A stretch of 64,000 bases of DNA from the NCBI RefSeq assembly GCF_900106805.1, contig NZ_FNNP01000004.1:62001-126000 (forward strand). Direction: 5' to 3'. This document shows positions 1-64,000 of this stretch, piece after piece. The DNA comes from Ruegeria halocynthiae. Lineage in GTDB: Bacteria; Pseudomonadota; Alphaproteobacteria; Rhodobacterales; Rhodobacteraceae. Position 1 is the first letter of the stretch, and the number at the start of each line of letters is the position of its first letter. The position numbers and the translations under genes were made by a program. The notes beneath the pieces were generated by a model, which was not told the origin of the DNA, made no database searches, and saw only the letters and a program-made list of their open reading frames with translations.

Positions 1-82
1 CTTCAAATGTGACTGTTGCTGCAAATGTCGCTGCGGGCATTATGAGCGCAGCTATTGCTACTAGCGAAACTCTACTAACCAT
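1..82 (-). CDS. Truncated exported protein (N-terminus only)
   Basis: A start codon at 82 opens a minus-strand frame that leaves the window at base 1. Only 27 codons are visible: MVSRVSLVAIAALIMPAATF and a few more residues. This is a short basic start, a hydrophobic stretch and an Ala-rich cleavage region (AAATFAA), that is, a Sec signal peptide. A GGAG-like ribosome site lies just upstream. The mature protein is outside the window, so no function can be given. Confidence 0.6.
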   Translation of the reverse strand, partial: MVSRVSLVAIAALIMPAATFAATVTFE

Positions 83-884
83 TACCCATCTCCCACTCAC
101 TAACACGAATTGAGTTCCTGATTTTGTAAGACTAACAAAAAAACTGATTCCATCAAAATCTCACAGGGTTGAGCTAACCGATAGGCGGATCACTTTCTGG
201 CAACGAAGGCCTCACCGGACACTCCCCATTTCTAGCGGGCTGAAATTGACGGGGTTCTGTGCTAAGATGCGAAGGTTGCTCTGCGTGAGCATCAAGGGGA
301 GAAACCCACCGTCTCACAAATGATTGAGAGTGAAGGTGGTGAGGGGCTGGATGAGGGGGTCTTAGCCAGCCCCTCTCTCTTGAGGGGGATTTACGGAGTG
401 GTAGTGTTGTTCCGTTGAACTCAATCTATCTTGTAGGGGCCTTGTCTGAAAATTGGGGGATTCCCGTAGACCCTATCTTTTCTTATCGCAGACATAATTC
501 AAACACGTGGCACCAATACCAAGCAGATACGGCGCGTCATGATAGGATTTGCGATTTCAAAGAGGGGGTACGAGTTCGGCGCGTCGTACCTCCAGCCATC
601 AAAGCCGTTGCCCATGGTATTGGCTGCACCGTGCCAGTAGTTTTGCAGTGAGAGTTGTGTTTTCTCGTTTAGAAATATCGCTACCGATGCAACGAAGTCC
701 ACCAGCCTCAATCCTCTGATGCATTCCAACGAGTCGCGACGATTTTGTATCACTCGACAAACACTTCTCACGCCGAACTTCTTTGACATCGGCGTCCAGT
801 TGCTCTTCAGTCAATCTGGGCTCCACCCAAGTGTAGTGTGCCTTCGATTCTTATAAATGTGCTCCCAACTTCTGCAAGCGATTG
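83..884. other. Gene-poor stretch, no convincing gene
   Basis: About 800 bases without a frame I would call a gene. The short frames at 415-651 (+), 499-789 (-) and 599-826 (-) overlap each other, have no clear ribosome site and no recognisable composition. The only visible structure is a perfect 10-bp inverted repeat at 341-375. The stretch looks like decayed accessory DNA. Confidence 0.5.
341..375. other. Perfect inverted repeat, stem-loop candidate
   Basis: GAGGGGCTGG (341-350) is mirrored by CCAGCCCCTC (366-375) with a 15-base loop. There is no T-run on either side, so it is not a canonical rho-independent terminator. Just upstream (306-337) weaker complementarity (CCACC and CTCA against TGAG and GGTGG) suggests a second hairpin. 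It could be a terminator remnant or part of a small structured RNA; the function is unknown. Confidence 0.4.
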
Positions 885-1238
885 TTAAGCTTGAATATTT
901 AGACCTCCAAGTTCTTTCAGCTCGACCAAAAGCTTCGGATCGTGTTTTGCTATTTCAGTCTCCAGTGCTCTTAGGCATCCCTCCAAGGTTCCTGTCGTGA
1001 GCCTTCGATAAACTTCATCGGACATGCCCGCAGTCGCCCTGGAAGTCTCCAAATAGACACGATGGCGAAAATCCTCATCTTCCTCGTCCACCTTGCGGAC
1101 CAGCCGCACTAGTCCAACTTCTGGGAATTCACCAGCCACGAAAGACCCAGATGCGCCTGCTTCAAACTGAGGGCACCAATCGGGTTCCCCGCCACCGGCC
1201 ATCTTCTCCAGTTTTCCAATTCTTGTTCGAATGCTCAT
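885..1238 (-). CDS. Small acidic hypothetical protein
   Basis: A 117-aa protein starting MSIRTRIGKLEKM, with a charged, helix-prone N-terminus and an acidic body (KVDEEDEDF). It has no signal peptide or membrane segment and I do not recognise the family. The even composition and lack of low-complexity peptide make it more credible than other small frames here. Starts of the MSIRxRI(E/G)xLE type are common in short phage- or terminase-associated proteins, but that is only a resemblance. No partner gene is adjacent, and the start has only a weak ribosome site. Confidence 0.5.
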   Translation of the reverse strand: MSIRTRIGKLEKMAGGGEPDWCPQFEAGASGSFVAGEFPEVGLVRLVRKVDEEDEDFRHRVYLETSRATAGMSDEVYRRLTTGTLEGCLRALETEIAKHDPKLLVELKELGGLNIQA

Positions 1239-1654
1239 TTCGCTGCACCTATCGGGTCACAGTGAGGACGCTGTTCTCCTAGTGCGTCGCGGACACATGG
1301 CCACTGAGTTGCCGTTTGCTGCGGTTGCAGCCTGGGAATCAATCTGCGTCCGCTCTTGTTCAAAGTGGGCTTTGCGACGGAGGAAACTTTCTTGACTCTA
1401 TGCTGGGTAAGAACCACAAGAGAGCATTGGGAAAATTTACTCGTCGTCGCGATGCTGCCGACTTCGATGACCCAATGGCCTTCAGAATGACTGTAGCATG
1501 TACCCAAGCTTAGGAACGGGTTTCGCTAGGGTGTTCGGAACGAACTCGTCACTCGCAAACATTCGCAATTGTCTCCTGATAATTTCCAAACGATGTGCGA
1601 CACATGAAAGAAGGCTATACATGGTCACTAGATGGCTCATAAAATGCGTGCCTG
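1239..1654. other. Gene-free stretch
   Basis: The frames present (1235-1507 minus, 1316-1513 plus) are antisense to each other and have unconvincing composition. Nothing else recognisable is seen. The last 100 bases before 1655 presumably hold the promoter of the repeat-protein gene, but no clear -35/-10 pair stands out. Confidence 0.45.
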
Positions 1655-2464
1655 ATGCCCTATAGATCCGGCACCAGACACCGCTTTAACTGGTTTGCAT
1701 TAAAAAGTACGCGCGGTATTTCGCGTTTAATCCCCACAATCTTGGTGCTGCTTTCGGGAACGCAATTTTCAGGTCAAGTAGCGCCTGCGAACGCCCAAGT
1801 GGCTGGCAATGCGGACGGATTGGTTTGTGAAGAAGGTTACGAGTACAAGGGCGGATCATGCCACAAGGAAAATGTACCTGAAAACGCGCATTTGACCGGC
1901 AGTTTCTATGGTCCAGGCTGGGTGTGCAACCATGGTTTCAAGCGTGTGGAGGATCGATGTGAGGAGGTAGAAGTTCCGGAAAACGCCTACCTTGCTTCAA
2001 CGGGAGACCGCTGGAAGTGCGCTCGTTTGTTTCGACGTGTCGAAGAAAAATGTGAAGAGGTGTTTGTGCCCAAAAACGGGTTCATCGAAACCCGATTTGG
2101 CGCGCAGGAAACACATTGCGACTGGGGTTTTCGCAAAGAGGGCCGGGATTGTGTCGAAATAGAAGTCCCCGAAAACGGGCGCTTATCTGATCGGAGAAGC
2201 GCGGATGGCTGGGTGTGCCTTAGAGGATTCAAAGCAACGGAAGCTGGCTGCGTCTTTGTGACAGTTCCTGAGAACGCATACCTCGCGTCTGACACCTATT
2301 CAGGATGGAAATGCGAGCGTGGTTTCCGCGCGAACCAAGACAAATGCACGGCATTCATCGTCCCATCAAACGCTCATTTGAACCGAAGAGGTGATGGATG
2401 GGAATGCAATCAACCTTTTAATCTCCAGAATGATACATGCGCCGAAAATTTGCCGCGGCAATAG
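1655..2464 (+). CDS. Secreted protein of seven Cys-X10-Cys repeats
   Basis: A 269-aa protein with a signal peptide (hydrophobic core about residues 23-38, likely cleavage after APANA at 47). The rest is a tandem array of 31-33-residue units of the form VPxNaxL-x(8-12)-GWxC-x10-C-x3-5. Cysteine pairs fall at 58/69, 91/102, 122/133, 155/166, 188/199, 220/231 and 251/262, each exactly Cys-X10-Cys. The fixed spacing suggests one disulfide per unit and an extracytoplasmic rod or binding surface. I know similar VPxNAxL repeats from other proteobacterial exported proteins, but no function is assigned to them as far as I recall. A 44-aa membrane protein gene follows after 47 bases. Confidence 0.75.
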   Translation: MPYRSGTRHRFNWFALKSTRGISRLIPTILVLLSGTQFSGQVAPANAQVAGNADGLVCEEGYEYKGGSCHKENVPENAHLTGSFYGPGWVCNHGFKRVEDRCEEVEVPENAYLASTGDRWKCARLFRRVEEKCEEVFVPKNGFIETRFGAQETHCDWGFRKEGRDCVEIEVPENGRLSDRRSADGWVCLRGFKATEAGCVFVTVPENAYLASDTYSGWKCERGFRANQDKCTAFIVPSNAHLNRRGDGWECNQPFNLQNDTCAENLPRQ

Positions 2465-2511
2465 GCTGTTGGAATTCGCCGTCGCACTGGCATAGCCGGA
2501 AGGATCGCATT

Positions 2512-2646
2512 GTGAAACATAACTCGATTGACGAAAATCTGGGCAAAAGGCTCAAAGCCGAAAGAGTTCGCCGCCTAACTTACGGAATCAAATATTTTAT
2601 CGCGTCAGTGGTGTTCGTAGCGACGGTTTTTGTGGTGTTCCTCTGA
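2512..2646 (+). CDS. 44-aa single-span membrane protein
   Basis: I chose the GTG at 2512 because GGAAGG lies 9 bases upstream; the longer frame from 2437 overlaps the repeat-protein gene and begins with unlikely sequence. The product has a basic N-half (KRLKAERVRRLTYG) and one C-terminal membrane helix (about 17 residues, FIASVVFVATVFVVFL), giving a probable N-in tail-anchored topology. Its stop overlaps the next start as TGATG, so translation is coupled to the downstream gene. The function is unknown. Confidence 0.55.
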   Translation: MKHNSIDENLGKRLKAERVRRLTYGIKYFIASVVFVATVFVVFL

Positions 2647-3335
2647 TGCGCAATAGAGCCCCTAAAATCAGTCTTCAGAGCGCAAAGGCTTCAGTTCTTG
2701 GTAGGGAACAGCGAGAATTTCAAGACCGCAGTGTTCGAACATCGCGGAATGCTGACGTATCTGGAGTTATCGAAGTAGAGTTCGGAAAGTATATGATAAA
2801 AGCCGGAATTCTGAGTGGTAACAGCGTTGCACGAGCGTTCCCCAAGCCACCCGCTAAAACGCAAGCCATGATTGCCGATGCAGTTGGCGAAACACCGGAA
2901 ATCGCTATCGAAGCATTGAAAAAAATCTTGGAAGAACGTGACAGGAAGCGCAGTGTGCAACGCCGTTTAGAGAGAAACTCCGGCACGCTTGTTCCCAGCG
3001 AAAGAGAATACACAGAAGCCATGCGCCAAGTCAGGTTTACACCTGCGCAGGTTACTATGCTCAGAGCACTTTCAATCGCAGGGAAGGAAGGTCTGACAAT
3101 TGGTCAACTATCTCAGGCAGCCGGTTACAATTCGCGCGAGACATCCATTAAGGTCTTCAAAAAAGCAGGGCTATTGATCGCGGAATATCTGGAGCTCGAT
3201 CTTCCCGAAACCGGATCGGAACAGAATGATGGCGCTGCTCAGATCGTGGCCTTCTCTCATATCGAAAGTGACGGTGAGCCAGCGACTTGGATCATGCATC
3301 AGGAACTGCGCGGCGCTGTTCGTTCGGTACTTTGA
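2646..3335 (+). CDS. Hypothetical protein with winged-helix-like C-half
   Basis: A 229-aa soluble, basic protein. The N-terminal 130 residues are charged with no recognisable fold. Residues about 134-180 (FTPAQVTMLRALSIAGKEG, then an LxxLSQAAGYNSRETSIKVFKKAGLL segment) look like a MarR/ArsR-type winged helix: helix, LTIGQL, recognition helix with RETSIKVFKKA. A DNA-binding role is inference from this pattern only. The start codon overlaps the stop of the small membrane protein, so the two are co-translated and may act together with the secreted repeat protein. Confidence 0.6.
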   Translation: MRNRAPKISLQSAKASVLGREQREFQDRSVRTSRNADVSGVIEVEFGKYMIKAGILSGNSVARAFPKPPAKTQAMIADAVGETPEIAIEALKKILEERDRKRSVQRRLERNSGTLVPSEREYTEAMRQVRFTPAQVTMLRALSIAGKEGLTIGQLSQAAGYNSRETSIKVFKKAGLLIAEYLELDLPETGSEQNDGAAQIVAFSHIESDGEPATWIMHQELRGAVRSVL

Positions 3336-3409
3336 TGTACAGTCCAGCGCCCGCATTTGAGAGTAAATCCGAACCGTGCCAAATGCACGAATGGTTGCAC
3401 AGGTAGCTT

Positions 3410-3658
3410 ATGCTGGAGAAAAGATCATGCCCGCGTAAATTGATCTATGTGCCTGTAAAACGTACAAAAACACTTGATCGGAATAAAGTTCTGACGCTTA
3501 CCGAGGATATTCTGAAGAACGGCTAGACCACACCGATCCAATTACGCGCTGGCAACAAGAGAGTTGTGCTGATCGAAGGCCTCCACCGATTGGAGGCCAT
3601 TCGTGCCCTTGGCGGTGACACAATTGAAGCCTATCTAGTACGCGCCAGACTACACTGA
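3410..3658 (+). pseudogene. ParB-like nuclease-domain protein, amber-interrupted
   Basis: Reading from ATG 3410, 82 codons give a complete small ParB N-terminal-domain protein: IYVPVKRTKTLD, LTEDILKNG, a stop, TTPIQLRAG, VLIEGLHRLEAIRALGG, and the end YLVRARLH. The interruption is TAG at 3524-3526 (codon 39). Members of this family, which I recall as 80-90-aa proteins in Rhodobacteraceae, have Gln there (NGQTTPIQ), so a single C-to-T change from CAG explains it. Everything after the stop is intact and in frame, so the lesion is recent, or an artefact, or read through. The GLHRLEA motif corresponds to the ParB/Srx nucleotide-binding GxHR motif. Confidence 0.75.
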
Positions 3659-3994
3659 TAGTTCCTTGGAACCGGCAGCTCCCCGATCAAAGCAACCGAG
3701 TGCGGCTGCAGCGATCAAATGGTTGAGGAACGGCGGTAAGGGCAAGGAAAAGGTTCAGTCCTCCATTCGTGCGTTTACAACCATCGATGCCGCGGGAGTC
3801 ATCGAAGCCATTCGTTTGTCAATTATCCCTTGCGAAAGCAATGGCAGGTCGATCTCACCGCATGCCCTTGTCATATGTTGGGGGCGTAACATCAAAGAAA
3901 TAACAGCGCTTGAGAAGGGGTCCAAAGGGTTCAAGAGCAAAACCACTCTAAACTGTCCCATTGGTGCTGACGTCAGACAAATCCCAACGCTTTC
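3659..3994. other. Gene-free stretch with one doubtful frame
   Basis: A plus frame (3666-4076, 136 aa) and a minus frame (3755-3961) overlap antisense to each other here. The plus frame runs antisense into the end of the IclR gene. Neither gives a family I recognise. The segment may be a remnant of mobile DNA next to the broken ParB-like gene, but nothing in the sequence proves this. Confidence 0.4.
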
Positions 3995-4774
3995 CTACGA
4001 CGTAAGCAATCCTGATATTTTGGTTGCTCCAACCTGCAATAACGAAAGGAACTGCGTCAAACCACCCAAATCGTGACGCTGAGTCGGCGCGTGAACGGAC
4101 AACGTGGCCGCGAGCCGGTTGTTTTCATCTAACACAGGCACAGCTACTGCGGTCATCCCAGGCATGAATTCTTCGTCGTCAGTTGAGTACCCTCTTCGCG
4201 CAATATTTATGACTTCGACACGTAGAGCTTCAGGATCAGTTATTGTACTTTCGGTGTTTGGATTAAACTTACCGGCAGAAAGAAACCCGTCCAGCGTGTT
4301 CTGACGAAGCGTAGAAAGATACATCTTTCCGCTGGCGGTGCAGTGAAACGGAACCTGTGTTCCAATTGGCAATTGAATTCTCAGGGGCCATTTCGTTTCC
4401 ACACGGTCCAGATAGATCATGCCCTCTCGGTCTGGGATGGCGAGGTTGCAGGTTTCACCAATTTCATCTGCAACGCCTCTTAGGATCGCAAGGCGGGCCG
4501 TGCGCAGGTGTTCTGACGACACTGTGTTTACTGAAAGCAGTCGCAATCGCGGCCCAGGTCCATAGGATCGACCGTCAAGATCACGTTGAAGAAACCCTTC
4601 ACCCTCGGCTGTTTGCAGCAGACGATGAATCGTCGGCTTTGCCAGACCCAATGCTTCGATCAGGTCCGACGGTTTGACTGCAACACCACGCTTGGCGACC
4701 TCTTCTAAGATTAGCAGTAATCTCAGATTAGTCGGAATCTGGGTTTCTTTTTGTGGTGCGTCCGCATTGGCCAT
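3995..4774 (-). CDS. IclR-family transcriptional regulator
   Basis: A 259-aa protein from ATG 4774, placed 12 bases after the dctM-type gene; the longer frame would overlap that gene. The N-terminal winged helix (about residues 15-75: LILEEVAKRG, LIEALGLAKPTIHRLLQTAEGEGFL) is typical IclR, followed by the effector domain with HCTASGKMYL, RRGYSTDDEEFMPGMTAVAVPV and APTQR. These segments match the ligand-binding half of the family. As the last gene of the TRAP transporter operon it probably senses the transported substrate and controls that operon and the divergent GMC oxidoreductase. The effector cannot be named from sequence. Confidence 0.9.
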   Translation of the reverse strand: MANADAPQKETQIPTNLRLLLILEEVAKRGVAVKPSDLIEALGLAKPTIHRLLQTAEGEGFLQRDLDGRSYGPGPRLRLLSVNTVSSEHLRTARLAILRGVADEIGETCNLAIPDREGMIYLDRVETKWPLRIQLPIGTQVPFHCTASGKMYLSTLRQNTLDGFLSAGKFNPNTESTITDPEALRVEVINIARRGYSTDDEEFMPGMTAVAVPVLDENNRLAATLSVHAPTQRHDLGGLTQFLSLLQVGATKISGLLTS

Positions 4775-4785
4775 TCCGCTACATT

Positions 4786-6144
4786 CTAGTTGTTTGGCAA
4801 CAGGATCAAGGCCAGATCGGGCACCAGAGACACCAAAATCCACACAGATAGCAGCGCCACAAGGTATGGCACCGTATAACGCAGTAGTCGGAAGTACGGG
4901 ACACCCGTCACGCCTGATGCGACATAGAGGTTCAGACCGTAAGGTGGGGTGATGAACCCGATGGACGCACCTACCAGAAAGATCACCGAGAAATGGATCG
5001 GATCTACACCTACGGACGCCGCAATCGGCGCGAGGATCGGCGCAAGGATAATCGTCACCGGTAGGCTTTCAAGCACCATGCCTGAGAAGAAGACGATGAC
5101 CATCGACGTAAACAGAACCGCGTAATATCCACCCATCGAGGTCACGAAATCCCCAATGGTTTGTTGCGCACCCAGCAGCGACAGGATCTGCTGCATGACG
5201 ACCGAGATCGCGATCAGCGGCGCAAGAATGCCTGTGATCTGGGCTGAGCGGATCACAATCGACGGGATCTCAGGGATGGTAAAGCCTTCGACCACCAGCA
5301 TCTCGGCAAAACTCTTCTCGGTGGGAGGGATGTCGTCGCGGGCCCCCATGATGCGGTTGATCGGATAGCTGACCAACCCTGCGATTACGCAGAAACCTAC
5401 GGTGACCCCCGCAGCCTCGGTTGGAGAGAATTTACCAGTATAGATACCCCAAAGCACCAACCCGATAGCAAAGAACCCAAGCCAGGCGCCAAAGGCGGTT
5501 TTGAGGATACGGTTTAGTTGAAGCGGGATCAGATGGCCCCAGCCGTTCATGCGGCAGATGATCCAGCAGGCGAATTGCATGCCGATCACCATCAACGCCC
5601 CGGGCAGGATCCCGGCCACGAACAACTCGGAAATCGGTAGGTTCATCAGGAAGCCGTAGACGATGAAGATGATTGATGGTGGGATGATGATTCCGACAGT
5701 ACCGCCCGCCGCTGCCGTGGCAGCGCTGAACCGTTCGTCATAGCCACCCTTAACCATCTCGGGGTGTAGCATCGATCCGATTGTCGCAGTTGTTGCGGAA
5801 TTTGATCCGGAAATCGCGGCAAACAGCCCGCATGCCCCAAGAGAGGCCATAGCCAGCCCACCACGTATCCAGCCCAGACAGGAATAGGCAAAATCGCTCA
5901 ACCGCCGTGCGATACCCGATTTGTTGATCAGGTCACCGGTCAGGATGAACAGTGGCATCGCCAGCAAAGCAAAACCCTTGTTAAAGACGTTCAACAGTTC
6001 CGCGCCCATATTATCGAGTGTCAGGCCCAGAACGAACGAGCAGCCGATCACCCAGTACCCAATGACCAACAAGACCGGCACGCCCAGCATGAACAGGAAT
6101 GTCACGCCGAGCGATATCAATGTAACCCAGGTTCCGTCTGTCAT
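4786..6144 (-). CDS. TRAP transporter large permease (DctM type)
   Basis: A 452-aa integral membrane protein with about 12 hydrophobic segments and the family features GxPVLLVIGYWV at the start, the central ACGLFAAISGSNSATTATIGSM region, and the C-terminal FLVGASIGFITPPYGLNLYVASGV. It is the ion-coupled translocation subunit of a tripartite ATP-independent periplasmic transporter. The start overlaps the small-permease stop (TGATG), so the two membrane subunits are made together. The substrate is unknown; an organic acid is usual for the family. Confidence 0.93.
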   Translation of the reverse strand: MTDGTWVTLISLGVTFLFMLGVPVLLVIGYWVIGCSFVLGLTLDNMGAELLNVFNKGFALLAMPLFILTGDLINKSGIARRLSDFAYSCLGWIRGGLAMASLGACGLFAAISGSNSATTATIGSMLHPEMVKGGYDERFSAATAAAGGTVGIIIPPSIIFIVYGFLMNLPISELFVAGILPGALMVIGMQFACWIICRMNGWGHLIPLQLNRILKTAFGAWLGFFAIGLVLWGIYTGKFSPTEAAGVTVGFCVIAGLVSYPINRIMGARDDIPPTEKSFAEMLVVEGFTIPEIPSIVIRSAQITGILAPLIAISVVMQQILSLLGAQQTIGDFVTSMGGYYAVLFTSMVIVFFSGMVLESLPVTIILAPILAPIAASVGVDPIHFSVIFLVGASIGFITPPYGLNLYVASGVTGVPYFRLLRYTVPYLVALLSVWILVSLVPDLALILLPNN

Positions 6145-6809
6145 CAGTCTGCCCCTATCACAGCCTGCTTGATCAGCGGCTCTCCGGTTTTCCAGTTGTG
6201 CAAATCATCGGCCAGATTTTGAAATACGCGGCCGACCATCAGGAAGAAGGACAGCGGTGCTGCCAGCAGGAACCACCACTGCATGATGTTGTCGGTCCCA
6301 AGAACGATCTGGAAGTTTGATGCCGACAAGGCAACCAAACGCGTCGTGGTCACGATCACGATGACTGCAAAGATGAACCACAACACAGCGTCCAGAAACA
6401 GGCACGCCAATTGTCCGCCGCGCGGCATTGCGGTGCGAAATTCGCTGAAACTCAGGTGCGTACGCAGGCGCACGTTGTACGAGGCCCCAAACCAGGCCAT
6501 CACCATAAACAGAAGCGGTGGAATGGTTGTGGACCAGGGCTCTTGATCATTAAAGACAAAGCGGTCGATCACGCCCCAGAATATGATTAGCGCGATGGCG
6601 AGATAGGAATACACCATGACCGAACGCTCGAAATGGCGTTCGATGATGGGCACCTTGCGATAGATCAGCATGACAAGAAGGCCGCCGAGTGCCGCAACAA
6701 CCGTGCCAACAACCCATGCTGCGTCAGATTCCAAAGCAGATTGAATCTCGAATGAATCCAGGCTGAGTAATGCGCTGAAAATCGCGCCAATATCTGCCGC
6801 TAAAGACAT
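6144..6809 (-). CDS. TRAP transporter small permease (DctQ type)
   Basis: A 221-aa protein from ATG 6809 (MSLAADIG), chosen because GGGAGGA lies about 10 bases upstream; the frame extends 14 codons further without a ribosome site. It has four or five membrane segments and the DctQ core: IALIIFWGVIDRFVF, PWSTTIPPLLFMVMAWFGASYNVRLRTHLSF, then a long helix ending in RVFQNLADDL. Small permeases bridge the binding protein and the large permease. It lies between the binding-protein gene and the large-permease gene, as usual for TRAP operons. Confidence 0.9.
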   Translation of the reverse strand: MSLAADIGAIFSALLSLDSFEIQSALESDAAWVVGTVVAALGGLLVMLIYRKVPIIERHFERSVMVYSYLAIALIIFWGVIDRFVFNDQEPWSTTIPPLLFMVMAWFGASYNVRLRTHLSFSEFRTAMPRGGQLACLFLDAVLWFIFAVIVIVTTTRLVALSASNFQIVLGTDNIMQWWFLLAAPLSFFLMVGRVFQNLADDLHNWKTGEPLIKQAVIGAD

Positions 6810-6840
6810 GAACCCCGTCCTCCCAGTCGGTGTTTTGTGG

Positions 6841-6863
6841 AACCGGCCCACGAAGGGCCGGTT
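6841..6863 (-). other. Intercistronic stem-loop in TRAP operon
   Basis: AACCGGCCC (6841-6849) pairs perfectly with GGGCCGGTT (6855-6863) around a 5-base loop, between the binding-protein stop and the small-permease start. No T-run follows on the minus strand. Such hairpins commonly cap and stabilise the 5' message so that more binding protein than permease is made; here this is inference. Confidence 0.6.
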
Positions 6864-6875
6864 CGTTATTCTAGA

Positions 6876-8114
6876 TCAGGCCCCGCCTTTCCACCAACGG
6901 CGGGGTTCAACGTTTTCGGCACGGGTATCCGCCGGTATTTCACGCGCGATGTCGTAGATCTCTTGATAGGTGTCGATACCGCCGGCCCATTTGTTCAACC
7001 GCTCGCGCCATTGCGCCCAGGGTTCCGGATTGTGGTTCGGGGCACACATCTCTTCGGCCAGTTTGATCTGATCGTCCGCCAGGAAAGCTGGGCGCACACC
7101 ATTTTCGGCGAAAATGGTATTGGGCAGCTGCGGGTCAGAGAACCCGACGGTGTTCATCAACGCCGCCTCATTGGCACCCTGAATAAGCGCCTGCGTGAAA
7201 TAGGACGATTCCATAACTGCGTCCTGCAGCTCTCCGCTCAGACCGTCAAAGACCTTGGCGGACATCGACGTATGTTCTGTTCCGCAGAAGAACTTGAGGT
7301 TCACCGATTGAGAGACCACGGGCGACATGTTGGCGTAAGCCACAGCCGATGCCCAGGTTTCGGCCCCATCAATCAAACCAGTTTTAAGGGCGTCCAGCGT
7401 TTCTTCCCAAGCCACCGGCACCGGGTTCAGATTTAGCAGCTGCATGGCGATCCGACCCAGCTGCGTCCCGGTCACACGGTTTTTGGTGCCGAACAGCTCT
7501 TCCAGCTTGGTCACCGTCGGCTTATCTGAGAAGGTCGAACCCATCTGCAGACCGCGCAATTCGCAATGGGTGAACAGGAATTTCAGCCCGTGGCGCTTTT
7601 CAAGCGGGTCACGCAGGATGCGCTGGCTCGCCGGGCTATAGAAGAAGTGATACTGCGCCGCCCGGCTGGGGAACATATAGGCATAGTCCAACACGTTCAG
7701 ATAAGGCGCTCCTCCGGCAGAGTTCTGGGTCGACGCTGCATAGATGTCGACGATTCCCTGCTGGGTTTTTTCAACACAGCTCAACTGGCCACAGATCTGA
7801 TTGTCGCCAATGAACTCGATGCGAATCTCGCCGTCTGTGCGCTCTTCCAGATCGCGGGCGAATTCAATCGCACCTGCGCGTTCGATCAGCAGGTTCCGAG
7901 TGTTGAACCCCGACGCTCCGAATTTCAGCGTGTGTTTCGCCTCTTTCGAAAACCGCTTTTCATAGGTCGATTCAGCCGCATGTGCCAAGTTTGCAAGACT
8001 CATCGCCCCACCAAACCCTCCGGCCGCCAAGAGTGTCGAGCTCATGCCATAGCGCCCGGCCACACGGAAAAAATCCCGTCTTGAGATGCCACTTAACTTT
8101 TGTCCAATCTCCAT
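6876..8114 (-). CDS. TRAP transporter substrate-binding protein (DctP type)
   Basis: A 412-aa periplasmic solute receptor. A Tat signal is clear: SRRDFFR at residues 11-17, hydrophobic stretch, cleavage near AHA at 44-46. The mature part carries DctP-family features (LKFGASGF, FARDLEERTDGEIRIEFIGDNQI, DALKTGLIDGAETW). Tat export implies folding, and perhaps ligand loading, in the cytoplasm. It is the first gene of the minus operon, divergent from a GMC oxidoreductase. The C-terminal tail (RRWWKGGA) is basic. The ligand is unknown; the neighbouring FAD-dependent alcohol oxidase suggests a hydroxylated compound. Confidence 0.9.
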   Translation of the reverse strand: MEIGQKLSGISRRDFFRVAGRYGMSSTLLAAGGFGGAMSLANLAHAAESTYEKRFSKEAKHTLKFGASGFNTRNLLIERAGAIEFARDLEERTDGEIRIEFIGDNQICGQLSCVEKTQQGIVDIYAASTQNSAGGAPYLNVLDYAYMFPSRAAQYHFFYSPASQRILRDPLEKRHGLKFLFTHCELRGLQMGSTFSDKPTVTKLEELFGTKNRVTGTQLGRIAMQLLNLNPVPVAWEETLDALKTGLIDGAETWASAVAYANMSPVVSQSVNLKFFCGTEHTSMSAKVFDGLSGELQDAVMESSYFTQALIQGANEAALMNTVGFSDPQLPNTIFAENGVRPAFLADDQIKLAEEMCAPNHNPEPWAQWRERLNKWAGGIDTYQEIYDIAREIPADTRAENVEPRRWWKGGA

Positions 8115-8139
8115 TGCTTACCTCCCTGATCACAATTAA

Positions 8140-8156
8140 TGAGACGTTTTGTATCA
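8140..8156. promoter_or_regulatory. Inverted repeat, candidate IclR operator
   Basis: TGAGAC-GTTTT-GTATCA is an imperfect dyad (5 of 6 positions) in the 109-base region between the divergent TRAP and GMC genes. Its position suits control of both promoters by the IclR protein encoded at the end of the TRAP operon. The assignment is inference. Confidence 0.4.
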
Positions 8157-8223
8157 AAAAAGGCTAGTATAGTTCTGGCAATTTGCATAGAGTTTTTTTC
8201 AACAACCTTGGAAGGAGATCGTC

Positions 8224-9819
8224 ATGGAGGTAGATTATGCAGTCGTCGGAGCCGGATCTTCGGGCTGTGTCATTGCCAATCGCCTGAGTGCCGATCCCAA
8301 CACCAAAGTCGCTTTGTTCGAGGCTGGCGGACCCGACACCAACCCTTGGATTCATATCCCCGTTGGCTATTTTAAAACGATGCACAACCCGTCGGTTGAC
8401 TGGTGCTACCGCACCGAGCCTGATCCTGGTCTGAACGGGCGATCCATTGACTGGCCACGTGGCAAAGTACTCGGTGGATCGTCCTCCCTGAACGGTCTTC
8501 TTTATGTACGTGGACAGCAAGAGGACTATGACCGCTGGCGCCAAATGGGGAATGTCGGCTGGGGCTGGGATGATGTGTTGCCCCTGTTTAAGCGCAGCGA
8601 GGATCAGGAACGAGGCGAGGACGAATTCCACGGAATCGGAGGCCCTCTTGCGGTTTCCAACATGCGCATTCAACGCCCCATATGCGATGCTTGGGTCGTC
8701 GCGGCGCAGACGGCTGGTTATCCCTTCAATCCCGATTACAACGGGGCCAATCAGGAAGGTGTTGGATACTTTCAACTGACCACACGAAATGGTCGCCGCT
8801 GCAGTGCTGCGGTTGCCTACCTCAAGCCAATTCGCAGCCGACCAAACCTGAACATCGTGACCCGCGCGTTGGTAACTCGGATCGAAATGGACGGAAAGAA
8901 AGCTACCGGGCTTCTCTATCGCGATCGATCGGGCAAAGTGAAGTCCGTCAAAGTGCGGCGCGAGATTATCCTGTCCGGTGGCGCTATCAACTCCCCTCAG
9001 ATTTTGATGTTGTCGGGTATCGGCGATCCGGATCATCTGAAGGCCAACGGCGTCGAACCCATTCATTCTTTGCCCGGTGTCGGCAAGGGCCTGCAGGATC
9101 ACCTTCAGGCACGCCTTGTTTTCAAGTGCAATGAACCGACTTTGAATGACGAAGTACGAAGCTTGTTCAATCAGGCTCGCATAGCATTGAAGTATGCAAT
9201 GTTTCGAGCAGGGCCGATGACGATGGCGGCCAGTCTGGCCACCGGGTTCCTAAAAACCCGTCCTGAGGTCCAGTCACCAGACATACAATTCCACGTTCAA
9301 CCGTGGTCTGCTGACAGCCCAGGAGAGGGCGTCCATCCGTTTTCAGCGTTCACAATGTCCGTCTGTCAACTTAGACCGGAAAGCCGCGGAGAACTGCGTC
9401 TGGATGGCCCTGACCCAAGCAGCTACGTCAAGATTATTCCAAATTACCTGTCGACTGAATCAGATTGCAGAACCCTCGTAGACGGCGTGAACATCGCGCG
9501 CGACATCGCCCGGCATGATCCCTTAGCTTCTAAAATTTCAGAAGAATTCCGCCCAACATCGGATCTGTCTCGCGATGATTACGAAGGTACATTGGATTGG
9601 GCGCGTTCGAATTCTGTCTCGATCTATCACCCGACCGGAACTTGCGCGATGGGTACCTCTGAAACCGCCGTTGTGGACCCAAGTCTGAAGGTTAAAGGTA
9701 TCGAGAACCTTCGCGTCGCCGATTGTTCAATCATGCCCGAAATCGTCAGCGGCAACACCAACGCGCCTGCCATCATGATTGGCGAAAAGGCCAGTGAATT
9801 GCTTTGCGCAAAAAAGTGA
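8224..9819 (+). CDS. GMC-family FAD oxidoreductase
   Basis: A 531-aa flavoenzyme of the glucose-methanol-choline family. Residues 9-14 (GAGSSG) form the dinucleotide fold. GGxSSLNGLLYVRG and the IILSGGAINSPQILMLSGIG signature follow. The catalytic pair is His469 (HPTGTCAMG) and Asn511 (SGNTNAPAI), as in choline dehydrogenase-like members. A strong ribosome site (GGAAGGAG) precedes ATG 8224. It oxidises a primary alcohol to an aldehyde or similar. Divergence from the TRAP operon with a shared regulator suggests it acts on the imported compound. It is not choline-specific on present evidence, because no betB or betC neighbour is seen. Confidence 0.92.
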   Translation: MEVDYAVVGAGSSGCVIANRLSADPNTKVALFEAGGPDTNPWIHIPVGYFKTMHNPSVDWCYRTEPDPGLNGRSIDWPRGKVLGGSSSLNGLLYVRGQQEDYDRWRQMGNVGWGWDDVLPLFKRSEDQERGEDEFHGIGGPLAVSNMRIQRPICDAWVVAAQTAGYPFNPDYNGANQEGVGYFQLTTRNGRRCSAAVAYLKPIRSRPNLNIVTRALVTRIEMDGKKATGLLYRDRSGKVKSVKVRREIILSGGAINSPQILMLSGIGDPDHLKANGVEPIHSLPGVGKGLQDHLQARLVFKCNEPTLNDEVRSLFNQARIALKYAMFRAGPMTMAASLATGFLKTRPEVQSPDIQFHVQPWSADSPGEGVHPFSAFTMSVCQLRPESRGELRLDGPDPSSYVKIIPNYLSTESDCRTLVDGVNIARDIARHDPLASKISEEFRPTSDLSRDDYEGTLDWARSNSVSIYHPTGTCAMGTSETAVVDPSLKVKGIENLRVADCSIMPEIVSGNTNAPAIMIGEKASELLCAKK

Positions 9820-10218
9820 CTTTGACCACTATGTTTCACAATACTAGTCCGACATACGGCAAATTCGGATACTACTGCATTGGGTTAGAGGTGCGTCTTT
9901 AATATCAAAGCAATACTTCCGACGTGGTTCCCGTTATCATCTATTTCGCAAAAATCCGATCTACATAATTGAGACCGCCGCGAAGGTTCACTTAACCTGC
10001 GCCCTGCAGAATGTGCAGGTCTGCTTCGAGGCCAAGGCGGCCATTTCTCTTGGCGAGACAAACGGCAGAAAAGTCCCGCTGTGTGTGAGTTCGCATGTCG
10101 CGTAACTTCGCGGATGCAGCGACTGCCTCCTCTGACGGGCCGCACCCCAGCGCCCGGGTACTGTAGCGAGTGACCGCTCTTGGCCGAGACTACCATCAAT
10201 TGATTTAAGACCGAGTGT
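9820..10218. other. Gene-free stretch between GMC and AraC genes
   Basis: About 400 bases with no convincing gene. A minus frame spanning 9885-10427 overlaps the 3' end of the AraC-family gene and has poor composition. No obvious terminator hairpin with a T-run follows the GMC gene. Confidence 0.45.
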
Positions 10219-11313
10219 TTACGTCGAGTAAGAATGCTTAGATCTTGGCGAGCCATGGCCGTCGAATGATGGTTTCTCTTTTGAATTGCTAAGTGTCCGG
10301 TACTCGGTAGGCGATTGTCCGTAGACCCGTTGGAATGCACGATAGAAATTTGAACGTGCCAAAAACCCTGATTGAGTGGCGATGTTGGCAACGCTTTCAT
10401 CAGTCTGTGTAAGCAACCGGGCCGCATGCGCCAAACGAAACTCGTTCACGTATTGCGACATGTTGGTTCCCTGCGTTCTGTTGACAGCAGACGACACGGT
10501 GCGGGCCGGAAGGCTCAGGCGCTTGGCAAGCCGTTGGACCGTAATATTGGGGTCCAAAAAAAGCTGTTGTTCATACATCAATGCCTGCAGTAGATCCACG
10601 ACTTCTTCGTCTTCAGTATTGGCTACTGGCGCTGGGTTCGACACCGCGTTAGCTTTGGAAAACATCAATGGGAGCGTGATTGACGTCGCAAGAAGCAGAA
10701 AGATCAACGGAACAGTTCCGTAAGAAATCAGCATTGAGGCATTGGCGCCTTTGTTGACGGCAAAGTCGATTGCGATCGCGCTATCCAAAACAAGTACAAA
10801 GACGAGAAATCCAATGCCGCGCAAAAGCCAGTTGGAAAGGGTCTGCGTGACATCGACCCGTGCTTGACTCAGTGCGTCGGGCCCCTTTCGCCAAAGTATG
10901 AAGAGAGCGATGCAATAATACGAATAACTGGCACTGATTACCCAATCCAGACTTCTCAGGTCGCTAGCCAAAAGCAGATACAACCCGATTAAAATGAAAG
11001 GCGCACCCAGGTGCATCATGACGATCTTGGCGACGTCGTGCCTTTCGACAGTCAAGGATGCAAAGCTCAGATAAAGGAGTGGCCCGAGAAACAAGGGCAA
11101 CGTGCGTTGCAGCGGGATCAACTCCTCGACTCCATAGCCAAACCGCAGACCGACCAACAGGGATGAAACGGCGCCCACCCCAAAGAAGGCCGAGAACAAC
11201 ATGTTGGCCGGACGAAAGCCCAGATCCAGCCGCCAGGCCAGCATGGCAAGCACACCGCAAAGCAACGCTGTCGCCAGCGGCAAGGGGAAACTGATCAACC
11301 CGGGGCTGTCCAT
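10219..11313 (-). CDS. AraC-family regulator with membrane N-terminal domain
   Basis: A 364-aa protein from ATG 11313, picked because AGAGGA precedes it; the frame extends 25 codons further. Residues 1-230 contain about seven hydrophobic helices (for example LLCGVLAMLAWRL and VPLIFLLLATSITLPLM), a 7TM-type sensory domain. The C-terminal 110 residues are a double helix-turn-helix AraC domain: VQRLAKRLSLPARTVSSAVN, then IATQSGFLARSNFYRAFQRVYGQSPTEYR. Such proteins are membrane-bound one-component regulators. It is divergent from the secreted hydrolase at 11441, which is its likeliest target. Confidence 0.88.
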   Translation of the reverse strand: MDSPGLISFPLPLATALLCGVLAMLAWRLDLGFRPANMLFSAFFGVGAVSSLLVGLRFGYGVEELIPLQRTLPLFLGPLLYLSFASLTVERHDVAKIVMMHLGAPFILIGLYLLLASDLRSLDWVISASYSYYCIALFILWRKGPDALSQARVDVTQTLSNWLLRGIGFLVFVLVLDSAIAIDFAVNKGANASMLISYGTVPLIFLLLATSITLPLMFSKANAVSNPAPVANTEDEEVVDLLQALMYEQQLFLDPNITVQRLAKRLSLPARTVSSAVNRTQGTNMSQYVNEFRLAHAARLLTQTDESVANIATQSGFLARSNFYRAFQRVYGQSPTEYRTLSNSKEKPSFDGHGSPRSKHSYST

Positions 11314-11440
11314 TTGTCCTCTTTCTATTGCGATCTGTCCTCGATCAGGATCAAGGACAGGTATAGGCAGTGCATAGCATTGTTTCAAACAAACCTACGG
11401 CTCAGCTTTGACTTATCTTGAACGATGACCGGAGCTTTCG

Positions 11441-12472
11441 ATGAGACACTCTTCTTACCTTCTTGCTGGATTCTTAGCTATGTGCGCAGCCATGGCTTTT
11501 GCTCAACCCTATTGGCCAGCAATGACAGAACTGAAAGTCGCCGACGTTGAGGGAGAACGCGATCTGTCCGGATTTATTTGGTATCCAACCAAAGCAACTG
11601 GGCCGGAGACTTACGACTTCGAAAGCGAAGTGTGGGTGGGAACAAAAGTTGTGAAAGATGCCACACCAGCGACGAGCCGGTTCCCACTTGTTGTTTTATC
11701 TCATGGTATGTTTGGCAACGCCTACAATCAGGCGTGGCTTGCCGGGGCCCTAGCGCGCCGCGGTTACATTGTGGCCGCCGTCAGCCATCCTGGTACATCA
11801 ACCTGGTCCCGCGACCCCGATCTGACTCGGCAACTATGGGAGCGGCCAAAAGACATTTCCCGTGTCATAGACCATGCGACTGGCGCATCTGATTTTTCGC
11901 AATATGTCGATTCAGACAGGATCTATATGGCGGGACACTCTCTGGGTGGGTTCACGGCTGTTGCCTTGGCCGGCGCGCGCTACGACGCGGCTGGATTAGG
12001 TCAGTTTTGCGACACTCAGCCAGACGAGCTGGCCTGTGGCATCCTTTCGGATTGGAAAATCGCACAAACACCTGAAGATCGCGCTCAAATGGAGGCCGAT
12101 TTGTCCGACCACCGGATCAGAGCATTTGCAGTTTTTGATCTTGGCGGAACACAAAGCTTTTCCGAAGCGAGTCTTCGTCAAATCGACCGCCCCATGCTTG
12201 TCTTTGGGGCGCCAATTATGAATTCGGGTTTGACGCTCGACATTGAATCCCGCGCGTTGATAGCTGCCCTACCAGAGAGCAATTCGCGCTATATCGAGCC
12301 GAAGACGTTATCGCATTTTGATTTCCTGGGTCGCTGCAAGCCCGGAGGTTATGAGCTTTTGGCGAAAGAAGAACCGGGAGACGAAATCATCTGCTCAGAT
12401 GGCGGCACGGCTCGCGCTGCCAAGCATGAGATGATCATCGACGCTGTTACAGATTTCTTTTCGAATTCATAA
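11441..12472 (+). CDS. Exported alpha/beta hydrolase
   Basis: A 343-aa protein with a Sec signal peptide (cleavage near AFA-Q at residue 21). The hydrolase fold is marked by the oxyanion segment LVVLSHGMFGN (84-93), the nucleophile elbow GHSLGG with Ser167, and a probable catalytic His in LSHFDF near residue 290. The layout matches dienelactone-hydrolase and PAF-acetylhydrolase-like esterases, which cleave small esters. A secreted location fits a scavenging role. Six or so cysteines in the mature part (FCDT, LACG, RCKPG, IICSDG) could form disulfides. The substrate is unknown. Confidence 0.85.
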   Translation: MRHSSYLLAGFLAMCAAMAFAQPYWPAMTELKVADVEGERDLSGFIWYPTKATGPETYDFESEVWVGTKVVKDATPATSRFPLVVLSHGMFGNAYNQAWLAGALARRGYIVAAVSHPGTSTWSRDPDLTRQLWERPKDISRVIDHATGASDFSQYVDSDRIYMAGHSLGGFTAVALAGARYDAAGLGQFCDTQPDELACGILSDWKIAQTPEDRAQMEADLSDHRIRAFAVFDLGGTQSFSEASLRQIDRPMLVFGAPIMNSGLTLDIESRALIAALPESNSRYIEPKTLSHFDFLGRCKPGGYELLAKEEPGDEIICSDGGTARAAKHEMIIDAVTDFFSNS

Positions 12473-12551
12473 CCGTGCGGAGACGGAATAGTCTGGCGAA
12501 TCCAGCCTTCCGCCTTCGCCATTACCTGCTGTCATGATCGCATAAACCAGT

Positions 12552-14093
12552 TTAGGCGACACCACCGTCGACAACTTGATCGGGATATCGTTCCGCCCAA
12601 TCTGACAAAAACTCGGATACGGCATCCTGGCTTGCCAGTTCTATGGCACGGCGCGGAAGAGCGACGCCTTCACGCAATGCCAGACTCAGGCACAGAGTAT
12701 AGTCGCGGTCTAATCGCTGCGGGCAGTTCTCCGATCCATGAATGATTGTCGACAGAAGTGTCCCTCCATAGCCGTTCACATGTGTCAGGTCTGGCTTTAG
12801 CGACAGAAGGTACTCCATGACGTCTGGCAAGCCTTCCCATCCGGCAACCTGCACCGGTGTCAATCCTTCGGTATCTGGACGGTCATATTCGACTCCTGCG
12901 GCGACCAACCGTCGAACGTGATCCAGTTTGCCCGGGATATGCAGGATCATTCGGATGATATTGCGGTATGCATCAGGTATCTTGTCTGGATCAAGGGTGC
13001 CCGGCGGCTGAACGTCATCGGCAACGGTACTGAATGTAATTTCGATTTCACTCAAGGCTGTATCTGCGCCGCGTTCTTCAAGCATCCTCGCCAAACTGGC
13101 ATTTCCAAACACCCGCGCATAGGCATAGGGCGTTGTGTCCTTGAACGGGCGGTTCAGATCGGCGCCGTTTTCAAGCAGCAGCTCCACCATCTCAGGTGAG
13201 GACATCCTGCGCGCCGCCTGGTGCAGCGCGGGAACGACCCAAGGAGCTTCGCCGCCAATATGCGTCCCGTCAAATTCATCTACTTTGGCCCCATGATCGA
13301 GAAGCATCTGAACAGCCGTTGTGTCATCGAAATCCATCGCGCGCAGCAATGCGTTTGTCCCCTTCGGGTCGGCGCCATGATCCAGTAGCAGTTGCAACCC
13401 CTTGTGATGACCCAGCTCGGTTGAGTGATAAAGACTCTCGCCGTCGTTCGGATTTGCGCCGTTCTCCAGCAGCCATTGCCCAAGAATCATATTGTCCGAA
13501 TGCCCTATGGCGAAGTAGAGCGGTGATAGCTTGTAGTCATTGCCATGATAGACTGGCGCGCCGAGATCAATGTCAGCACCAGCTTCCAATACTGCGTTTG
13601 CGATATCAAGCATGTCTTGGGACCGCTCAGGCGCGTGATGGATCCACTTGGATCGGGCAAGGATTGTCAAAGGAGGCGCCAGATCGCCAATGAGCTGCGT
13701 CGCCAGTTTTGGTGTTTGTTCGAGAAATTCCAACACATCCGCCTTGCGATAAAGAGCCAGGCAAAGCCCGATATCTCCGTCTGCCAGATCTTGTGTGTCA
13801 GCCAGCAGCTGACTAACTGCGGTGAAGTGACCCTGAGCGAGGGCCAGTTTCAGGCGCTGCCGTTTGGCGGCATTGTCCATGCCTAGCAGTTCGGCTGCGA
13901 ACTTTAGGGCAGGCCAGGACGGAAAACTGTTCTCGCGCGCAATTACATGCAAATAGTCCGAGTGCCTGAGAGCTGTTGCCTCCGGTCGAGGTGGGTAGTT
14001 TGCGATGCGTTGACGGGCACGCAATTCGCCTGCTTCATAGGCTTTGCGAAGTGCTTTGGCGTCGCGGCGCAGTTGGTCCAGGGATTTTGTCAT
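12552..14093 (-). CDS. Ankyrin-repeat protein
   Basis: A 513-aa soluble protein from ATG 14093 (MTKSLDQLRRDAKALRKAYE), chosen because GAGGA sits 7 bases upstream; the open frame extends 68 codons beyond without support. The N-terminal 100 residues (ALRHSDYLHVIARENSFPSWPALK) match the conserved cap I recall in bacterial ankyrin proteins. Ankyrin units follow, such as LDIANAVLEAGADIDLG, LGQWLLENGANPND, LLLDHGADPKGT, MLLDHGAKVDE and LLLENGADLNRP. It probably mediates protein contacts in the cytoplasm. The gene before it encodes an ECF sigma factor on the same strand, 265 bases away. Confidence 0.85.
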   Translation of the reverse strand: MTKSLDQLRRDAKALRKAYEAGELRARQRIANYPPRPEATALRHSDYLHVIARENSFPSWPALKFAAELLGMDNAAKRQRLKLALAQGHFTAVSQLLADTQDLADGDIGLCLALYRKADVLEFLEQTPKLATQLIGDLAPPLTILARSKWIHHAPERSQDMLDIANAVLEAGADIDLGAPVYHGNDYKLSPLYFAIGHSDNMILGQWLLENGANPNDGESLYHSTELGHHKGLQLLLDHGADPKGTNALLRAMDFDDTTAVQMLLDHGAKVDEFDGTHIGGEAPWVVPALHQAARRMSSPEMVELLLENGADLNRPFKDTTPYAYARVFGNASLARMLEERGADTALSEIEITFSTVADDVQPPGTLDPDKIPDAYRNIIRMILHIPGKLDHVRRLVAAGVEYDRPDTEGLTPVQVAGWEGLPDVMEYLLSLKPDLTHVNGYGGTLLSTIIHGSENCPQRLDRDYTLCLSLALREGVALPRRAIELASQDAVSEFLSDWAERYPDQVVDGGVA

Positions 14094-14357
14094 CGGTGTC
14101 CTCATTTTTGGCTCGATGGTCCGCTGAATCCGAGCTTGAGACATACCGAAATAAGGCTGTCGTTTTGTTGAAAGAGATGCCGATGACAGCTTTCCGCGGA
14201 CCTGGAGGCTTTCCCTAGAAGCATCCTCAACATAGCCATTCGAAGCAACACCAGCAAGATCGGCGTGAGCGGATGACACTGGTGCGAATGACCGCAAAAC
14301 GAAAGCTGCGGCGACTGACCAGGTCGTCGATGTAGGCTCTGGGTCGAGAGAGCTGCG

Positions 14358-15059
14358 TCAAAGAGCGCCGTCCGCTTGCAATCTCGCTACTACGAAACTG
14401 GTCATGTTGGCGCATCGTTTGCCGCCAAATGGGAAGATTGCTTCGAAGCCACCCCTGATCCGGTGTTCGATTGTAATCCGCAATCGATGTCGGGCGCGAA
14501 AGAGGCGTGTTTTTACGGTTATCGGGTTGATCTGAAGTTCGCTTGCGATGGCAAGGATACTCATATCTTCTGCTTCGCGCAGCAGAAACGGCAGTCGCAG
14601 ATGGGGTGGCAGATCGGAAACGGCAGTTTCAAGCAAGTCTCTCAATTGCGCGCGCCCAAGCGTTGCGTCGGGCAGTTCGGAGCTTTGTCCGGGGAACATA
14701 ATCACCCTGGGTGTGCTGATTTCGTCCACCGTGTCGTACTCTTCAGAAACAGGCGCCCGTCTGCGCTGCATACGCGACGTGTTGATCACGATCCGGGTGA
14801 TCCAGGTGGAAAAACGGGCCTGCTCACGAAAACCCTTCAATTTGCTGAACGCAGAAAGATAAGCGTCCTGCAGCGCTTCTTCTGCCTCGGCGTCACTGTC
14901 AACAATACCCCGGGCAACGCGAAACAGGCGGGGGTTCAGGCGACGGATAAGTTCCCTAACCGCCAGCTCGCTTCCTTCACGTGCGGCACTTACAAGCTCA
15001 GCTTCCGACTTGGCCACATTGCTGGATGCTTGTTGCCTGAGGCTTGTTTGGATCTTCAT
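14358..15059 (-). CDS. ECF sigma factor
   Basis: A 233-aa extracytoplasmic-function sigma-70 factor. Region 2 covers about residues 40-100 (LFRVARGIVDSDAEAEEALQDAYLSAF, FSTWITRIVINTSR). Region 4 covers about 140-195 (LPPHLRLPFLLREAEDMS, IASELQINPITVKTRLFRARHRLR). A tail of about 30 residues ending in FGGKRCANMTSFVVARL matches the C-terminal Cys-containing tail seen in some ECF groups. Its start is 2 bases after the cupredoxin stop, so it is the third gene of one operon. No adjacent gene looks like an anti-sigma factor. Confidence 0.93.
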   Translation of the reverse strand: MKIQTSLRQQASSNVAKSEAELVSAAREGSELAVRELIRRLNPRLFRVARGIVDSDAEAEEALQDAYLSAFSKLKGFREQARFSTWITRIVINTSRMQRRRAPVSEEYDTVDEISTPRVIMFPGQSSELPDATLGRAQLRDLLETAVSDLPPHLRLPFLLREAEDMSILAIASELQINPITVKTRLFRARHRLRITIEHRIRGGFEAIFPFGGKRCANMTSFVVARLQADGAL

Positions 15060-15061
15060 GA

Positions 15062-15586
15062 TCAGTCCTCCCTGCGAACGATGCCTTCCGAAAGGATCTT
15101 CTGTACCAAAGGCAAAGCTGCCAGGACATCTTCCGAAACATCACTCTCATCGTGTGAACTTCCCTCCCAGCCGGAGTCGCCAGGGGTTCCAACTACTATG
15201 CGACCAACCATCGCCGCCATTTCGTGTGGTAGGCAGTAGTAGTCATATACGCCTGGTGCGGTCAGGGTGACTTCAAAATACTCATCCGGAAGCAAAAAGT
15301 CACTGTCCCACGGTTCGGCCGCACTGGGAATACGTCGCCTTCGATCATAGTTTGCCGGATGAAAGGTGGTCGCCGTATGACTGTTGCCGGGATCGCGATT
15401 GATGAACCGGATGGTGGTGCCCGGAGACACCGCAAGCCCAATAGGATCATACCAGATGCGTTCGCCGCGCGGGCTGCCGCGCATCTCAATCGTGGCGACC
15501 GGATGCGCTAGCGCGATCCGGGAGCCAGCGACGGCGGCGGCTGCACATCCCCCAAGCCATACAGCATGACGTCGCGTACAGATCAT
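15062..15586 (-). CDS. Periplasmic cupredoxin (plastocyanin-like)
   Basis: A 174-aa type 1 copper protein. The N-terminus has a twin-arginine-like signal (TRRHAVWLGG, cleavage near ALA-H at 27). Predicted copper ligands are His70 (GNSHTATTFHP), Cys118, His121 and Met126 in YDYYCLPHEMAAM, the Cys-X2-His-X4-Met pattern. The last 30 residues are a hydrophilic extension rich in Ser/Asp (GWEGSSHDESDVSED), unusual for electron-carrier cupredoxins. It overlaps the preceding gene by ATGA and leads directly into the sigma factor. It may carry electrons or sense copper or redox state. Confidence 0.88.
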   Translation of the reverse strand: MICTRRHAVWLGGCAAAAVAGSRIALAHPVATIEMRGSPRGERIWYDPIGLAVSPGTTIRFINRDPGNSHTATTFHPANYDRRRRIPSAAEPWDSDFLLPDEYFEVTLTAPGVYDYYCLPHEMAAMVGRIVVGTPGDSGWEGSSHDESDVSEDVLAALPLVQKILSEGIVRRED

Positions 15587-16002
15587 TCAGCCAGGCGATC
15601 TTTTGCGTTTTCATCGTGAAACAGAACGATATGTGCGTGTGGCTTATCCACACCAGGGTGCCCGGCATTATAGTATATATCTGTTGAACTGACTGTGTGT
15701 GAGCCAATGTTCAGACCGTCAAATGACGTCCCGTTTTGCAGATCATCAAGGGGGGTCATGTAGACCGTGGCTGACAGTCGGCCGTCACGATCATAGGCGA
15801 GGAACGGACCAGCGGGCAATGTGGCCGGATCCACGAAAAGCGTTCCCAGACCAGGGATGAACTCGGGCAAGGGGAGAACGTCGCTCACTTTTACATAAGG
15901 ATCACCGGCTGGCGCATTGGCGAGAGCTTGTTCATCGTGAGCTTTGGCAGCTGGAGCAGCAGCGACGATAAATCCAAAAACAATTACGGTTTTTCTAAGC
16001 AT
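15583..16002 (-). CDS. Small exported protein, possibly DUF5602-like
   Basis: A 139-aa protein from ATG 16002 (MLRKTVIVFGFIVAAAPAAKA, a clear signal peptide). The frame opens 53 codons earlier but that part has no ribosome site. The mature part contains LFVDPATLPAGPFLAYDRDG, VYMTPLDDLQ and GHPGVDKPHAHIVLFH. I tentatively associate these motifs with the DUF5602/TTHB210-like family; this is from memory and unsure. The HxH near the end could bind metal. It heads an operon with the cupredoxin (ATGA overlap) and the ECF sigma factor. Confidence 0.65.
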   Translation of the reverse strand: MLRKTVIVFGFIVAAAPAAKAHDEQALANAPAGDPYVKVSDVLPLPEFIPGLGTLFVDPATLPAGPFLAYDRDGRLSATVYMTPLDDLQNGTSFDGLNIGSHTVSSTDIYYNAGHPGVDKPHAHIVLFHDENAKDRLAE

Positions 16003-16499
16003 GGTTAGGTTCTTTCCAAGGTTTTCACCAGGTGCGCATTCGTGCGCTCCTGGTTCTTTGGATGCAGGAAACGAGGAAAGGTTCCTGAAAATCGACGAAC
16101 TCATGCAAAAAAGATTGGGAATGCGCTGAAGGGTGGCTTTGCCAGCTATGTTTGAATTCATTCACTTCCGGATTATGCGCTCGCAGCGTATGTCCCCTTC
16201 GACGTGCAAATCCGCAGCGCATCTGAGGTCTGGTGCGAGCCCAAACCTTCAAATGCCGCGCATTTCAGCAATGTCTCAATTATAATGTTGATTTGAGCAA
16301 GCAATGGTTGTCGCGAATAACCCATCGACCAATAGTGGAACTCCGAACAACATAAACTTTGCAACGGAACCGTCAGATGAGGCTGCTCATGCGAATTTCC
16401 AGCAAATCATCGTCTGACGGTCCTGAAACCAAGTCCCAGATCTCATGGTTCGACCAGCCTCTCAATGCATCAATAGATCGAAATGAGATCTGTGCCGCT
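16003..16499. other. Intergenic region upstream of the cupredoxin-sigma operon
   Basis: About 500 bases with no gene. It should carry the promoter of the minus-strand operon at 16002 and the 3' end of nosX. The stem-loop at 16027-16054 is the only strong structure. A minus-strand GGAACC at 16085-16080 resembles an ECF -35 element but lacks a clear partner -10. Confidence 0.45.
16027..16054 (-). promoter_or_regulatory. 12-bp stem-loop in leader of the cupredoxin-sigma operon
   Basis: ACCAGGTGCGCA (16027-16038), loop TTCG, TGCGCTCCTGGT (16043-16054): 11 of 12 positions pair. Read on the minus strand it lies 25-52 bases upstream of ATG 16002, in the probable 5' leader. On the plus strand the loop is a UUCG tetraloop without a T-run. 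It could be an attenuator, an operator dyad or a terminator. Confidence 0.5.
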
Positions 16500-17399
16500 T
16501 CAGATCAGCATTTCTATCTGTGACCCCGGGAAACGCGACACCATTGTGGTCGCGTCAGAAACGGGCATTAGGCACAGGGCGGTTGATAATCCATCGGCCA
16601 GTGCGGCTTGTGGGGCGGATACGGATGCTGCCTTGTGGGTTGGATTCTTGCCCTGAGGATTCAGGATGTGGCCCTGATTGCCGCGTAATATAGTTCCTGC
16701 GGGGGCAGAGGTTGCGACCGCCCGGTCCTGGACTCTGATCCGTTTGGCAATGGTGCCATCTGGTCCTGACAGCCCGATGCGCCAGAGCTCGCCACTGTTG
16801 CGCCGACCCAGGGCTGCGATTTCGCCCATATCCACCAGCACGTCCTGCAGATCGAAAGACCGCAGCAATGCGGCGATCCGGTCTGTAATCGCCCCTTGCG
16901 CGATTCCGTTCAGGGTGATAGCCGAGCGCCCGCGATGCGGCAACCGGATTGCATCGATGTCGACGCTGACCTCATCCCACCCGATTAGATGTCGCACCCG
17001 GTCTATCTCGGCCTGCGACGCGCCGTTCGCCAATGCCAGCCAGAGCGGTTGTACCGTAGGATCAAACGCGCCGTCCGAGGCGGTGTGCAGGGCCGAACAC
17101 AGGCTCAGCACGTTCAAAAGCTCGGGGTCTGGAGAGGTCAGAATGCCGGTTTGGTTTAGTCTGCTGATCTCTGATTCAGGGCGGTAGAGGCTGAATACAT
17201 CCTCAAGCCGGTTCAGCTCGGCTTCGACCGCGGCAAAGATCGGTGCGGCCTCGGTCGGGGAAAGACCTTCGAGGCGCAGGCTGGCAGGGGCACCCAGCGC
17301 GATGCCGGCCCATTGGGCAGAGGCCGGTGCAGCACGTGCAGAAACGGCGGCACAGGCGGCTGAAATGGTTAGAAAACGGCGGCGTGTCAGGAGGGTCAT
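16500..17399 (-). CDS. nosX: NosX, ApbE-type FMN transferase
   Basis: A 299-aa periplasmic flavin transferase of the ApbE family, last gene of the nos operon. A Tat-type signal is visible (LTRRRFLTISAACAAV). ApbE features are FSLYRPESEISRLN, GAFDPTVQPL, ITLNGIAQGAITDRIA, VDMGEIAALG, the HILNPQGKNP segment and ADGLSTALCLM. It covalently attaches FMN to the threonine in the SGAT motif of NosR, needed for electron delivery to NosZ. The start overlaps the NosL stop by 4 bases. Confidence 0.93.
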   Translation of the reverse strand: MTLLTRRRFLTISAACAAVSARAAPASAQWAGIALGAPASLRLEGLSPTEAAPIFAAVEAELNRLEDVFSLYRPESEISRLNQTGILTSPDPELLNVLSLCSALHTASDGAFDPTVQPLWLALANGASQAEIDRVRHLIGWDEVSVDIDAIRLPHRGRSAITLNGIAQGAITDRIAALLRSFDLQDVLVDMGEIAALGRRNSGELWRIGLSGPDGTIAKRIRVQDRAVATSAPAGTILRGNQGHILNPQGKNPTHKAASVSAPQAALADGLSTALCLMPVSDATTMVSRFPGSQIEMLI

Positions 17400-17911
17400 G
17401 CGGGTGTCTCCAGGATCAGGTCCAGATCGACGGGGCCAAGCACCTCGGCCTCGGGGACCTCAGACATGGGCAAAGCGGTGCCGCCATATTTCAGGATGAA
17501 GTCTTTGGCCTCAGACGGATCGGCAAAGGGCACCACCTCGCGTGCGCCCATGCCGCCTGCGACGTCGGCCCCAACGACAAAGGTTGCACCATCGGCGGCG
17601 ATCCAGTTGGAGATGCCCGGTTGTCTCCAACTGGGTGCGATGCCCATGTCGCTGACATAGACGGCGGTGATTTCGGCGTCGCGTTCTGGGCTTTTCAGAT
17701 AGGCCAGCATGTCGCGTACTTGTGCGAAGAACAGCGGTGCGGGATAGCCTTCCAGATGGATCTGTCCCTTTGGCCCGCCATGTTCGGCGATGTTCATCTG
17801 GCAGAAATAGCTCAGCGCATTTGGGGTCAGATCAACAGGGTCGGGGGCTTCGGCAACCTCTTCCTTGCAGGCCGCCAGCGAGACCAGAGCGATCAGGGCA
17901 AGGTGTTTCAT
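17396..17911 (-). CDS. nosL: NosL, copper-binding lipoprotein
   Basis: A 171-aa outer-face lipoprotein: signal MKHLALIALVSLAAC with lipobox LAAC and lipidated Cys15. The FCQMNIAEH segment holds the Cys-X-Met pair proposed to bind Cu(I). VYVSDMG and the AKDFILKYGG end fit the NosL family. NosL delivers copper for assembly of the CuZ centre of NosZ together with NosDFY. It overlaps NosY and NosX by 4 bases on either side, so it is part of one coupled message. Confidence 0.93.
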   Translation of the reverse strand: MKHLALIALVSLAACKEEVAEAPDPVDLTPNALSYFCQMNIAEHGGPKGQIHLEGYPAPLFFAQVRDMLAYLKSPERDAEITAVYVSDMGIAPSWRQPGISNWIAADGATFVVGADVAGGMGAREVVPFADPSEAKDFILKYGGTALPMSEVPEAEVLGPVDLDLILETPA

Positions 17912-18729
17912 GGCTCAACCCTCCGGAAGGCTGCGCGGGCGAGGGCAAAGCCCAGCACCGGCCAGATCAGCAGTGAGGCGGGCGCGGCCCAGACCGGCAG
18001 CGCTTGCGCAGCGCCGGTCATGCCGGATGCCATGGCTACACCTTCGGTCGCGGCGATGTTCCACAAACGGAAAGCGTCGGCCGGGTTGGCCACCATCACC
18101 CATGGAAAGACGGATTGGGTGAAGCTGCCGCCCTTGTCCATGACGACGGCCCCCAACAGGCCCAAGTCATAGAGAACGACAAAAACCAGCCAGAGCCCGG
18201 CCGACAAGCCTGCCGCCGCCGTGGCCCCCTTTGCCATAGCCGACAGCAGGTATCCAAGCGCCAGAAAGACAGCGCCCAGCAGGATCGAGGTAAGGATGAG
18301 GCGCGCCAAAGCCATCAGGCTTTCTGGACCAGCGCCGCCAAACCATGCGGCCACCGCGCCTGCGGTGCCGAAACCAACTGTCATAGCAAACGCCAAAGCG
18401 GCCAGATGCGCGGTGAACTTGCCCAGTAGAATCTCTCCGCGCCCGGCCGGGTAAGACAGCAGCAGCGACAGGCTGCCGCGATCCACGTCACCGGCGATGG
18501 CATCAAAGGCGATCATTAGCGCGAGCAGGGGCGCAAGATAGACCGACAGCGTGGTCATCGACGCGACCGAGACGGTCAGCATGTCGACCCCCAGCGTACC
18601 GGTGGGTGCACTGCCCGCAAAGGTCAGTGCCAAGGCGAACAGAACCATGATCAGCGTCGCAACCAGCAGCCAGCGGTTGCGGCGCAGGATCAGCATTTCG
18701 GTGCGGGTGATGGCGAGGAAGCGGGTCAT
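17908..18729 (-). CDS. nosY: NosY, ABC transporter permease
   Basis: A 273-aa membrane protein with about six hydrophobic segments (LVATLIMVLFALALTFAG, VYLAPLLALMIAFDAIAGD, and others), of the ABC-2 permease type. The motif DVDRGSLSLLLSYPAGRGEILLGK after the second helix is typical of the family. With NosF and NosD it forms the complex needed for CuZ maturation. It overlaps NosF and NosL by 4 bases. Confidence 0.92.
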   Translation of the reverse strand: MTRFLAITRTEMLILRRNRWLLVATLIMVLFALALTFAGSAPTGTLGVDMLTVSVASMTTLSVYLAPLLALMIAFDAIAGDVDRGSLSLLLSYPAGRGEILLGKFTAHLAALAFAMTVGFGTAGAVAAWFGGAGPESLMALARLILTSILLGAVFLALGYLLSAMAKGATAAAGLSAGLWLVFVVLYDLGLLGAVVMDKGGSFTQSVFPWVMVANPADAFRLWNIAATEGVAMASGMTGAAQALPVWAAPASLLIWPVLGFALARAAFRRVEP

Positions 18730-19619
18730 TGCAAATCCTCCTGTGCATAGTGGCGATAAAGGTCCTCCAGCTTGGGCGGGGTCATTTCGACATCCGCCAC
18801 CGCGTCGCCCAACCCGGCGATCCGGCGCAGGGCCTCCATCTTGTCTTCTGGTGTGCAGAGCAATTCAACGGATGCCCCATTGATCCGGTTGCCGCCCAGT
18901 TCAGCGGCCAAAGCATCCGGATTGGCGCTGGCGCGTACCTTCAGGCGGATTGGCAGACCCGCCAGCGCCGAGAGGTTGTTCAACGTGTCGTCGGCGACCA
19001 TCTGGCCCTTGCGCATGATCGCGATCCGGTCGGTGCGGGCCTCAACCTCGGTCAGCGCATGGGAGGCAATCAGCACCGCAGTGCCTTGGGCAGCCAGCTC
19101 GTCGATGATAGCGTACAGATCCTGCCGCGAGATCGGGTCCAGGCCCGATGTAGGCTCATCCAGCAACGCCACTTTCGGCTGGCCCAGCAGCACCTGCGCC
19201 AGACCCAGACGTTGCCGCATCCCCTTGGAATAGGTGCCGATCCGGCGATCCAATGCGTCGCTCAGACCAACGCGCTCCAGCAGGCCGGGCACATCCGCTT
19301 TTGATCCGGACAGTTTCGCGAACAGCGTCAACTGCTCGCGACCTGTCAGCGCGGGATGGAACGATACCGCCTCGGGCAGATACGCCGTCTCGCGCCGCGC
19401 CTGTGCGCTGCCGGGGGTGGCGTCTCCGATCCGAATGGCTCCGCCTTCAATCGGGATTAGGCCAAGGATGGACTTGATCAGGGTCGATTTGCCCGCGCCG
19501 TTATGACCCAGCAGCGCAACGCGCTGACCGGGGGCAAGGGACAGGGTGATATCGTCAAGAACGCGGGTTTTCCCTCGGTCCTTAATGACTTGGGTAATAC
19601 TCAGGGCCTTATCCGTCAT
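18726..19619 (-). CDS. nosF: NosF, ABC transporter ATPase
   Basis: A 297-aa ABC ATPase: Walker A GHNGAGKST (about residues 38-46), signature YSKGMRQRLGLAQ, Walker B KVALLDEPTSGLDP, and the switch His in IASHALTEVE. The C-terminal 80 residues form the accessory domain found in NosF (LKVRASANPDALAAELGG). It powers NosY for copper-site assembly on NosZ. Its start overlaps the NosD 3' end by 11 bases. Confidence 0.94.
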   Translation of the reverse strand: MTDKALSITQVIKDRGKTRVLDDITLSLAPGQRVALLGHNGAGKSTLIKSILGLIPIEGGAIRIGDATPGSAQARRETAYLPEAVSFHPALTGREQLTLFAKLSGSKADVPGLLERVGLSDALDRRIGTYSKGMRQRLGLAQVLLGQPKVALLDEPTSGLDPISRQDLYAIIDELAAQGTAVLIASHALTEVEARTDRIAIMRKGQMVADDTLNNLSALAGLPIRLKVRASANPDALAAELGGNRINGASVELLCTPEDKMEALRRIAGLGDAVADVEMTPPKLEDLYRHYAQEDLQ

Positions 19620-20865
19620 GAGGCACCTTTTTCATAGCTGGAGGTTCAGGGGCTTGCATCAATGGGTTGCTGTCCATCACACCGCCCGGCAACAGGGCCG
19701 GGAAAGCCGATTGCGACCAGCGCACCAGTTGCACGGCAGGCGAGCCGAGCAACAATTTGGCTGCGGGTTGGGTCCACAGCACATGGTCCATACTGTCATT
19801 GGGGCGATAGGGGGCGTCGGCAATACCGTCGCCATCCACATCATAAGCGGCGAAATCGGACCAGTAATTGCCGCGTCCGTCTTCGGACCACTCGACCCAT
19901 TTGGTCGAGACGTATTTCACCTGCGTCCGGTTGCCGATGAACGCGTTGCCAACGATATGGTTGCGTTCGCTGCCAGCGGTAAAGTGGATGCCGATGCCGC
20001 ACCCTTCGAACCAGTTATCGGTGAATTCATTCTTGTTGGAGTTATAGAGGAAGGTGCATTTTTCCTTGGCACCTATCACCACGTTGCCGGTGATGACGCT
20101 CTTGTTGGCGTAGTTCAGCATCACGCCATGCTCGCGGTCATCAATCGATACGTTGTCGGTGATTTTGACGTTGGTTGTGAACATCACCGCATAGCCCAGA
20201 TCGTTCCCGATCGAGACATTATTGCTGACGACCGAATTGTCCGCATACATGTAGTGCACGGCAAAACGCAGATCGCGGAACAAGTTGCCGGTAAAGGTGT
20301 TTTTCTTGGACGAGTTCACAAAGATCCCGTCGCGGCCATAGCGGATGTCATTGTCCTCAACCACCGCACCCGGCGCGTTCCAGACATAGACACCGTTGCC
20401 ACGCGCGTTCATGTGACGATCCTGTCGTCCTTCGATCCGATTGCGCCGCACGATGCTGTCCTTGGCCCCGTGGATGTCGACGCCATAGAGATTGCCCAAC
20501 AGCACGTTATCCTCGACCACGGGCGCTTTGGCCGTTTTGGTCAGCTGGATGCCACTGTCGATCCCATCATGGCTTGAGCCCGAGCCGATCACCGTCAGAC
20601 CGCGCACGGTCACGCCCGGCCCAGTCACCGTGATGACGCTGCCGTCGCCTTGTCCGTCAATAGTGGCCAGTCCCAACCCGTCGATGGTGACGGGCCGGTC
20701 CAGAACCAGTGTTTCGGTGTAGATACCGGGGCCCAGGCGGAGGGTGTCTCCATCCGCCGCCTGCGCCAGTATTTCATTGATGGCCCCCGCCCGGTTGGGC
20801 ACATCCCAATCCGCCGCCCAAAGGGGCGAGCCGAGCAGGAGCGGTATGAGCAGGGGCCAACGCAT
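19609..20865 (-). CDS. nosD: NosD, periplasmic copper-site assembly protein
   Basis: A 418-aa periplasmic right-handed beta-helix protein (CASH domain). A short signal peptide (MRWPLLIPLLLGSPLWA) precedes repeated parallel-helix units such as VVEDNVLLGNLYGVDIHG, SIVRRNRIEGRQDRHMN and ITGNVVIGAKEKCTF. It works with NosFY and receives copper from NosL to build CuZ. The start lies 3 bases after the NosZ stop. Confidence 0.94.
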   Translation of the reverse strand: MRWPLLIPLLLGSPLWAADWDVPNRAGAINEILAQAADGDTLRLGPGIYTETLVLDRPVTIDGLGLATIDGQGDGSVITVTGPGVTVRGLTVIGSGSSHDGIDSGIQLTKTAKAPVVEDNVLLGNLYGVDIHGAKDSIVRRNRIEGRQDRHMNARGNGVYVWNAPGAVVEDNDIRYGRDGIFVNSSKKNTFTGNLFRDLRFAVHYMYADNSVVSNNVSIGNDLGYAVMFTTNVKITDNVSIDDREHGVMLNYANKSVITGNVVIGAKEKCTFLYNSNKNEFTDNWFEGCGIGIHFTAGSERNHIVGNAFIGNRTQVKYVSTKWVEWSEDGRGNYWSDFAAYDVDGDGIADAPYRPNDSMDHVLWTQPAAKLLLGSPAVQLVRWSQSAFPALLPGGVMDSNPLMQAPEPPAMKKVPHDG

Positions 20866-20868
20866 GGG

Positions 20869-22776
20869 TTATGCTCCCTGCGGTTCGACCAGCATCCGGC
20901 CGCGCATTTCCATGTGCAGCGCGTGGCAGAACCACTGGCAATAGAACCAGTGCACGCCCGGACGGTCAGCGGTGAAGGTGACCGAAGCGGTCGCCATCGG
21001 TGCAACTTCCATCGCGATGCCGTAGTTGCCCAGGCAGAAGCCGTGGGTCACATCGTCCACGTCATCCAGGTTGGTGATGTAAACCGTCACCTCGTCACCC
21101 TGTTTGACGGTGAACTTCTCAAGGCTGAAGGTCGGGGCCTGCGAAGTCATGTAGACCCGCACCTTGTTGCCGTCCCGGATCGGTTCTTCGGCACCTTCTT
21201 CCAGATCGATGCCATCGGCCTCGGCCTGTTTACGGGCGTCTTCCCACGTGATGTCGTTGCGATCCCAGATGTTGACTGGGTTGACGATATCGGCACGCAC
21301 CATGATCGAGTCATGCGGCTCGGCAAAGGTCGGACCGTCGTGAACCACCTTCATCTCGTTGGATGAGATGTCGATCAGCTGTTCGTTCTCAGGCTTCAGC
21401 GGACCCGTGTTCAAGAACCGGTCTTTCGAGAACTTGTTCATCGAAATCAGCCATTTGCCGTCGGCCTCCTTGGTTTCACCCATGGTGGTCGAGTTGTGGC
21501 CCGGCTGATAGTGCACATCGACCTTCGAGATGATCGGGTCCACATCTGCGCCACCGTAAGCCTCGATTGCTTTATCAAGGTTCCACTTCACGATCTGACT
21601 GTCGAGGAACAGCGTGGTGAACGCATTACCCTGACCGTCATAGGCGGTGTGAAGCGGGCCAAGACCCAGCTGCGGCTCACCCACGATGGCTGAGCGCGGA
21701 TCGGCGTCGCTTTCGAACAGGGCGTCCAGCTTGGTGACGTCCATGATCGATACGGTCGGCGACAGCTTACCGTTGATGCAGACATGCTTGCCGTCAGGCG
21801 CGGTGTTGATGCCGTGCGGTGAGTTCGGGATCGGGATGTAACGGGTGTACTTCTTGTTCTGACCCTTACGGCCGTCCAGAACCTTGACGCCTTTCAGCTC
21901 CTGATAGTCACCGGCTTCAATCCCTGCTTCGATTTCGGCGAGGTTGAAGACAACAACGTGGTCCAGTTCGTTCTCGGTCATCTCGGCCAGGTTCATACCC
22001 ATTTCCGAGTTGTACGAGGTCGAATAGGCGTATTTGCCCTGATAGTCGCAGTCGGTGTTGTCGAGGTTACCCGACACGATCACCTGCCATGCCACTTCCA
22101 TGGTGTCGCCGTCCAGCGCGGTGAAGATGTTCACGTATTGCGACGGATCGTCCAGCACGGTGCCGTCATTGACCAGCGGAGTTTCATCTTCACCATTGGC
22201 AAAGACATAGCCGGTGCGCGGGAACTTCTGCGGACGCAGACCGTGGATCGCCTTAGCGTTCGGGATCTCGGTGATCTTGTCGCATTTCATCACGTCGCAG
22301 CGCACGCGGGCAACGCGGGTGTTGGCCTTGTCATTCATGAACAGGTAACGACCATCATAGGTGCCGTCGGTGAACGACATGTGCGGGTGGTGAAGGTCGC
22401 CGTTGTCATAGGTTTTCATCCCGCGCTTGGCGAGGAATTCCTTGGTTTCTGGCAGCAGACCATCGGTCATGATCTTCAGCGACTCGTTGGTCTGACCCCA
22501 ACCGGTGGCCGAGCAGCGGTTGAAGACCGGCACCCGCATCAGTTCGCGCATGGACGGGAAGCCCAGGATGCGCAACTCGCCGGTCTGACCCGAGGACCAG
22601 AAGCCATAGTACTCGTCCAGCTCGCCGGGCTGTAGATTGGCGTTAGCCGCAGCGCTGGCCTGTTTCGCGGTCATCAGGGTCGAGCCCAGACCGGTTCCGG
22701 CCAGCACGGCGCCGGTTGCGGTTGCGCCCAGCATTCCGCGGCGTGTGATGTTCAGTTTGTTGTCATGTTCCGACAT
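20869..22776 (-). CDS. nosZ: NosZ, nitrous-oxide reductase (clade I)
   Basis: A 635-aa periplasmic multicopper enzyme reducing N2O to N2. The Tat signal ([10 protein letters not shown]) marks clade I. The N-terminal seven-bladed propeller carries CuZ histidines in [34 protein letters not shown] and AEPHDS. The C-terminal cupredoxin domain holds CuA: His578, Cys613, Trp615, Cys617, His621 and Met624 (Cys-X-Trp-X-Cys-X3-His-X2-Met). Length and motifs are complete, so the enzyme should be functional. It follows nosR by 14 bases. Confidence 0.97.
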
Positions 22777-22790
22777 GATCGTTCCTCCTT

Positions 22791-24968
22791 TTAGGAAACG
22801 GTTTTCGGTTTGGCGTTCGGATGGTTCGCCGGTGGTTGTCCGAGTGGGGTCTTGAGATCGACCGACCCTGTCTTGGCCCGCCGCTTAAGCTGGCGGATAA
22901 CGACGGGACATTTGTCCTCGGACTGGTAGAGCACCTGACAATGCAGGCAGGTGACGCACTCGTTCGGATTGATCTCACCGGTGGGGTGGATCGCCTGAAC
23001 GGGGCATTCATTGGCGCAGGTCTGACAGGGCGTGCCGCAGTCCTTGTAGCGGCGCAGCCAGTCGAACATGCGCATTCGGGCCGGGATCGCCAGCGCTCCG
23101 CCCAGCGGGCAAAGATAGCGGCAATAGAACCGCTCAATGAACAGTCCGATCCCCAGCAAGAGCAGCGCAAAGACCACGAAAGGCCAGTCGCGCATGAATT
23201 TCAGAATGATCGCGGTCTTGAAGGGCTCGATCTCGGCATATTTCTCGGCCAGCGGGATCGAGACAAAGCTGAGGCCGAAGAGACCCAGGAAGATCATGTA
23301 TTTCGCAGGCCAGAGGCGTTCGTTCAGGCCCCAGGGCAGGGTCCATTGCGGCACGCGAAATGCCCGCGCGATCTTGTTGGTCAGCTCCTGCAATGCACCA
23401 AACGGACACAGCCAGCCGCAATAGGCCCCACGCCCCCAGAACAGCAGCGCGGCGGCGACGGCGAACCACTGGATGAAGACCAGCGGGTCCAACAGGAAAG
23501 CATCCCAACTGAACCCGGTGCGCAAGCTGCCTGCCAGCGCCATCAGGTTCACCACGCTCAGCTGGGCATTGGCATACCAGCCGATGAAGAACAGGGTCAT
23601 GGTCAGATAACCGATGCGGAACCAGTAGAAGAACCTTGCATTCATCGTGGCGTGGAACTGGAAGAAGAAGGTCGCGCTCAGAACCAGCAGCATGACGCCA
23701 AGGACACCAATTTCGAAGGTGCGATCCTTCCAGATGCGCTTCCAAAGGGCGGCCTTGGCCGCGGCTTCGCCCGTGGCATCGTCTACGACAGCCGGGGCGG
23801 CAACAGGCAGCAGATACTGCTCGGGCAGTTTGTATCCCAGATCGAATGTCAGGAACGTCTTCTCAACCGCACCCACAGCCCGTTGCACCAACAATTGCAG
23901 GCGGAACGGCTCGGCTGGATCAAACTCCGCCTCAGCGGGGATTTTGAAGATATCCAGTTCGGTGAAGCTGGGCGCATCCGGGGCTGCGACCTTGCCAAGG
24001 CGTTCCTGTTGTTTGTCAAAGAACCGCACCGAATTGTCGCCCTGGATCAACTGAATCCGGTCGAAAATGCCACCGCGCACATAACCCGAGCCCTTGAAGC
24101 TGTAAGTGCCGCGACCCAGCACCAGAATGGCCTGTTCACCTTCGTCCAGCCACTCGGTCAGGTTCTGATATTCAGCCTCGCCCAACAGGGACTTGCCGAT
24201 CGACGGCACCGAGACCAGCGCCATATGCATGTCGATGAAGGTGTCATCCGGCTCGCCCGGCTCAGGCCGCTTGATGGCGCGCTGATCACCCGTGGCCTCA
24301 AAAGCTGCGTTGACCTGACCGACATCCAGTGTCAGCCGCCGCACCGAACCGTCTCCCGACAGCGTGCTCCAGTCGTAAACGGCATCCTGCGCCATATCGA
24401 CTTCGCGCTTCGGCCCGTCCGCCTGTAGCGGAGACAAGCCGCCCAGACCAAGTGCACGGGCGACCTTGATCCCACCACGCACAAGGCTGTCATCGATCAC
24501 CATGATCGTCACGGTTGCGCCCGAGATGATGTCGAGGTCATGCCCCTCGCCACCCATCTCAGTTTCGACCTTCAGATCGAGACCGGTGTAGCCTTCGGTC
24601 AGCTCGACCATACGCGCATTGGGAATGCCGATCAGCACGATCGGTTCCGAGTGTTTGACCAGTTGCACGCCGGTCAGAATCGCATCGTCATCGATAGCGG
24701 CGACCACGTGGATCGGCTTGCCGGAATACCCGGTGGTGCCGACGAAATCTGATGTCAGGAAAGCCCAGGCAACCGTCTCGCCTCCCTTCAGAACGGGGGC
24801 AACGGGCACATCCTCGCGCACCGGACCAAAGGCATCGGCGCCAGGGGCCAGATCGGCGGGTTCAAGCTCGGGCAGGAAACTGGCGAGGCTGTCGGCCTGT
24901 GCGCTAAGCGCCATCAGACAGGACAGAACAAGGGCCAGCAGAAATTGGGTTGCGCGACTTACGACCAC
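22791..24968 (-). CDS. nosR: NosR, membrane electron-donor flavoprotein
   Basis: A 725-aa protein that passes electrons from the quinol pool towards NosZ and is needed for nos expression. GTG 24968 is the start: GGAGGT lies 6 bases upstream. Order: signal peptide, periplasmic FMN domain with SGATVT (target of NosX), about five membrane helices, two CX3CP motifs (YCGWLCPFG and YCRYLCPLG), then two 4Fe-4S clusters in [13 protein letters not shown] and [11 protein letters not shown]. It overlaps the upstream nosC frame by 10 bases. Confidence 0.95.
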
Positions 24969-25423
24969 GGCGCACCTCCGATCACTTGGGTGGGTGCCAT
25001 GGACGCGCGCAGGGCGCGTTCAGATTCTTTATGGGTTGCGAGCGGGGGCCCCCGGGTTTCGGGCCACAGCCTGTTTGAGTTGTACAACTCAAAAGATTCG
25101 CTGAATTCGCAGCGTACAAATTGCACAATTCCCGCCCGCGTCAGCTGAGGAAGATCCGGAACCGGTGCTGCGATGGTGAGCGCGCACAGCGCGCAGTCAG
25201 CGCATTTCGGGCAGGGCGCAGTCGGGTCAGAGGTTTCATCTTCAAGGTCAACCTCGACCCAGACCGCGCCCGCCTCCGAGCAGATCTCCATCCATACACT
25301 TTGTCCGGGACTCGCCAGCGCCGGACCAAGCGTCTGCAACAACAGAAGGACAATGCCTGCCAACCCAGTTGCCGCGCGAAACGCACGGGCAGATAGGTTG
25401 TGCAAAGGGACTAGCGCAGGCAT
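24959..25423 (-). CDS. nosC: NosC-like small membrane protein with CxxCxxCxxC
   Basis: A 154-aa protein, first gene of the nos operon (nosCRZDFYLX order as in Paracoccus denitrificans). One hydrophobic segment (about 20-37, LAGIVLLLLQTLGPALA) serves as a signal or anchor. The following domain contains CPKCADCALC, with Cys71, 74, 77 and 80, plus Cys48. NosC of P. denitrificans is described with a CXXCXXC motif and a part in copper-responsive nos control; here the motif has a fourth Cys. Metal binding is inferred. The start has GGAG 5 bases before it, and an NnrR-like box lies about 60 bases upstream. Confidence 0.72.
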   Translation of the reverse strand: MPALVPLHNLSARAFRAATGLAGIVLLLLQTLGPALASPGQSVWMEICSEAGAVWVEVDLEDETSDPTAPCPKCADCALCALTIAAPVPDLPQLTRAGIVQFVRCEFSESFELYNSNRLWPETRGPPLATHKESERALRASMAPTQVIGGAPWS

Positions 25424-25481
25424 GGAGACTCCGACTCGGGAAGTTATGCCTGCGTTTTAGGGGATTTGTCGGGGGGGATAC

Positions 25482-25495
25482 TTGACTTAGATCAG
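25482..25495 (-). promoter_or_regulatory. FNR/NnrR-like box upstream of nosC
   Basis: TTGACTTAGATCAG, a TTGAY-N4-RTYAR dyad with one mismatch, lies 59-72 bases before the nosC start. It shares the TTGAC half-site with the boxes before nirE, nirS and norC. It is the probable site for an FNR/CRP-family regulator (NnrR, DnrD or FnrL), which would make nos expression respond to NO or low oxygen. Confidence 0.7.
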
Positions 25496-25527
25496 GTACG
25501 GGGAATTTCTGATTTTACAGTTATAAA

Positions 25528-25791
25528 TCAACCGTCTGCCTCATCCATCAATCCGCGCACCCAACGCCCTGTCAACCAGGCAGCAGGCACGCCCAATGGG
25601 ATCGCCCACATGATCGCGGGTACTGGTCCAATGGCGCCGAAACCCACGCTGTGCAGGATCAGGCCAGCCAGAAACAGGTTGATCGCCACGGTCAAAGCCG
25701 TCGCAGGATAAAGCAAGATGGCCAATTTCCAGACCGGCCATCTGCCCTCAGTGGCTGGTGCCTTCTGAGAAGGTGATCTTGTTCCAGACAT
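25528..25791 (-). CDS. 87-aa membrane protein at the end of the nir operon
   Basis: From ATG 25791 ([12 protein letters not shown]), with AGGA 9 bases upstream; the frame extends 21 codons further inside nirN. Two hydrophobic helices (LAILLYPATALTVAINLFLAGL and AIMWAIPLGVPAAWLTG) follow a hydrophilic 25-residue start. The gene overlaps the nirN 3' end by 44 bases, so it is probably co-expressed with heme d1 genes. I do not recognise the family; a membrane accessory of denitrification is inference from position. Confidence 0.6.
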   Translation of the reverse strand: MSGTRSPSQKAPATEGRWPVWKLAILLYPATALTVAINLFLAGLILHSVGFGAIGPVPAIMWAIPLGVPAAWLTGRWVRGLMDEADG

Positions 25792-27301
25792 TGTACTTTC
25801 CTGAAGGTTTGCGCATTGGAAGGCGGCGGACCTCTTCCAGTGTTTTTGCATCATAGATGATCACCGCGCCGTCATCTTCCCAGATCGAAACCAGTGCGTG
25901 ACTGCCGTCCTTGGTGAACTCCACATGGGCCACGGTCTTGCCCGGTGCAGGGCGTAAAGTCTTCACGATTTCAAGGCTTTGCTTGTCGATAACATGCATG
26001 GCGTCCTTGTTTGGTCCGAAGAAGACATCGGCCCAGACATACGGCGAATTCTCGTGGCTGCGCATGAAGAAACCGGGTCCTTCAGTCTTGATCCGCTTGA
26101 CGGTTTCCCATGTTTCCATGTCGATCACCGACACCGTGCCATCGGTCAGATGCGGCGTCGCCATCACGGTCGTGTCGCCATGTTTCCACGTAATCCCCGA
26201 GCCTAAGTGAGGCATCCCCGGCAGGTCCAGGTCTGCCACTTTCTGACCGATGACAAGATCGATCACCTGGCCGCCCTTGCCATCACGCGATGCGCCCATC
26301 ACGTATTCATAGCTCTGGTCAAAGAAGAAATCATCCAGATAATCGGGCGTGGTGATCTTGCGCACTGGGAAGGGATTCGGATTCTTGAACTGGCCTTCGA
26401 TGCGGAAGTCATGCCCAAGCCCGAATTGCGGCGGGTTGTCCCCGTAGAAGACCTCCCAGATCTCGGGCACATCTTTCAGCGCCAGAACAAAGCTCTCACG
26501 CGGGGGCGCCTGGTACACGGCCGAGACGCGGCTGGGGTTTCCCTTTTTACTTTTGATTTCAATGACCTTGGCAACCGAGAGGTCCTCGGTCGACAGCAGG
26601 GTCAGCGAGTTCGGCAGGTAATTCGCCACGGCCACCCATTTGCCATCGCCGGACATGGCAATGTTGCGGCTGTTCAGGCCTGCGCGCACGCGGCCCACCT
26701 GTTTCAGCGCCCAGATGTCATATTTCTGCACCCAGCCATCGCGGGACATGATGAAGACATATCGCCCGTCCGGACTGAACTTTGGGCCACCGTGCACTGC
26801 AAACGGCGTTTCAAACCGGTCGAGCACTTCGAACGTATCTCCGTCCAGAACGCTGACATGATGATCGCCGGTCTCAACAGCCAGCGTGATGTTCATCGGG
26901 TCACTGTCCCAGACGGGCGCATCTACAGATACATAATCTTCGTCCAAAGTGCGGCTGGCCATGATATCGGCTTCGCCCCATTCAGGGTTACTCTCCAGCG
27001 GAGATTTCAGCCAGCCCGCCAGTTCCTCGATCTGCAGCGCGTCGAGTTCATGGGCAAACGCAGGCATCTGAGTTGCTGTGCGACCCTCGGCGATGACGGC
27101 GGCCACGCGGGGGCCACGCATGCGCTTCAGAGCCTCGGGGATCAACGCCGGACCGACGCCGCCCAGACGGTTTTCGCCGTGGCAGGATGCGCAGTGTTCT
27201 GCATAATCCGACGGGGCATCCGCCCAGGCGTCGCCGGTCAGCAACAGGGCACAGAGTACTCCGGTTTTCAGAGTGTCAAAAGAACTGGTGCGCCGGATCA
27301 T
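25748..27301 (-). CDS. nirN: NirN, cytochrome c / d1-binding propeller protein
   Basis: A 517-aa periplasmic NirS paralogue from ATG 27301 ([12 protein letters not shown]); an upstream extension of 48 codons inside nirJ is unlikely. Signal peptide, a class I cytochrome c domain with heme motif Cys37-X2-Cys40-His41, then an eight-bladed d1-type propeller with [10 protein letters not shown] and the TPHLTDG histidine segment. NirN oxidises dihydro-heme d1 to heme d1 in the last biosynthetic step. It overlaps nirJ by 26 bases and is downstream of it. Confidence 0.93.
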
Positions 27302-28490
27302 GGCGTTTCCCCCGGAATGGCGTGACCTGCAGGCGTTCGCCTGCGTCATTGACGCCGATTTCTTGGTTTGACAGGTAGCAGGCCGGATCTTCGGCCCAAG
27401 GGTCGCCAGTGACCTGCAAAGCCCGGATACGGGTGTTGCCGCCACAGACGTCTTTCAACTGACAGGCCCCGCACCGCCCTTTGAGCGGGCGCGGACGGGT
27501 GCGCAGCATGGCCAGCATTTGATCATCGCCGGTCCAAAGTTCGGAAAACGGCGTCGTTTTTACATTGCCCACGGTATAATCCGACCAATAGGTGTCGGGA
27601 TGCACCCGACCCAGATTGTCGATATTGGCCACACCCAGTCCGCTGGAATTACCACCCCAGGCCGCCAAGTGTTCGCGCACATGAGCCGCCTTTTCAGCGT
27701 CGAAGTTTGCGTGAACCCAATTCAGAAAATATCCGGCATCGGCATCGTTGTTGCCGGTCACGACGTCCAGCGGTCGCCCGCCCGAGGCAGCTTCCCATGC
27801 ACGTTCCAGCAAAAGGTCTAATCCCTTGCGGGTGCGCAGATGTTCGGCATCCTCGCCCCGGTTCTTATCGCCGCGCCCGGCGTAGACAAGGTGGGACAGA
27901 TAGAATTTGTCGACGCCCTCGTCATCACACAGCTGCAGCAGGTCGGGCAGATGATGCTGCGTGCCCTCGGTCAGGCAGAATCGCAAGCCGACCTTGATAC
28001 CGCGCTTCTTGCATTCCCGCACGCCGCGCAAGGCGTCGGCAAAGGCGCCTTCGACGCCGCGGAACCAGTCATTCGTGGCCCCGATACCATCCAGAGAGAT
28101 GCCGACGTAGTTGAACCCGACATCGGCAATCATGTCGGCGGATTCGTCGTAAATACGCGTGCCATTGGTCGACAGCGCCAGCATCGGCACCAGATCGCGC
28201 GCGCGTTTGGCGATGTCGAAGAAATCGAACCGGTCCAGCGGCTCCCCACCCGAGAGGATCAGGGCCGGGACGCGAAATTGACCCAGATCCTCAAGGGTTA
28301 CCATGGCTTGCTCGTGGCTGAGCTCGCCGGGAAACGCAACATCCGCCGAAACGGTATAGCAATGGCGGCATTTCAGATTGCAGCGCCGTGTCAGGTTCCA
28401 GATCACCACTGGTTTCACCGGCCCTGGGCGGCGTTTGCGCACAGGGGTCGGTTTCACGAGGTGATGCATGTATTCGGTCAGGCGGAACAT
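27276..28490 (-). CDS. nirJ: NirJ, radical SAM heme d1 biosynthesis enzyme
   Basis: A 404-aa cytoplasmic radical SAM protein. The cluster motif is Cys37-X3-Cys41-X2-Cys44 ([10 protein letters not shown]). SGGEPL and the barrel follow, and a SPASM-type C-terminal Cys set is visible ([19 protein letters not shown]). NirJ removes the two propionate side chains of 12,18-didecarboxysiroheme and installs oxo groups on the way to heme d1. It starts 3 bases after nirH. Confidence 0.95.
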
Positions 28491-28493
28491 GTC

Positions 28494-28976
28494 TCAGCCT
28501 TTCTTTTTCAGGCGCAGCCCTGTCTTTTTCAGGATACGCGTGGAATAGAGGATGTCTTTCGCCTGACAGGCGTCGCCGAGGATGGCGGCAATCTCGGCAC
28601 GTTTCTCCTCGACTTCAACACGGTCGGTGCCGTGAACCATGGCGAAAAGGTTGTAGGGCCAGTCAGGCAACGCACGCGGGCGTTCGTAGCAGTGGGTCAC
28701 GAATGGCAAGGCGCCAATCTGGGCCCCCAGTTCGGCAATCCGGCTGTCTTCAACATCCCAGACGGTCATTCCGTTTGCCATCATCCCCAGCTTGTAATGG
28801 TTCGGAGCGGCGGCGATCCGGCGGATCACACCGCGCGATTTCAGTTTCGCCAGACGGTCCAGCAGGGCGCCCTCGTCTAACCCAAGGGTTTCGGCAACAA
28901 CGGCATAAGGTGCGGGCACGAGCGGCAGGCCGCTTTGCAGCGCTTCGATGATGTGTCTGTCTGTCGCGTCGATCAT
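28494..28976 (-). CDS. nirH: NirH, siroheme decarboxylase subunit
   Basis: A 160-aa Lrp/AsnC-like protein from ATG 28976 (MIDATDRHIIEAL). It has an N-terminal winged helix (LGLDEGALLDRLAKLKSRGVIRRIAA) and the decarboxylase-type C-half (GMTVWDVED, VTHCYERPR, WPYNLFAMVHG). With NirDL and NirG it converts siroheme to 12,18-didecarboxysiroheme. Despite the HTH-like fold these are enzymes, not regulators. It overlaps nirG by ATGA. The H label follows gene order and similarity in pattern. Confidence 0.85.
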   Translation of the reverse strand: MIDATDRHIIEALQSGLPLVPAPYAVVAETLGLDEGALLDRLAKLKSRGVIRRIAAAPNHYKLGMMANGMTVWDVEDSRIAELGAQIGALPFVTHCYERPRALPDWPYNLFAMVHGTDRVEVEEKRAEIAAILGDACQAKDILYSTRILKKTGLRLKKKG

Positions 28977-29422
28977 GCTGCCACCCGGAAGCCGATAAAA
29001 AATTCCTGCAGTTTGGGGAAACGCAGAACCTTGATCCCCGTTTCCCGTTCGATGGCATCGGCCGTTGCAGCGATTCCTTCGGGTGTTTCGGTTGCCAGAA
29101 CGAACCACATATTCAGCCGATGCGTGCGTTCATAATTATGCGCGACCTCCGGATATGCATTGACTTTGGTCAGGACCGGTTCGAAGTCATTGTCCGGCAC
29201 TGCCATGGCGCACAGACAAAACGCCCCGCCCATTGCGGCGGCGTCAAAGAATGGTCCGAAACGTGTGATGATCCGCTGCTCTTTCATCCGGGCGAGCCGG
29301 TTCAGCAGGTCGTCTTCGGCAATTCCCAACTCTTGCGCTACGCTGGTAAAGGGATGCGCGGTCAGCGGCAGGTCGTCCTGCATTCGATTCAAGATCGCGC
29401 GGTCGGTTGCGTCTAGGGTCAT
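28973..29422 (-). CDS. nirG: NirG, siroheme decarboxylase subunit
   Basis: A 149-aa Lrp/AsnC-like protein: MTLDATDRAILNRMQDDLPL, helix-turn-helix region LGIAEDDLLNRLARMKEQRIITRFGPFFDA, then VAHNYERTHRLNMWFVLATETPE. The AHNYERxxxxNMWFV segment is typical of the D/G type rather than the L/H type. It acts in the siroheme decarboxylase complex. It overlaps both neighbours by 4 bases. Confidence 0.86.
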   Translation of the reverse strand: MTLDATDRAILNRMQDDLPLTAHPFTSVAQELGIAEDDLLNRLARMKEQRIITRFGPFFDAAAMGGAFCLCAMAVPDNDFEPVLTKVNAYPEVAHNYERTHRLNMWFVLATETPEGIAATADAIERETGIKVLRFPKLQEFFIGFRVAA

Positions 29423-30408
29423 GCTGCCGCCTCCTTCGGTTGGATCAGGGCGCCGGTCTGCTTGAAACAGCGTGTTGAGAACAGGACCTTGTGCCGTGTT
29501 CCTGCCAGTTCGCGCAGGGAAGAGGCGCCAGCCAGAATATCCAGTGCTTCGTTACGCGACCGGGCGTGGATCATGGAATAAAGGCGATAGGGCCAGACAC
29601 CCTCGACCGGGCGGCGTTCGTAACAAAGGGTCACGCCGGGATGTGCTGCAAGCACGGGACCAGCGGTGGCGACCTGTTCGGCGGGTATATCCCAGACCAC
29701 CATCGCATTGGCCGACCAGCCCAGCGCCCGGTGACGCACGATGACCCCGAGGCGCGAGATGATGCCCGCCCGGTGCAGTATGCGGATACGTTCCATCACG
29801 TCCGCTGCGTCCCGGCCCAACGTGTGTGCCAGAGCGGCAAAGGGCGTCTCTGTCAAAGTCAGGCCCGAGCTGAGCGCCTGCAGCAATGCGCGGTCTTCGG
29901 CTTGCATGGCCGAGCAATCCACCTTGCGAGGGCCGGGGACGTTGCGCGCATGTCCTGACATGCGAAAGCCCAGATCCACATTGAACGGGCGCACCAGGCG
30001 TAGGTCCAGAACCCGTAACCCAGAGCGCTGGCTGATGCGCGCCAGTGTTTCATCGACATGGGCGCGGTCCGGCCCCGTGGCGACGAACCAGAGATTCCAG
30101 TCATCCTCGCGCTGGTAGTTGTGGTTCACTCCCGGTTCGGCATCGATCATGGCGGCGACTTCTTCCAGCCGGTGTTCCGGAGCGGCAACCGCCGCCAACG
30201 TGCTGGCAGAAACCGCGCCAGGGGCGATTGTTGCGCCGACGCGGGTAATCCGCCCGGTGGTGCGCATACGACCCAGGCGATCGATCACCTCGGCTTCGTC
30301 CAGCCCCAGCGCGAGCGCCAATACCTGAAACGGACGCTCGGTCACGGGAAAGTCGCGCTGGAACTCGTCCAGCAGACGGCGGTCGATTGGATCGGTGATG
30401 TGGTTCAT
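29419..30408 (-). CDS. nirDL: NirDL fusion, siroheme decarboxylase
   Basis: A 329-aa protein from ATG 30408 (MNHITDPIDRRLLDEFQRDF); the frame extends 75 codons into nirF without a ribosome site. Two Lrp-like decarboxylase modules are joined. The D module (about 1-160) has VNHNYQREDDWNLWFVATG. The L module (about 165-329) has RILHRAGIISRLGVIVRHRALGWSANAMVVWDI and CYERRPVEGVWPYRLYSMIH. The fusion matches nirDL in Paracoccus-like clusters. It acts with NirG and NirH on siroheme. Confidence 0.9.
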   Translation of the reverse strand: MNHITDPIDRRLLDEFQRDFPVTERPFQVLALALGLDEAEVIDRLGRMRTTGRITRVGATIAPGAVSASTLAAVAAPEHRLEEVAAMIDAEPGVNHNYQREDDWNLWFVATGPDRAHVDETLARISQRSGLRVLDLRLVRPFNVDLGFRMSGHARNVPGPRKVDCSAMQAEDRALLQALSSGLTLTETPFAALAHTLGRDAADVMERIRILHRAGIISRLGVIVRHRALGWSANAMVVWDIPAEQVATAGPVLAAHPGVTLCYERRPVEGVWPYRLYSMIHARSRNEALDILAGASSLRELAGTRHKVLFSTRCFKQTGALIQPKEAAA

Positions 30409-30412
30409 CGTC

Positions 30413-31558
30413 TCAAAGCCCCGTTCTGTGCGCGCGGGCGGTAAAGAAGATGCCGGATGGACTGTCTGCTTCGATCTCGCGCAGCTTCTCGAAGGTTCGG
30501 GTGTCATAGACCATGACCTTGTTGGCATCGCGTACGCTGATCCAGACCTCATGCCCGCGCGGCGTGAATTCCATATGCAGCACAGCCGGGCCGGGTTTGA
30601 ATTCGTGAATGATTTCTTTGGTAACTGAATCAATCACCTGAATCGTGTCGTTCAGTGGGTGGGCGAAATTCACCCAGACTTGCCGACCGTCGGGGCGGGC
30701 CATAGCAAAGACCGGCTGGCCGTGGGTTTGGGTGCGCCCGGTCTCGATCAGGGTATCGGCATCAATCCACAGAACCTGCGGGTGGCCGACGGCAGGCAGG
30801 ACAAATTCGCGCCCGGTCAGCGCCCAGCCTTCCAGATGAGGCATCTTGTAGACCGGCATTTCCTCTTGTCCGCGGCCGTAATCGGGCAGGACGCGGATGG
30901 GCTCGGGGGTTTCGTCCCAGAGGTCCAGCGCCGTCAGACCGTCCTCACCGAACAGGCCGGTGATGTAGGTGCGGCCATTGGCAGTGATCAGTGCGTCATA
31001 GGGGTTTTTGCCCATGTCAGGGATCTTAGTGATCTCGGGGCTGCCGTTGGCAAAGTCGGCGATCCATGTCTCGCCGGTATCCCACATGGTGAACACGAAC
31101 CGTCGACCCGGCGCATCGACCAGGCCGATGGTTTTGCTGCCCGTGGGAATATCCGCGACCATCTCCAGCGTATCGGCATCAAAGACGCGCACACCGCCGG
31201 GTTCGTAGTTCGATACAGCCACCAGCTTGCCGTCATCCGAAATCGCGCCACCAATGGCGTTCCCTGCCTGCACGACACGGCTCTCGATCTGACGGGTGAC
31301 GATATCGACCTTGGTCAGACCTCCATCACGACCGAACACGTAGGCGAAACGTTCGTCCGGCGAATAGACCAGCGAGGCATGGGACAGATCGCCCAACCCT
31401 TCGATCCGGGCCAAAGCGGCGCGGTCGGATTGATCGACCAGAAGGACTGAGCCCTTGGCGCGTTCGATCACCAACCCGAGGTCTCCGGTCGCGGTGGGTT
31501 CGGCATGTGCTGCTGTCATCATCAAGGTGGCGGCAAGGCCAAGGATGAGCTGTTTCAT
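30413..31558 (-). CDS. nirF: NirF, heme d1 biosynthesis propeller protein
   Basis: A 381-aa protein from ATG 31558 (MKQLILGLAATLMMTAAHA, a signal peptide). The body is a NirS-like d1 propeller without any CxxCH, which distinguishes it from NirS and NirN (SPDERFAYVFGRDGGLTKVD, AISDDGKLVAVSNYEPGG). NirF is required late in heme d1 synthesis. It overlaps nirC by ATGA. Confidence 0.92.
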   Translation of the reverse strand: MKQLILGLAATLMMTAAHAEPTATGDLGLVIERAKGSVLLVDQSDRAALARIEGLGDLSHASLVYSPDERFAYVFGRDGGLTKVDIVTRQIESRVVQAGNAIGGAISDDGKLVAVSNYEPGGVRVFDADTLEMVADIPTGSKTIGLVDAPGRRFVFTMWDTGETWIADFANGSPEITKIPDMGKNPYDALITANGRTYITGLFGEDGLTALDLWDETPEPIRVLPDYGRGQEEMPVYKMPHLEGWALTGREFVLPAVGHPQVLWIDADTLIETGRTQTHGQPVFAMARPDGRQVWVNFAHPLNDTIQVIDSVTKEIIHEFKPGPAVLHMEFTPRGHEVWISVRDANKVMVYDTRTFEKLREIEADSPSGIFFTARAHRTGL

Positions 31559-31938
31559 TGTGCCTCCGATTTCAGAAGATAGCGGGCGATCCATTCGGCC
31601 TCTTCCTGAGAGATCAGAGGCCTCCATGGGGGCATTGCGGTGTCAGGGATGCCATCAAGGATCACACCGGTAAGGACGTCAGCGTCGTAGTGTTCCAGCG
31701 TCTCGGCGCGCAGATCGGGGCCGAGCCCCCCTTTTAGCGATAACCCGTGACACGATCCGCAATCCTGATGCACAAGTCGCTTCAACGCGTTCGGATCCAG
31801 CGTGTCGGCGGCGAAGGCGGATGTGGCCAGTACAACGGCCGAGGTCAGAGCCACGCGAGCGGCCCAACCTGTACGCCCCGGCGCAGTCTCGGATTTCGCA
31901 GCACGCAGCCCCAATTGAATATGGGACAAGCTAGCCAT
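31555..31938 (-). CDS. nirC: NirC, small cytochrome c
   Basis: A 127-aa monoheme c-type cytochrome: N-terminal signal segment (about 27-43, ARVALTSAVVLATSAFA), heme motif Cys60-X2-Cys63-His64 (CGSCHG), and the axial Met in DTAMPPW. NirC is a proposed electron donor or d1-maturation partner for NirS. GGAG lies 7 bases before the start, which is inside the end of nirE (8-base overlap). Confidence 0.88.
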   Translation of the reverse strand: MASLSHIQLGLRAAKSETAPGRTGWAARVALTSAVVLATSAFAADTLDPNALKRLVHQDCGSCHGLSLKGGLGPDLRAETLEHYDADVLTGVILDGIPDTAMPPWRPLISQEEAEWIARYLLKSEAQ

Positions 31939-32692
31939 GAGCTTGCTCCAAGATCAGGTCGAGCGTATTTTCGGCGTAAAGCGAGACGACCTGACCAATG
32001 ATGAACAGTGTCGGCGCCTTCAGCTCGGCCTTTCGCACATCCGCCGCCAGCCGGTCCAGTTGGGAAACCAAGCGGTGCTCGTCGGGCGTGGTGGCTTGAC
32101 TGATCGCCAGTACAGGGGTCGAGCCGGGCAGGTTTTCAGTCATCAGCCCGATGGCGATCTGGCCGATATTTGCGACGCCCATGTACACCACGAGGGTCGA
32201 ATCCGGGTCAGCGAGGCGTTTCCAGTCGAGATCCAGAACTTTGTCGGCCTGACGATGGCCGGTGACATACTGAACCGAGGTCGCCAACCCGCGATGGGTC
32301 AGTGGTACACCGGTCGAGCTGGACGCGCCTTGTGCTGCGGTGATGCCGGGTGCGTATGCGACGGCAATGCCATGGGCGCTCAGATAGGCGGCTTCTTCCG
32401 AGCCACGGCCGAAGATCATCGGATCGCCCCCTTTCAGGCGGGCAACGGTGTGTCCGGCGCGGGCTTCTTCCAGCAGTATCTCATTGATGCGTTCCTGCGG
32501 TACTGTGTGGCATTTCGGAGCCTTACCAACCGGGATCAGCCGCGCGCCTTCGGCGTGCATGGCCAGAATTTCATCCGACACAAGACGGTCATAGACAACC
32601 ACATCCGACGCTTGCAGCATCCGCAGGGCGCGCAGGGTCATCAGCTCAGGGTCGCCGGGGCCCGCACCAATCAGAAAAACGTTACCGCTCAT
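31931..32692 (-). CDS. nirE: NirE, uroporphyrinogen-III C-methyltransferase
   Basis: A 253-aa SAM-dependent methyltransferase (SUMT family): GAGPGDPELMTLRA at residues 9-22, VVYDRLVSDEI, LKGGDPMIFGRGSEEA, GITAAQGASSSTGVPLTHR and VVYMGV. It methylates uroporphyrinogen III to precorrin-2, the first committed step to siroheme and heme d1. No CysG-type oxidase part is fused. Its promoter region has its own NnrR-like box, so nirE-nirN may be a separate unit from nirS. Confidence 0.94.
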   Translation of the reverse strand: MSGNVFLIGAGPGDPELMTLRALRMLQASDVVVYDRLVSDEILAMHAEGARLIPVGKAPKCHTVPQERINEILLEEARAGHTVARLKGGDPMIFGRGSEEAAYLSAHGIAVAYAPGITAAQGASSSTGVPLTHRGLATSVQYVTGHRQADKVLDLDWKRLADPDSTLVVYMGVANIGQIAIGLMTENLPGSTPVLAISQATTPDEHRLVSQLDRLAADVRKAELKAPTLFIIGQVVSLYAENTLDLILEQAHG

Positions 32693-32835
32693 GATAAAAC
32701 TCGCTTGCTCTGAGTGTCGTCTGAGCCCGGTTTTTCCGGCAGGTCTTGTGTTCGAATCCGTTCGACATTCGGGACGTTGCTGGGTGAGCCGGGCGTGTCA
32801 TGGGGGCAGACTGGCGCAATCGCAAACAAGCCTCC

Positions 32836-32849
32836 TTGACATAAGTTAA
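32836..32849 (-). promoter_or_regulatory. FNR/NnrR-like box upstream of nirE
   Basis: TTGACATAAGTTAA on the plus strand (TTAACTTATGTCAA on the minus): both half-sites fit TTRAC-N4-GTYAA with one deviation. It lies about 145 bases before the nirE start. It suggests an internal promoter giving the heme d1 genes their own NO- or oxygen-controlled transcription. It abuts the stem-loop at 32846-32879. Confidence 0.65.
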
Positions 32850-32879
32850 GGAGCGCGGGATTTGCGCCCGCGCCCCTTA
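32846..32879 (-). terminator. GC-rich stem-loop after the cupredoxin gene
   Basis: The sequence from TTAAGGAGCGCGGG to CCCGCGCCCCTTAA forms a stem of about 13 pairs with one mismatch around a 7-base loop, starting 27 bases downstream of the cupredoxin stop (minus strand). There is no long T-run. It probably ends or attenuates the nirS message before the nirE promoter. Confidence 0.55.
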
Positions 32880-32905
32880 AATCCTGCCAGTAGTTCTGCC
32901 TCGGC

Positions 32906-33319
32906 TCAGGGTTCGACTGTGATCATTGCGATCATGTTTTGCGTCTCCCAATGCGGACCGCACAGGTAATCCTGCGGACCGGGTGTTAGGAAGGTCAGAT
33001 CAACCGATTCCTCGGGGAACAGACGGTCGCTTTCAGGTTCGCTGCCATCTTTCAACAGCACGCTGTGGCTGGTGCGTTTATCGACATTGACCCAACGAAC
33101 CGTGGTACCTGCCTTCACCGTGAGTTCGGTGGGGCAGAAGTTGTACTTGTACATCAGCACCACTTCGGCGTCTTCGATCGAAGCCGAAGACTGGCCGAAC
33201 AGCTCGACATATCGCTCTTCGGCTTCAGCACAGATGGCCGCAGTTTCATCGTCTGCGGCCAGGGTGGGTGTTGCCGCGAACAGCAACATCGCTGCAGGAA
33301 GAAGGCTTTGGGGTTTCAT
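32906..33319 (-). CDS. Periplasmic cupredoxin in the nir cluster
   Basis: A 137-aa protein from ATG 33319 (MKPQSLLPAAMLLFAATPTLA, signal peptide). The blue-copper ligands are predicted as His85 (RTSHSV), Cys120, His123 and Met129 in YLCGPHWETQNM. The Cys-X2-His-X5-Met loop is one residue longer than in pseudoazurin. Two further cysteines (30 and 62) could form a disulfide. Lying between the NirT-like gene and nirE, it is a likely electron donor to NirS. Its frame continues upstream to 33373, where the multiheme gene ends. Confidence 0.85.
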   Translation of the reverse strand: MKPQSLLPAAMLLFAATPTLAADDETAAICAEAEERYVELFGQSSASIEDAEVVLMYKYNFCPTELTVKAGTTVRWVNVDKRTSHSVLLKDGSEPESDRLFPEESVDLTFLTPGPQDYLCGPHWETQNMIAMITVEP

Positions 33320-33372
33320 GGTCCATGTCTCCTTTCCAAAAAGGCAGGGGCCGGATGACCCGGCCCCGACCA

Positions 33373-35163
33373 TTATTGCTTCACCACGTTGATGAAGGCC
33401 GCGTCGTCATCCATTGCCAGGCTGGTGTTCAGCGTCACGTGGTGGAATCGTGCGGCGGCAAAGTCGTCGTGGATCGCAAATCCGACCGTGTAGGTCTGAC
33501 CCGGCTCCAGTGGCACGTCACCCGGCGCGCCCGAGTTCAGTGGCCGTGAGAACACAACCGTCCACATACCAGCATCAAGGCTGGCTGAGGCTGCGATTTC
33601 GCCCTCATTGACCACACGTTGCTCCAGCAAATAGCCGTTGGTGGCGCTGCCATCGGCATAGACACGCATCAGGTCGAGATAGGTACCATCCTTAAGATAC
33701 TGTGCGATCTCCTCCTCGGCTTTCAGCTTGTCCCAGCCACCCAGCGCTTTGCCGCGACGGCCTTTGACTTCGACATCGGTGCGGCTTTCGCTGATGTATT
33801 TGGTCACGGTGTCCTGTGCGGTCACGCGTCCCGCCACATCGGCGTTGCCTGCGATGGCGTCTGCCTCCGGGGCGAAGGGCATATAGGTGTTGTCGGCGTG
33901 GCACGAAGCCCAGCAACCCACCTGATCCCCCATCTCGATCCCGGTGCCGGTGATCATCATGGCAACCTTGATCTGGTTGTCAGGGTCCATTTTGCCGCCA
34001 TCGACAAACGGTGCAGGATTATGCCCCGCATCCGGCCATTGCAGACGAACATAGAGATTCTGATCGTCATGCGCGGCCTGTACGGTTGCATCGATCACAC
34101 CACGCTTGCCAGGGATCGGCGTTGGTTCCAGCTCACCACCTGCAACGATCTTGTTGCCGATGGTGTCCAGCTCTTTGGCATGACAGGTGGTGCATTGGTC
34201 GCCACCTTTGGTCAGCGGGCGTGCGCCACCGTGGAATTTGCCGTTTTGAACCCATTCAAACGAAGCCTGACCGGGGTAAAACAGCTTCAGATCCGCTGTG
34301 GCCACCGCGTTCCAGTCAATGTCCGAGCCGACATCGCTGCCACCTCCACCGCCTGAGGGTGCTGCGGCATCTTCACCGCTGGCTGCGGCGCGCTCTTCGG
34401 CCACGGCCGCATCCACAGCCGCAGCAATCTGAGCCTGCACGGCCTCATGCTGCGCCTGCTTGGCGGCCTTTTCTGTCGCGGCTTCAGCGGCTTCTTTGGC
34501 TTCGATCCGTTCCAGGCTGGCCATGTATTCTGGCGGGATCTCACGGATAAAGTCCGGGTTCGGCGCTTCAAGTTTCTCCAGATACTCTTCGTCGGCCCGG
34601 TCGCGGGCATCCGAGTGAGCAATCCCCTTGTGACAGTCGATACAGGTTTGACCGACGGTCATCGCGTTCATGTGTTGCTGACGCGCGCGGGGCTTCTGAA
34701 ATTCGGGCATCATCGATTCGAAATCGTGACAGTTGCGGCACTCGCGCGAGTCGCTGGATTTCATCCGTTCCCACTCGTTCATCGCCAGATGCACGCGCTT
34801 GGCCTCGAACTTCTCGCGCGTGTTGATGGTGCCGACCATCTTGCCATACAGTTCCTTGGACGCCTTGATCTTGCGGATGATCTTGTGGGTCCAGTCTTTG
34901 GGCACGTGGCAGTCGGAACAGACCGCACCGACGCCTGAACGGTTCACATCGTGAATCGTGCCGGTGTATTCTTCAAAAACAAAATCTCGCATCTCGTGAC
35001 ACGAGATACAGAAATCCTTGGTGTTGGTGGCTTCCATGGCGGTGTTGAAACCACCCCAGAAAACGATGCCGGCGACAAAGGCCGCCGCGATACCGGCCAC
35101 AGGCATTCCCCAAAGGAAATACCGGCGCCAGATCGGTTTTTTCTTATCCGGTTCGGAGGTCAT
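33373..35163 (-). CDS. NapC/NirT-type cytochrome fused to a second heme-binding domain
   Basis: A 596-aa protein. Residues 1-200 are a NapC/NirT quinol dehydrogenase: one membrane anchor (about 19-37) and four CxxCH hemes (Cys52, Cys82, Cys142, Cys174). Residues 220-285 form an Ala/Glu-rich helix followed by a Gly/Ser linker (GGGGGS). The C-terminal 300 residues hold a fifth CxxCH (Cys324-X2-Cys327-His328), a Cys417-X3-Cys421-His422 motif, and an ethylbenzene-dehydrogenase-like heme-binding fold ([30 protein letters not shown]). It should carry electrons from quinol to periplasmic NirS or the cupredoxin. The fusion replaces a plain NirT. Confidence 0.88.
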
Positions 35164-35236
35164 ATCCGGGCTCCGTTTTGGCTGTCAGTCTGGCCTTGTG
35201 TGGCAGGCCGGTGAATTTGGCTTATGGGTCAAACGA

Positions 35237-35267
35237 GGAAAGGGCGGGCGAGGGGCCCGCCCTTTCC
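35237..35267 (-). terminator. 13-bp perfect stem-loop after nirS
   Basis: GGAAAGGGCGGGC and GCCCGCCCTTTCC pair perfectly around a 5-base loop, 20 bases downstream of the nirS stop and before the NirT-like gene. There is no strong T-run. It probably protects the abundant nirS message or partly terminates it, lowering expression of the downstream genes. Confidence 0.7.
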
Positions 35268-35286
35268 GGAGTTGGCTGCGAACCCG

Positions 35287-36963
35287 TCAGGTGACGTGAT
35301 TCGACCGGTTGTAGACGTTGAACTTACCGGTCGGAGCAAAGAGCCCCTCGATGCGACCGATTTCTTCCAGCGTCTTGGCGTCGAAAATCACGATCTGACC
35401 ATTGGGCTCCAGCGAGTCAGACAGGTTCCACTTGGATACCCAGACCTCGGTGCCATCCGCGTTGAACTCGAAGTGAACGGCAGCACTGCCTTCGTCTTCG
35501 GTGATCTGGATGGTTTTCACGATCTCGCCGGTCTCTTTCGAGATGACCTGCACTGATTGCTGCACTTCCGGTTCCGGATGTTTGGTCTGGTCAGCCCAGA
35601 TGTAGTCCGAGTTCGGATGGGTGCGGACAAACAGGCCGGGGCCGTCGGTTTCCACTTCGTAGCAGACCTTCCAGGCATCATCTGGGCGGTTCTCGGGGTC
35701 ATTCCCCCAGACCGTCACTGTGCCGACGCCAAGGTGTGTCGTGCCAGCAACCGGGCCACAATTCGGGTCGATCCAGTTGGCGCCCGGGCCGGGGTGCGGC
35801 AGGGCGGCAGTGTCGATCATCGCTTCCAGCTTGTGGGTTTCGGTGTCGACAACAACCATCTTGTTCGACGCGTTCGCGGCGATCTGGAAGTACCGGCCTG
35901 TCGGGTCAAAGAACCCGTCATGCAGGAATTTGGCGCTGTCGATCTTGTCGATCCGCAGGTTATCCAGGTCGGTATAATCGACCTGCCACAGCTGACCCAG
36001 TTCTTTCACGGCAACGATCCAGGTGGGTTCGTTCGGGGTAGTGTAGATGGCGGCAACGCGGGCTTCTTCCACGTAATCTCCGTCCACGTTCACACCGCGG
36101 GTCGACACAACCTTGACCGGTTCCATGGTCTGGGCGTCAACGATTGCAAAGTGCGGCGGCCAGTAGCCCCCACCGATGACGTATTTACCATCGCCGGAAA
36201 CGGCAACGTCGCGTGCGTCATAGGCAATCTTGACTTCAGATACCAACATCTTGTCCGGCGTCTGCCAGAGGTCGATTTTGGTCATCTTGCCGTCGCGGCC
36301 CATCGTGTACCAGAAGCGACCGGGTTGTTCCGGCTCTTCCAACGCGTGGTGTTCCGACGCTTTCAGAACGTGCACCGCATATCCGGTTGGGATGTGTGTC
36401 AGCACCTCTTTGGTGTCGCCGTCGATCACGGCCACTTTGCCCACATCACGCTCGATTACGACAAAGAAGTTTTCCCAGTTGCGGCCGTGCAGCGGCTCGG
36501 TCGGGTAGTCGGCTTCTTCGACATAGACTTTGCGGGTCGCCATCATCTGTTCCAGCGACATTTCTGGCGGCTTGGGCGGCTCCATCATGATGTATGTCGC
36601 CATGTCCTTGATTTCCTGCTCGGTCATGATGTCCGAGAAGTTGTTCATCCCGCCTTCGGTACCCCAGGCGATAATCTTTTCAAGGCGCTCTTGGCCCAGT
36701 TGCAAAGTGCCGCCTTCGGTCACTGTGCCGTCGGTTGCGGTGTTCTTCCAATGAGGTTCAAGGTTCTTACCTGTTGCCCCTTTGCGCAGAACGCCGTGGC
36801 AACCCGCACATTGTTCAAAATAAAGCTGCTTGGACGATTCAAAGGCTTCATCGCTTAATGTTGGCTCTTGGGCGAAAACTGGTGCAGCTGCTGAGCCCAG
36901 CAGCATCGCCAAGCCAACACCAAGTGTGCGGCTGGCTTTCGTGTAGCTGATTCCAAGTGACAT
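35287..36963 (-). CDS. nirS: NirS, cytochrome cd1 nitrite reductase
   Basis: A 558-aa periplasmic enzyme reducing nitrite to NO. ATG 36963 is preferred over GTG 36969 because GGAG sits 7 bases before it. Signal peptide to VFA-Q (31), a cytochrome c domain with Cys52-X2-Cys55-His56 (CAGCHG), then the eight-bladed heme d1 propeller. The d1-pocket histidines are expected in ALPHPGPGANW and AGTTHLGVG. The length is normal and no lesion is seen. A perfect NnrR/FNR dyad lies about 65 bases upstream. Confidence 0.97.
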   Translation of the reverse strand: MSLGISYTKASRTLGVGLAMLLGSAAAPVFAQEPTLSDEAFESSKQLYFEQCAGCHGVLRKGATGKNLEPHWKNTATDGTVTEGGTLQLGQERLEKIIAWGTEGGMNNFSDIMTEQEIKDMATYIMMEPPKPPEMSLEQMMATRKVYVEEADYPTEPLHGRNWENFFVVIERDVGKVAVIDGDTKEVLTHIPTGYAVHVLKASEHHALEEPEQPGRFWYTMGRDGKMTKIDLWQTPDKMLVSEVKIAYDARDVAVSGDGKYVIGGGYWPPHFAIVDAQTMEPVKVVSTRGVNVDGDYVEEARVAAIYTTPNEPTWIVAVKELGQLWQVDYTDLDNLRIDKIDSAKFLHDGFFDPTGRYFQIAANASNKMVVVDTETHKLEAMIDTAALPHPGPGANWIDPNCGPVAGTTHLGVGTVTVWGNDPENRPDDAWKVCYEVETDGPGLFVRTHPNSDYIWADQTKHPEPEVQQSVQVISKETGEIVKTIQITEDEGSAAVHFEFNADGTEVWVSKWNLSDSLEPNGQIVIFDAKTLEEIGRIEGLFAPTGKFNVYNRSNHVT

Positions 36964-37025
36964 GATCACTCTCCATATGCTTGGTGAGGCAGGTCGAAGC
37001 CTGAAACATTGGCGCCGAGTACTCC

Positions 37026-37039
37026 TTGACGAAAGTCAA
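37026..37039 (-). promoter_or_regulatory. Perfect FNR/NnrR dyad upstream of nirS
   Basis: TTGACGAAAGTCAA is a perfect inverted repeat (TTGAC-N4-GTCAA) 63-76 bases before the nirS start. The TTGAC half-site is the NnrR/DNR-type variant rather than canonical FNR TTGAT. It probably drives NO-dependent nirS transcription. Confidence 0.8.
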
Positions 37040-37131
37040 CGGAAAGGCCGCAATCTGGGGATTGAAGGGTTGAATCGGGTTATAAAAAACAAGAAAAAAC
37101 CTGTGTTTCAGGGTCATGTTTTCCTCGACGC

Positions 37132-37145
37132 TTGATTTCGGTTAA
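37132..37145 (+). promoter_or_regulatory. FNR/NnrR-like box upstream of nnrS
   Basis: TTGATTTCGGTTAA (TTGAT-N4-GTTAA) lies 64-77 bases before the nnrS start, on the other side of the same intergenic region as the nirS box. The two boxes are 92 bases apart, so each divergent promoter has its own site. Confidence 0.7.
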
Positions 37146-37208
37146 GTCCTGCATGAGTCGGCTTTGCTAGACCGGGCTCAATAGTCACCGAGGCCGGGGA
37201 GAGCGCGC

Positions 37209-38402
37209 ATGTCGGCAATGATCGCACGGGTACTGGGCGAGGGATTTCGCGTTTTTTTCCTGTCAGCCGGTTTGTATGGCTTGTTCGCGGGTGGCATCTG
37301 GGGCGTGTGGTTGGCGACGCAGACCGGGATGATCGGATTCGAAGATCCGACCTACGCCATGAGCCCGCCGATGTGGCACGCCCACGAAATGATCTTTGGA
37401 TATGCCACGGCCGCTCTTGGTGGGTTCTTCCTGACTGCAGTTCCCAGCTGGACGGGCACGCCAGAGGCGCGGGCGCAATTTATCATGATGGCTGCGGGCC
37501 TGTGGCTGGCCGGTCGGATAGCGATGTGGTTTTCGGGCGCGCTATCGCCGGGTCTGGTTGCTGTAGTTGATCTGGCCTTTGTGCCAACCCTGGCCGCAAA
37601 GATTGCAAGCCAGCTGATCCGACGCCCCAAACCGCAGAACATGATTTTCCTGCTGTTGCTCTGCTATATCTGGGTTGCCAACCTGTTGACCCATCTGGAA
37701 TGGGTTGGTGTGACCCGCGATACATTGGATATCGGATTGCGTGCCGGATTGCTCGCGTTGTGCAGCATGATCGCGATACTTGGCGGGCGCATCACACCGG
37801 CCTTCACCAGAAACGCGATGAAGCGGGCAGGAGAGCCTGAATCCGCTTGGCCGGTATCGGTTGCGTCCTTCGACAAGGCCGGGATGGCGTTGGCGCTGAT
37901 GCTGCCGCTGTGCGCGCTGATCTTCGGCCTGAGTCCGATTGCGGGTGGGGTCGCCCTGATGCTGGGGGGCGTACAGATCCTGCGCATGGCACGCTGGCGC
38001 GCGCGCTGGGCGCTGCGCCAGCCGATCCTGATTGCCCTGCATCTGGGTCTGGGTATGCTGGCGCTCGGGCTGATCCTGTGGGGGCTGGCGGTTCTAGGTA
38101 TCGGCAGCGAAATCGGAGCCTTGCACGTTCTGGGCATAGGCTGCGTCGGGGGTATGACCCTTGCCGTGATGAGTCGGGCCGCCCTTGGCCATAGTGGCCG
38201 CGCTCTTGTTGCCCCACCGCCCATGGTGGTCGCTTACGGGTTGATGGCGATTGCGGCTGTTCTGCGCTGGGTCGGCTCTGTACTCAGCGAGGGGTATCTG
38301 GTCGCGATGCTGGTTTCGGACGGGCTGTGGATCAGTGCGTTGGCCCTGTATTTGATTGCGATGTGGTCTGCCCTCGTTAGCCCGAAGGCGGTCGCGTCCT
38401 AG
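37209..38402 (+). CDS. nnrS: NnrS, heme-copper membrane protein
   Basis: A 397-aa polytopic protein with about 12 hydrophobic helices. NnrS hallmarks are PPMWHAHEMIFGYATAALGGFFLTAVPSW near residue 55, GRITPAFTRNAM, and a C-terminal region with LHVLGIGCVGGMTLAVMSRAALGHSGR. The conserved histidines are proposed to bind heme and copper. NnrS relieves nitrosative stress from NO-generated iron-nitrosyl complexes. It is divergent from nirS and preceded by its own NnrR-like box. Confidence 0.93.
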   Translation: MSAMIARVLGEGFRVFFLSAGLYGLFAGGIWGVWLATQTGMIGFEDPTYAMSPPMWHAHEMIFGYATAALGGFFLTAVPSWTGTPEARAQFIMMAAGLWLAGRIAMWFSGALSPGLVAVVDLAFVPTLAAKIASQLIRRPKPQNMIFLLLLCYIWVANLLTHLEWVGVTRDTLDIGLRAGLLALCSMIAILGGRITPAFTRNAMKRAGEPESAWPVSVASFDKAGMALALMLPLCALIFGLSPIAGGVALMLGGVQILRMARWRARWALRQPILIALHLGLGMLALGLILWGLAVLGIGSEIGALHVLGIGCVGGMTLAVMSRAALGHSGRALVAPPPMVVAYGLMAIAAVLRWVGSVLSEGYLVAMLVSDGLWISALALYLIAMWSALVSPKAVAS

Positions 38403-38404
38403 GC

Positions 38405-39511
38405 TCAGATCCTGTCGATCAGCGGTTGGTCATTCTTCAGGTGCCGGCGGACCATGTGGCTTGCCTGCTTGCCTTTGGTCGGAATGTGACGTGCAGAACC
38501 CGGCGCGTGGCCCGGCAAGCCCAGCTCGGGGAAAAGTTCGATGATTTCAGCCCGCGCCTTTGCCCCGACACTCTTGAGGGCTTCGGGTCCGGTGAACAGA
38601 CTTTCCGAAGGCGCGCCTTCGGCTGTAATGATTTCGTGGCGATCAAACAGCATATGATAATAGGTCACGCCATTAGCCGAGTCATCGACGGTTATACCCG
38701 GTACGCCGACCAGCTTGTTCGCGGGAATCAACACTTCTTGCGCGTTGAACATACGGACCGCAATGGTCGAGCGGACCAGCATCCGGTGTTGCGGCGAAAC
38801 CTTCAGATCGCGAAGTGGCAGGCCAGCCCCCAAGGCGCCGGCCCTAATGGTAATGGGCCGCAGGCGCGGTGCCGCGGCCAGTTCGGCGCCAGTCAGACTA
38901 CGCGCCCCAATCCAGCGAATGGGCTGTGGGCCAAGATCGGCAGTCAACACCAGATCACCTTTGGCAAGGGTTTCGATGGGCTTGTCACCTTCGGGCGTTG
39001 CGATCATCGTTCCCGCGGCAAAACAAGGGACGTCAACAATTGCGCCAGGGTCTGTCGTATCGGGCGCATTGTCCGGCGTTACGTTTGATCGAACGAATGA
39101 GTATGCGGTTCCGGGTGTCAGTGGTTCGGACGTGATGTACCCGACAAGATTGCCCTCGACCTCGACGCGGAACACATCAATGGTTCCACCACTCGGATTG
39201 GTCAGGCTATAGGATTCCTCAAGGTAGATTGCGCCCGAGTCAAAGGTCACCGAACCGTCCAGATTGGTTACTACACCGTTCTGGGTCAGGTCGTCTCCAA
39301 CCTCGTTGTTGAAGCGGTCACCGTTGAAATCGGTACCGTTATCAGGATCGCCGTTTACAAGGGTACCACCAGCGGCATCCTCGACATCAAAGACACGTCG
39401 GTCGGTATCTGGATCATAGCTACCACTTAGTGTGATCGTTCCGGTGGAGAACCCTGTAAAGCTGACCGATATGACCCCCGGCGCATAGCCGATATATGAA
39501 TAGTTCGCCAT
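38405..39511 (-). CDS. Hint-domain protein
   Basis: A 368-aa protein. Residues 1-155 are Asp/Asn/Gly-rich beta sequence (GSYDPDTDRRVFDVEDAAGG, FNGDRFNNEVGDD) resembling exported roseobacter surface proteins. From Cys163 a Hint (hedgehog/intein) domain begins: VPCFAAGTMIATPEGDKPIETLAKGDLVLT, then SPQHRML and YYHMLFDRHEIITAEGAPSESL. The catalytic Cys and the block-B-like His are present, but the intein C-terminal His-Asn is not clear, so cleavage rather than splicing is expected. No classic signal peptide is seen. It sits between nnrS and norC without an evident link to denitrification. Confidence 0.87.
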   Translation of the reverse strand: MANYSYIGYAPGVISVSFTGFSTGTITLSGSYDPDTDRRVFDVEDAAGGTLVNGDPDNGTDFNGDRFNNEVGDDLTQNGVVTNLDGSVTFDSGAIYLEESYSLTNPSGGTIDVFRVEVEGNLVGYITSEPLTPGTAYSFVRSNVTPDNAPDTTDPGAIVDVPCFAAGTMIATPEGDKPIETLAKGDLVLTADLGPQPIRWIGARSLTGAELAAAPRLRPITIRAGALGAGLPLRDLKVSPQHRMLVRSTIAVRMFNAQEVLIPANKLVGVPGITVDDSANGVTYYHMLFDRHEIITAEGAPSESLFTGPEALKSVGAKARAEIIELFPELGLPGHAPGSARHIPTKGKQASHMVRRHLKNDQPLIDRI

Positions 39512-39682
39512 GTCTTACACCTTCACTCGTCCTGATAATCGGCAGCGCCGCACTATTTCCACTAAATCTGTATATATAACCAGGCATCGAAAACAAAGTT
39601 TCAAGGCGATTTCAGGACATTTTGTTGTTTCTGACGTTTTTTTTAGCCGTCAGCGATAGCTTCCAGCCTTACTTGATGAGGC

Positions 39683-39696
39683 TTGACTTTCGTTAA
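39683..39696 (+). promoter_or_regulatory. FNR/NnrR-like box upstream of norC
   Basis: TTGACTTTCGTTAA (TTGAC-N4-GTTAA) lies 64-77 bases before norC, the same spacing as the nnrS box. It is the probable NO-responsive activator site for norCBQDEF. Confidence 0.75.
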
Positions 39697-39759
39697 GGCA
39701 CTTCACGCGTTCTGACGTCATTTTGCTCACACCAACAAAGCGGCGCAAAGGAGAGCGCA

Positions 39760-40209
39760 ATGCGAGACGTCATGACAAAGAGCATGGCCCGCAATATATT
39801 TTATGGCGGGTCATTGTTCTTCATTCTAATCTTTCTGGCCCTATCGGCCCATTCCCATTGGTACATCGTCAATTCTGAGAACTCGGCGAAGCTTGATGAA
39901 AGTGTGGTTCGGGGCAAACACATCTGGGAAAAACACGCCTGTATCAACTGTCACACAATCATGGGTGAAGGTGCCTACTTTGCGCCCGAGCTTGCAAATG
40001 TGATGACACGTTGGGATGTCCTGGACGACCCGGAATCGGCCTTTGAATCCCTCAAGGGCTGGATGGAGGCGCAGCCAACCGGCATTCCCGGTCGCCGGCA
40101 GATGCCCAATTTCAACCTCAGCGACGACGAGATCCGTGATCTGGCGAACTTCCTGATCTGGACGGACAACATCGACGCTCAGGGCTGGCCGCCCAACGAG
40201 GCAGGCTGA
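39760..40209 (+). CDS. norC: NorC, nitric-oxide reductase cytochrome c subunit
   Basis: A 149-aa membrane-anchored cytochrome c: one N-terminal helix (about 14-30, FYGGSLFFILIFLALSA) and heme motif Cys61-X2-Cys64-His65 (HACINCHTIMGEGAYFAPEL). The axial Met is in GRRQMPNF. It feeds electrons to NorB. GGAGAG lies 4 bases upstream of ATG. The norB gene follows after 16 bases. Confidence 0.96.
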   Translation: MRDVMTKSMARNIFYGGSLFFILIFLALSAHSHWYIVNSENSAKLDESVVRGKHIWEKHACINCHTIMGEGAYFAPELANVMTRWDVLDDPESAFESLKGWMEAQPTGIPGRRQMPNFNLSDDEIRDLANFLIWTDNIDAQGWPPNEAG

Positions 40210-40225
40210 GAAAGGGAACGGAGCA

Positions 40226-41593
40226 ATGAAATACGAATCCCAAAAAATTGCCTATGCCTACTTTGCGGTAGCTATGGCCCTGTTCGCGATACAGGTGATC
40301 GGCGGCCTTCTGGCCGGTTTCATCTATGTATTCCCGAATTTCCTGAGCGAGCTTTTGCCGTTCAACATCGTGCGGATGCTGCACACTAACTCACTCATCG
40401 TCTGGCTGATCCTTGGCTTCTTTGGGGCCGCATACTTCCTGATCCCGGAAGAGGCGGAACGCGAGATCCACTCGACCAAGCTGGCCTATCTGCAGCTGAT
40501 CATTCTTGTGGTCGGTACGTTGGGCGTGGTTGTCACCTATGTGTTCAACCTGTTCGAGGGCAACTGGCTGCTGGGCAAAGAAGGGCGCGAGTTCCTTGAG
40601 CAGCCCAAATGGGTCAAGATGGGTATTGTCGTGGCCGCGCTGATCTTCCTTTACAACGTGTCTATGACTGTTCTGAAGGGCAAGAAGACCGCCATCACCA
40701 ACATCTTGTTGCTGGGTCTTTGGGGTCTGGCGCTGTTGTTCCTGTTTGCCTTCTACAACCCGGGCAACCTCGCCCTGGACAAACAATACTGGTGGTATGT
40801 TGTCCACCTTTGGGTTGAAGGCGTGTGGGAACTGATCATGGCCTCGATCCTGGCCTATCTGATGCTGAAGCTAACCGGTGTGGACCGCGAGGTTGTCGAG
40901 AAATGGCTCTATGTCATCGTCGCAGCCGCGCTGTTCTCGGGTATCCTTGGAACGGGCCACCATTACTACTGGATCGGTACACCCGCATACTGGCAGTGGA
41001 TCGGGTCGATCTTCTCAAGCCTTGAGGTGATCCCGTTCTTCGCGATGATGGCCTTTGCCTTCGTCATGGTCTGGAAGGGCCGTCGTGACCACCCCAACAA
41101 GGCTGCACTGCTGTGGTCGCTGGGTTGTGCCACGTTGGCCTTCTTCGGTGCTGGTGTCTGGGGCTTCCTGCACACACTGCACGGGGTGAACTATTATACC
41201 CACGGCACGCAGATCACCGCGGCTCACGGTCACCTGGCTTTCTATGGTGCCTATGTATGCCTCAATCTGGCGATCTTCACTTATGCGATGCCGATCCTGA
41301 AGAACCGCGATCCGTATAATCAGGTTCTGAACATGGGCAGTTTCTGGCTGATGACCAGCGGCATGGTCTTCATGACCTTCGTGCTGACCTTTGCCGGTAC
41401 CGTGCAAACGCACATGCAGCGTGTTGTAGGTGACTACTTCATGGATGTGCAGGATCAGGTTGCCATCTTCTACTGGATGCGCCTTGGATCTGGTGTGGTC
41501 GTGGTTCTTGGTGCGCTGTTGTTCATCTACTCGATCTGGGTTCCCCGGAAAGAGATTATTGAGCCCGGCGCAGCCGAAACCCCTGCGGAGTAA
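40226..41593 (+). CDS. norB: NorB, nitric-oxide reductase catalytic subunit
   Basis: A 455-aa, 12-helix heme-copper-oxidase family protein reducing two NO to N2O. VRMLHTNSL holds a heme b ligand. HLWVEGVWE has the FeB-site His and the conserved Glu, and GTGHHYYWIGTPAYW supplies the other FeB histidines. The end of the sixth-to-tenth helix region shows HGHLAFYGAYV. The length fits the short cytochrome-c-dependent cNOR type that pairs with NorC. Its stop overlaps norQ as TAATG. Confidence 0.96.
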   Translation: MKYESQKIAYAYFAVAMALFAIQVIGGLLAGFIYVFPNFLSELLPFNIVRMLHTNSLIVWLILGFFGAAYFLIPEEAEREIHSTKLAYLQLIILVVGTLGVVVTYVFNLFEGNWLLGKEGREFLEQPKWVKMGIVVAALIFLYNVSMTVLKGKKTAITNILLLGLWGLALLFLFAFYNPGNLALDKQYWWYVVHLWVEGVWELIMASILAYLMLKLTGVDREVVEKWLYVIVAAALFSGILGTGHHYYWIGTPAYWQWIGSIFSSLEVIPFFAMMAFAFVMVWKGRRDHPNKAALLWSLGCATLAFFGAGVWGFLHTLHGVNYYTHGTQITAAHGHLAFYGAYVCLNLAIFTYAMPILKNRDPYNQVLNMGSFWLMTSGMVFMTFVLTFAGTVQTHMQRVVGDYFMDVQDQVAIFYWMRLGSGVVVVLGALLFIYSIWVPRKEIIEPGAAETPAE

Positions 41594-42408
41594 TGGATAT
41601 GGATGGCTCCATACAACTGGGTAAGGGGGCGGCTGACGCCCCCTTCTACCTGCCCCAGGGCGACGAATGCGATGTGTTCGCCGCCGCTTATTCCAACAAC
41701 CTGCCGGTTCTGCTGAAAGGTCCGACGGGCTGTGGCAAGACGCGCTTTGTCGCCCACATGGCCGCCAGCCTTGGCCGCCCCCTTTACACCGTGGCTTGCC
41801 ACGACGATCTGGCCGCCGCCGACCTGATCGGCCGCTACCTGCTGAAGGGCGGAGAAACCGTCTGGGTCGATGGCCCCCTGACCCGCGCGGTGCGCGAAGG
41901 CGCGATCTGCTACCTCGACGAGGTGGTCGAAGCCCGCAAGGACGTCACCGTCGTGCTGCACCCGCTGACTGACGATCGGCGCATCCTGCCGATCGACCGC
42001 ACCGGCGAAGAGCTTGAGGCCGCGCCCGGTTTCATGCTGGTGGCCTCGTACAACCCCGGCTACCAGAACATACTGAAAACCCTGAAACCCTCGACCCGAC
42101 AGCGCTTTATCTCGCTGGAATTCGATTTCCCATCGCCCGAGATGGAGGCCGAAGTCGTCGCCCAGGAAAGCGGGCTGGCGCTGGAGCGCTGCAAGCCGCT
42201 TGTGCGGTTGGCGGGCAAACTGCGCGGGCTCAAGGGTCAGGATCTTGAGGAAGGCGTTTCCACTCGTCTGGTCGTCTATGCCGCGACGCTGATCGCACAA
42301 GGCATGTCCACCGACCGCGCCATCCTTGCCGCTATGATCGAGCCTCTGACAGATGATGAGGATATCAAACGCGGGCTCCTCGATCTTGTCACGGCTGTCT
42401 TTGGGTGA
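41593..42408 (+). CDS. norQ: NorQ, MoxR-type AAA+ ATPase
   Basis: A 271-aa AAA+ protein with Walker A GPTGCGKT at 43-50, Walker B AICYLDEVVEAR, and the sensor segment LVASYNPGYQ. With NorD it inserts the non-heme iron into NorB. ATG 41593 shares a base with the norB stop; a second in-frame ATG at 41599 is also possible. Confidence 0.94.
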   Translation: MDMDGSIQLGKGAADAPFYLPQGDECDVFAAAYSNNLPVLLKGPTGCGKTRFVAHMAASLGRPLYTVACHDDLAAADLIGRYLLKGGETVWVDGPLTRAVREGAICYLDEVVEARKDVTVVLHPLTDDRRILPIDRTGEELEAAPGFMLVASYNPGYQNILKTLKPSTRQRFISLEFDFPSPEMEAEVVAQESGLALERCKPLVRLAGKLRGLKGQDLEEGVSTRLVVYAATLIAQGMSTDRAILAAMIEPLTDDEDIKRGLLDLVTAVFG

Positions 42409-42417
42409 GGCCGGCCG

Positions 42418-44340
42418 ATGGTCAGGATCGATTTTGAGCCATGGGAACCCGAAGAAACGATCGGGAAACTGTGGCACACCCTTGCCAGTCGCCTCGATGC
42501 ACCTGAGGTGCATGTTGGAGCCGCGGTCGACCTCTCAGAGGTCGCGGGGCGGCTGGCAGTCCTCTTCCGAGGGCTTGGGGGTAGTCCGGGCGTCGAGTTG
42601 CGCCCGGTCTCACCCGAGATTTCACGTCACCGCCTAAGCTGGCGCCGTCGTCTGGGGACCGAGGCCGAGATAATGCCCCGTGCCTCATTCGATGGTGAGG
42701 TTTTGCGCCTGCCGGACCGGCTGGCGGTCTTTCCTGCGCGCGAGGCAAATGGCGCGCTTTACGTTTGGCTGGCTGCCGCTGCTGCCCATGCCGGAGCCCG
42801 AATAGACGAAGACGATCCATTGCGCGCAGACCTGCGCGCGTTGAACGCCGCCCGACTTATGGTCGAGGCGTCACTGCGCAACGCGCCCGGTTTGCGTCCG
42901 CTATATGCTGAACTTTGCAAGGGCGTTCTGCATCACCGTGACGTTCCCGGTCTGCCACCTGTCGAGGCCGCGGTTGAAGAGCTCGTCCGCCACATGCTGG
43001 GCGATCCGGTACCGTTGTCGCCGAAAGCTGAGCAGCTGTTGGCACTGGATGATGACCTGACCGCCCCGCGCGGTTATCAGCATTTCCGTCCTGTCCCGTT
43101 GTGGCCCGAACTGCGCGCCGTCGGATTTTCCGAACATAACGAGGTCGAAAACCCCGATACCGAAGGCCCGCCCGAGGAATCCGGAGAGAAAACGCACCGC
43201 GCCCGCCGTCGCAAATCGGATCAGGCCGAGCGTCAGGATAGTCTTATCCTGCACAAGTTCGAGGCGATCCTCAGCTGGGCTGAGTTTCTGAATATCAACC
43301 GACGCATCGACGATGACGATCCCGACAATGCCAAAAAGGCCGCGGACGATCAGGAAGAGATCGGCCTGGGCCAGATCTCCAAGGCGCCGCCGACCAAGCT
43401 GAAACTGCATCTGGATCTCGCACCCGAAGATGTGAACCGAGAGCGTCTGTCAGGCCGCATTCTCTATCCCGAATGGGATGTGCGGACAGGGCGGTATTTG
43501 CCCGATCACGTCAACGTTCTGTTGTCTGATGCCGATATCCGTGAGGATGCAGCCGCGTTCGGAAAAGACCCCGCCACTGCGCGGCGCATCCGTGCTGTCA
43601 AGCGCCAGTTCGAAGCCTTGCGCCCGGGCCGCGTCATGACCCGCGGCCATCTGGATGGCGACCAACTGGATATTGAGGCCGCCGTTCGGGCACAGGTTGA
43701 CCGCTGCGCGAATGGTGAAGGGACCGAGCGTGTCTGGATGCAATCCCGCCCTGAGGCCCGCGATCTGGCGGTCTCGATTCTGCTGGATGTCAGCCGCTCG
43801 ACCGAAAGCGCCGTCACCGGCCGCGCTGTGATAGATATCGAACGCGAGGCGCTGGCCGCGCTTGCCTGGGGCCTGAATGCTTGCGGTGACGATTTCGCCA
43901 TCCATGCGTTTAGCTCACTGAAACGCCAACGAGTCTACATCCAACGCTGCAAACGGTTTGATGAGCCGATGGGCGGATTGGTCGAACAACGTATCGCCTC
44001 GCTGCGGCCCGGCCACTACACAAGGCTGGGGGCAGCGATCCGCCATTGCTCGTCTGATCTGGCCAGCCAATCCCGCAAACGTCGGTTGCTTTTGGTGATC
44101 ACTGACGGCAAACCCAATGATCTGGACCATTACGAGGGGCGTCACGGTATCGAAGACACCTGTATGGCCGTCCGTGAGGCGCGCCGGGCCGGGCAATCGG
44201 TTTTCGGCGTCACCATCGACAAGACCGGCAAAAGCTGGTTTCCCCGCATGTTCGGACAGGGTGGTTTCGCCGTCATCCCTGACCCGCACCGCCTGACCAT
44301 GGCTTTGCCGCAGATCTATCGCCAGCTGGTCGGCGCATGA
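42418..44340 (+). CDS. norD: NorD, von Willebrand factor A protein
   Basis: A 640-aa cytoplasmic protein. The N-half is acidic and charged with a KTHRARRRKSDQAERQ linker. The C-terminal 190 residues form a VWA domain with MIDAS Asp457-X-Ser459-X-Ser461 (LLDVSRSTES), followed by HYTRLGAAIRH and LLLVITDGKPND. It pairs with NorQ to activate NorCB. It starts 9 bases after norQ and overlaps norE by ATGA. Confidence 0.94.
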   Translation: MVRIDFEPWEPEETIGKLWHTLASRLDAPEVHVGAAVDLSEVAGRLAVLFRGLGGSPGVELRPVSPEISRHRLSWRRRLGTEAEIMPRASFDGEVLRLPDRLAVFPAREANGALYVWLAAAAAHAGARIDEDDPLRADLRALNAARLMVEASLRNAPGLRPLYAELCKGVLHHRDVPGLPPVEAAVEELVRHMLGDPVPLSPKAEQLLALDDDLTAPRGYQHFRPVPLWPELRAVGFSEHNEVENPDTEGPPEESGEKTHRARRRKSDQAERQDSLILHKFEAILSWAEFLNINRRIDDDDPDNAKKAADDQEEIGLGQISKAPPTKLKLHLDLAPEDVNRERLSGRILYPEWDVRTGRYLPDHVNVLLSDADIREDAAAFGKDPATARRIRAVKRQFEALRPGRVMTRGHLDGDQLDIEAAVRAQVDRCANGEGTERVWMQSRPEARDLAVSILLDVSRSTESAVTGRAVIDIEREALAALAWGLNACGDDFAIHAFSSLKRQRVYIQRCKRFDEPMGGLVEQRIASLRPGHYTRLGAAIRHCSSDLASQSRKRRLLLVITDGKPNDLDHYEGRHGIEDTCMAVREARRAGQSVFGVTIDKTGKSWFPRMFGQGGFAVIPDPHRLTMALPQIYRQLVGA

Positions 44341-44885
44341 GCGACACCTCTCTCATCGACGAGCTTCCGGGCGAGTTGCTGATGTGGGTGCTCATCATTT
44401 CCGAACTGCTGGTGTTCGGCGCGGGTCTGATCGCCTTCATGGGTGTCCGGCTGACGGATCCGGCAGGCTTTGCAGAGGCGCAGTCGCATCTTTATCGCAC
44501 AGGAGCCGCCTTCAACACGGCGGTGCTGGTAAGCTCGGGTTACCTCGCCGCGCTTGCCCTGTACTGGCGTCAGGCAGCACGTCGCGGCAAAGCACGTCTT
44601 GCACTGGTCGGGGCGGCGCTTCTGGGGTGTGTGTTCCTGATCATCAAGGGTGCCGAATACGCGGACAAGGCTGCGCAGGGGATCTCGTTCGAGTCCCACC
44701 CGTTTTTCATGTTCTATTACCTGCTGACCGGTTTTCACGCCGCCCATGTGCTGGCCGGGGTTGTTATCCTGCTATTCGTTGCCTGGCGCGATGATGCCCA
44801 CAACATCGAAGCGGGCGCCCAGTTCTGGCACATGGTTGATCTGGTCTGGATCATGCTGTTCCCCGTGATTTACCTGCTGGGATGA
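44337..44885 (+). CDS. norE: NorE, cytochrome-oxidase subunit III-like protein
   Basis: A 182-aa protein with five membrane helices. LPGELLMWVLIISELLVFGAG, GFHAAHVLAGVVIL and FWHMVDLVWIMLFPVIYLLG match the COX3 family. NorE is an accessory of nitric-oxide reductase, thought to help assembly or stability. It overlaps norD and norF by 4 bases each. Confidence 0.92.
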   Translation: MSDTSLIDELPGELLMWVLIISELLVFGAGLIAFMGVRLTDPAGFAEAQSHLYRTGAAFNTAVLVSSGYLAALALYWRQAARRGKARLALVGAALLGCVFLIIKGAEYADKAAQGISFESHPFFMFYYLLTGFHAAHVLAGVVILLFVAWRDDAHNIEAGAQFWHMVDLVWIMLFPVIYLLG

Positions 44886-45178
44886 GTGATATGCCAACCA
44901 CTTCATCTGTTTCCCACCACTCTCGCAGGAGACACCCCAACGTGCTGACCCGCGCATGGCTCGGTCTGCTTGCACTGAGCGTTGCATCTGCTGTGCTGAC
45001 TATGTTGCACGCGCCTGCGGCGCTGATCGGCGCGGGTATCCTGATCCTTGCATTGATCAAATCCCGGATCATCCTCGCGCGTTATCTTGATCTTTCGACC
45101 AGCCCGGCATGGCTGCGAGGCTTCACGATGGTGTTGACGGGATTTGCGATCGTGGTTTTTGCACTCTACCTGATGTGA
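44882..45178 (+). CDS. norF: NorF, small membrane accessory protein
   Basis: A 98-aa protein with a basic N-terminal tail (HHSRRRHPNVLTRAW) and three hydrophobic helices (LGLLALSVASAVLTMLHAPAAL, LILALIKSRIILARYLDL, FTMVLTGFAIVVFALYLM). The middle helix resembles cytochrome-oxidase subunit IV-type proteins. It closes the nor operon and is convergent with iolG, 14 bases away. Confidence 0.88.
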   Translation: MSDMPTTSSVSHHSRRRHPNVLTRAWLGLLALSVASAVLTMLHAPAALIGAGILILALIKSRIILARYLDLSTSPAWLRGFTMVLTGFAIVVFALYLM

Positions 45179-45192
45179 TCATCGATAAGTTT

Positions 45193-46182
45193 TTAGTCAA
45201 CGTTGATCACACGACCCCGGACAAGCGACTCTGCGGCGGCGTCGGCCAGAACCTGCGCGCGCAACCCGTCCTCGATCCCGGGAGTGAGCGTCTCGGACCC
45301 ATCCACCGCGGTAACGAAATGCACCACTTCGGCGCGGTAGGCAGCCTCGTAGCGCTCCAGAAAGAAATGCTGCGCTGGGGCCTTGCGAAAGCCTGAGGGC
45401 GTGGCGATTTCGACCGTGTTCTCCAGCATGTTTTCTGCACGCAACATGCCTTTCTCGCCATGCACCTCGATGCGTTGGTCATAGCCATAGCTGGCGCGGC
45501 GCGAATTAGAGATCTGGCAGATCTTGCCGCTGGCCGTGGTCAGGGTGACGGCTGCGGTGTCGACGTCTCCGGCCTTGCCGATCTCAGGATCAACCAGCGA
45601 AGATCCAACTGCGTAGACGCTGATCGGTTCTTCACCCAGCAGGAAACGGGCCATATCCAGATCGTGGATCATCATATCGCGGAACAACCCACCCGAACTT
45701 TTGATGTAACTGATCGGTGGGGGGGACGGATCGCGCGACAGGATGGTGACGATCTCGACATTTCCGATTTCTCCGTTGGAGATTCGGGATTGGATGTTGG
45801 CAAAGTTGGGATCAAATCGTCGGTTGAAGGCAGTCATGAAGGGGATGCCTGCAGCCTCGACCACTTTGATGCAATCGCGGATACGGTCGGCAGACATGTC
45901 CACCGGTTTCTCACAGAAGATCGCTTTGCCCGCCCGCGCCGCCTGATGGATCAGGTCGAAATGGGTGTCGGTTGGGGTTCCGATGACCACCGCATCAACA
46001 TCCGCGCTTTCGATAAGGTCTTGTGCCGAGAGGACGTTTGCACCGGTTCTGTCGGCCAGCATTTGAGCTGGTTCCGCGAATGCGTCCGCTACTGCGCTAA
46101 CCCGCGCGCCGTCGATCTGCCCGATCGAGCGCGCATGAACCTGCCCGATACGTCCGCAGCCCAGTAAACCGATATTCAGCAT
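45193..46182 (-). CDS. iolG: IolG, myo-inositol 2-dehydrogenase
   Basis: A 329-aa Gfo/Idh/MocA oxidoreductase from ATG 46182 (MLNIGLLGCGRIGQVHARSI). It has the NAD fold GCGRIG at 8-13, the CEKPVD motif with catalytic Lys, and FNRRFDPNF, GGLFRDMMIHDLDMARF and the His of the catalytic HDxD segment. It oxidises myo-inositol to 2-keto-myo-inositol, the first catabolic step. It starts 1 base after the aldolase stop and is last in the iolD operon. A role on another inositol isomer is possible because two more paralogues are nearby. Confidence 0.87.
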   Translation of the reverse strand: MLNIGLLGCGRIGQVHARSIGQIDGARVSAVADAFAEPAQMLADRTGANVLSAQDLIESADVDAVVIGTPTDTHFDLIHQAARAGKAIFCEKPVDMSADRIRDCIKVVEAAGIPFMTAFNRRFDPNFANIQSRISNGEIGNVEIVTILSRDPSPPPISYIKSSGGLFRDMMIHDLDMARFLLGEEPISVYAVGSSLVDPEIGKAGDVDTAAVTLTTASGKICQISNSRRASYGYDQRIEVHGEKGMLRAENMLENTVEIATPSGFRKAPAQHFFLERYEAAYRAEVVHFVTAVDGSETLTPGIEDGLRAQVLADAAAESLVRGRVINVD

Positions 46183-46183
46183 C

Positions 46184-47014
46184 TCATGCCCCCTTGAAGG
46201 CTTGCAGAACCCGGCGTGTCGCCTCAACAACCGGCTCATGCGTTTCTTTCAGAATCTGTACGCGGTCAAAACGTTCGGGATCGGCATTCACTGCCGTTCT
46301 CAGCGCCTGACCAAAGGCCATGCGCAGTTCGGTTCCGATGTTGAATTTGCAGATTTTTGACCCGCGTGCCAGTGCCGTACGCTGTGCGACCGGAACACCC
46401 GACCCACCGTGGATAACCAGCGGAACCTGGGTCACGGCTTCGATGGCGCGGATGCGGGCCTGGTCCAGACCGCCTTCTTTGTCTTGTTGCAGATGCACGT
46501 TGCCGACCGAGATCGCCATCGCGTCGACGTCGGTCTCACTGGCGAACTGTGCTGCCTCATCCGGGTCGGTCCCGTCCGATCCTTCACCGCCGGAATAGCC
46601 GACAAAACCAATCTCGCCTTCGCAGGAAACGCCAGCGGCATGGGCCATCTCGGCAATCGCGGCCGTCTCAGCGATGTTCTGCGCCAATGCTTTGCGCGAG
46701 CCGTCGAACATGACCGAGGTGAAGCCGCTGTCGATGGCGGTCCGGCATTCCTCATGGGTGTAGCCATGGTCCAGATGGGCCACCACAGGAACGCTGGCCG
46801 CTTCGGCCAGATGGCGGAACATCTTGCCCAGAACCGGCAGTGGCGTGTGTTCACGACAGGACGGCCCGGCCTGCAGAATAACGGGCACGTCTTCGGCTTC
46901 GGCGGCGGCCACATAAGCGCGCATATCCTCCCAACCCAGCGTCACCAACCCGGCCACGGCATAACCGTCGCGCAGCGCGGGTTGCAGGACGTCCGATAAT
47001 GTCACAAGGCTCAT
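46184..47014 (-). CDS. iolJ: Class II aldolase (IolJ-like)
   Basis: A 276-aa zinc-dependent fructose-bisphosphate-aldolase-type enzyme. VAHLDHGYTHEE carries the catalytic Asp and zinc His, CEGEIGFVGYSGGEGSD and MAISVGNVH follow, and VIHGGSGVP and KFNIGTELR bind phosphate. In this operon it should cleave 2-deoxy-5-keto-gluconate 6-phosphate to dihydroxyacetone phosphate and malonic semialdehyde. It overlaps iolB by 4 bases. Confidence 0.85.
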   Translation of the reverse strand: MSLVTLSDVLQPALRDGYAVAGLVTLGWEDMRAYVAAAEAEDVPVILQAGPSCREHTPLPVLGKMFRHLAEAASVPVVAHLDHGYTHEECRTAIDSGFTSVMFDGSRKALAQNIAETAAIAEMAHAAGVSCEGEIGFVGYSGGEGSDGTDPDEAAQFASETDVDAMAISVGNVHLQQDKEGGLDQARIRAIEAVTQVPLVIHGGSGVPVAQRTALARGSKICKFNIGTELRMAFGQALRTAVNADPERFDRVQILKETHEPVVEATRRVLQAFKGA

Positions 47015-47868
47015 TTGAACTTGGCCACCATGTCCATAATGCCCGGAATAGTATGCAGTTGGGCTGCGTGGGTCGGTTGGAAATACTGTTTCAGAGAACG
47101 CTGGCTGAGGCCGCCGAGGATGGTGAAATAATACATCTCATAACCCGGCAAAACTGCACAGGGGTGATAACCCTTGTCGATCATGATGGTTGAGCCATCC
47201 ATGATGTGATAGGCATCGCCCGGTTTGTTGTCCTCGCGCTGCAGCATCTGAATGCCCGAGCCATAGTTGGGCCGAAAGCGGAAGTTATAGGTCTCGTCAT
47301 GGCGGGTCTCGATCATCTCGCCATCGTCGCCTTTGCGGTCGGTGTCGTGCTTGTGGCTTGGAAAACCGGACCAGCCGCCCTGACCGACGGTGTAAAGCTC
47401 GGACACCAGAAGGCGGCCCACTTTGTCGTGATGGTTCGCACCGAGGATGTGTTTGATCTTGCGATGGGTTTTTGTGTCGTCCGAGCCATATTGTACCAGA
47501 TCCAGCTCGGGCACGCGGACATCAAAGGGTTCGAGTACGCGGTCGAACTTCGCGCCTGCGATGAAGGTTTCGGTTTCGTTCGTTACGCAGGTGATGCGGA
47601 CCTTGGCACCCACGGGCACATAGACACCCTCGGGATCGCCATCCCAAACGTCGATAGTGCGGTTGCCCAATTTGGAATAAACTGCACCATCCACGTCTAC
47701 TTCGACGGTGCCGGTGGCGGGTACGATGCAGGTCTCATATCCGGGCACCGCATATTCGAACACCTCGCCCTTCTTCAGTTTGACGATGTTGAAATAGTTC
47801 AGCGGTACCAGATCATGGTCGGCATCGACGATGGGTTTGTTCTGGTTGTCATGGGGCGCGATATGCAT
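47011..47868 (-). CDS. iolB: IolB, 5-deoxy-glucuronate isomerase
   Basis: A 285-aa bicupin protein converting 5-deoxy-glucuronate to 2-deoxy-5-keto-gluconate. The second cupin has the metal motif FPSHKHDTDR with acidic and His ligands, followed by ETYNFRFRPNYGSGIQML and KGYHPCAVLPGYEMYYFTIL, typical of IolB. It lies 12 bases after iolC. Confidence 0.93.
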   Translation of the reverse strand: MHIAPHDNQNKPIVDADHDLVPLNYFNIVKLKKGEVFEYAVPGYETCIVPATGTVEVDVDGAVYSKLGNRTIDVWDGDPEGVYVPVGAKVRITCVTNETETFIAGAKFDRVLEPFDVRVPELDLVQYGSDDTKTHRKIKHILGANHHDKVGRLLVSELYTVGQGGWSGFPSHKHDTDRKGDDGEMIETRHDETYNFRFRPNYGSGIQMLQREDNKPGDAYHIMDGSTIMIDKGYHPCAVLPGYEMYYFTILGGLSQRSLKQYFQPTHAAQLHTIPGIMDMVAKFK

Positions 47869-47880
47869 CTGCGTCTCCTT

Positions 47881-48858
47881 TCAGGTATCCGTTGGACCCG
47901 GGTGTTGGGCCAGAAAGTCGTCAAGTTCAGGCGTGGTGGGCATGGCCCCGGCGCAGCCGGGCTTCGAGACGACAATGGACGCGCAGGCCGACCCGCGCAG
48001 TACCGCGCCGCGCATATCATGTCCCGCTGCGATCGAGGCCAACAGACCGGCCAGAAAACTGTCGCCGGCACCGTTGGGCTTCACCGCGGTGACCGGGTAG
48101 ATGCCGGTGCGGATTTCTTGCCCATCGGTCAAGGTAATGGCCCCTTCGTGGCCCATCTTGTAGATCACCATTTTGCCTTTGGCGGCCAGCTCGCGGGCTT
48201 TGTCCAAACCCTTTTCGATGCCGCCTGCCATAAAGCCAAACTCTTCGTCATTGCCGACGATCAGGTCGCTTTCGTTGCCTGCACGGGTCAGGACCTCTGA
48301 GGCGATTTGCGGCGACGGCCAGCTATAGGGGCGGTAATCAATATCGAATATGACAGGCAGGCCAGCAGCGCGGGCGTTTTCAAACGCGCGGAACGTGGCG
48401 GAACGCGAAGGCTCTGCCGCAAATACCGTTCCCGCCGTGATCAGGGCAGAGAACGCGCTGTAGTCTACCGCATCCATGTCCGCCCCGGTCACCTGAAAAT
48501 CGGCGGCGCCGTTGCGGTAGATGACGTTCTGGAAATCCTCGATGCAGCTTTCGTATACGGCCAAGGATGTACGCGCCTCGCCACCCACAGCGCGGACATA
48601 TTGCGTTTCCACGCCATAATCCTGCAGTCTGTTCACGCAGAATCGTCCCACCGCATCATCCGAGACGGATGTGACCAAAGCCGCTTGCGACCCAAGTTTT
48701 ACCAGCCCGGCACAAATATTGGCGCTCGATCCGCCCAGATCGGCGCGAAACTCTATTGCGTCCTCGCTTTTGGTCCCGATGGGGTTGGCGAACATGTCCA
48801 TACCGGCCCGGCCAAACACGGCGAAGCGGTTGCCTTTTATGCCTTCGATCAGAGTCAC
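47881..48858 (-). CDS. iolC: IolC, 5-dehydro-2-deoxygluconokinase
   Basis: A 325-aa PfkB-family kinase. The start is GTG 48858 (VTLIEGIKGNRFAVFGRAG), which overlaps the dioxygenase stop as GTGA; the longer frame upstream is antisense-like sequence within that gene. LGGSSANICAGL and the anion hole with catalytic Asp in PNGAGDSFLAGLL are clear. It phosphorylates 2-deoxy-5-keto-gluconate at C6. Confidence 0.92.
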   Translation of the reverse strand: MTLIEGIKGNRFAVFGRAGMDMFANPIGTKSEDAIEFRADLGGSSANICAGLVKLGSQAALVTSVSDDAVGRFCVNRLQDYGVETQYVRAVGGEARTSLAVYESCIEDFQNVIYRNGAADFQVTGADMDAVDYSAFSALITAGTVFAAEPSRSATFRAFENARAAGLPVIFDIDYRPYSWPSPQIASEVLTRAGNESDLIVGNDEEFGFMAGGIEKGLDKARELAAKGKMVIYKMGHEGAITLTDGQEIRTGIYPVTAVKPNGAGDSFLAGLLASIAAGHDMRGAVLRGSACASIVVSKPGCAGAMPTTPELDDFLAQHPGPTDT

Positions 48859-49694
48859 GTGCGCCCCTCGGTATTGCCTGCCCGCGCAGTATCCAGCACC
48901 TCGGGATAGGGATAATTCAAACCCAGCAATTGCCGTATATCGGGGCTCGCCCGATCGAGGAATTCCTGTGGCAGCGCGGCGGGCATATCTTCCATCGGTT
49001 TGACCCATTTGGGCAGGTATTGGATCAGGATCGCGCTGCGGTCGTGATCGGCCTTGTTCGGCATCGCACAATGCCATGTCACGCCATAGAACAACGCGAC
49101 ATCACCGGGCTCACCGGTCATCTGCGCGCAGTTTTCATAGAACTTATCTTCGGGGGTCGGATAGCGCAGCTCTTTCTGCGATCCCGGCACATAGCCGGTC
49201 GCGCCGCTTTCTTGGGTGAATGGGTCCAGCAGGACCGAGACTTGCGCGTTCATCGGGAATGACCCGTTCAGGCCGACAGGATGCGTTTCGGGGCTGTGAA
49301 AGTCCCAATAGGGATAGTCTACATGGGGTTCTTGCCCCGGACCGCCCGGCAAGATGCGGTTGGCGGCGATCGAACCCATGATGAACTCGGTCCCCAAAAA
49401 TTTCCGCAGAATCTTCATCAGAACCGGATGCGCGGCCATGCGGCAAAACACGTCGCCCTTCGCCAACAGGTTCCAGACCCGTCGTTGCAGGCTCAGTTTG
49501 CCATCTTCTTCAGCCGCCCCCTGAAAGTGGGTCACCTTCTCGGCAGCTTCCTCGGAATGTTCCATGACGATGGCTCGGGCCTCGGCGATTTCCTCGGGTG
49601 TAAACAGGCCCGAGATGCCAACAGCTCCGCCGCCGTTCAGCAGTTCATTGACGATGACGTCAGGATCGGCTGTTTCTGCTGTAAACCGTTTCAT
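48855..49694 (-). CDS. Phytanoyl-CoA dioxygenase-family protein within the iol operon
   Basis: A 279-aa Fe(II)/2-oxoglutarate dioxygenase-like protein. The metal facial triad is His124-X-Asp126 (PHVDYPYW) and His208 (GVTWHCAMP), and Arg219 (KADHDRSA) suits 2-oxoglutarate binding. It lies between iolD (TAATG overlap) and iolC (GTGA overlap), so it is fully translationally coupled with inositol catabolism. It is not part of the standard pathway. Oxidative removal of a substituent from a modified inositol, such as an O-methyl group, is one possibility; this is inference. Confidence 0.87.
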   Translation of the reverse strand: MKRFTAETADPDVIVNELLNGGGAVGISGLFTPEEIAEARAIVMEHSEEAAEKVTHFQGAAEEDGKLSLQRRVWNLLAKGDVFCRMAAHPVLMKILRKFLGTEFIMGSIAANRILPGGPGQEPHVDYPYWDFHSPETHPVGLNGSFPMNAQVSVLLDPFTQESGATGYVPGSQKELRYPTPEDKFYENCAQMTGEPGDVALFYGVTWHCAMPNKADHDRSAILIQYLPKWVKPMEDMPAALPQEFLDRASPDIRQLLGLNYPYPEVLDTARAGNTEGRT

Positions 49695-51562
49695 TATATG
49701 CCCTTACGCTGTTTTTCGCGGGTGGTTTCCCACTCGACATGCGCGTTGCGCACGTTTTCATCCGCCGAGGTGTGGGGCGTTCCGACCTCCCACCACGTAT
49801 GGCCTTCAGTGGTCCAGCCGTCATAGGCGTCCACATCCATTACGATCACATAGGTCTTGTCGCTGGCTTTGGCGCGCTTGAACGCTTCGGCCAGTTCTGC
49901 CGGGTTCGCGACCTTTTCGCTGGTGGCACCCATCGAGGCCGCGTGTGCCGTGAAATCAACGCCGAACGGTTCCGGGATCGTCGGGCAGTCTGCCAGCAGG
50001 TTGTTGAAGCTCTCATTGCCTGTATTGTTTTGCAGCTTGTTGATAACGGCAAAGCCACCGTTATCCAGCACCAGTACGATCATCTTCTTGCGGCTCAGGA
50101 CCGAGGAATAGATGTCCGAGTTCAGCATCATGTAAGAACCGTCACCGCAGAAGGTGATGGTGTCCTTGTCGGGTTCCCGCTCGGACTGGGCGATGCGCGC
50201 GCCCCAGGCGCCCGCGATCTCGTAGCCCATGCAGGAAAAGCCGAACTCGACATCAACCGTGCCGATATCCAGTGTGCGCCAGTTGGCGGTGACCTCGGCT
50301 GGAAGTCCCCCGGCAGCAGCGACCACCCGGTCGCGCGTGTCGCAAAGCTCGTTCACCACGCCGATGGCCTGAGCGTAGGAATTCGGGCGGTTTCCGTGGG
50401 ACACATTCTCGGCCACATAGGCATCCCACTTGCGCCGTTCCTCTTGCGCCAGCGAGAGCCAATCTGATGAGGCGGTATAGTCAATTGCCTGTGTTAGAGC
50501 CCGGATCGACTTTTTTGCATCCCCAACAACCGGCAGAGACATGTGCTTGCCTGCATCATGGCGTGCCGCATTGATCGAGATGAACTGAGCGTCCTTGGCA
50601 AAAGCGGTCCATGAACCGGTGGTGAAATCCTGCAACCGAGTTCCTACAGCGACAATCACGTCCGCTTGCTCGGCAATCGCATTGGCACTGTCCGATCCGG
50701 TGACACCGATTGGACCGATATTCAGCGGATGAGTCGCCAGCATATTGGCGCGCCCTGCGATGGTTTCGACCACTGGGATCTGATGCTTTTCGGCAAAGTT
50801 GGTCAGTTCGGTGACAGCTTTGGAATACTGAACACCGCCACCTGCAATAATCATTGGGCGCTTCGCGCCTGCAATCGCGGCAGCCGCATCGGCGATTTCA
50901 TCCGCATCAGGCGATTGGCGGCGAATGCGATGCACTTTCTTTTCAAAGAACTTCACAGGATAGTCATAGGTCCACCCCTGCACGTCCTGCGGTAGACCGA
51001 GGAAAGCAGGCCCGCAATCGCCCGGGTCCAGCATTGTCGCGATTGCGGCGGGAAGAGACTGAATCACTTGCGCCGGATGCGTGATGCGATCCCAGTATCG
51101 GCTGACCGGCTTGAACGCGTCATTTACGCCAAAGGTTGGATCGTTGTAGTTCTCCATCTGCTGCAGAACCGGGTCAGGCAGACGGGTGATGAACGTATCG
51201 CCGCACAGCATAAGCATCGGCAGGCGGTTGGCATGGGCCAGTCCGGCCGCGGTCAGCAGATTCGCAGTGCCGGGCCCCGCGCTGGCGGTGCAGAACATAA
51301 ATCGCTGGCGCAGCCATTGCTTGGCATAGCCTGCTGCGGCGAATCCCATGCTCTGTTCATTCTGCCCTCGATACAGCGGCAGCTCCTCCCGGACCGAATT
51401 CAGCGCCTCACCCAGACAGGTCACATTGCCATGGCCGAAAATCCCGAAACCGCCGCCACATAGGCGATATTCCTGTCCATCGATCTCTATGAACTGGTTT
51501 GACAGCCAGCGAATGATCGCCTGCGCCGTTGTCATGTAAACGGTGTCGTGTTGCGCGGACAT
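49694..51562 (-). CDS. iolD: IolD, TPP-dependent THcHDO hydrolase
   Basis: A 622-aa thiamine-diphosphate enzyme from ATG 51562 (MSAQHDTVYMTTAQAIIRWL), with GGAG 9 bases upstream; the open frame extends further through the operator. The three acetolactate-synthase-like domains are visible: ELPLYRGQNEQSMGFAAAGY (catalytic Glu region), the central NAD/FAD-like fold, and the TPP motif GDGSYMMLNSDIYSSV to VLDN. It opens the ring of trihydroxycyclohexane-1,2-dione to 5-deoxy-glucuronate. It is the first gene of the minus iol operon. Confidence 0.95.
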   Translation of the reverse strand: MSAQHDTVYMTTAQAIIRWLSNQFIEIDGQEYRLCGGGFGIFGHGNVTCLGEALNSVREELPLYRGQNEQSMGFAAAGYAKQWLRQRFMFCTASAGPGTANLLTAAGLAHANRLPMLMLCGDTFITRLPDPVLQQMENYNDPTFGVNDAFKPVSRYWDRITHPAQVIQSLPAAIATMLDPGDCGPAFLGLPQDVQGWTYDYPVKFFEKKVHRIRRQSPDADEIADAAAAIAGAKRPMIIAGGGVQYSKAVTELTNFAEKHQIPVVETIAGRANMLATHPLNIGPIGVTGSDSANAIAEQADVIVAVGTRLQDFTTGSWTAFAKDAQFISINAARHDAGKHMSLPVVGDAKKSIRALTQAIDYTASSDWLSLAQEERRKWDAYVAENVSHGNRPNSYAQAIGVVNELCDTRDRVVAAAGGLPAEVTANWRTLDIGTVDVEFGFSCMGYEIAGAWGARIAQSEREPDKDTITFCGDGSYMMLNSDIYSSVLSRKKMIVLVLDNGGFAVINKLQNNTGNESFNNLLADCPTIPEPFGVDFTAHAASMGATSEKVANPAELAEAFKRAKASDKTYVIVMDVDAYDGWTTEGHTWWEVGTPHTSADENVRNAHVEWETTREKQRKGI

Positions 51563-51639
51563 GTCTGCGGGCTCCTTTGGGAAATTTACGGTGCTGTGCC
51601 GAATGCAGCTTGCGAGAGTCCTATTCTCACGATACAAGT

Positions 51640-51657
51640 TTTGCAACCGGTTGCAAA
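51640..51657. promoter_or_regulatory. LacI-type operator, iolD / Gfo-Idh divergent region
   Basis: TTTGCAACCGGTTGCAAA is a perfect 18-bp palindrome with a central CG, the hallmark of LacI-family operators. It lies 78 bases before iolD and 35 bases before the plus dehydrogenase gene, and can control both. The same core recurs at 55938-55957. Confidence 0.85.
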
Positions 51658-51691
51658 TGGTTTTCAAGAAAAAGCGGAGGAGGGCGTCGGA

Positions 51692-52795
51692 ATGGCAGAA
51701 ATCGGTATTGGCATTCTGGGCGGCGGATATATGGGCAAGGCCCATGCGGTCGCCATGTCCTCGGTCGGGGCGGTGTTCAACACTGCCTTGCGCCCGCGGT
51801 TAGAGATGGTGTGCGCGTCCTCACCGGAAAGCGCTGATCGATACCGTCAGGCCTATGGTTTCGCCCGTTCGACTGATGATTGGCGTGTGCTGGTGAATGA
51901 CCCGAGGGTCGAGGCCATCGTGATCGCCACGCCTCAGGAAACGCATCGCGAGATCGCACTGGCGGCCTTTGCGCTGGGCAAGCCAGTTTTGTGCGAAAAG
52001 CCCTTGGGGGCGTCGATGGAAGATGGTGCCACCATGGTGGCCGCAGCGTCGGAATCAGGTCTGCCGAATATGGTTGGTTTCAACTATATTCGCACGCCCG
52101 CCAGCCAACACGCCCGCCGGTTGATCGCCGAAGGAGAGATCGGCGATATCACATGGTTTCGGGGCGAACACACGGAAGACTTCTATGCTGATCCACAGGC
52201 CCCCGCGACCTGGCGCACGACGGGAATGTCCAACGGGACAATGGGTGATCTGGCGCCGCATATGATCAATGCCGCGCTGGCGTTGATCGGGCCTATCACG
52301 CGCGTGATGGCCGAGGTTGAAACGGTTCACAAAAGCCGTCCGGGTGGTGAGGTGGACAATGATGATCACGCCCAGATGATGGTGCGCTTTGCAAACGGGG
52401 CGATGGGATCAATGTATTTCAGCCGCATCGCGACCGGGCGCAAGATGGGTTACGCGTATGAGATCAGCGGAACCAAAGGCGCGATCCGCTTTGATCAGGA
52501 AGATCAGAACGCCCTGTGGCTTTACCGCATGGATGGGCCTGAGGCCGAGCGTGGATTTCGCAAAATCCTGACCGGCCCGGCGCATCCCGATTATGAGCCG
52601 TTTTGCCAAGGCCCCGGCCATGGCACGGGCTATCAGGATCAGATTATCATCGAAGCGCGGGATTTCCTGCGCGCGATCGAAACTGGAAAACCGGTTTGGC
52701 CGACCTTCCGCGACGGGCACGAGGTCAACCGGATCGTTGCTGCGGCGCTGTCGTCGTCGGAGGATGAAAATTGGAAAAACATCGAAGATTTCTGA
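51692..52795 (+). CDS. Gfo/Idh/MocA-family inositol-type dehydrogenase
   Basis: A 367-aa NAD(P)-dependent oxidoreductase from ATG 51692, with GGAGGAGG before it. GGGYMGKAHA (10-19) forms the Rossmann fold, CEKPLG supplies the catalytic Lys, and GDLAPHMINAAL is the substrate-binding His segment. Typical length. In an inositol locus it probably acts on an inositol stereoisomer or ketoinositol (scyllo- or chiro-type), but specificity cannot be read from sequence. It is the first gene of the plus operon. Confidence 0.88.
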   Translation: MAEIGIGILGGGYMGKAHAVAMSSVGAVFNTALRPRLEMVCASSPESADRYRQAYGFARSTDDWRVLVNDPRVEAIVIATPQETHREIALAAFALGKPVLCEKPLGASMEDGATMVAAASESGLPNMVGFNYIRTPASQHARRLIAEGEIGDITWFRGEHTEDFYADPQAPATWRTTGMSNGTMGDLAPHMINAALALIGPITRVMAEVETVHKSRPGGEVDNDDHAQMMVRFANGAMGSMYFSRIATGRKMGYAYEISGTKGAIRFDQEDQNALWLYRMDGPEAERGFRKILTGPAHPDYEPFCQGPGHGTGYQDQIIIEARDFLRAIETGKPVWPTFRDGHEVNRIVAAALSSSEDENWKNIEDF

Positions 52796-52814
52796 GCATC
52801 GGAGACAAGACAAG

Positions 52815-53708
52815 ATGAGCATCAGAATTGGCAATGCGCCCTGTTCCTGGGGCGTGGAATTTGCGCAGGATCCGCGCAATCCGCATTGGAAAACCGTCCT
52901 CAGCGATTGTGCCGAGGCGGGGTATAAGGGTATCGAATTGGGCCCGGTGGGGTTCATGCCCGAGGACCCTGCGGTTCTGGCCGATGCGCTGACCGAGCAT
53001 GATCTGGAACTGATCGGTGGTGTGGTGTTCCGCAACTATCACGACCCGGATGCGTGGGAAGATGTGCTCGATGCCACTCATCGCACCGCGCGCGCATTGA
53101 AAGCACATGGGGCGCAGCATCTGGTGCTGATCGATGCAATCTCACCCCGTCGCGCACCCACAGCTGGCCGCGCTGATGAGGCAGAACAGATGGATAAGGT
53201 CGAGTGGACGGCCTATCGCGACCGGATCACCGAAAGCGCACGCATCGGGTCCGAGGAATATGGGCTGACGGTGGGCATGCACGCCCATGCGGCAGGTTTC
53301 ATGGACTTTGAACCTGAACTTATCCGTCTGCTGGAAGAGGTTGATGAAAACCTGCTGAAAATCTGCTTCGATACCGGGCATCACTCTTATGCAGGGTTCG
53401 ATCCGGTTGGCTTCATGCAGCGTTACGTTGACCGGATCTCGTATATGCACTTCAAGGACATCTCACCGACGGTGAAGGCGGATGTCATCGCCAATCGGAC
53501 AGGTTTCTACGATGCCTGCGGGCAGGGGATTTTCTGCAATCTGGGTGAAGGCGACGTGGACTTCCCGTCGGTCCGTCAGGTGCTTCTGGATGCAGGCTTC
53601 ACCGGTTGGTGTACGGTTGAGCAGGATTGCGACCCAACGCTTGATCCCGATCCTGTAGGCGATGCGCGGAAGAATCGCGAATACCTTGAATCCATTGGTT
53701 TCAATTGA
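52815..53708 (+). CDS. iolE: IolE, myo-inosose-2 dehydratase
   Basis: A 297-aa TIM-barrel protein from ATG 52815 (MSIRIGNAPCSWGVEF); the frame runs further upstream inside the preceding gene. IolE hallmarks are GYKGIELGPVGFMPED, HAHAAGFMDF, CFDTGHHSYAGFDP, YMHFKDI, and GEGDVDFPSV. It dehydrates 2-keto-myo-inositol to trihydroxycyclohexane-1,2-dione using a divalent metal. It lies 19 bases after the dehydrogenase gene and 12 bases before the next. Confidence 0.94.
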   Translation: MSIRIGNAPCSWGVEFAQDPRNPHWKTVLSDCAEAGYKGIELGPVGFMPEDPAVLADALTEHDLELIGGVVFRNYHDPDAWEDVLDATHRTARALKAHGAQHLVLIDAISPRRAPTAGRADEAEQMDKVEWTAYRDRITESARIGSEEYGLTVGMHAHAAGFMDFEPELIRLLEEVDENLLKICFDTGHHSYAGFDPVGFMQRYVDRISYMHFKDISPTVKADVIANRTGFYDACGQGIFCNLGEGDVDFPSVRQVLLDAGFTGWCTVEQDCDPTLDPDPVGDARKNREYLESIGFN

Positions 53709-53720
53709 GGAGGCCAGACC

Positions 53721-54854
53721 ATGACCAAGCTGAAATGGGGCATGATCGGTGGCGGCGAAGGCAGCCAGATCGGACCGGCGCACCGTCTGGGCGCGCTGGC
53801 GGACGGGCACTTCGAATTCACCGCCGGAGCGCTGGATCACAGGCCTGATGCCGGTCGCGAGTATGCGCAACGGTTGGGCATCGCGGCGGACCGTGCCTAT
53901 GGCGATTGGACCGAGATGTTGGCCGGTGAGCGTGGTCGCGACGACCGGATAGATCTGGTCACGGTGGCGACACCAAACGCGACACATTTCGAGATTACTA
54001 AGGCCTTCCTTGAGGCAGGCTTTAACGTGCTGTGCGAAAAGCCCATGACCATGACCGTGGAAGAGGGCGAAGAGATCGTCAAAGTCGCCGAGAAATCCGG
54101 GAAGATTTGCGCGGTAAACTATTGCTATTCGGCCTACCCGATGGTGCGGCAGGCCCGGGCAATGGTACGCGCAGGTGAATTAGGCAAGGTTCGCTTGGTC
54201 GTCACCAATTTCAGTCACGGCCATCACGGCGATGCGACAGATGCCGACAATCCACGCGTGCGCTGGCGTTATGATCCTGCGATGGCGGGCGTCTCCGGGC
54301 AGTTCGCGGATTGTGGTATTCATGCAATGCACATGGCCGGGTTCATTGCCGATGACGAGGTTGAAACCCTGTCAGCAGATTTCGCATCAACCATCGGCAG
54401 CCGTGAGTTGGAAGATGATGCAATGGTCAATTTTCGGACTCAAAAAGGCGCGGTCGGTCGGCTCTGGACGTCCTCGGTGGCCATCGGTCGCCAGCATGGG
54501 TTCGATATTCAGGTGTTCGGAGAAACCGGTGGTCTGCGCTGGGCGTCAGAGCAGCCGAACCAATTGATATATACACCCGTTGGTGGGCGCGTGCAGATCA
54601 TCGAGAAGGGTGAAGGCGGTTTGCACGAAGAAGCGCAGCGCCTCAGCCGTGTTGCCATTGCGCATCCCGAAGGGTTCCCTCTGGCGGTTGCCAATATCTA
54701 TTGCGATCTGGCAGATGCGATTACAGGTGAAACCCGCGACGGGCTGCCCAATGCCGCAGACGGCGTGCGGTCGATGGCGGCGGTGCACACTGCGGTCGAA
54801 TCTGCAAAACGGGGCAGCGCATGGATGGATGCGCGGCCGCCGATGTTCCGTTAA
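53721..54854 (+). CDS. Gfo/Idh/MocA-family dehydrogenase
   Basis: A 377-aa oxidoreductase with GGGEGSQIGPAHRL at 10-23 (a longer glycine loop than the other two paralogues), CEKPMTM, FSHGHHGD, and SGQFADCGIHAMHMAGF. The GxEGSxIGxxHR loop marks a distinct subfamily that I recall next to iolE in several proteobacteria. The activity is probably on a ketoinositol or related cyclitol. It ends 2 bases before the stop of the convergent LacI gene. Confidence 0.87.
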   Translation: MTKLKWGMIGGGEGSQIGPAHRLGALADGHFEFTAGALDHRPDAGREYAQRLGIAADRAYGDWTEMLAGERGRDDRIDLVTVATPNATHFEITKAFLEAGFNVLCEKPMTMTVEEGEEIVKVAEKSGKICAVNYCYSAYPMVRQARAMVRAGELGKVRLVVTNFSHGHHGDATDADNPRVRWRYDPAMAGVSGQFADCGIHAMHMAGFIADDEVETLSADFASTIGSRELEDDAMVNFRTQKGAVGRLWTSSVAIGRQHGFDIQVFGETGGLRWASEQPNQLIYTPVGGRVQIIEKGEGGLHEEAQRLSRVAIAHPEGFPLAVANIYCDLADAITGETRDGLPNAADGVRSMAAVHTAVESAKRGSAWMDARPPMFR

Positions 54855-54856
54855 CT

Positions 54857-55855
54857 TTAAGCGACGGGGCGCAACGTGCCCCGTTCCACAACCGAGCATG
54901 GGAAAATCCGAGCCTCAGGGTATCGGTCGGGTTCGTTCAGCGTTGCCACCATCAATTCGATCGACGAACTGACGATCTGGCGGATCGGCTGGTGAATGGT
55001 GGTGAGATCGATATTCTCCCACCGCGCCATTTCCATGTCATTCAGGCCGATTATGCCGATATCTTCGGGCACGTTCAGGCCGCTGTCCAGAATTGCGGAC
55101 AAAACCCCGATGGACAACACGTCATCTCCGCAGAAATAGGCATCGGCCCGTTTAGATTGCAGCAATCGCAGCATTTCCCGGCGACCTGCATCGAACGAAT
55201 ATGCATCGGCAAACGAGCAGTTCACCCCGATATGTGGGTGCTGCTCCATTTCCGACATAAAACCCGCATGGCGATCCTGCGTTGATGTGGCGGCCTCGGG
55301 GCCGCCAAGGAAGGCCACCTTGTCATACCCGCGTGTAACCAGTTCACGCGCCGCCATGCGTCCGCATTCCACGTTGTCGATCCCCACCACATGCACCTGT
55401 GGCGACGAAGAGGACCGGCCAAAACTGTGAACCACCGGCACCCCTGCATCGCGAAAAGCTTTGGCAAAACCCGGCGGCAAAGTCGAAGACGCCACCACTA
55501 CGCCATCAACCGAATACTGACGCAGCATCCGGACCGAGTTTTCCGGGTCTACCTCATCTGTCAGGTTCACCAGCAACGGGCGCAGACCCCGGTCTTGCAG
55601 TCCCCGGGTGAAAAGGTCGAAAACTTCCAGAAAAATAGGGTTGTGAAAGTTGTTCGACACCAGCCCAATGAGTTTGGTCCGCCCTGTCGTCAGCGATGAT
55701 GCCAGCGCGTTAGGGCTGTATCCAAGCTCTCGCGCGGCCTTTTCGACCTTGCGGCGCATTTTGTCAGAAACCGAGGCCCCATCCGTGAAAGTGCGCGACA
55801 CTGCGGACCGGGATACCCCCGCGCGTTCTGCAACCTCTTTCAATGTGACAGCCAT
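54857..55855 (-). CDS. LacI-family repressor of the inositol locus
   Basis: A 332-aa regulator. The N-terminal helix-turn-helix (VTLKEVAERAGVSRSAVSRTF, residues 3-23) and hinge (KVEKAARELGYSPNALASSL) are followed by a periplasmic-binding-protein-like domain (TKLIGLVSNNFHNPIF, GVVVASSTLPPGF, VAFLGGPEA). It is divergent from the ABC transporter; the palindrome at 55938-55957 lies 83 bases before its start. It likely represses transport and iol genes until inositol or a catabolite binds. Confidence 0.92.
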   Translation of the reverse strand: MAVTLKEVAERAGVSRSAVSRTFTDGASVSDKMRRKVEKAARELGYSPNALASSLTTGRTKLIGLVSNNFHNPIFLEVFDLFTRGLQDRGLRPLLVNLTDEVDPENSVRMLRQYSVDGVVVASSTLPPGFAKAFRDAGVPVVHSFGRSSSSPQVHVVGIDNVECGRMAARELVTRGYDKVAFLGGPEAATSTQDRHAGFMSEMEQHPHIGVNCSFADAYSFDAGRREMLRLLQSKRADAYFCGDDVLSIGVLSAILDSGLNVPEDIGIIGLNDMEMARWENIDLTTIHQPIRQIVSSSIELMVATLNEPDRYPEARIFPCSVVERGTLRPVA

Positions 55856-55937
55856 ATTCCGTCTGACCTTTCTAAGTGTTTAGCAGTCCTATTACCCGTA
55901 TTCTCTGGCAGATACAGTATGAAACACTTCCGAGATG

Positions 55938-55957
55938 TTTTGCAACCGGTTGCAAAA
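55938..55957. promoter_or_regulatory. LacI-type operator, lacI / ABC transporter region
   Basis: TTTTGCAACCGGTTGCAAAA, a perfect 20-bp palindrome with a central CG, lies between the LacI gene and the binding-protein gene. It shares an 18-bp core with the site at 51640-51657, so one regulator plausibly governs all four flanking transcription units. Confidence 0.87.
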
Positions 55958-56042
55958 AGATATCAGATATGCTCTAAATCGAGTCGGAGAGGTTCGGAGA
56001 AAAACCTCGTTCCGGGAAAACGATGTGTTTTGGGAGGACATT

Positions 56043-56993
56043 ATGACTTCACTGACGAAGAAGCTGGCGCTGGCCGCTGTCGTCGCAGCGTCGCCGCTGA
56101 TCGCAGCCACGAGCGCTGCGGCAGAGGGTGAGAAATATATTCTGGTTAGCCACGCACCAGATAGCGATAGCTGGTGGAATACCATCAAGAACGGCATCGC
56201 GCTGGCAGGCGATCAGATGGGTGTCGAGGTTGAGTATCGCAACCCGCCCACAGGCGATCTTGCCGATATGGCGCGGATCATAGATCAGGCGGCTGCCTCG
56301 GGTCCAAACGGGATCATCACGACGCTGGCCGACTATGACGTGCTGAGCGGTCCGATCAAATCGGCCGTGGATTCGGGTATTGACGTGATCATCATGAACA
56401 CCGGGACCCCGGATCAGGCGCGCGAAGTTGGGGCGCTGATGTATGTCGGTCAGCCCGAATATGATGCGGGATACGCTGCGGGTGTACGGGCCAAAGGTGA
56501 CGGAATCGGCTCGTTCCTGTGCGTGAACCACTATATCGTACAGCCTTCCAGCCAAGAGCGATGCCAGGGTTTCGCGGATGGTTTGGGGATCGAACTGGGT
56601 GATCAGATGATTGACGCCGGTCAGGACCCCGCCGAAATCAAGAACCGCGTCCTGGCCTATTTGTCGGCGAACCCGGATACCCAAGCGGTTCTGACATTGG
56701 GCCCAACATCTGCTGACCCGACCATTCTGGCACTCGAAGAAAATGGCATGGCCGGTGACATCTATTTCGGCACATTCGATCTGGGTGGCGAAATCGTCAA
56801 AGGCATCAAATCCGGCGTGATCCAGTGGGGCATCGATCAACAGCCCTTCCTGCAGGCCTACCTGCCGGTTGTTGTTATGACCAACTACCACCGCTATGGT
56901 GTTCTGCCCGGCAACAACATCAACTCGGGCCCCGGATTTGTAACCGCTGACGGTCTGACAAAAATCGAAGAATTTGCTGGCGAGTACCGCTAA
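56043..56993 (+). CDS. ABC transporter sugar/inositol-binding protein
   Basis: A 316-aa periplasmic binding protein from ATG 56043, with GGAGG 6 bases upstream. Signal peptide (KKLALAAVVAASPLIAATSAAA). The mature part is a type I binding fold (YILVSHAPDSDSWWNTIKNG, MARIIDQAAASGPNGIITT, VIIMNTGTP). Trp-rich and Asp residues near the N-terminus suit a polyol or sugar. In this context myo-inositol (IbpA-like) is the likeliest ligand. A strong intercistronic stem-loop follows, fitting high expression of the binding protein. Confidence 0.9.
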   Translation: MTSLTKKLALAAVVAASPLIAATSAAAEGEKYILVSHAPDSDSWWNTIKNGIALAGDQMGVEVEYRNPPTGDLADMARIIDQAAASGPNGIITTLADYDVLSGPIKSAVDSGIDVIIMNTGTPDQAREVGALMYVGQPEYDAGYAAGVRAKGDGIGSFLCVNHYIVQPSSQERCQGFADGLGIELGDQMIDAGQDPAEIKNRVLAYLSANPDTQAVLTLGPTSADPTILALEENGMAGDIYFGTFDLGGEIVKGIKSGVIQWGIDQQPFLQAYLPVVVMTNYHRYGVLPGNNINSGPGFVTADGLTKIEEFAGEYR

Positions 56994-57003
56994 TTCTTGC
57001 AGC

Positions 57004-57031
57004 GCGGGCACCCTGAGCACGGGGTGCCCGC
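57004..57031 (+). other. Intercistronic stem-loop after binding-protein gene
   Basis: GCGGGCACCC (57004-57013) pairs perfectly with GGGTGCCCGC (57022-57031), loop of 8 bases, 11 bases after the binding-protein stop. No T-run follows, so it probably stabilises the upstream message and reduces, but does not stop, permease expression. Confidence 0.7.
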
Positions 57032-57079
57032 CCTGACTTTCAAACGCAAATTCACTGCTTAACTCGGAGGGGCGTTCTA

Positions 57080-58204
57080 ATGAGCGAGTCTGCTCAAAAC
57101 TCGGCTGTAACCGACGAACGGATCAAAGAGATTTCTCCGCTGCGCAAGGCGATGATCCGACCGGAACTTGGCGGAATGGTCGGCACGGTTGCCGTGTTCA
57201 CCTTTTTCCTGCTCTTTGCTTTCGACAGCGGAATGTTCAACGCACAGGGCATGATGAACTGGTCGGTTGTATCGGCTCAATTCATGATTATCGCGGTCGG
57301 GGCGTGCCTTTTGATGATCGCGGGTGAGTTTGACCTGTCTGTCGGATCGATGATCGGTTTCTCTGGCATGATGATCGCAATATTCTCGGTCACGCTGGCC
57401 TGGCCGGTCTGGATGGCCATTATCGTCACCTTTGCGATGGCCGTTGCGATTGGCGCATTGAATGGCTGGATCGTGGTTCGCACGGGGCTGCCCAGCTTTA
57501 TCGTGACATTGGCCTTTTTGTTCATTTTGCGGGGATTCACGATCTTTCTGCCGCAGGTCATCGAACGCAAAACGATCATCGGTGGCGTAAAAGACGTGGC
57601 TGAAGGCGACTGGCTGGCGCCAATCTTTGGGGGCAAGGTACTTCAGGGACTGTTCAGTTGGTTAGGTGATGCAGGAGTTATCGCGGTGTTCGAACGCGGT
57701 ACGCGCCAGGGTCAGCCTGTTGTCGATGGTATCCCGATGCTGATCGTCTGGGCCATTGCGCTGGTTATCTTTGGTCATGTGCTGCTGACCAAAACCAAGT
57801 TCGGCAACTGGATTTTTGCGTCTGGCGGTGATGCCGAGGCTGCCCGAAATTCGGGTGTCCCTGTGAGCAGGGTTAAGATCCTGATGTTCATGTTCACCGC
57901 CTTCTGCGCCACTGTATTCGCGGTCTGTCAAGTTATGGAGTTTGGTTCCGCCGGGGCCGACCGTGGCTTGTTGAAGGAATTCGAGGCGATCATCGCGGTT
58001 GTCATTGGTGGTGCGCTTCTAACCGGAGGATATGGCTCGGTTCTGGGGGCTGCGCTGGGCGCGTTGATCTTTGGCGTGGTACAGCAGGGCCTGTTCTTTG
58101 CAGGTGTCGAAAGCTCACTGTTCCGGGTGTTCCTGGGTGTGATCCTTTTGGGCGCTGTGATCCTCAACACCTATATCCGCCGCATCATCACAGGGGAGCG
58201 TTGA
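57080..58204 (+). CDS. ABC transporter permease (inositol/sugar)
   Basis: A 374-aa BPD-type permease of the ribose/inositol class, with about 8-10 hydrophobic helices. Family signatures are MIIAVGACLLMIAGEFDLSVGSMIGFSG, NGWIVVRTGLPSFIVTLAFLFILRG, and the ATPase-contact loop AARNSGVPVSRVKI. An unusual insertion of about 50 residues lies between LFSWL and VDGIPMLI. The gene is followed after 1 base by the ATPase gene. Confidence 0.92.
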   Translation: MSESAQNSAVTDERIKEISPLRKAMIRPELGGMVGTVAVFTFFLLFAFDSGMFNAQGMMNWSVVSAQFMIIAVGACLLMIAGEFDLSVGSMIGFSGMMIAIFSVTLAWPVWMAIIVTFAMAVAIGALNGWIVVRTGLPSFIVTLAFLFILRGFTIFLPQVIERKTIIGGVKDVAEGDWLAPIFGGKVLQGLFSWLGDAGVIAVFERGTRQGQPVVDGIPMLIVWAIALVIFGHVLLTKTKFGNWIFASGGDAEAARNSGVPVSRVKILMFMFTAFCATVFAVCQVMEFGSAGADRGLLKEFEAIIAVVIGGALLTGGYGSVLGAALGALIFGVVQQGLFFAGVESSLFRVFLGVILLGAVILNTYIRRIITGER

Positions 58205-58205
58205 T

Positions 58206-58994
58206 ATGAATCCCGAACATGCACCCATCATCCAGATGAAAAACATCGAAAAGCACTTTGGCAGCGTGATCGCGTTGGCAGGCGTGTCCGTAGATGTTTT
58301 CCCGGGCGAGTGTCACTGTCTTCTTGGCGACAACGGCGCTGGCAAATCAACCTTTATCAAAACCATGTCGGGTGTTCATCAACCCACTCATGGTGAGATT
58401 CTGTTCGAAGGTAAACCGATGCATTTCGCGGATCCGCGTGATGCAATCGAAGCCGGGATCGCAACCGTGCATCAGCATCTGGCGATGATCCCGCTGATGT
58501 CGGTCTCTCGTAATTTCTTCATGGGTAATGAGCCTGTTAAGAAAGTCGGGCCTATCCAGCTTTTCGATCATGATTATGCCAACAAGATCACGATGGAAGA
58601 AATGAAGAAGATGGGCATCAACCTGCGCGGACCCGATCAGGCGGTTGGCACGTTATCGGGCGGTGAGCGCCAAACGGTCGCCATTGCGCGTGCTGTGCAT
58701 TTCGGGGCCAAGGTGCTGATCTTGGATGAGCCGACCTCAGCCCTTGGTGTGCGCCAAACAGCCAACGTGCTGGCCACCATCGACAAGGTGCGCAAGCAGG
58801 GCATTGCGGTTGTCTTCATCACCCACAACGTCCGACACGCGCTGGCGGTAGGGGATCGGTTCACGGTTCTGAACCGGGGCCAGACGCTGGGTACGGCGCA
58901 GCGCGGACAGATCACCCCGGAAGAGCTGCAGGACCTAATGGCCGGCGGACAGGAGATGGTTGCACTGGAAGGAAGCTTGGGCGGAACCGTCTGA
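58206..58994 (+). CDS. ABC transporter ATPase (inositol/sugar)
   Basis: A 262-aa single-domain ATPase: Walker A GDNGAGKST (41-49), signature TLSGGERQTVAIARA, Walker B KVLILDEPTSAL and the His switch FITHNVRHA. Most sugar transporters of this class have a 500-aa double ATPase; this one is the short FrcA-like type acting as a homodimer. Its 3' third overlaps an antisense open frame from the DUF3833 gene. Confidence 0.93.
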   Translation: MNPEHAPIIQMKNIEKHFGSVIALAGVSVDVFPGECHCLLGDNGAGKSTFIKTMSGVHQPTHGEILFEGKPMHFADPRDAIEAGIATVHQHLAMIPLMSVSRNFFMGNEPVKKVGPIQLFDHDYANKITMEEMKKMGINLRGPDQAVGTLSGGERQTVAIARAVHFGAKVLILDEPTSALGVRQTANVLATIDKVRKQGIAVVFITHNVRHALAVGDRFTVLNRGQTLGTAQRGQITPEELQDLMAGGQEMVALEGSLGGTV

Positions 58995-59572
58995 TCCAAA
59001 TGCACCCCGCTGGTGAAGCTGGCGGGGTGACTATTTTTCTCAAAAAATAAAATGACCTCACCCAACCTAACGCCATAGCGTGAGACATAGGCCCGGTTCA
59101 GCAGCCGGTCATCTGACAACAGCCACATCCAGTCGTCGAAAGTGACGCGCATGGTGCCGTCCTTGATGGGCAGGTCGATCTTGTACTTCCAATTGAACGT
59201 ATCACCTCGTTCAACACCGTTTGCTATGCCCAACACGCCAGGTGCGGAGCCGGTCCAGCTGTCTTCGCCTGTCTTGGTCAGGGTCCAGACCCGCTGCTCG
59301 GTCGCGCCGTCATCATAAACGAAATCCTCAACAAGCGTCAGTGTCTCACCGTCCCAGGTGCCATCAATGTCGACCGAGAAGCGGCGTGGCACGTTGCCCA
59401 GTACATCCTGAAACTGGCCATAGGCGACGGTCTTGCCTTCAAAGAACTCTTCTAGATTCAACTGGCGATCTGACAAGAAGGTCTTCGGCACACGCGGTTT
59501 AGCCGAGCAGGCGGCCAGCATTGCTAGCCCCAAAATAGCGACGACCGTAACAAGGCGGTGGCGGGCGATCAC
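58637..59572 (-). CDS. DUF3833-type lipoprotein with runaway antisense C-terminus
   Basis: A 311-aa open frame. The genuine part is about residues 1-178: lipoprotein signal with Cys22 (LAMLAAC), then FFEGKTVAYGQFQDVLGNV, FVYDDGATEQRVWTL, MRVTFDDWMWLLSDDRLLNRAYVSRYGVRLGEVILFFEK. Family members normally stop just after this, as I recall. Here the frame crosses the ABC terminator hairpin and continues about 120 residues antisense to the ATPase gene, with Ser/Arg/Pro-rich composition. A TAG lies one frame away directly after an A5 run at about 59035, so one extra A would give a normal end. The function of DUF3833 is unknown; an envelope lipid role is likely from neighbours. Confidence 0.7.
   Translation of the reverse strand: MIARHRLVTVVAILGLAMLAACSAKPRVPKTFLSDRQLNLEEFFEGKTVAYGQFQDVLGNVPRRFSVDIDGTWDGETLTLVEDFVYDDGATEQRVWTLTKTGEDSWTGSAPGVLGIANGVERGDTFNWKYKIDLPIKDGTMRVTFDDWMWLLSDDRLLNRAYVSRYGVRLGEVILFFEKNSHPASFTSGVHLDQTVPPKLPSSATISCPPAIRSCSSSGVICPRCAVPSVWPRFRTVNRSPTASACRTLWVMKTTAMPCLRTLSMVASTLAVWRTPRAEVGSSKISTLAPKCTARAMATVWRSPPDNVPTA
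59003..59037 (+). terminator. Rho-independent terminator of the ABC operon
   Basis: CACCCCGC (59003-59010) pairs with GCGGGGTG (59022-59029), followed by ACTATTTTT. It lies 9 bases after the ATPase stop, a canonical plus-strand terminator. The minus-strand DUF3833 frame reads straight through it. Confidence 0.8.
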
Positions 59573-60186
59573 TGCAAAACCCTCAGGTCAGAGTCTGTAT
59601 CGTGACCATTTGCACCATGCAGATCGGCCGACTTTACCTCGGGCGCCGGGCGCATAGTAGCGACCAGTTCGGCCACTTTGATCCCGAATTTGCGCATCTC
59701 GGATCGATTCATGATTGCCCCGTTCTCGGTCAGATACATCCAATCGGTCACATTCAGCGTATGTCCGCCCGCGTCTTCTGGCAGGATGATCCGATAATTC
59801 AGTTTTACGGTCGCGCCTGAGATCACGCCCTTGCCTTCGCCCACAATGTCATCTGCGGTTGCGATAAACGTGTTCCCGGTGCCCAGCGTCAGATACCATT
59901 TGCGGGACATCTGTTTGCCGTTGGAATAGGTGAAATACTCGGACAAGGTGCCGGTATTCCCGTTCCATTCACCCACCATGCTTGCGACAAAGCTGTTCGC
60001 CATCTTGCCATTCGGGCCATAGATCAGCCCCTCTGAGAGGATCTTGCCGTTCAGATGGTTCTTCAGCGAGAACTCAGGCCCGGTGCCGCCGTAGTCGGAG
60101 GGCGATTGAGACCGGAAGCCGAGGAAACGGTTCTTCAGGGCGAAAAGCGCAAAGATGGTGAGCAGACAAATCAGGAGCGTTTTCAT
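59569..60186 (-). CDS. DUF3833-like exported protein
   Basis: A 205-aa protein with a signal peptide or anchor (MKTLLICLLTIFALFALKNR) but no lipobox Cys. It has the same layout as the following gene: LKNHLNGKILSEGLIYGPNG, WNGNTGTLSEYFTYSNGKQMSRKWYL and NVTDWMYLTENGAIMNRSEMRKFGIKVAEL, so the pair arose by duplication. It overlaps the MFS gene and the next DUF3833 gene by 4 bases each. Confidence 0.82.
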   Translation of the reverse strand: MKTLLICLLTIFALFALKNRFLGFRSQSPSDYGGTGPEFSLKNHLNGKILSEGLIYGPNGKMANSFVASMVGEWNGNTGTLSEYFTYSNGKQMSRKWYLTLGTGNTFIATADDIVGEGKGVISGATVKLNYRIILPEDAGGHTLNVTDWMYLTENGAIMNRSEMRKFGIKVAELVATMRPAPEVKSADLHGANGHDTDSDLRVLQ

Positions 60187-61406
60187 TTGGCAGAGACCTC
60201 TGTCGGGAGTGTCAGGACCAAACCAAACGCTCCGAGTTTCAGGATGCAGGGCAGCATTGCATAGGCGAGGGTGAGTGTGTTCAAAGCCTCAGCTGAATTG
60301 GTCTGTCCGGGGGTGAAGCCGCTGCGTTCCAGCAGCGGCAGTGTGATGAAAGCGGCCAAAGCGAGCCCCAGCTTGCCCGCGAAGGACCAGATGCCAAACG
60401 CGGCAGATGCGTTTAGCCCAGCCCGAGTCAGAACGACCGAAAACATGGCGGGCAGAACTACCATATCCGCCCCAAGCGCCGCACCCGAAGCGAAGCAGAT
60501 GATAGCGAACCCAGTTAAATTTCCAGGCGCAAGAAGGGCTGCCCCGATAAAGCCAAGAATGGCCAGCGGCATGGCAATTATCAGAGTCTGTTTTGGGCCA
60601 ATCCGATTGCTAAGCCGTGCCCAGATCGGCACGCTGAGCCCCGCACTGAGGAAGAACAGGATCAGCAGTGGGCCGGCCTTGCCCGCTAGTTGCAGCCGGT
60701 CTTCGACAAAGAACAGAAACAAGGTCGAGGTGATCGCCACGGGCAGGCTGTTGACTAGCGCCAGCGTGAGCAGACGCAGCGCTCCGGCCTGTCCAAGCCC
60801 ATCGAAGGACAGCCCTTGACCGGTGATTGGGGTGCGTCTCCACATTGGCAAAGTCACGACCAATGTCACCAAGGCCAGAATACCGAGGAACAGCCCAAAA
60901 GCCGGATATCCCTGCGCGCCAGCGCCAAGGGTTACAAACAGGGCAGGTGCTGCAGCGGCGATTATCACACCAGTCAGCTGCCCACCTTCTCGGAAGGCCG
61001 CCAAAGTCATCAACTCTTTCGGATTGACCTGCTTGGCCAGCGTCGCGCTGCGGCCATAGAGCAGGATCGTCCCGAGGCTGTAGGCCGAGAATAATAAGAT
61101 CAGAATAGACACTAATACTGATATTTCAGCCCCTACCGGCAAGGTAAACAGCAAAGGAAACCCGATCGACAGACCTAGCGCGGCGGAGGCGGCGAACAAA
61201 GTCTGCCCACCGGGCCAGCGGTCAATCGCCCAGCCGATCAACGGGTCCTGCACCAGATCGACTAGTCGAATCACCAGCAGAATAGTGCCGATCACACCTA
61301 GCCCAATGCCGAGGTTCACGGCAGCAAAGCGTGGCAGATGGATGTATAGCGGGATACCCGCCGCAGCAAGCATCAGCGCATAGAGGCTGACACGGGGATA
61401 CAGCAT
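60183..61406 (-). CDS. GPH/MFS-family transporter
   Basis: A 407-aa protein with 12 membrane helices and the glycoside-pentoside-hexuronide cation-symporter motif RLVDLVQDPLIGWAIDRWPGG near residue 48. Homologues occur next to cyclopropane fatty-acid-related genes in Rhodobacter, where the cargo is not known; a lipid or amphiphile is possible. It starts at the TGATG shared with the preceding gene stop and is coupled to the DUF3833 gene by ATGA. Confidence 0.86.
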   Translation of the reverse strand: MLYPRVSLYALMLAAAGIPLYIHLPRFAAVNLGIGLGVIGTILLVIRLVDLVQDPLIGWAIDRWPGGQTLFAASAALGLSIGFPLLFTLPVGAEISVLVSILILLFSAYSLGTILLYGRSATLAKQVNPKELMTLAAFREGGQLTGVIIAAAAPALFVTLGAGAQGYPAFGLFLGILALVTLVVTLPMWRRTPITGQGLSFDGLGQAGALRLLTLALVNSLPVAITSTLFLFFVEDRLQLAGKAGPLLILFFLSAGLSVPIWARLSNRIGPKQTLIIAMPLAILGFIGAALLAPGNLTGFAIICFASGAALGADMVVLPAMFSVVLTRAGLNASAAFGIWSFAGKLGLALAAFITLPLLERSGFTPGQTNSAEALNTLTLAYAMLPCILKLGAFGLVLTLPTEVSAK

Positions 61407-61942
61407 CAGTTGCCTCGCAATGACCGTGTAAATGCCGCCGACCGGGTATTGTCACCCAGAAAGATCGACATGAAGCTGCGTTTGATACCCGGATAAGACA
61501 TGGTGCAGACTTTCTGCCCGTTCAGCCAGAATGCTACTTTGTCCGGCCCCTGTGAGATCGCAAGATAACGATCACCCTTGCTGACTGCGCCGAAACAGAC
61601 CTCAAGCTGATTGCGCACAGGCGCGGCTCGCCCAATCCGCTTCATTTCGTCCAGTGTCGAGTTCACCAGAGCCTTCTTGGATATATTTCGGCGATAGCGC
61701 AGCTCGAGACCGAAATCCTGGCTCCAGTTCAGGGGCGTGCCGCCTTGGGTAAACAGTTGCGCATCATAAATGGGAAAGCCTAAATAGCGGAAGGTTGCTG
61801 TGCCGCGCAGCTCGGCATCGTTAAACGCACCAAAAACAGGCGAGGCTGAAAGTCCTCCGGGGGCGAACAGCATCAACGACACCAATATCGCCGCGAAATT
61901 GGGCCGAGGTAGGAACGGCCGGCTCTTTCTCAGAAATGCCAT
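61406..61942 (-). CDS. Exported chalcone-isomerase-like protein
   Basis: A 178-aa protein from ATG 61942 (MAFLRKSRPFLPRPNFAAIL, basic start then hydrophobic core, cleavage near LSA-S). The mature domain LRGTATFRYLGFPIYDAQLF, GLELRYRRNISKKALVNSTLDEMKRIG and WLNGQKVCTMSYPGIKRSFMSIFLG fits the chalcone isomerase-like fold used by bacteria for fatty-acid or lipid binding. The start lies 122 bases inside the upstream oxidoreductase frame. Confidence 0.82.
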   Translation of the reverse strand: MAFLRKSRPFLPRPNFAAILVSLMLFAPGGLSASPVFGAFNDAELRGTATFRYLGFPIYDAQLFTQGGTPLNWSQDFGLELRYRRNISKKALVNSTLDEMKRIGRAAPVRNQLEVCFGAVSKGDRYLAISQGPDKVAFWLNGQKVCTMSYPGIKRSFMSIFLGDNTRSAAFTRSLRGN

Positions 61943-63227
61943 TGTCAGCTCCGATAATCTGCGGGGCGCTGGTGATGCGCTCAACCAAGTGCATTGCACT
62001 GGCAATCCCGTCTTCGTGAAAGCCGTGCCGGTTGTAAGCCCCGGCAAACCAGGTTCGATTCTGCCCCTGCATTTCACGGATCTGTCCTTGGGCGCGCAGG
62101 GCTGCTTTGTCGAAAATCGGATGGGCGAATTCAACCTCGTCGTAGATTTTATCCGCGGGAATGTCAGATGCGGCGTTCAGCGTCACAAATAGCGGATCGC
62201 TGTCAGGGATGTTCTGAAGCCGGTTCATCCAGTATGTGACCCCAACATTGCCGTTTTGTGACCGGTAGGTCCAACTGGACCAACAGGCGCGTCGCCGTGG
62301 CATCTGGCCAGGATCGCAGTGAAGGATGGCTTTGTTCGGTTGATACCTGATCGCACCAAGCGCGGCTTTTTCAGCCCCGGTCGCCGCTTCGCCCAGAATG
62401 GCAAGGGACTGGTCGGAATGGGTGGCCAGAATGATCTCGTCAAACAGTTTGGCCTCACCACCCGCGTGGACAGTAACGCCCAAGTCATGCCGTTCGATCC
62501 GCTGCACGGGTGAGCCGAGGCGGATGTCAGAGCCCCGCGCACGCAACGCGGCTTCGATCCGTCGGACATATTCGATGCTGCCACCTTTCACGGTGTACCA
62601 TTGATGTTGATTGGCGCGGCCAGAGGCCAGCAGCGCGTGATTGCGGAAGAAATGAACGAGTGATCGGGCGGGGAATTGATCGACAAACTCCACCGGCGTT
62701 GACCAGATCGCGCCGCACATGGGCATCAGGTAATTGTGCCGGAACCAATGGCCAAGGCGGAGCTGATCCACCAGCTCTCCGATGGTGGTGTCATCATCCT
62801 GCGCGGCCTCGGGGGCCTCTTTGCCAAAGCGCAGGATGTCGGCGATCATCTTGTAATAGGCCGGGCGGGCCAGATTGCGTTTCTGCGCGGTCAGAGTGCG
62901 CAGGTTGTTCAGACCGTATTCGATGCGGCCATTGTCGATGGTTGCACCAAAGCTCATCTCGCTTTTCGTGACTGGTACGTTCAATTCGTCAAATAGCCGG
63001 GTCAGATAGGGGTAGGTGACGTAGTTGAACACGATGAACCCGGTATCGACCGGCTGATCGCCTTTGCGCCCCGCCATCACCGTGCGGGCGTGGCCACCCA
63101 GCCTGGGCTCGGCCTCGAACACCGTGATATCGTGATCTTCAGAAAGGTAATAAGCCGCAGAGAGACCTGAAATGCCTGCGCCGATTACTGCGATTTTCTT
63201 ACGTACGCCCCGGGTTTCGTCGAACAT
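61821..63227 (-). CDS. FAD-dependent amine-oxidase-like oxidoreductase
   Basis: A 468-aa flavoprotein: VIGAGISGLSAAYYL (14-28), EAEPRLGGHARTV, and the C-terminal FAD segment TWFAGAYNRHGFHEDGIASAMHLVERI. It belongs to the COG2907-like group associated with cyclopropane or furan fatty-acid genes. In other Rhodobacteraceae it is followed by DUF1365 and a CfaA-type methyltransferase; both are absent here. The last 40 residues (SEKEPAVPTSAQFRG onward) lie antisense-free but overlap the next gene and look nonconserved. It is divergent from the SDR gene. Confidence 0.86.
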   Translation of the reverse strand: MFDETRGVRKKIAVIGAGISGLSAAYYLSEDHDITVFEAEPRLGGHARTVMAGRKGDQPVDTGFIVFNYVTYPYLTRLFDELNVPVTKSEMSFGATIDNGRIEYGLNNLRTLTAQKRNLARPAYYKMIADILRFGKEAPEAAQDDDTTIGELVDQLRLGHWFRHNYLMPMCGAIWSTPVEFVDQFPARSLVHFFRNHALLASGRANQHQWYTVKGGSIEYVRRIEAALRARGSDIRLGSPVQRIERHDLGVTVHAGGEAKLFDEIILATHSDQSLAILGEAATGAEKAALGAIRYQPNKAILHCDPGQMPRRRACWSSWTYRSQNGNVGVTYWMNRLQNIPDSDPLFVTLNAASDIPADKIYDEVEFAHPIFDKAALRAQGQIREMQGQNRTWFAGAYNRHGFHEDGIASAMHLVERITSAPQIIGADNGISEKEPAVPTSAQFRGDIGVVDAVRPRRTFSLACFWCV

Positions 63228-63256
63228 TCCATCCTCGTTATTCGGCTTTTACAATA

Positions 63257-63285
63257 GGATACGCAGGGAATGGTCTATTGGATCA
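63257..63285 (-). promoter_or_regulatory. Candidate ECF (RpoE-type) promoter for the FAD operon
   Basis: On the minus strand TGATCC (63285-63280), a 17-base spacer and GTATCC (63262-63257) precede the oxidoreductase start by about 30 bases. TGATCC is the -35 hexamer I recall for the RpoE-ChrR singlet-oxygen regulon of Rhodobacter. Confidence 0.5.
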
Positions 63286-63361
63286 ATCGAATTACAAGTT
63301 TTTTGCGAACACACTATGTCGAGAAGTCTGGCCGCCTGCTGTTTGCTTCGAAGGTCGGGTG

Positions 63362-63390
63362 TGATCCAGTGAAGCCAGCGGGCCGTAATG
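63362..63390 (+). promoter_or_regulatory. Candidate ECF (RpoE-type) promoter for the SDR gene
   Basis: TGATCC (63362-63367), a 17-base spacer and GTAATG (63385-63390) lie 28 bases before the SDR start. The -35 and spacing equal those of the opposite promoter, which supports a shared sigma factor. Confidence 0.45.
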
Positions 63391-63417
63391 GTCTCAACAG
63401 CAGCACTAAGGCCGGTT

Positions 63418-64000
63418 ATGAGCAGTTTTGACGGAAAGACCTATTGGATCATCGGTGCCAGCGAAGGGCTGGGCCGGGCGCTGGCCGAAGCGTTGAGCCG
63501 TCGAGGCGCGCATTTGATCCTGTCAGCGCGCAATGCGGCCCGGCTGGCTGAAATGTGTTACAAGTTGCCCAACGCCCGTGCTGTCCCATTTGATGTGACT
63601 GATCTGAATGCTGTCCGCCGCGCTGTGGCCGAGGTCGGCGCATTCGATGGGTTGGTCTATAATGCGGGCACCTATGACCCGATCAATACGGCCGATTGGA
63701 ACACCGAATCCGCTCTGGCTATCTGTGACGTCAATTACTCGGGCGCTATACGTGTGCTTGGTGAAACGGTGCCTGCTCTCATTCATGAAGGGCGCGGAGA
63801 TATAACCCTGATTGGATCATTGGCCGGATATCACGGTTTGCCCAATGCAATTTCATATGGGTCTAGTAAGGCCGCTTTGATCTCGCTGGCCGAAACGATG
63901 CGGCATGATCTGTCGGGTACTGGCGTCACTGTTCGGATCGTCAATCCCGGCTTCATCAAAACCCGTTTGACCGACAAGAACAGTTTCAACATGCCCATGT
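63418..64000 (+). CDS. Short-chain dehydrogenase/reductase, truncated by window end
   Basis: ATG 63418 opens a frame that is still open at 64000 (194 codons). The cofactor motif GASEGLG (13-19), NAG (82-84), and the catalytic Ser134, Tyr147 and Lys151 (SYGSSK) identify a classical SDR; INPGFIKTRL-like VNPGFIKTRL follows. Cluster position suggests action on a lipid-derived alcohol or ketone. The C-terminus lies outside the window. Confidence 0.9.
   Translation, partial: MSSFDGKTYWIIGASEGLGRALAEALSRRGAHLILSARNAARLAEMCYKLPNARAVPFDVTDLNAVRRAVAEVGAFDGLVYNAGTYDPINTADWNTESALAICDVNYSGAIRVLGETVPALIHEGRGDITLIGSLAGYHGLPNAISYGSSKAALISLAETMRHDLSGTGVTVRIVNPGFIKTRLTDKNSFNMPM

What the first reader, a model, noticed from the sequence alone, without database searches (positions are those of the whole stretch)
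48855..49694. Fe(II)/2-oxoglutarate dioxygenase-like gene locked inside the inositol catabolic operon
The gene overlaps iolD (TAATG) and iolC (GTGA), keeps the His-X-Asp...His triad and the Arg for 2-oxoglutarate, and has no role in the known pathway. It may feed modified inositols (for example O-methyl-inositols abundant in marine algae and plants) into the pathway by oxidative demethylation.
Basis: partly seen in the sequence, partly recalled or inferred. Interest (0 to 1): 0.75.

Follow-up and report, generated by a model that had tools for sequence, protein, structure and literature searches.

The report
Accessory oxygenase in inositol-degradation operon
A bacterial inositol-degradation operon carries an extra iron-dependent oxygenase that many otherwise matching operons lack, and its gene company suggests that it converts a chemically modified inositol, perhaps a methylated one, into something the pathway can use.

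Summary
Window 48855-49694 (minus) is a 279-aa PhyH-fold Fe(II)/2-oxoglutarate oxygenase overlapping iolD (TAATG) and iolC (GTGA). H124, D126, H208 and R219 are invariant in 44 of 44 aligned sequences.

It belongs to a discrete, rare family (52-94% identity). Of 80 loci kept, 56 lie in the inositol operon; 10 (Luteibacter, Inquilinus type) have only a scyllo-inositol-dehydrogenase-like gene (GFO1) beside it, 9 of them with a LacI-type gene nearby; 13 are Burkholderiales, 7 with mocDEF-like genes nearby; one is an actinobacterial inositol operon.

It is accessory: 100 of 108 family genomes with the window-type iolB lack it, and in 43 of 77 such clusters examined iolD abuts iolC (0-86 bp). A palindrome, TTGCAACCGGTTGCAA, occurs twice in the whole genome, at both cluster promoters; a sister palindrome is the only such site in 5 of 5 Luteibacter/Inquilinus genomes searched, in the shared PhyH/GFO1 promoter.

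Best reading: a separately regulated entry enzyme turning a modified cyclitol into an inositol-pathway substrate, most likely by oxidative O-demethylation. The entry role is fairly well supported; demethylation is inferred and the substrate unknown.

The parts
48855..49694 (-). PhyH-fold Fe(II)/2-oxoglutarate oxygenase gene (the finding)
   Evidence: ORF; Pfam PhyH; invariant H124, D126, H208, R219; AF2 model pLDDT 85.5, pTM 0.87, Foldseek to 2OG oxygenases
49694..51562 (-). iolD, start taken at MSAQHDTV (longest ORF runs to 51745)
   Evidence: TIGR04377 797.8 bits over cut-off
47881..48858 (-). iolC, GTG start
   Evidence: TIGR04382 301.1 bits, cut-off 300
47011..47868 (-). iolB-like isomerase
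   Evidence: Pfam KduI/IolB; TIGR04378 145.2 bits, below cut-off 205
46184..47014 (-). class II aldolase, iolJ-like by position (name from recall)
   Evidence: Pfam F_bP_aldolase
45193..46239 (-). iolG inositol 2-dehydrogenase
   Evidence: TIGR04380 431.9 bits over cut-off
51641..51656 (.). Perfect palindrome TTGCAACCGGTTGCAA, proposed LacI-type operator in the GFO1/iolD divergent promoter
   Evidence: only 2 sites in the genome at up to 1 mismatch
51692..52795 (+). GFO1, scyllo-inositol-dehydrogenase-like
   Evidence: best solved relative 5ya8, 311 bits; beside PhyH outside iol clusters
52803..53708 (+). IolE-like TIM barrel
   Evidence: TIGR04379 178.5 bits, below cut-off 290; 3cny IolE
53721..54854 (+). 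GFO2, Gfo/Idh/MocA dehydrogenase
54857..55855 (-). LacI-family regulator
   Evidence: Pfam LacI
55940..55955 (.). Second copy of the palindrome, LacI/transporter promoter
56043..56993 (+). ABC substrate-binding protein (ORF from 55935; start at MTSLTKK likely)
   Evidence: only NCBIfam match at E 1e-20 is NF052284 rhizopine SBP, 270 bits, below cut-off 420
57080..58204 (+). sugar-type ABC permease
   Evidence: NCBIfam permease matches, all below cut-off
58206..58994 (+). ABC ATPase, read from sequence motifs only
   Evidence: ORF; no family search run on it

Best explanation
The gene encodes a Fe(II)/2-oxoglutarate oxygenase that serves as an accessory, separately regulated entry step to inositol catabolism. 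It uses O2 and 2-oxoglutarate to convert a modified cyclitol, most likely an O-methyl inositol, into a free inositol or inosose plus succinate and CO2 (plus formaldehyde if it demethylates). A partner dehydrogenase (GFO1, or an SDR in many Burkholderiales loci) and the iol enzymes then take the product to central metabolism. Shown by sequence: fold, conserved catalytic residues, operon position, accessory distribution, partner gene, shared palindrome. Inferred: that the enzyme is active, that LacI binds the palindrome, that the substrate is a modified cyclitol (about 0.75), and that the chemistry is O-demethylation (about 0.45).
For: Catalytic residues invariant in 44 of 44 aligned sequences in a confident 2OG-oxygenase fold. 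Of 80 loci: 56 in the iol operon; 10 with GFO1, 9 of these also with a LacI-type gene (L072 begins inside GFO1); 13 Burkholderiales; 1 actinobacterial operon with iolE-, iolB- and iolG-like genes. IolD is present in 23 of 23 genomes tested of the 25 loci outside the alphaproteobacterial iol operon: 22 over cut-off, 1 in two contig fragments; L072 and L083 were not tested. In the family sample all 8 PhyH genomes (the window's own among them) lie among the 108 of 295 with the window-type iolB (Fisher p 0.0003, genomes not independent). GFO1 and a Luteibacter counterpart both match scyllo-inositol dehydrogenase best. The motif TTGCAA-N4-TTGCAA is in the GFO1 promoter of 48 of 51 PhyH+ and 56 of 67 PhyH- clusters and 10 of 10 Luteibacter/Inquilinus-type loci; its form there is the only such site in 5 of 5 genomes searched. 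mocDEF-like genes lie near PhyH in 7 of 13 Burkholderiales loci, in 6 of them 303-342 bp away and divergent, in L084 4.6 kb away. MocE-family ferredoxins lie within 15 kb of iolD or window-type iolB in 16 of 67 family genomes that have them, about 1.1 hits expected (the 15-kb limit was set after I had seen the coordinates). 2OG enzymes can O-demethylate (T6ODM, CODM; passages of PMC4191161).
Against: No substrate evidence of any kind. mocDEF-like genes and PhyH occur together in Burkholderiales, so they are not mere substitutes there; one of the two must do something else or act on another position. mocDEF as an O-demethylase is itself a model, and that role is from recall: only the title of Bahar 1998 and citing passages were seen. 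The same GFO1, IolE-like and LacI genes and the same palindrome occur in clusters without PhyH, so the regulator's ligand need not be the PhyH substrate. No formaldehyde-handling gene was noticed next to PhyH, but none was searched for. In the 10 Luteibacter/Inquilinus-type loci the window's transporter genes have no counterpart in the stretch held.
Confidence: 0.5

Rival explanations
1. PhyH hydroxylates a deoxy-inositol (quercitol or viburnitol type), giving an inositol directly without formaldehyde.
For: Plain hydroxylation is the commonest 2OG-oxygenase chemistry (established knowledge); the product would feed GFO1 and the iol genes equally well.
Against: No independent pointer to deoxy-inositols; the mocDEF association points rather to rhizopine-like, O-methylated or aminated cyclitols.
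Confidence: 0.13
2. PhyH oxidatively deaminates an amino-inositol (scyllo-inosamine or rhizopine type) to the inosose, like the kanamycin B dioxygenase KanJ (its chemistry is from recall).
For: Kanamycin B dioxygenase is a weak sequence match (E 0.014). The window's SBP has the rhizopine-binding family as its only NCBIfam match at E 1e-20 (270 bits, below cut-off 420). With mocDEF-like genes present in Burkholderiales, demethylation and deamination could be divided between the two enzymes.
Against: The KanJ match is weak and KanJ is not among the 50 best Foldseek hits shown. The SBP of a plain Luteibacter iol operon matches the same rhizopine family (224 bits), so the match is not specific.
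Confidence: 0.14
3. PhyH acts on an inositol stereoisomer or on a pathway intermediate (ring C-H oxidation, epimerisation or repair of a dead-end product) rather than on a substituted cyclitol.
For: In the iol operons it sits between iolD and iolC (55 of 56 loci; L030 is cut before iolD), and 54 of 55 PhyH+ clusters have a local iolD against 43 of 77 without PhyH. The regulator and palindrome are shared with PhyH- clusters.
Against: In Luteibacter and Inquilinus it is away from iolD and iolC and sits with GFO1, which fits an entry step better than a mid-pathway step.
Confidence: 0.13
4. A passenger gene with no tie to the pathway.
For: Present in only 8 of 295 family genomes and patchy on the IolB tree.
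Against: Tight overlaps in most iol-operon loci, low dN/dS, recurrence with inositol genes in Alpha-, Gamma- and actinobacterial loci, private palindrome.
Confidence: 0.03

Closest known systems
PhyH (phytanoyl-CoA dioxygenase) superfamily, e.g. SptF, TlxJ, AndA, DhiD
   Same: Fold, HxD...H and Arg; TM 0.69-0.77 by query and 17-23% identity among the best 50 Foldseek hits
   Different: Those are natural-product enzymes (most of them fungal, from recall); this is a separate bacterial family found with inositol genes
Rhizopine catabolism moc genes (mocB, mocA, mocC, mocDEF) plus iol
   Same: Cyclitol SBP family, Gfo/Idh/MocA dehydrogenases and an oxygenase joined to the inositol pathway
   Different: Here a 2OG enzyme instead of a ferredoxin oxygenase; no MocE-family match in the window's genome at E 1e-36; SBP below the rhizopine cut-off
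T6ODM and CODM, 2OG O-demethylases of opium poppy
   Same: 2OG-driven O-demethylation, if the best reading is right
   Different: Plant alkaloid enzymes; PhyH is the only Pfam family that our protein matches at E 0.001
KanJ kanamycin B dioxygenase
   Same: 2OG enzyme acting on an aminocyclitol antibiotic (recalled)
   Different: Weak match only (E 0.014)

Membership tests
PhyH Pfam family PF05721 | Score over gathering cut-off | tested here: met
   78.5 bits against 22
Fe(II)/2-oxoglutarate oxygenases | HxD...H metal triad and distal Arg, conserved | tested here: met
   Invariant in 44 of 44 aligned sequences; aligned with solved enzymes
Fe(II)/2-oxoglutarate oxygenases | O2- and 2OG-dependent turnover | not testable with these tools
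   Needs enzyme assay
Core myo-inositol pathway enzymes | Present whenever the operon is | tested here: not met
   Lacking in 100 of 108 family genomes with window-type iolB; 77 of those clusters examined
Rhizopine MocDEF-type oxygenase | FA-desaturase-like oxygenase with MocE ferredoxin and reductase | tested here: not met
   PhyH fold; no MocE-family match at E 1e-36 in own genome
Rhizopine SBP NF052284 (transport partner) | Score over 420 bits | tested here: not met
   270.3 bits
2OG O-demethylases of the T6ODM/CODM type | Sequence membership of that family | tested here: inconclusive
   PhyH is the only Pfam match at E 0.001, but no direct comparison with T6ODM or CODM was run
2OG O-demethylases (by activity) | Release of formaldehyde from an O-methyl substrate | not testable with these tools
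   Needs assay

The most novel reading that the evidence does not exclude
A so far undescribed family of bacterial 2OG oxygenases that, with one scyllo-inositol-dehydrogenase-like enzyme under a dedicated LacI-type repressor, forms a mobile two-gene module making O-methyl (or amino) inositols usable: a single-enzyme counterpart of the rhizopine mocDEF oxygenase that slots precisely between iolD and iolC.
Probability: 0.4. Interest if true: 0.75.

Novelty: new variant of a known kind. Interest (0 to 1): 0.6.

Why it matters
O-methyl inositols are abundant plant solutes: pinitol was the most concentrated component of Mimosa root exudate in PMC5789663 (passages). In my ten paper searches no listed paper's title or abstract start, and no passage I opened, names a bacterial demethylase for them or a PhyH gene in an inositol operon. 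The library is partial and searches listed only 20 of 6,519, 25 of 925 and 15 of 38 papers. This family offers a concrete, easily tested candidate, with natural presence/absence pairs of otherwise matching operons and a private predicted operator for finding the inducer.

Tried and rejected
Rejected: passenger gene (conserved company and purifying selection); phage gene (no stretch of viral contigs matched the six peptide patterns; no PHROG at E 0.001); core pathway enzyme. The plasmid search gave 102 records, all below 60% identity, the 40 listed at 25-32%, so no close plasmid kin. A clear-cut either/or between PhyH and mocDE was considered: MocD-like genes lie near 7 of 77 PhyH- and 0 of 55 PhyH+ clusters (one-sided p 0.02, rows related). 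It is not upheld: one of the 8 PhyH genomes (G184) has a MocE ferredoxin elsewhere and 7 Burkholderiales loci have both. PhyH on the IolB tree: 27 changes by parsimony, 7 forced by starred branches (131 rows; L029 and L049 dropped as too short; 63 of 128 inner branches open), so patchy, but gains and losses are not separated. The 55 PhyH+ and 77 PhyH- clusters were gathered in different ways, so their ratio is no prevalence; the prevalence is 8 of 108. Two papers that came up for PhyH plus inositol (PMC6637203, PMC11582366; passages) did not bear on the question.

Full report
Observation. The ORF, its strand and its overlaps are as described. It scores as PhyH (78.5 bits, cut-off 22) with no NCBIfam model over cut-off. 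Its relatives among solved structures are 2OG oxygenases such as TlxJ, DhiD, AndA and SptF (best E 1.7e-8), with which the HxD, distal His and Arg line up. An AlphaFold2 model from a 44-sequence alignment (pLDDT 85.5, pTM 0.87; residues 130-133 and 273-279 under 50) matches the same group (TM 0.69-0.77 among the best 50). H124, D126, H208 and R219 are invariant in 44 of 44 aligned sequences.

Surroundings. Minus strand: iolD, phyH, iolC, iolB-like, class II aldolase, iolG. Plus strand, divergent: GFO1, IolE-like, GFO2; then LacI on the minus strand and an ABC transporter on the plus strand. iolB-like and IolE-like fall below their equivalog cut-offs. GFO1's best solved relative is a scyllo-inositol dehydrogenase (311 bits). 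The SBP's only NCBIfam match at E 1e-20 is the rhizopine SBP family, below cut-off; the SBP of a plain Luteibacter iol operon matches it too.

Family and contexts. One scan of genome contigs gave 93 relatives, of which the best 80 were kept, 52-94% identical. In plasmids all 102 records are below 60% and the 40 listed are 25-32%, so the family looks discrete. It is rare: 8 of 295 genomes in the family sample at E 1e-40 and 3 of 398 in the phylum sample at E 1e-30, the window's own genome counted in both. The 80 loci sort as follows: 56 in the iol operon (55 with iolD and iolC on either side; L030 is cut before iolD); 10 in Inquilinus- and Luteibacter-type genomes with GFO1 divergent, 9 of these with a LacI-type gene nearby (next to GFO1 in Luteibacter, about 1.4 kb off in Inquilinus), while L072 begins inside GFO1; 13 Burkholderiales; and 1 actinobacterial operon (L088) with IolE-, SBP-, permease-, ATPase-, Cgl0159-, IolB-, GFO-, SDR- and IolG-like genes. 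Of the 13 Burkholderiales loci, 7 have a MocD-like, MocE-family and ferredoxin-reductase set: 6 divergent from PhyH at 303-342 bp, L084 4.6 kb away (the MocE of L082 has 127 bits against a cut-off of 136). Eight have the SDR, and 3 (L077, L078, L081) have neither in the stretch held. IolD was sought in 23 of the 25 genomes of loci outside the alphaproteobacterial iol operon (L072 and L083 left out) and found in 23: 22 over cut-off and one in two fragments. The background rate in those taxa was not measured; in the window's own family it is 151 of 295.

Accessory status. The window-type iolB occurs in 108 of 295 family genomes, including all 8 with PhyH (Fisher p 0.0003, genomes not independent). 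So 100 of 108 lack it; I fetched 77 of those clusters. In 43 of the 77, iolD lies 0-86 bp from iolC; in 34 no iolD over 60% identity was found, and where GFO1 and iolC could be placed (27 of 34) they are 106-237 bp apart, with no room for it. In 54 of 55 PhyH+ clusters iolD is present. On the IolB tree the PhyH label is patchy (27 changes, 7 forced by well-supported branches).

Regulation. A perfect 16-bp palindrome lies in the GFO1/iolD promoter (51641-51656) and the LacI/transporter promoter (55940-55955) and nowhere else in the 4.24-Mb genome at up to one mismatch. In the window at up to three mismatches 2 sites were found against 0.42 expected, and 7 of 100 shuffles reached 2; both sites are exact. 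A sister palindrome is the single site in 5 of 5 Luteibacter/Inquilinus genomes searched, in the shared promoter of PhyH and GFO1. Over loci with a readable GFO1 promoter, TTGCAA-N4-TTGCAA is in 48 of 51 PhyH+, 56 of 67 PhyH- and 10 of 10 Luteibacter/Inquilinus-type loci. That the LacI protein binds it is inferred. In the Luteibacter and Inquilinus genomes looked at, the iol genes lie on other contigs, so PhyH and GFO1 look like a separately switched entry module there. Since PhyH- clusters share regulator and palindrome, the regulator's ligand may be a cyclitol common to both.

Mechanism. An enzyme that is kept with only a dehydrogenase partner, in genomes that have the inositol pathway elsewhere, should make an inositol or inosose. 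The moc precedent (an oxygenase joined to iol for rhizopine; passages of PMC5789663 and PMC10107442; its O-demethylating role is from recall, and PMC5132102, passages, calls the function of mocDEF in Pseudomonas syringae unclear) and the linkage of MocE-family genes to iol clusters in 16 of 67 family genomes, about 1.1 hits expected, make a substituted cyclitol likely. O-demethylation is my first choice because O-methyl inositols are common and 2OG enzymes are known to do it. The joint presence of mocDEF-like genes and PhyH in Burkholderiales is the main result against simple equivalence and keeps deamination and hydroxylation alive.

Novelty. No paper found in my searches describes this gene (calls listed under Why it matters). 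The fold and the general chemistry are known; the family, its place and its regulation look new. I rate it a new variant of a known kind.

Noticed in passing
window 39760-44885: ORFs read by eye as a nitric oxide reductase cluster (norC, norB, norQ, norD, norE-like); no search was run on them.
   Followed up: no
L118 (G000:C30:25000-44000): The genome has a second inositol-type operon: iolD (797.5 bits), a full-scoring iolE (381 bits), an SDR, an ABC transporter, an aldehyde dehydrogenase, an HpcH aldolase and a GFO dehydrogenase; no hit to the window's iolB or iolC in that stretch.
   Followed up: partly
34 PhyH- clusters, L139 to L201: 34 of 77 PhyH- window-type clusters have no iolD over 60% identity between GFO1 and iolC; some have a more distant iolD nearby (e.g. 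L139, L154, L166).
   Followed up: partly
L130, L158, L163, L168, L174, L177, L179: MocD-like genes, 5 of 7 with a MocE-like ferredoxin, lie near PhyH- clusters; in L174 a PanB-like gene (below cut-off) follows MocE, and L177 has a similar-looking ORF there.
   Followed up: partly
L059: Record titled Mycobacterium sp. KBS0706 carries a locus with the same gene order as Inquilinus loci; probably a mislabelled genome.
   Followed up: no
L077:8675-9790: Neighbour of PhyH in Caballeronia matches Pfam's TcdA/TcdB glycosyltransferase domain (85 bits); named only.
   Followed up: no
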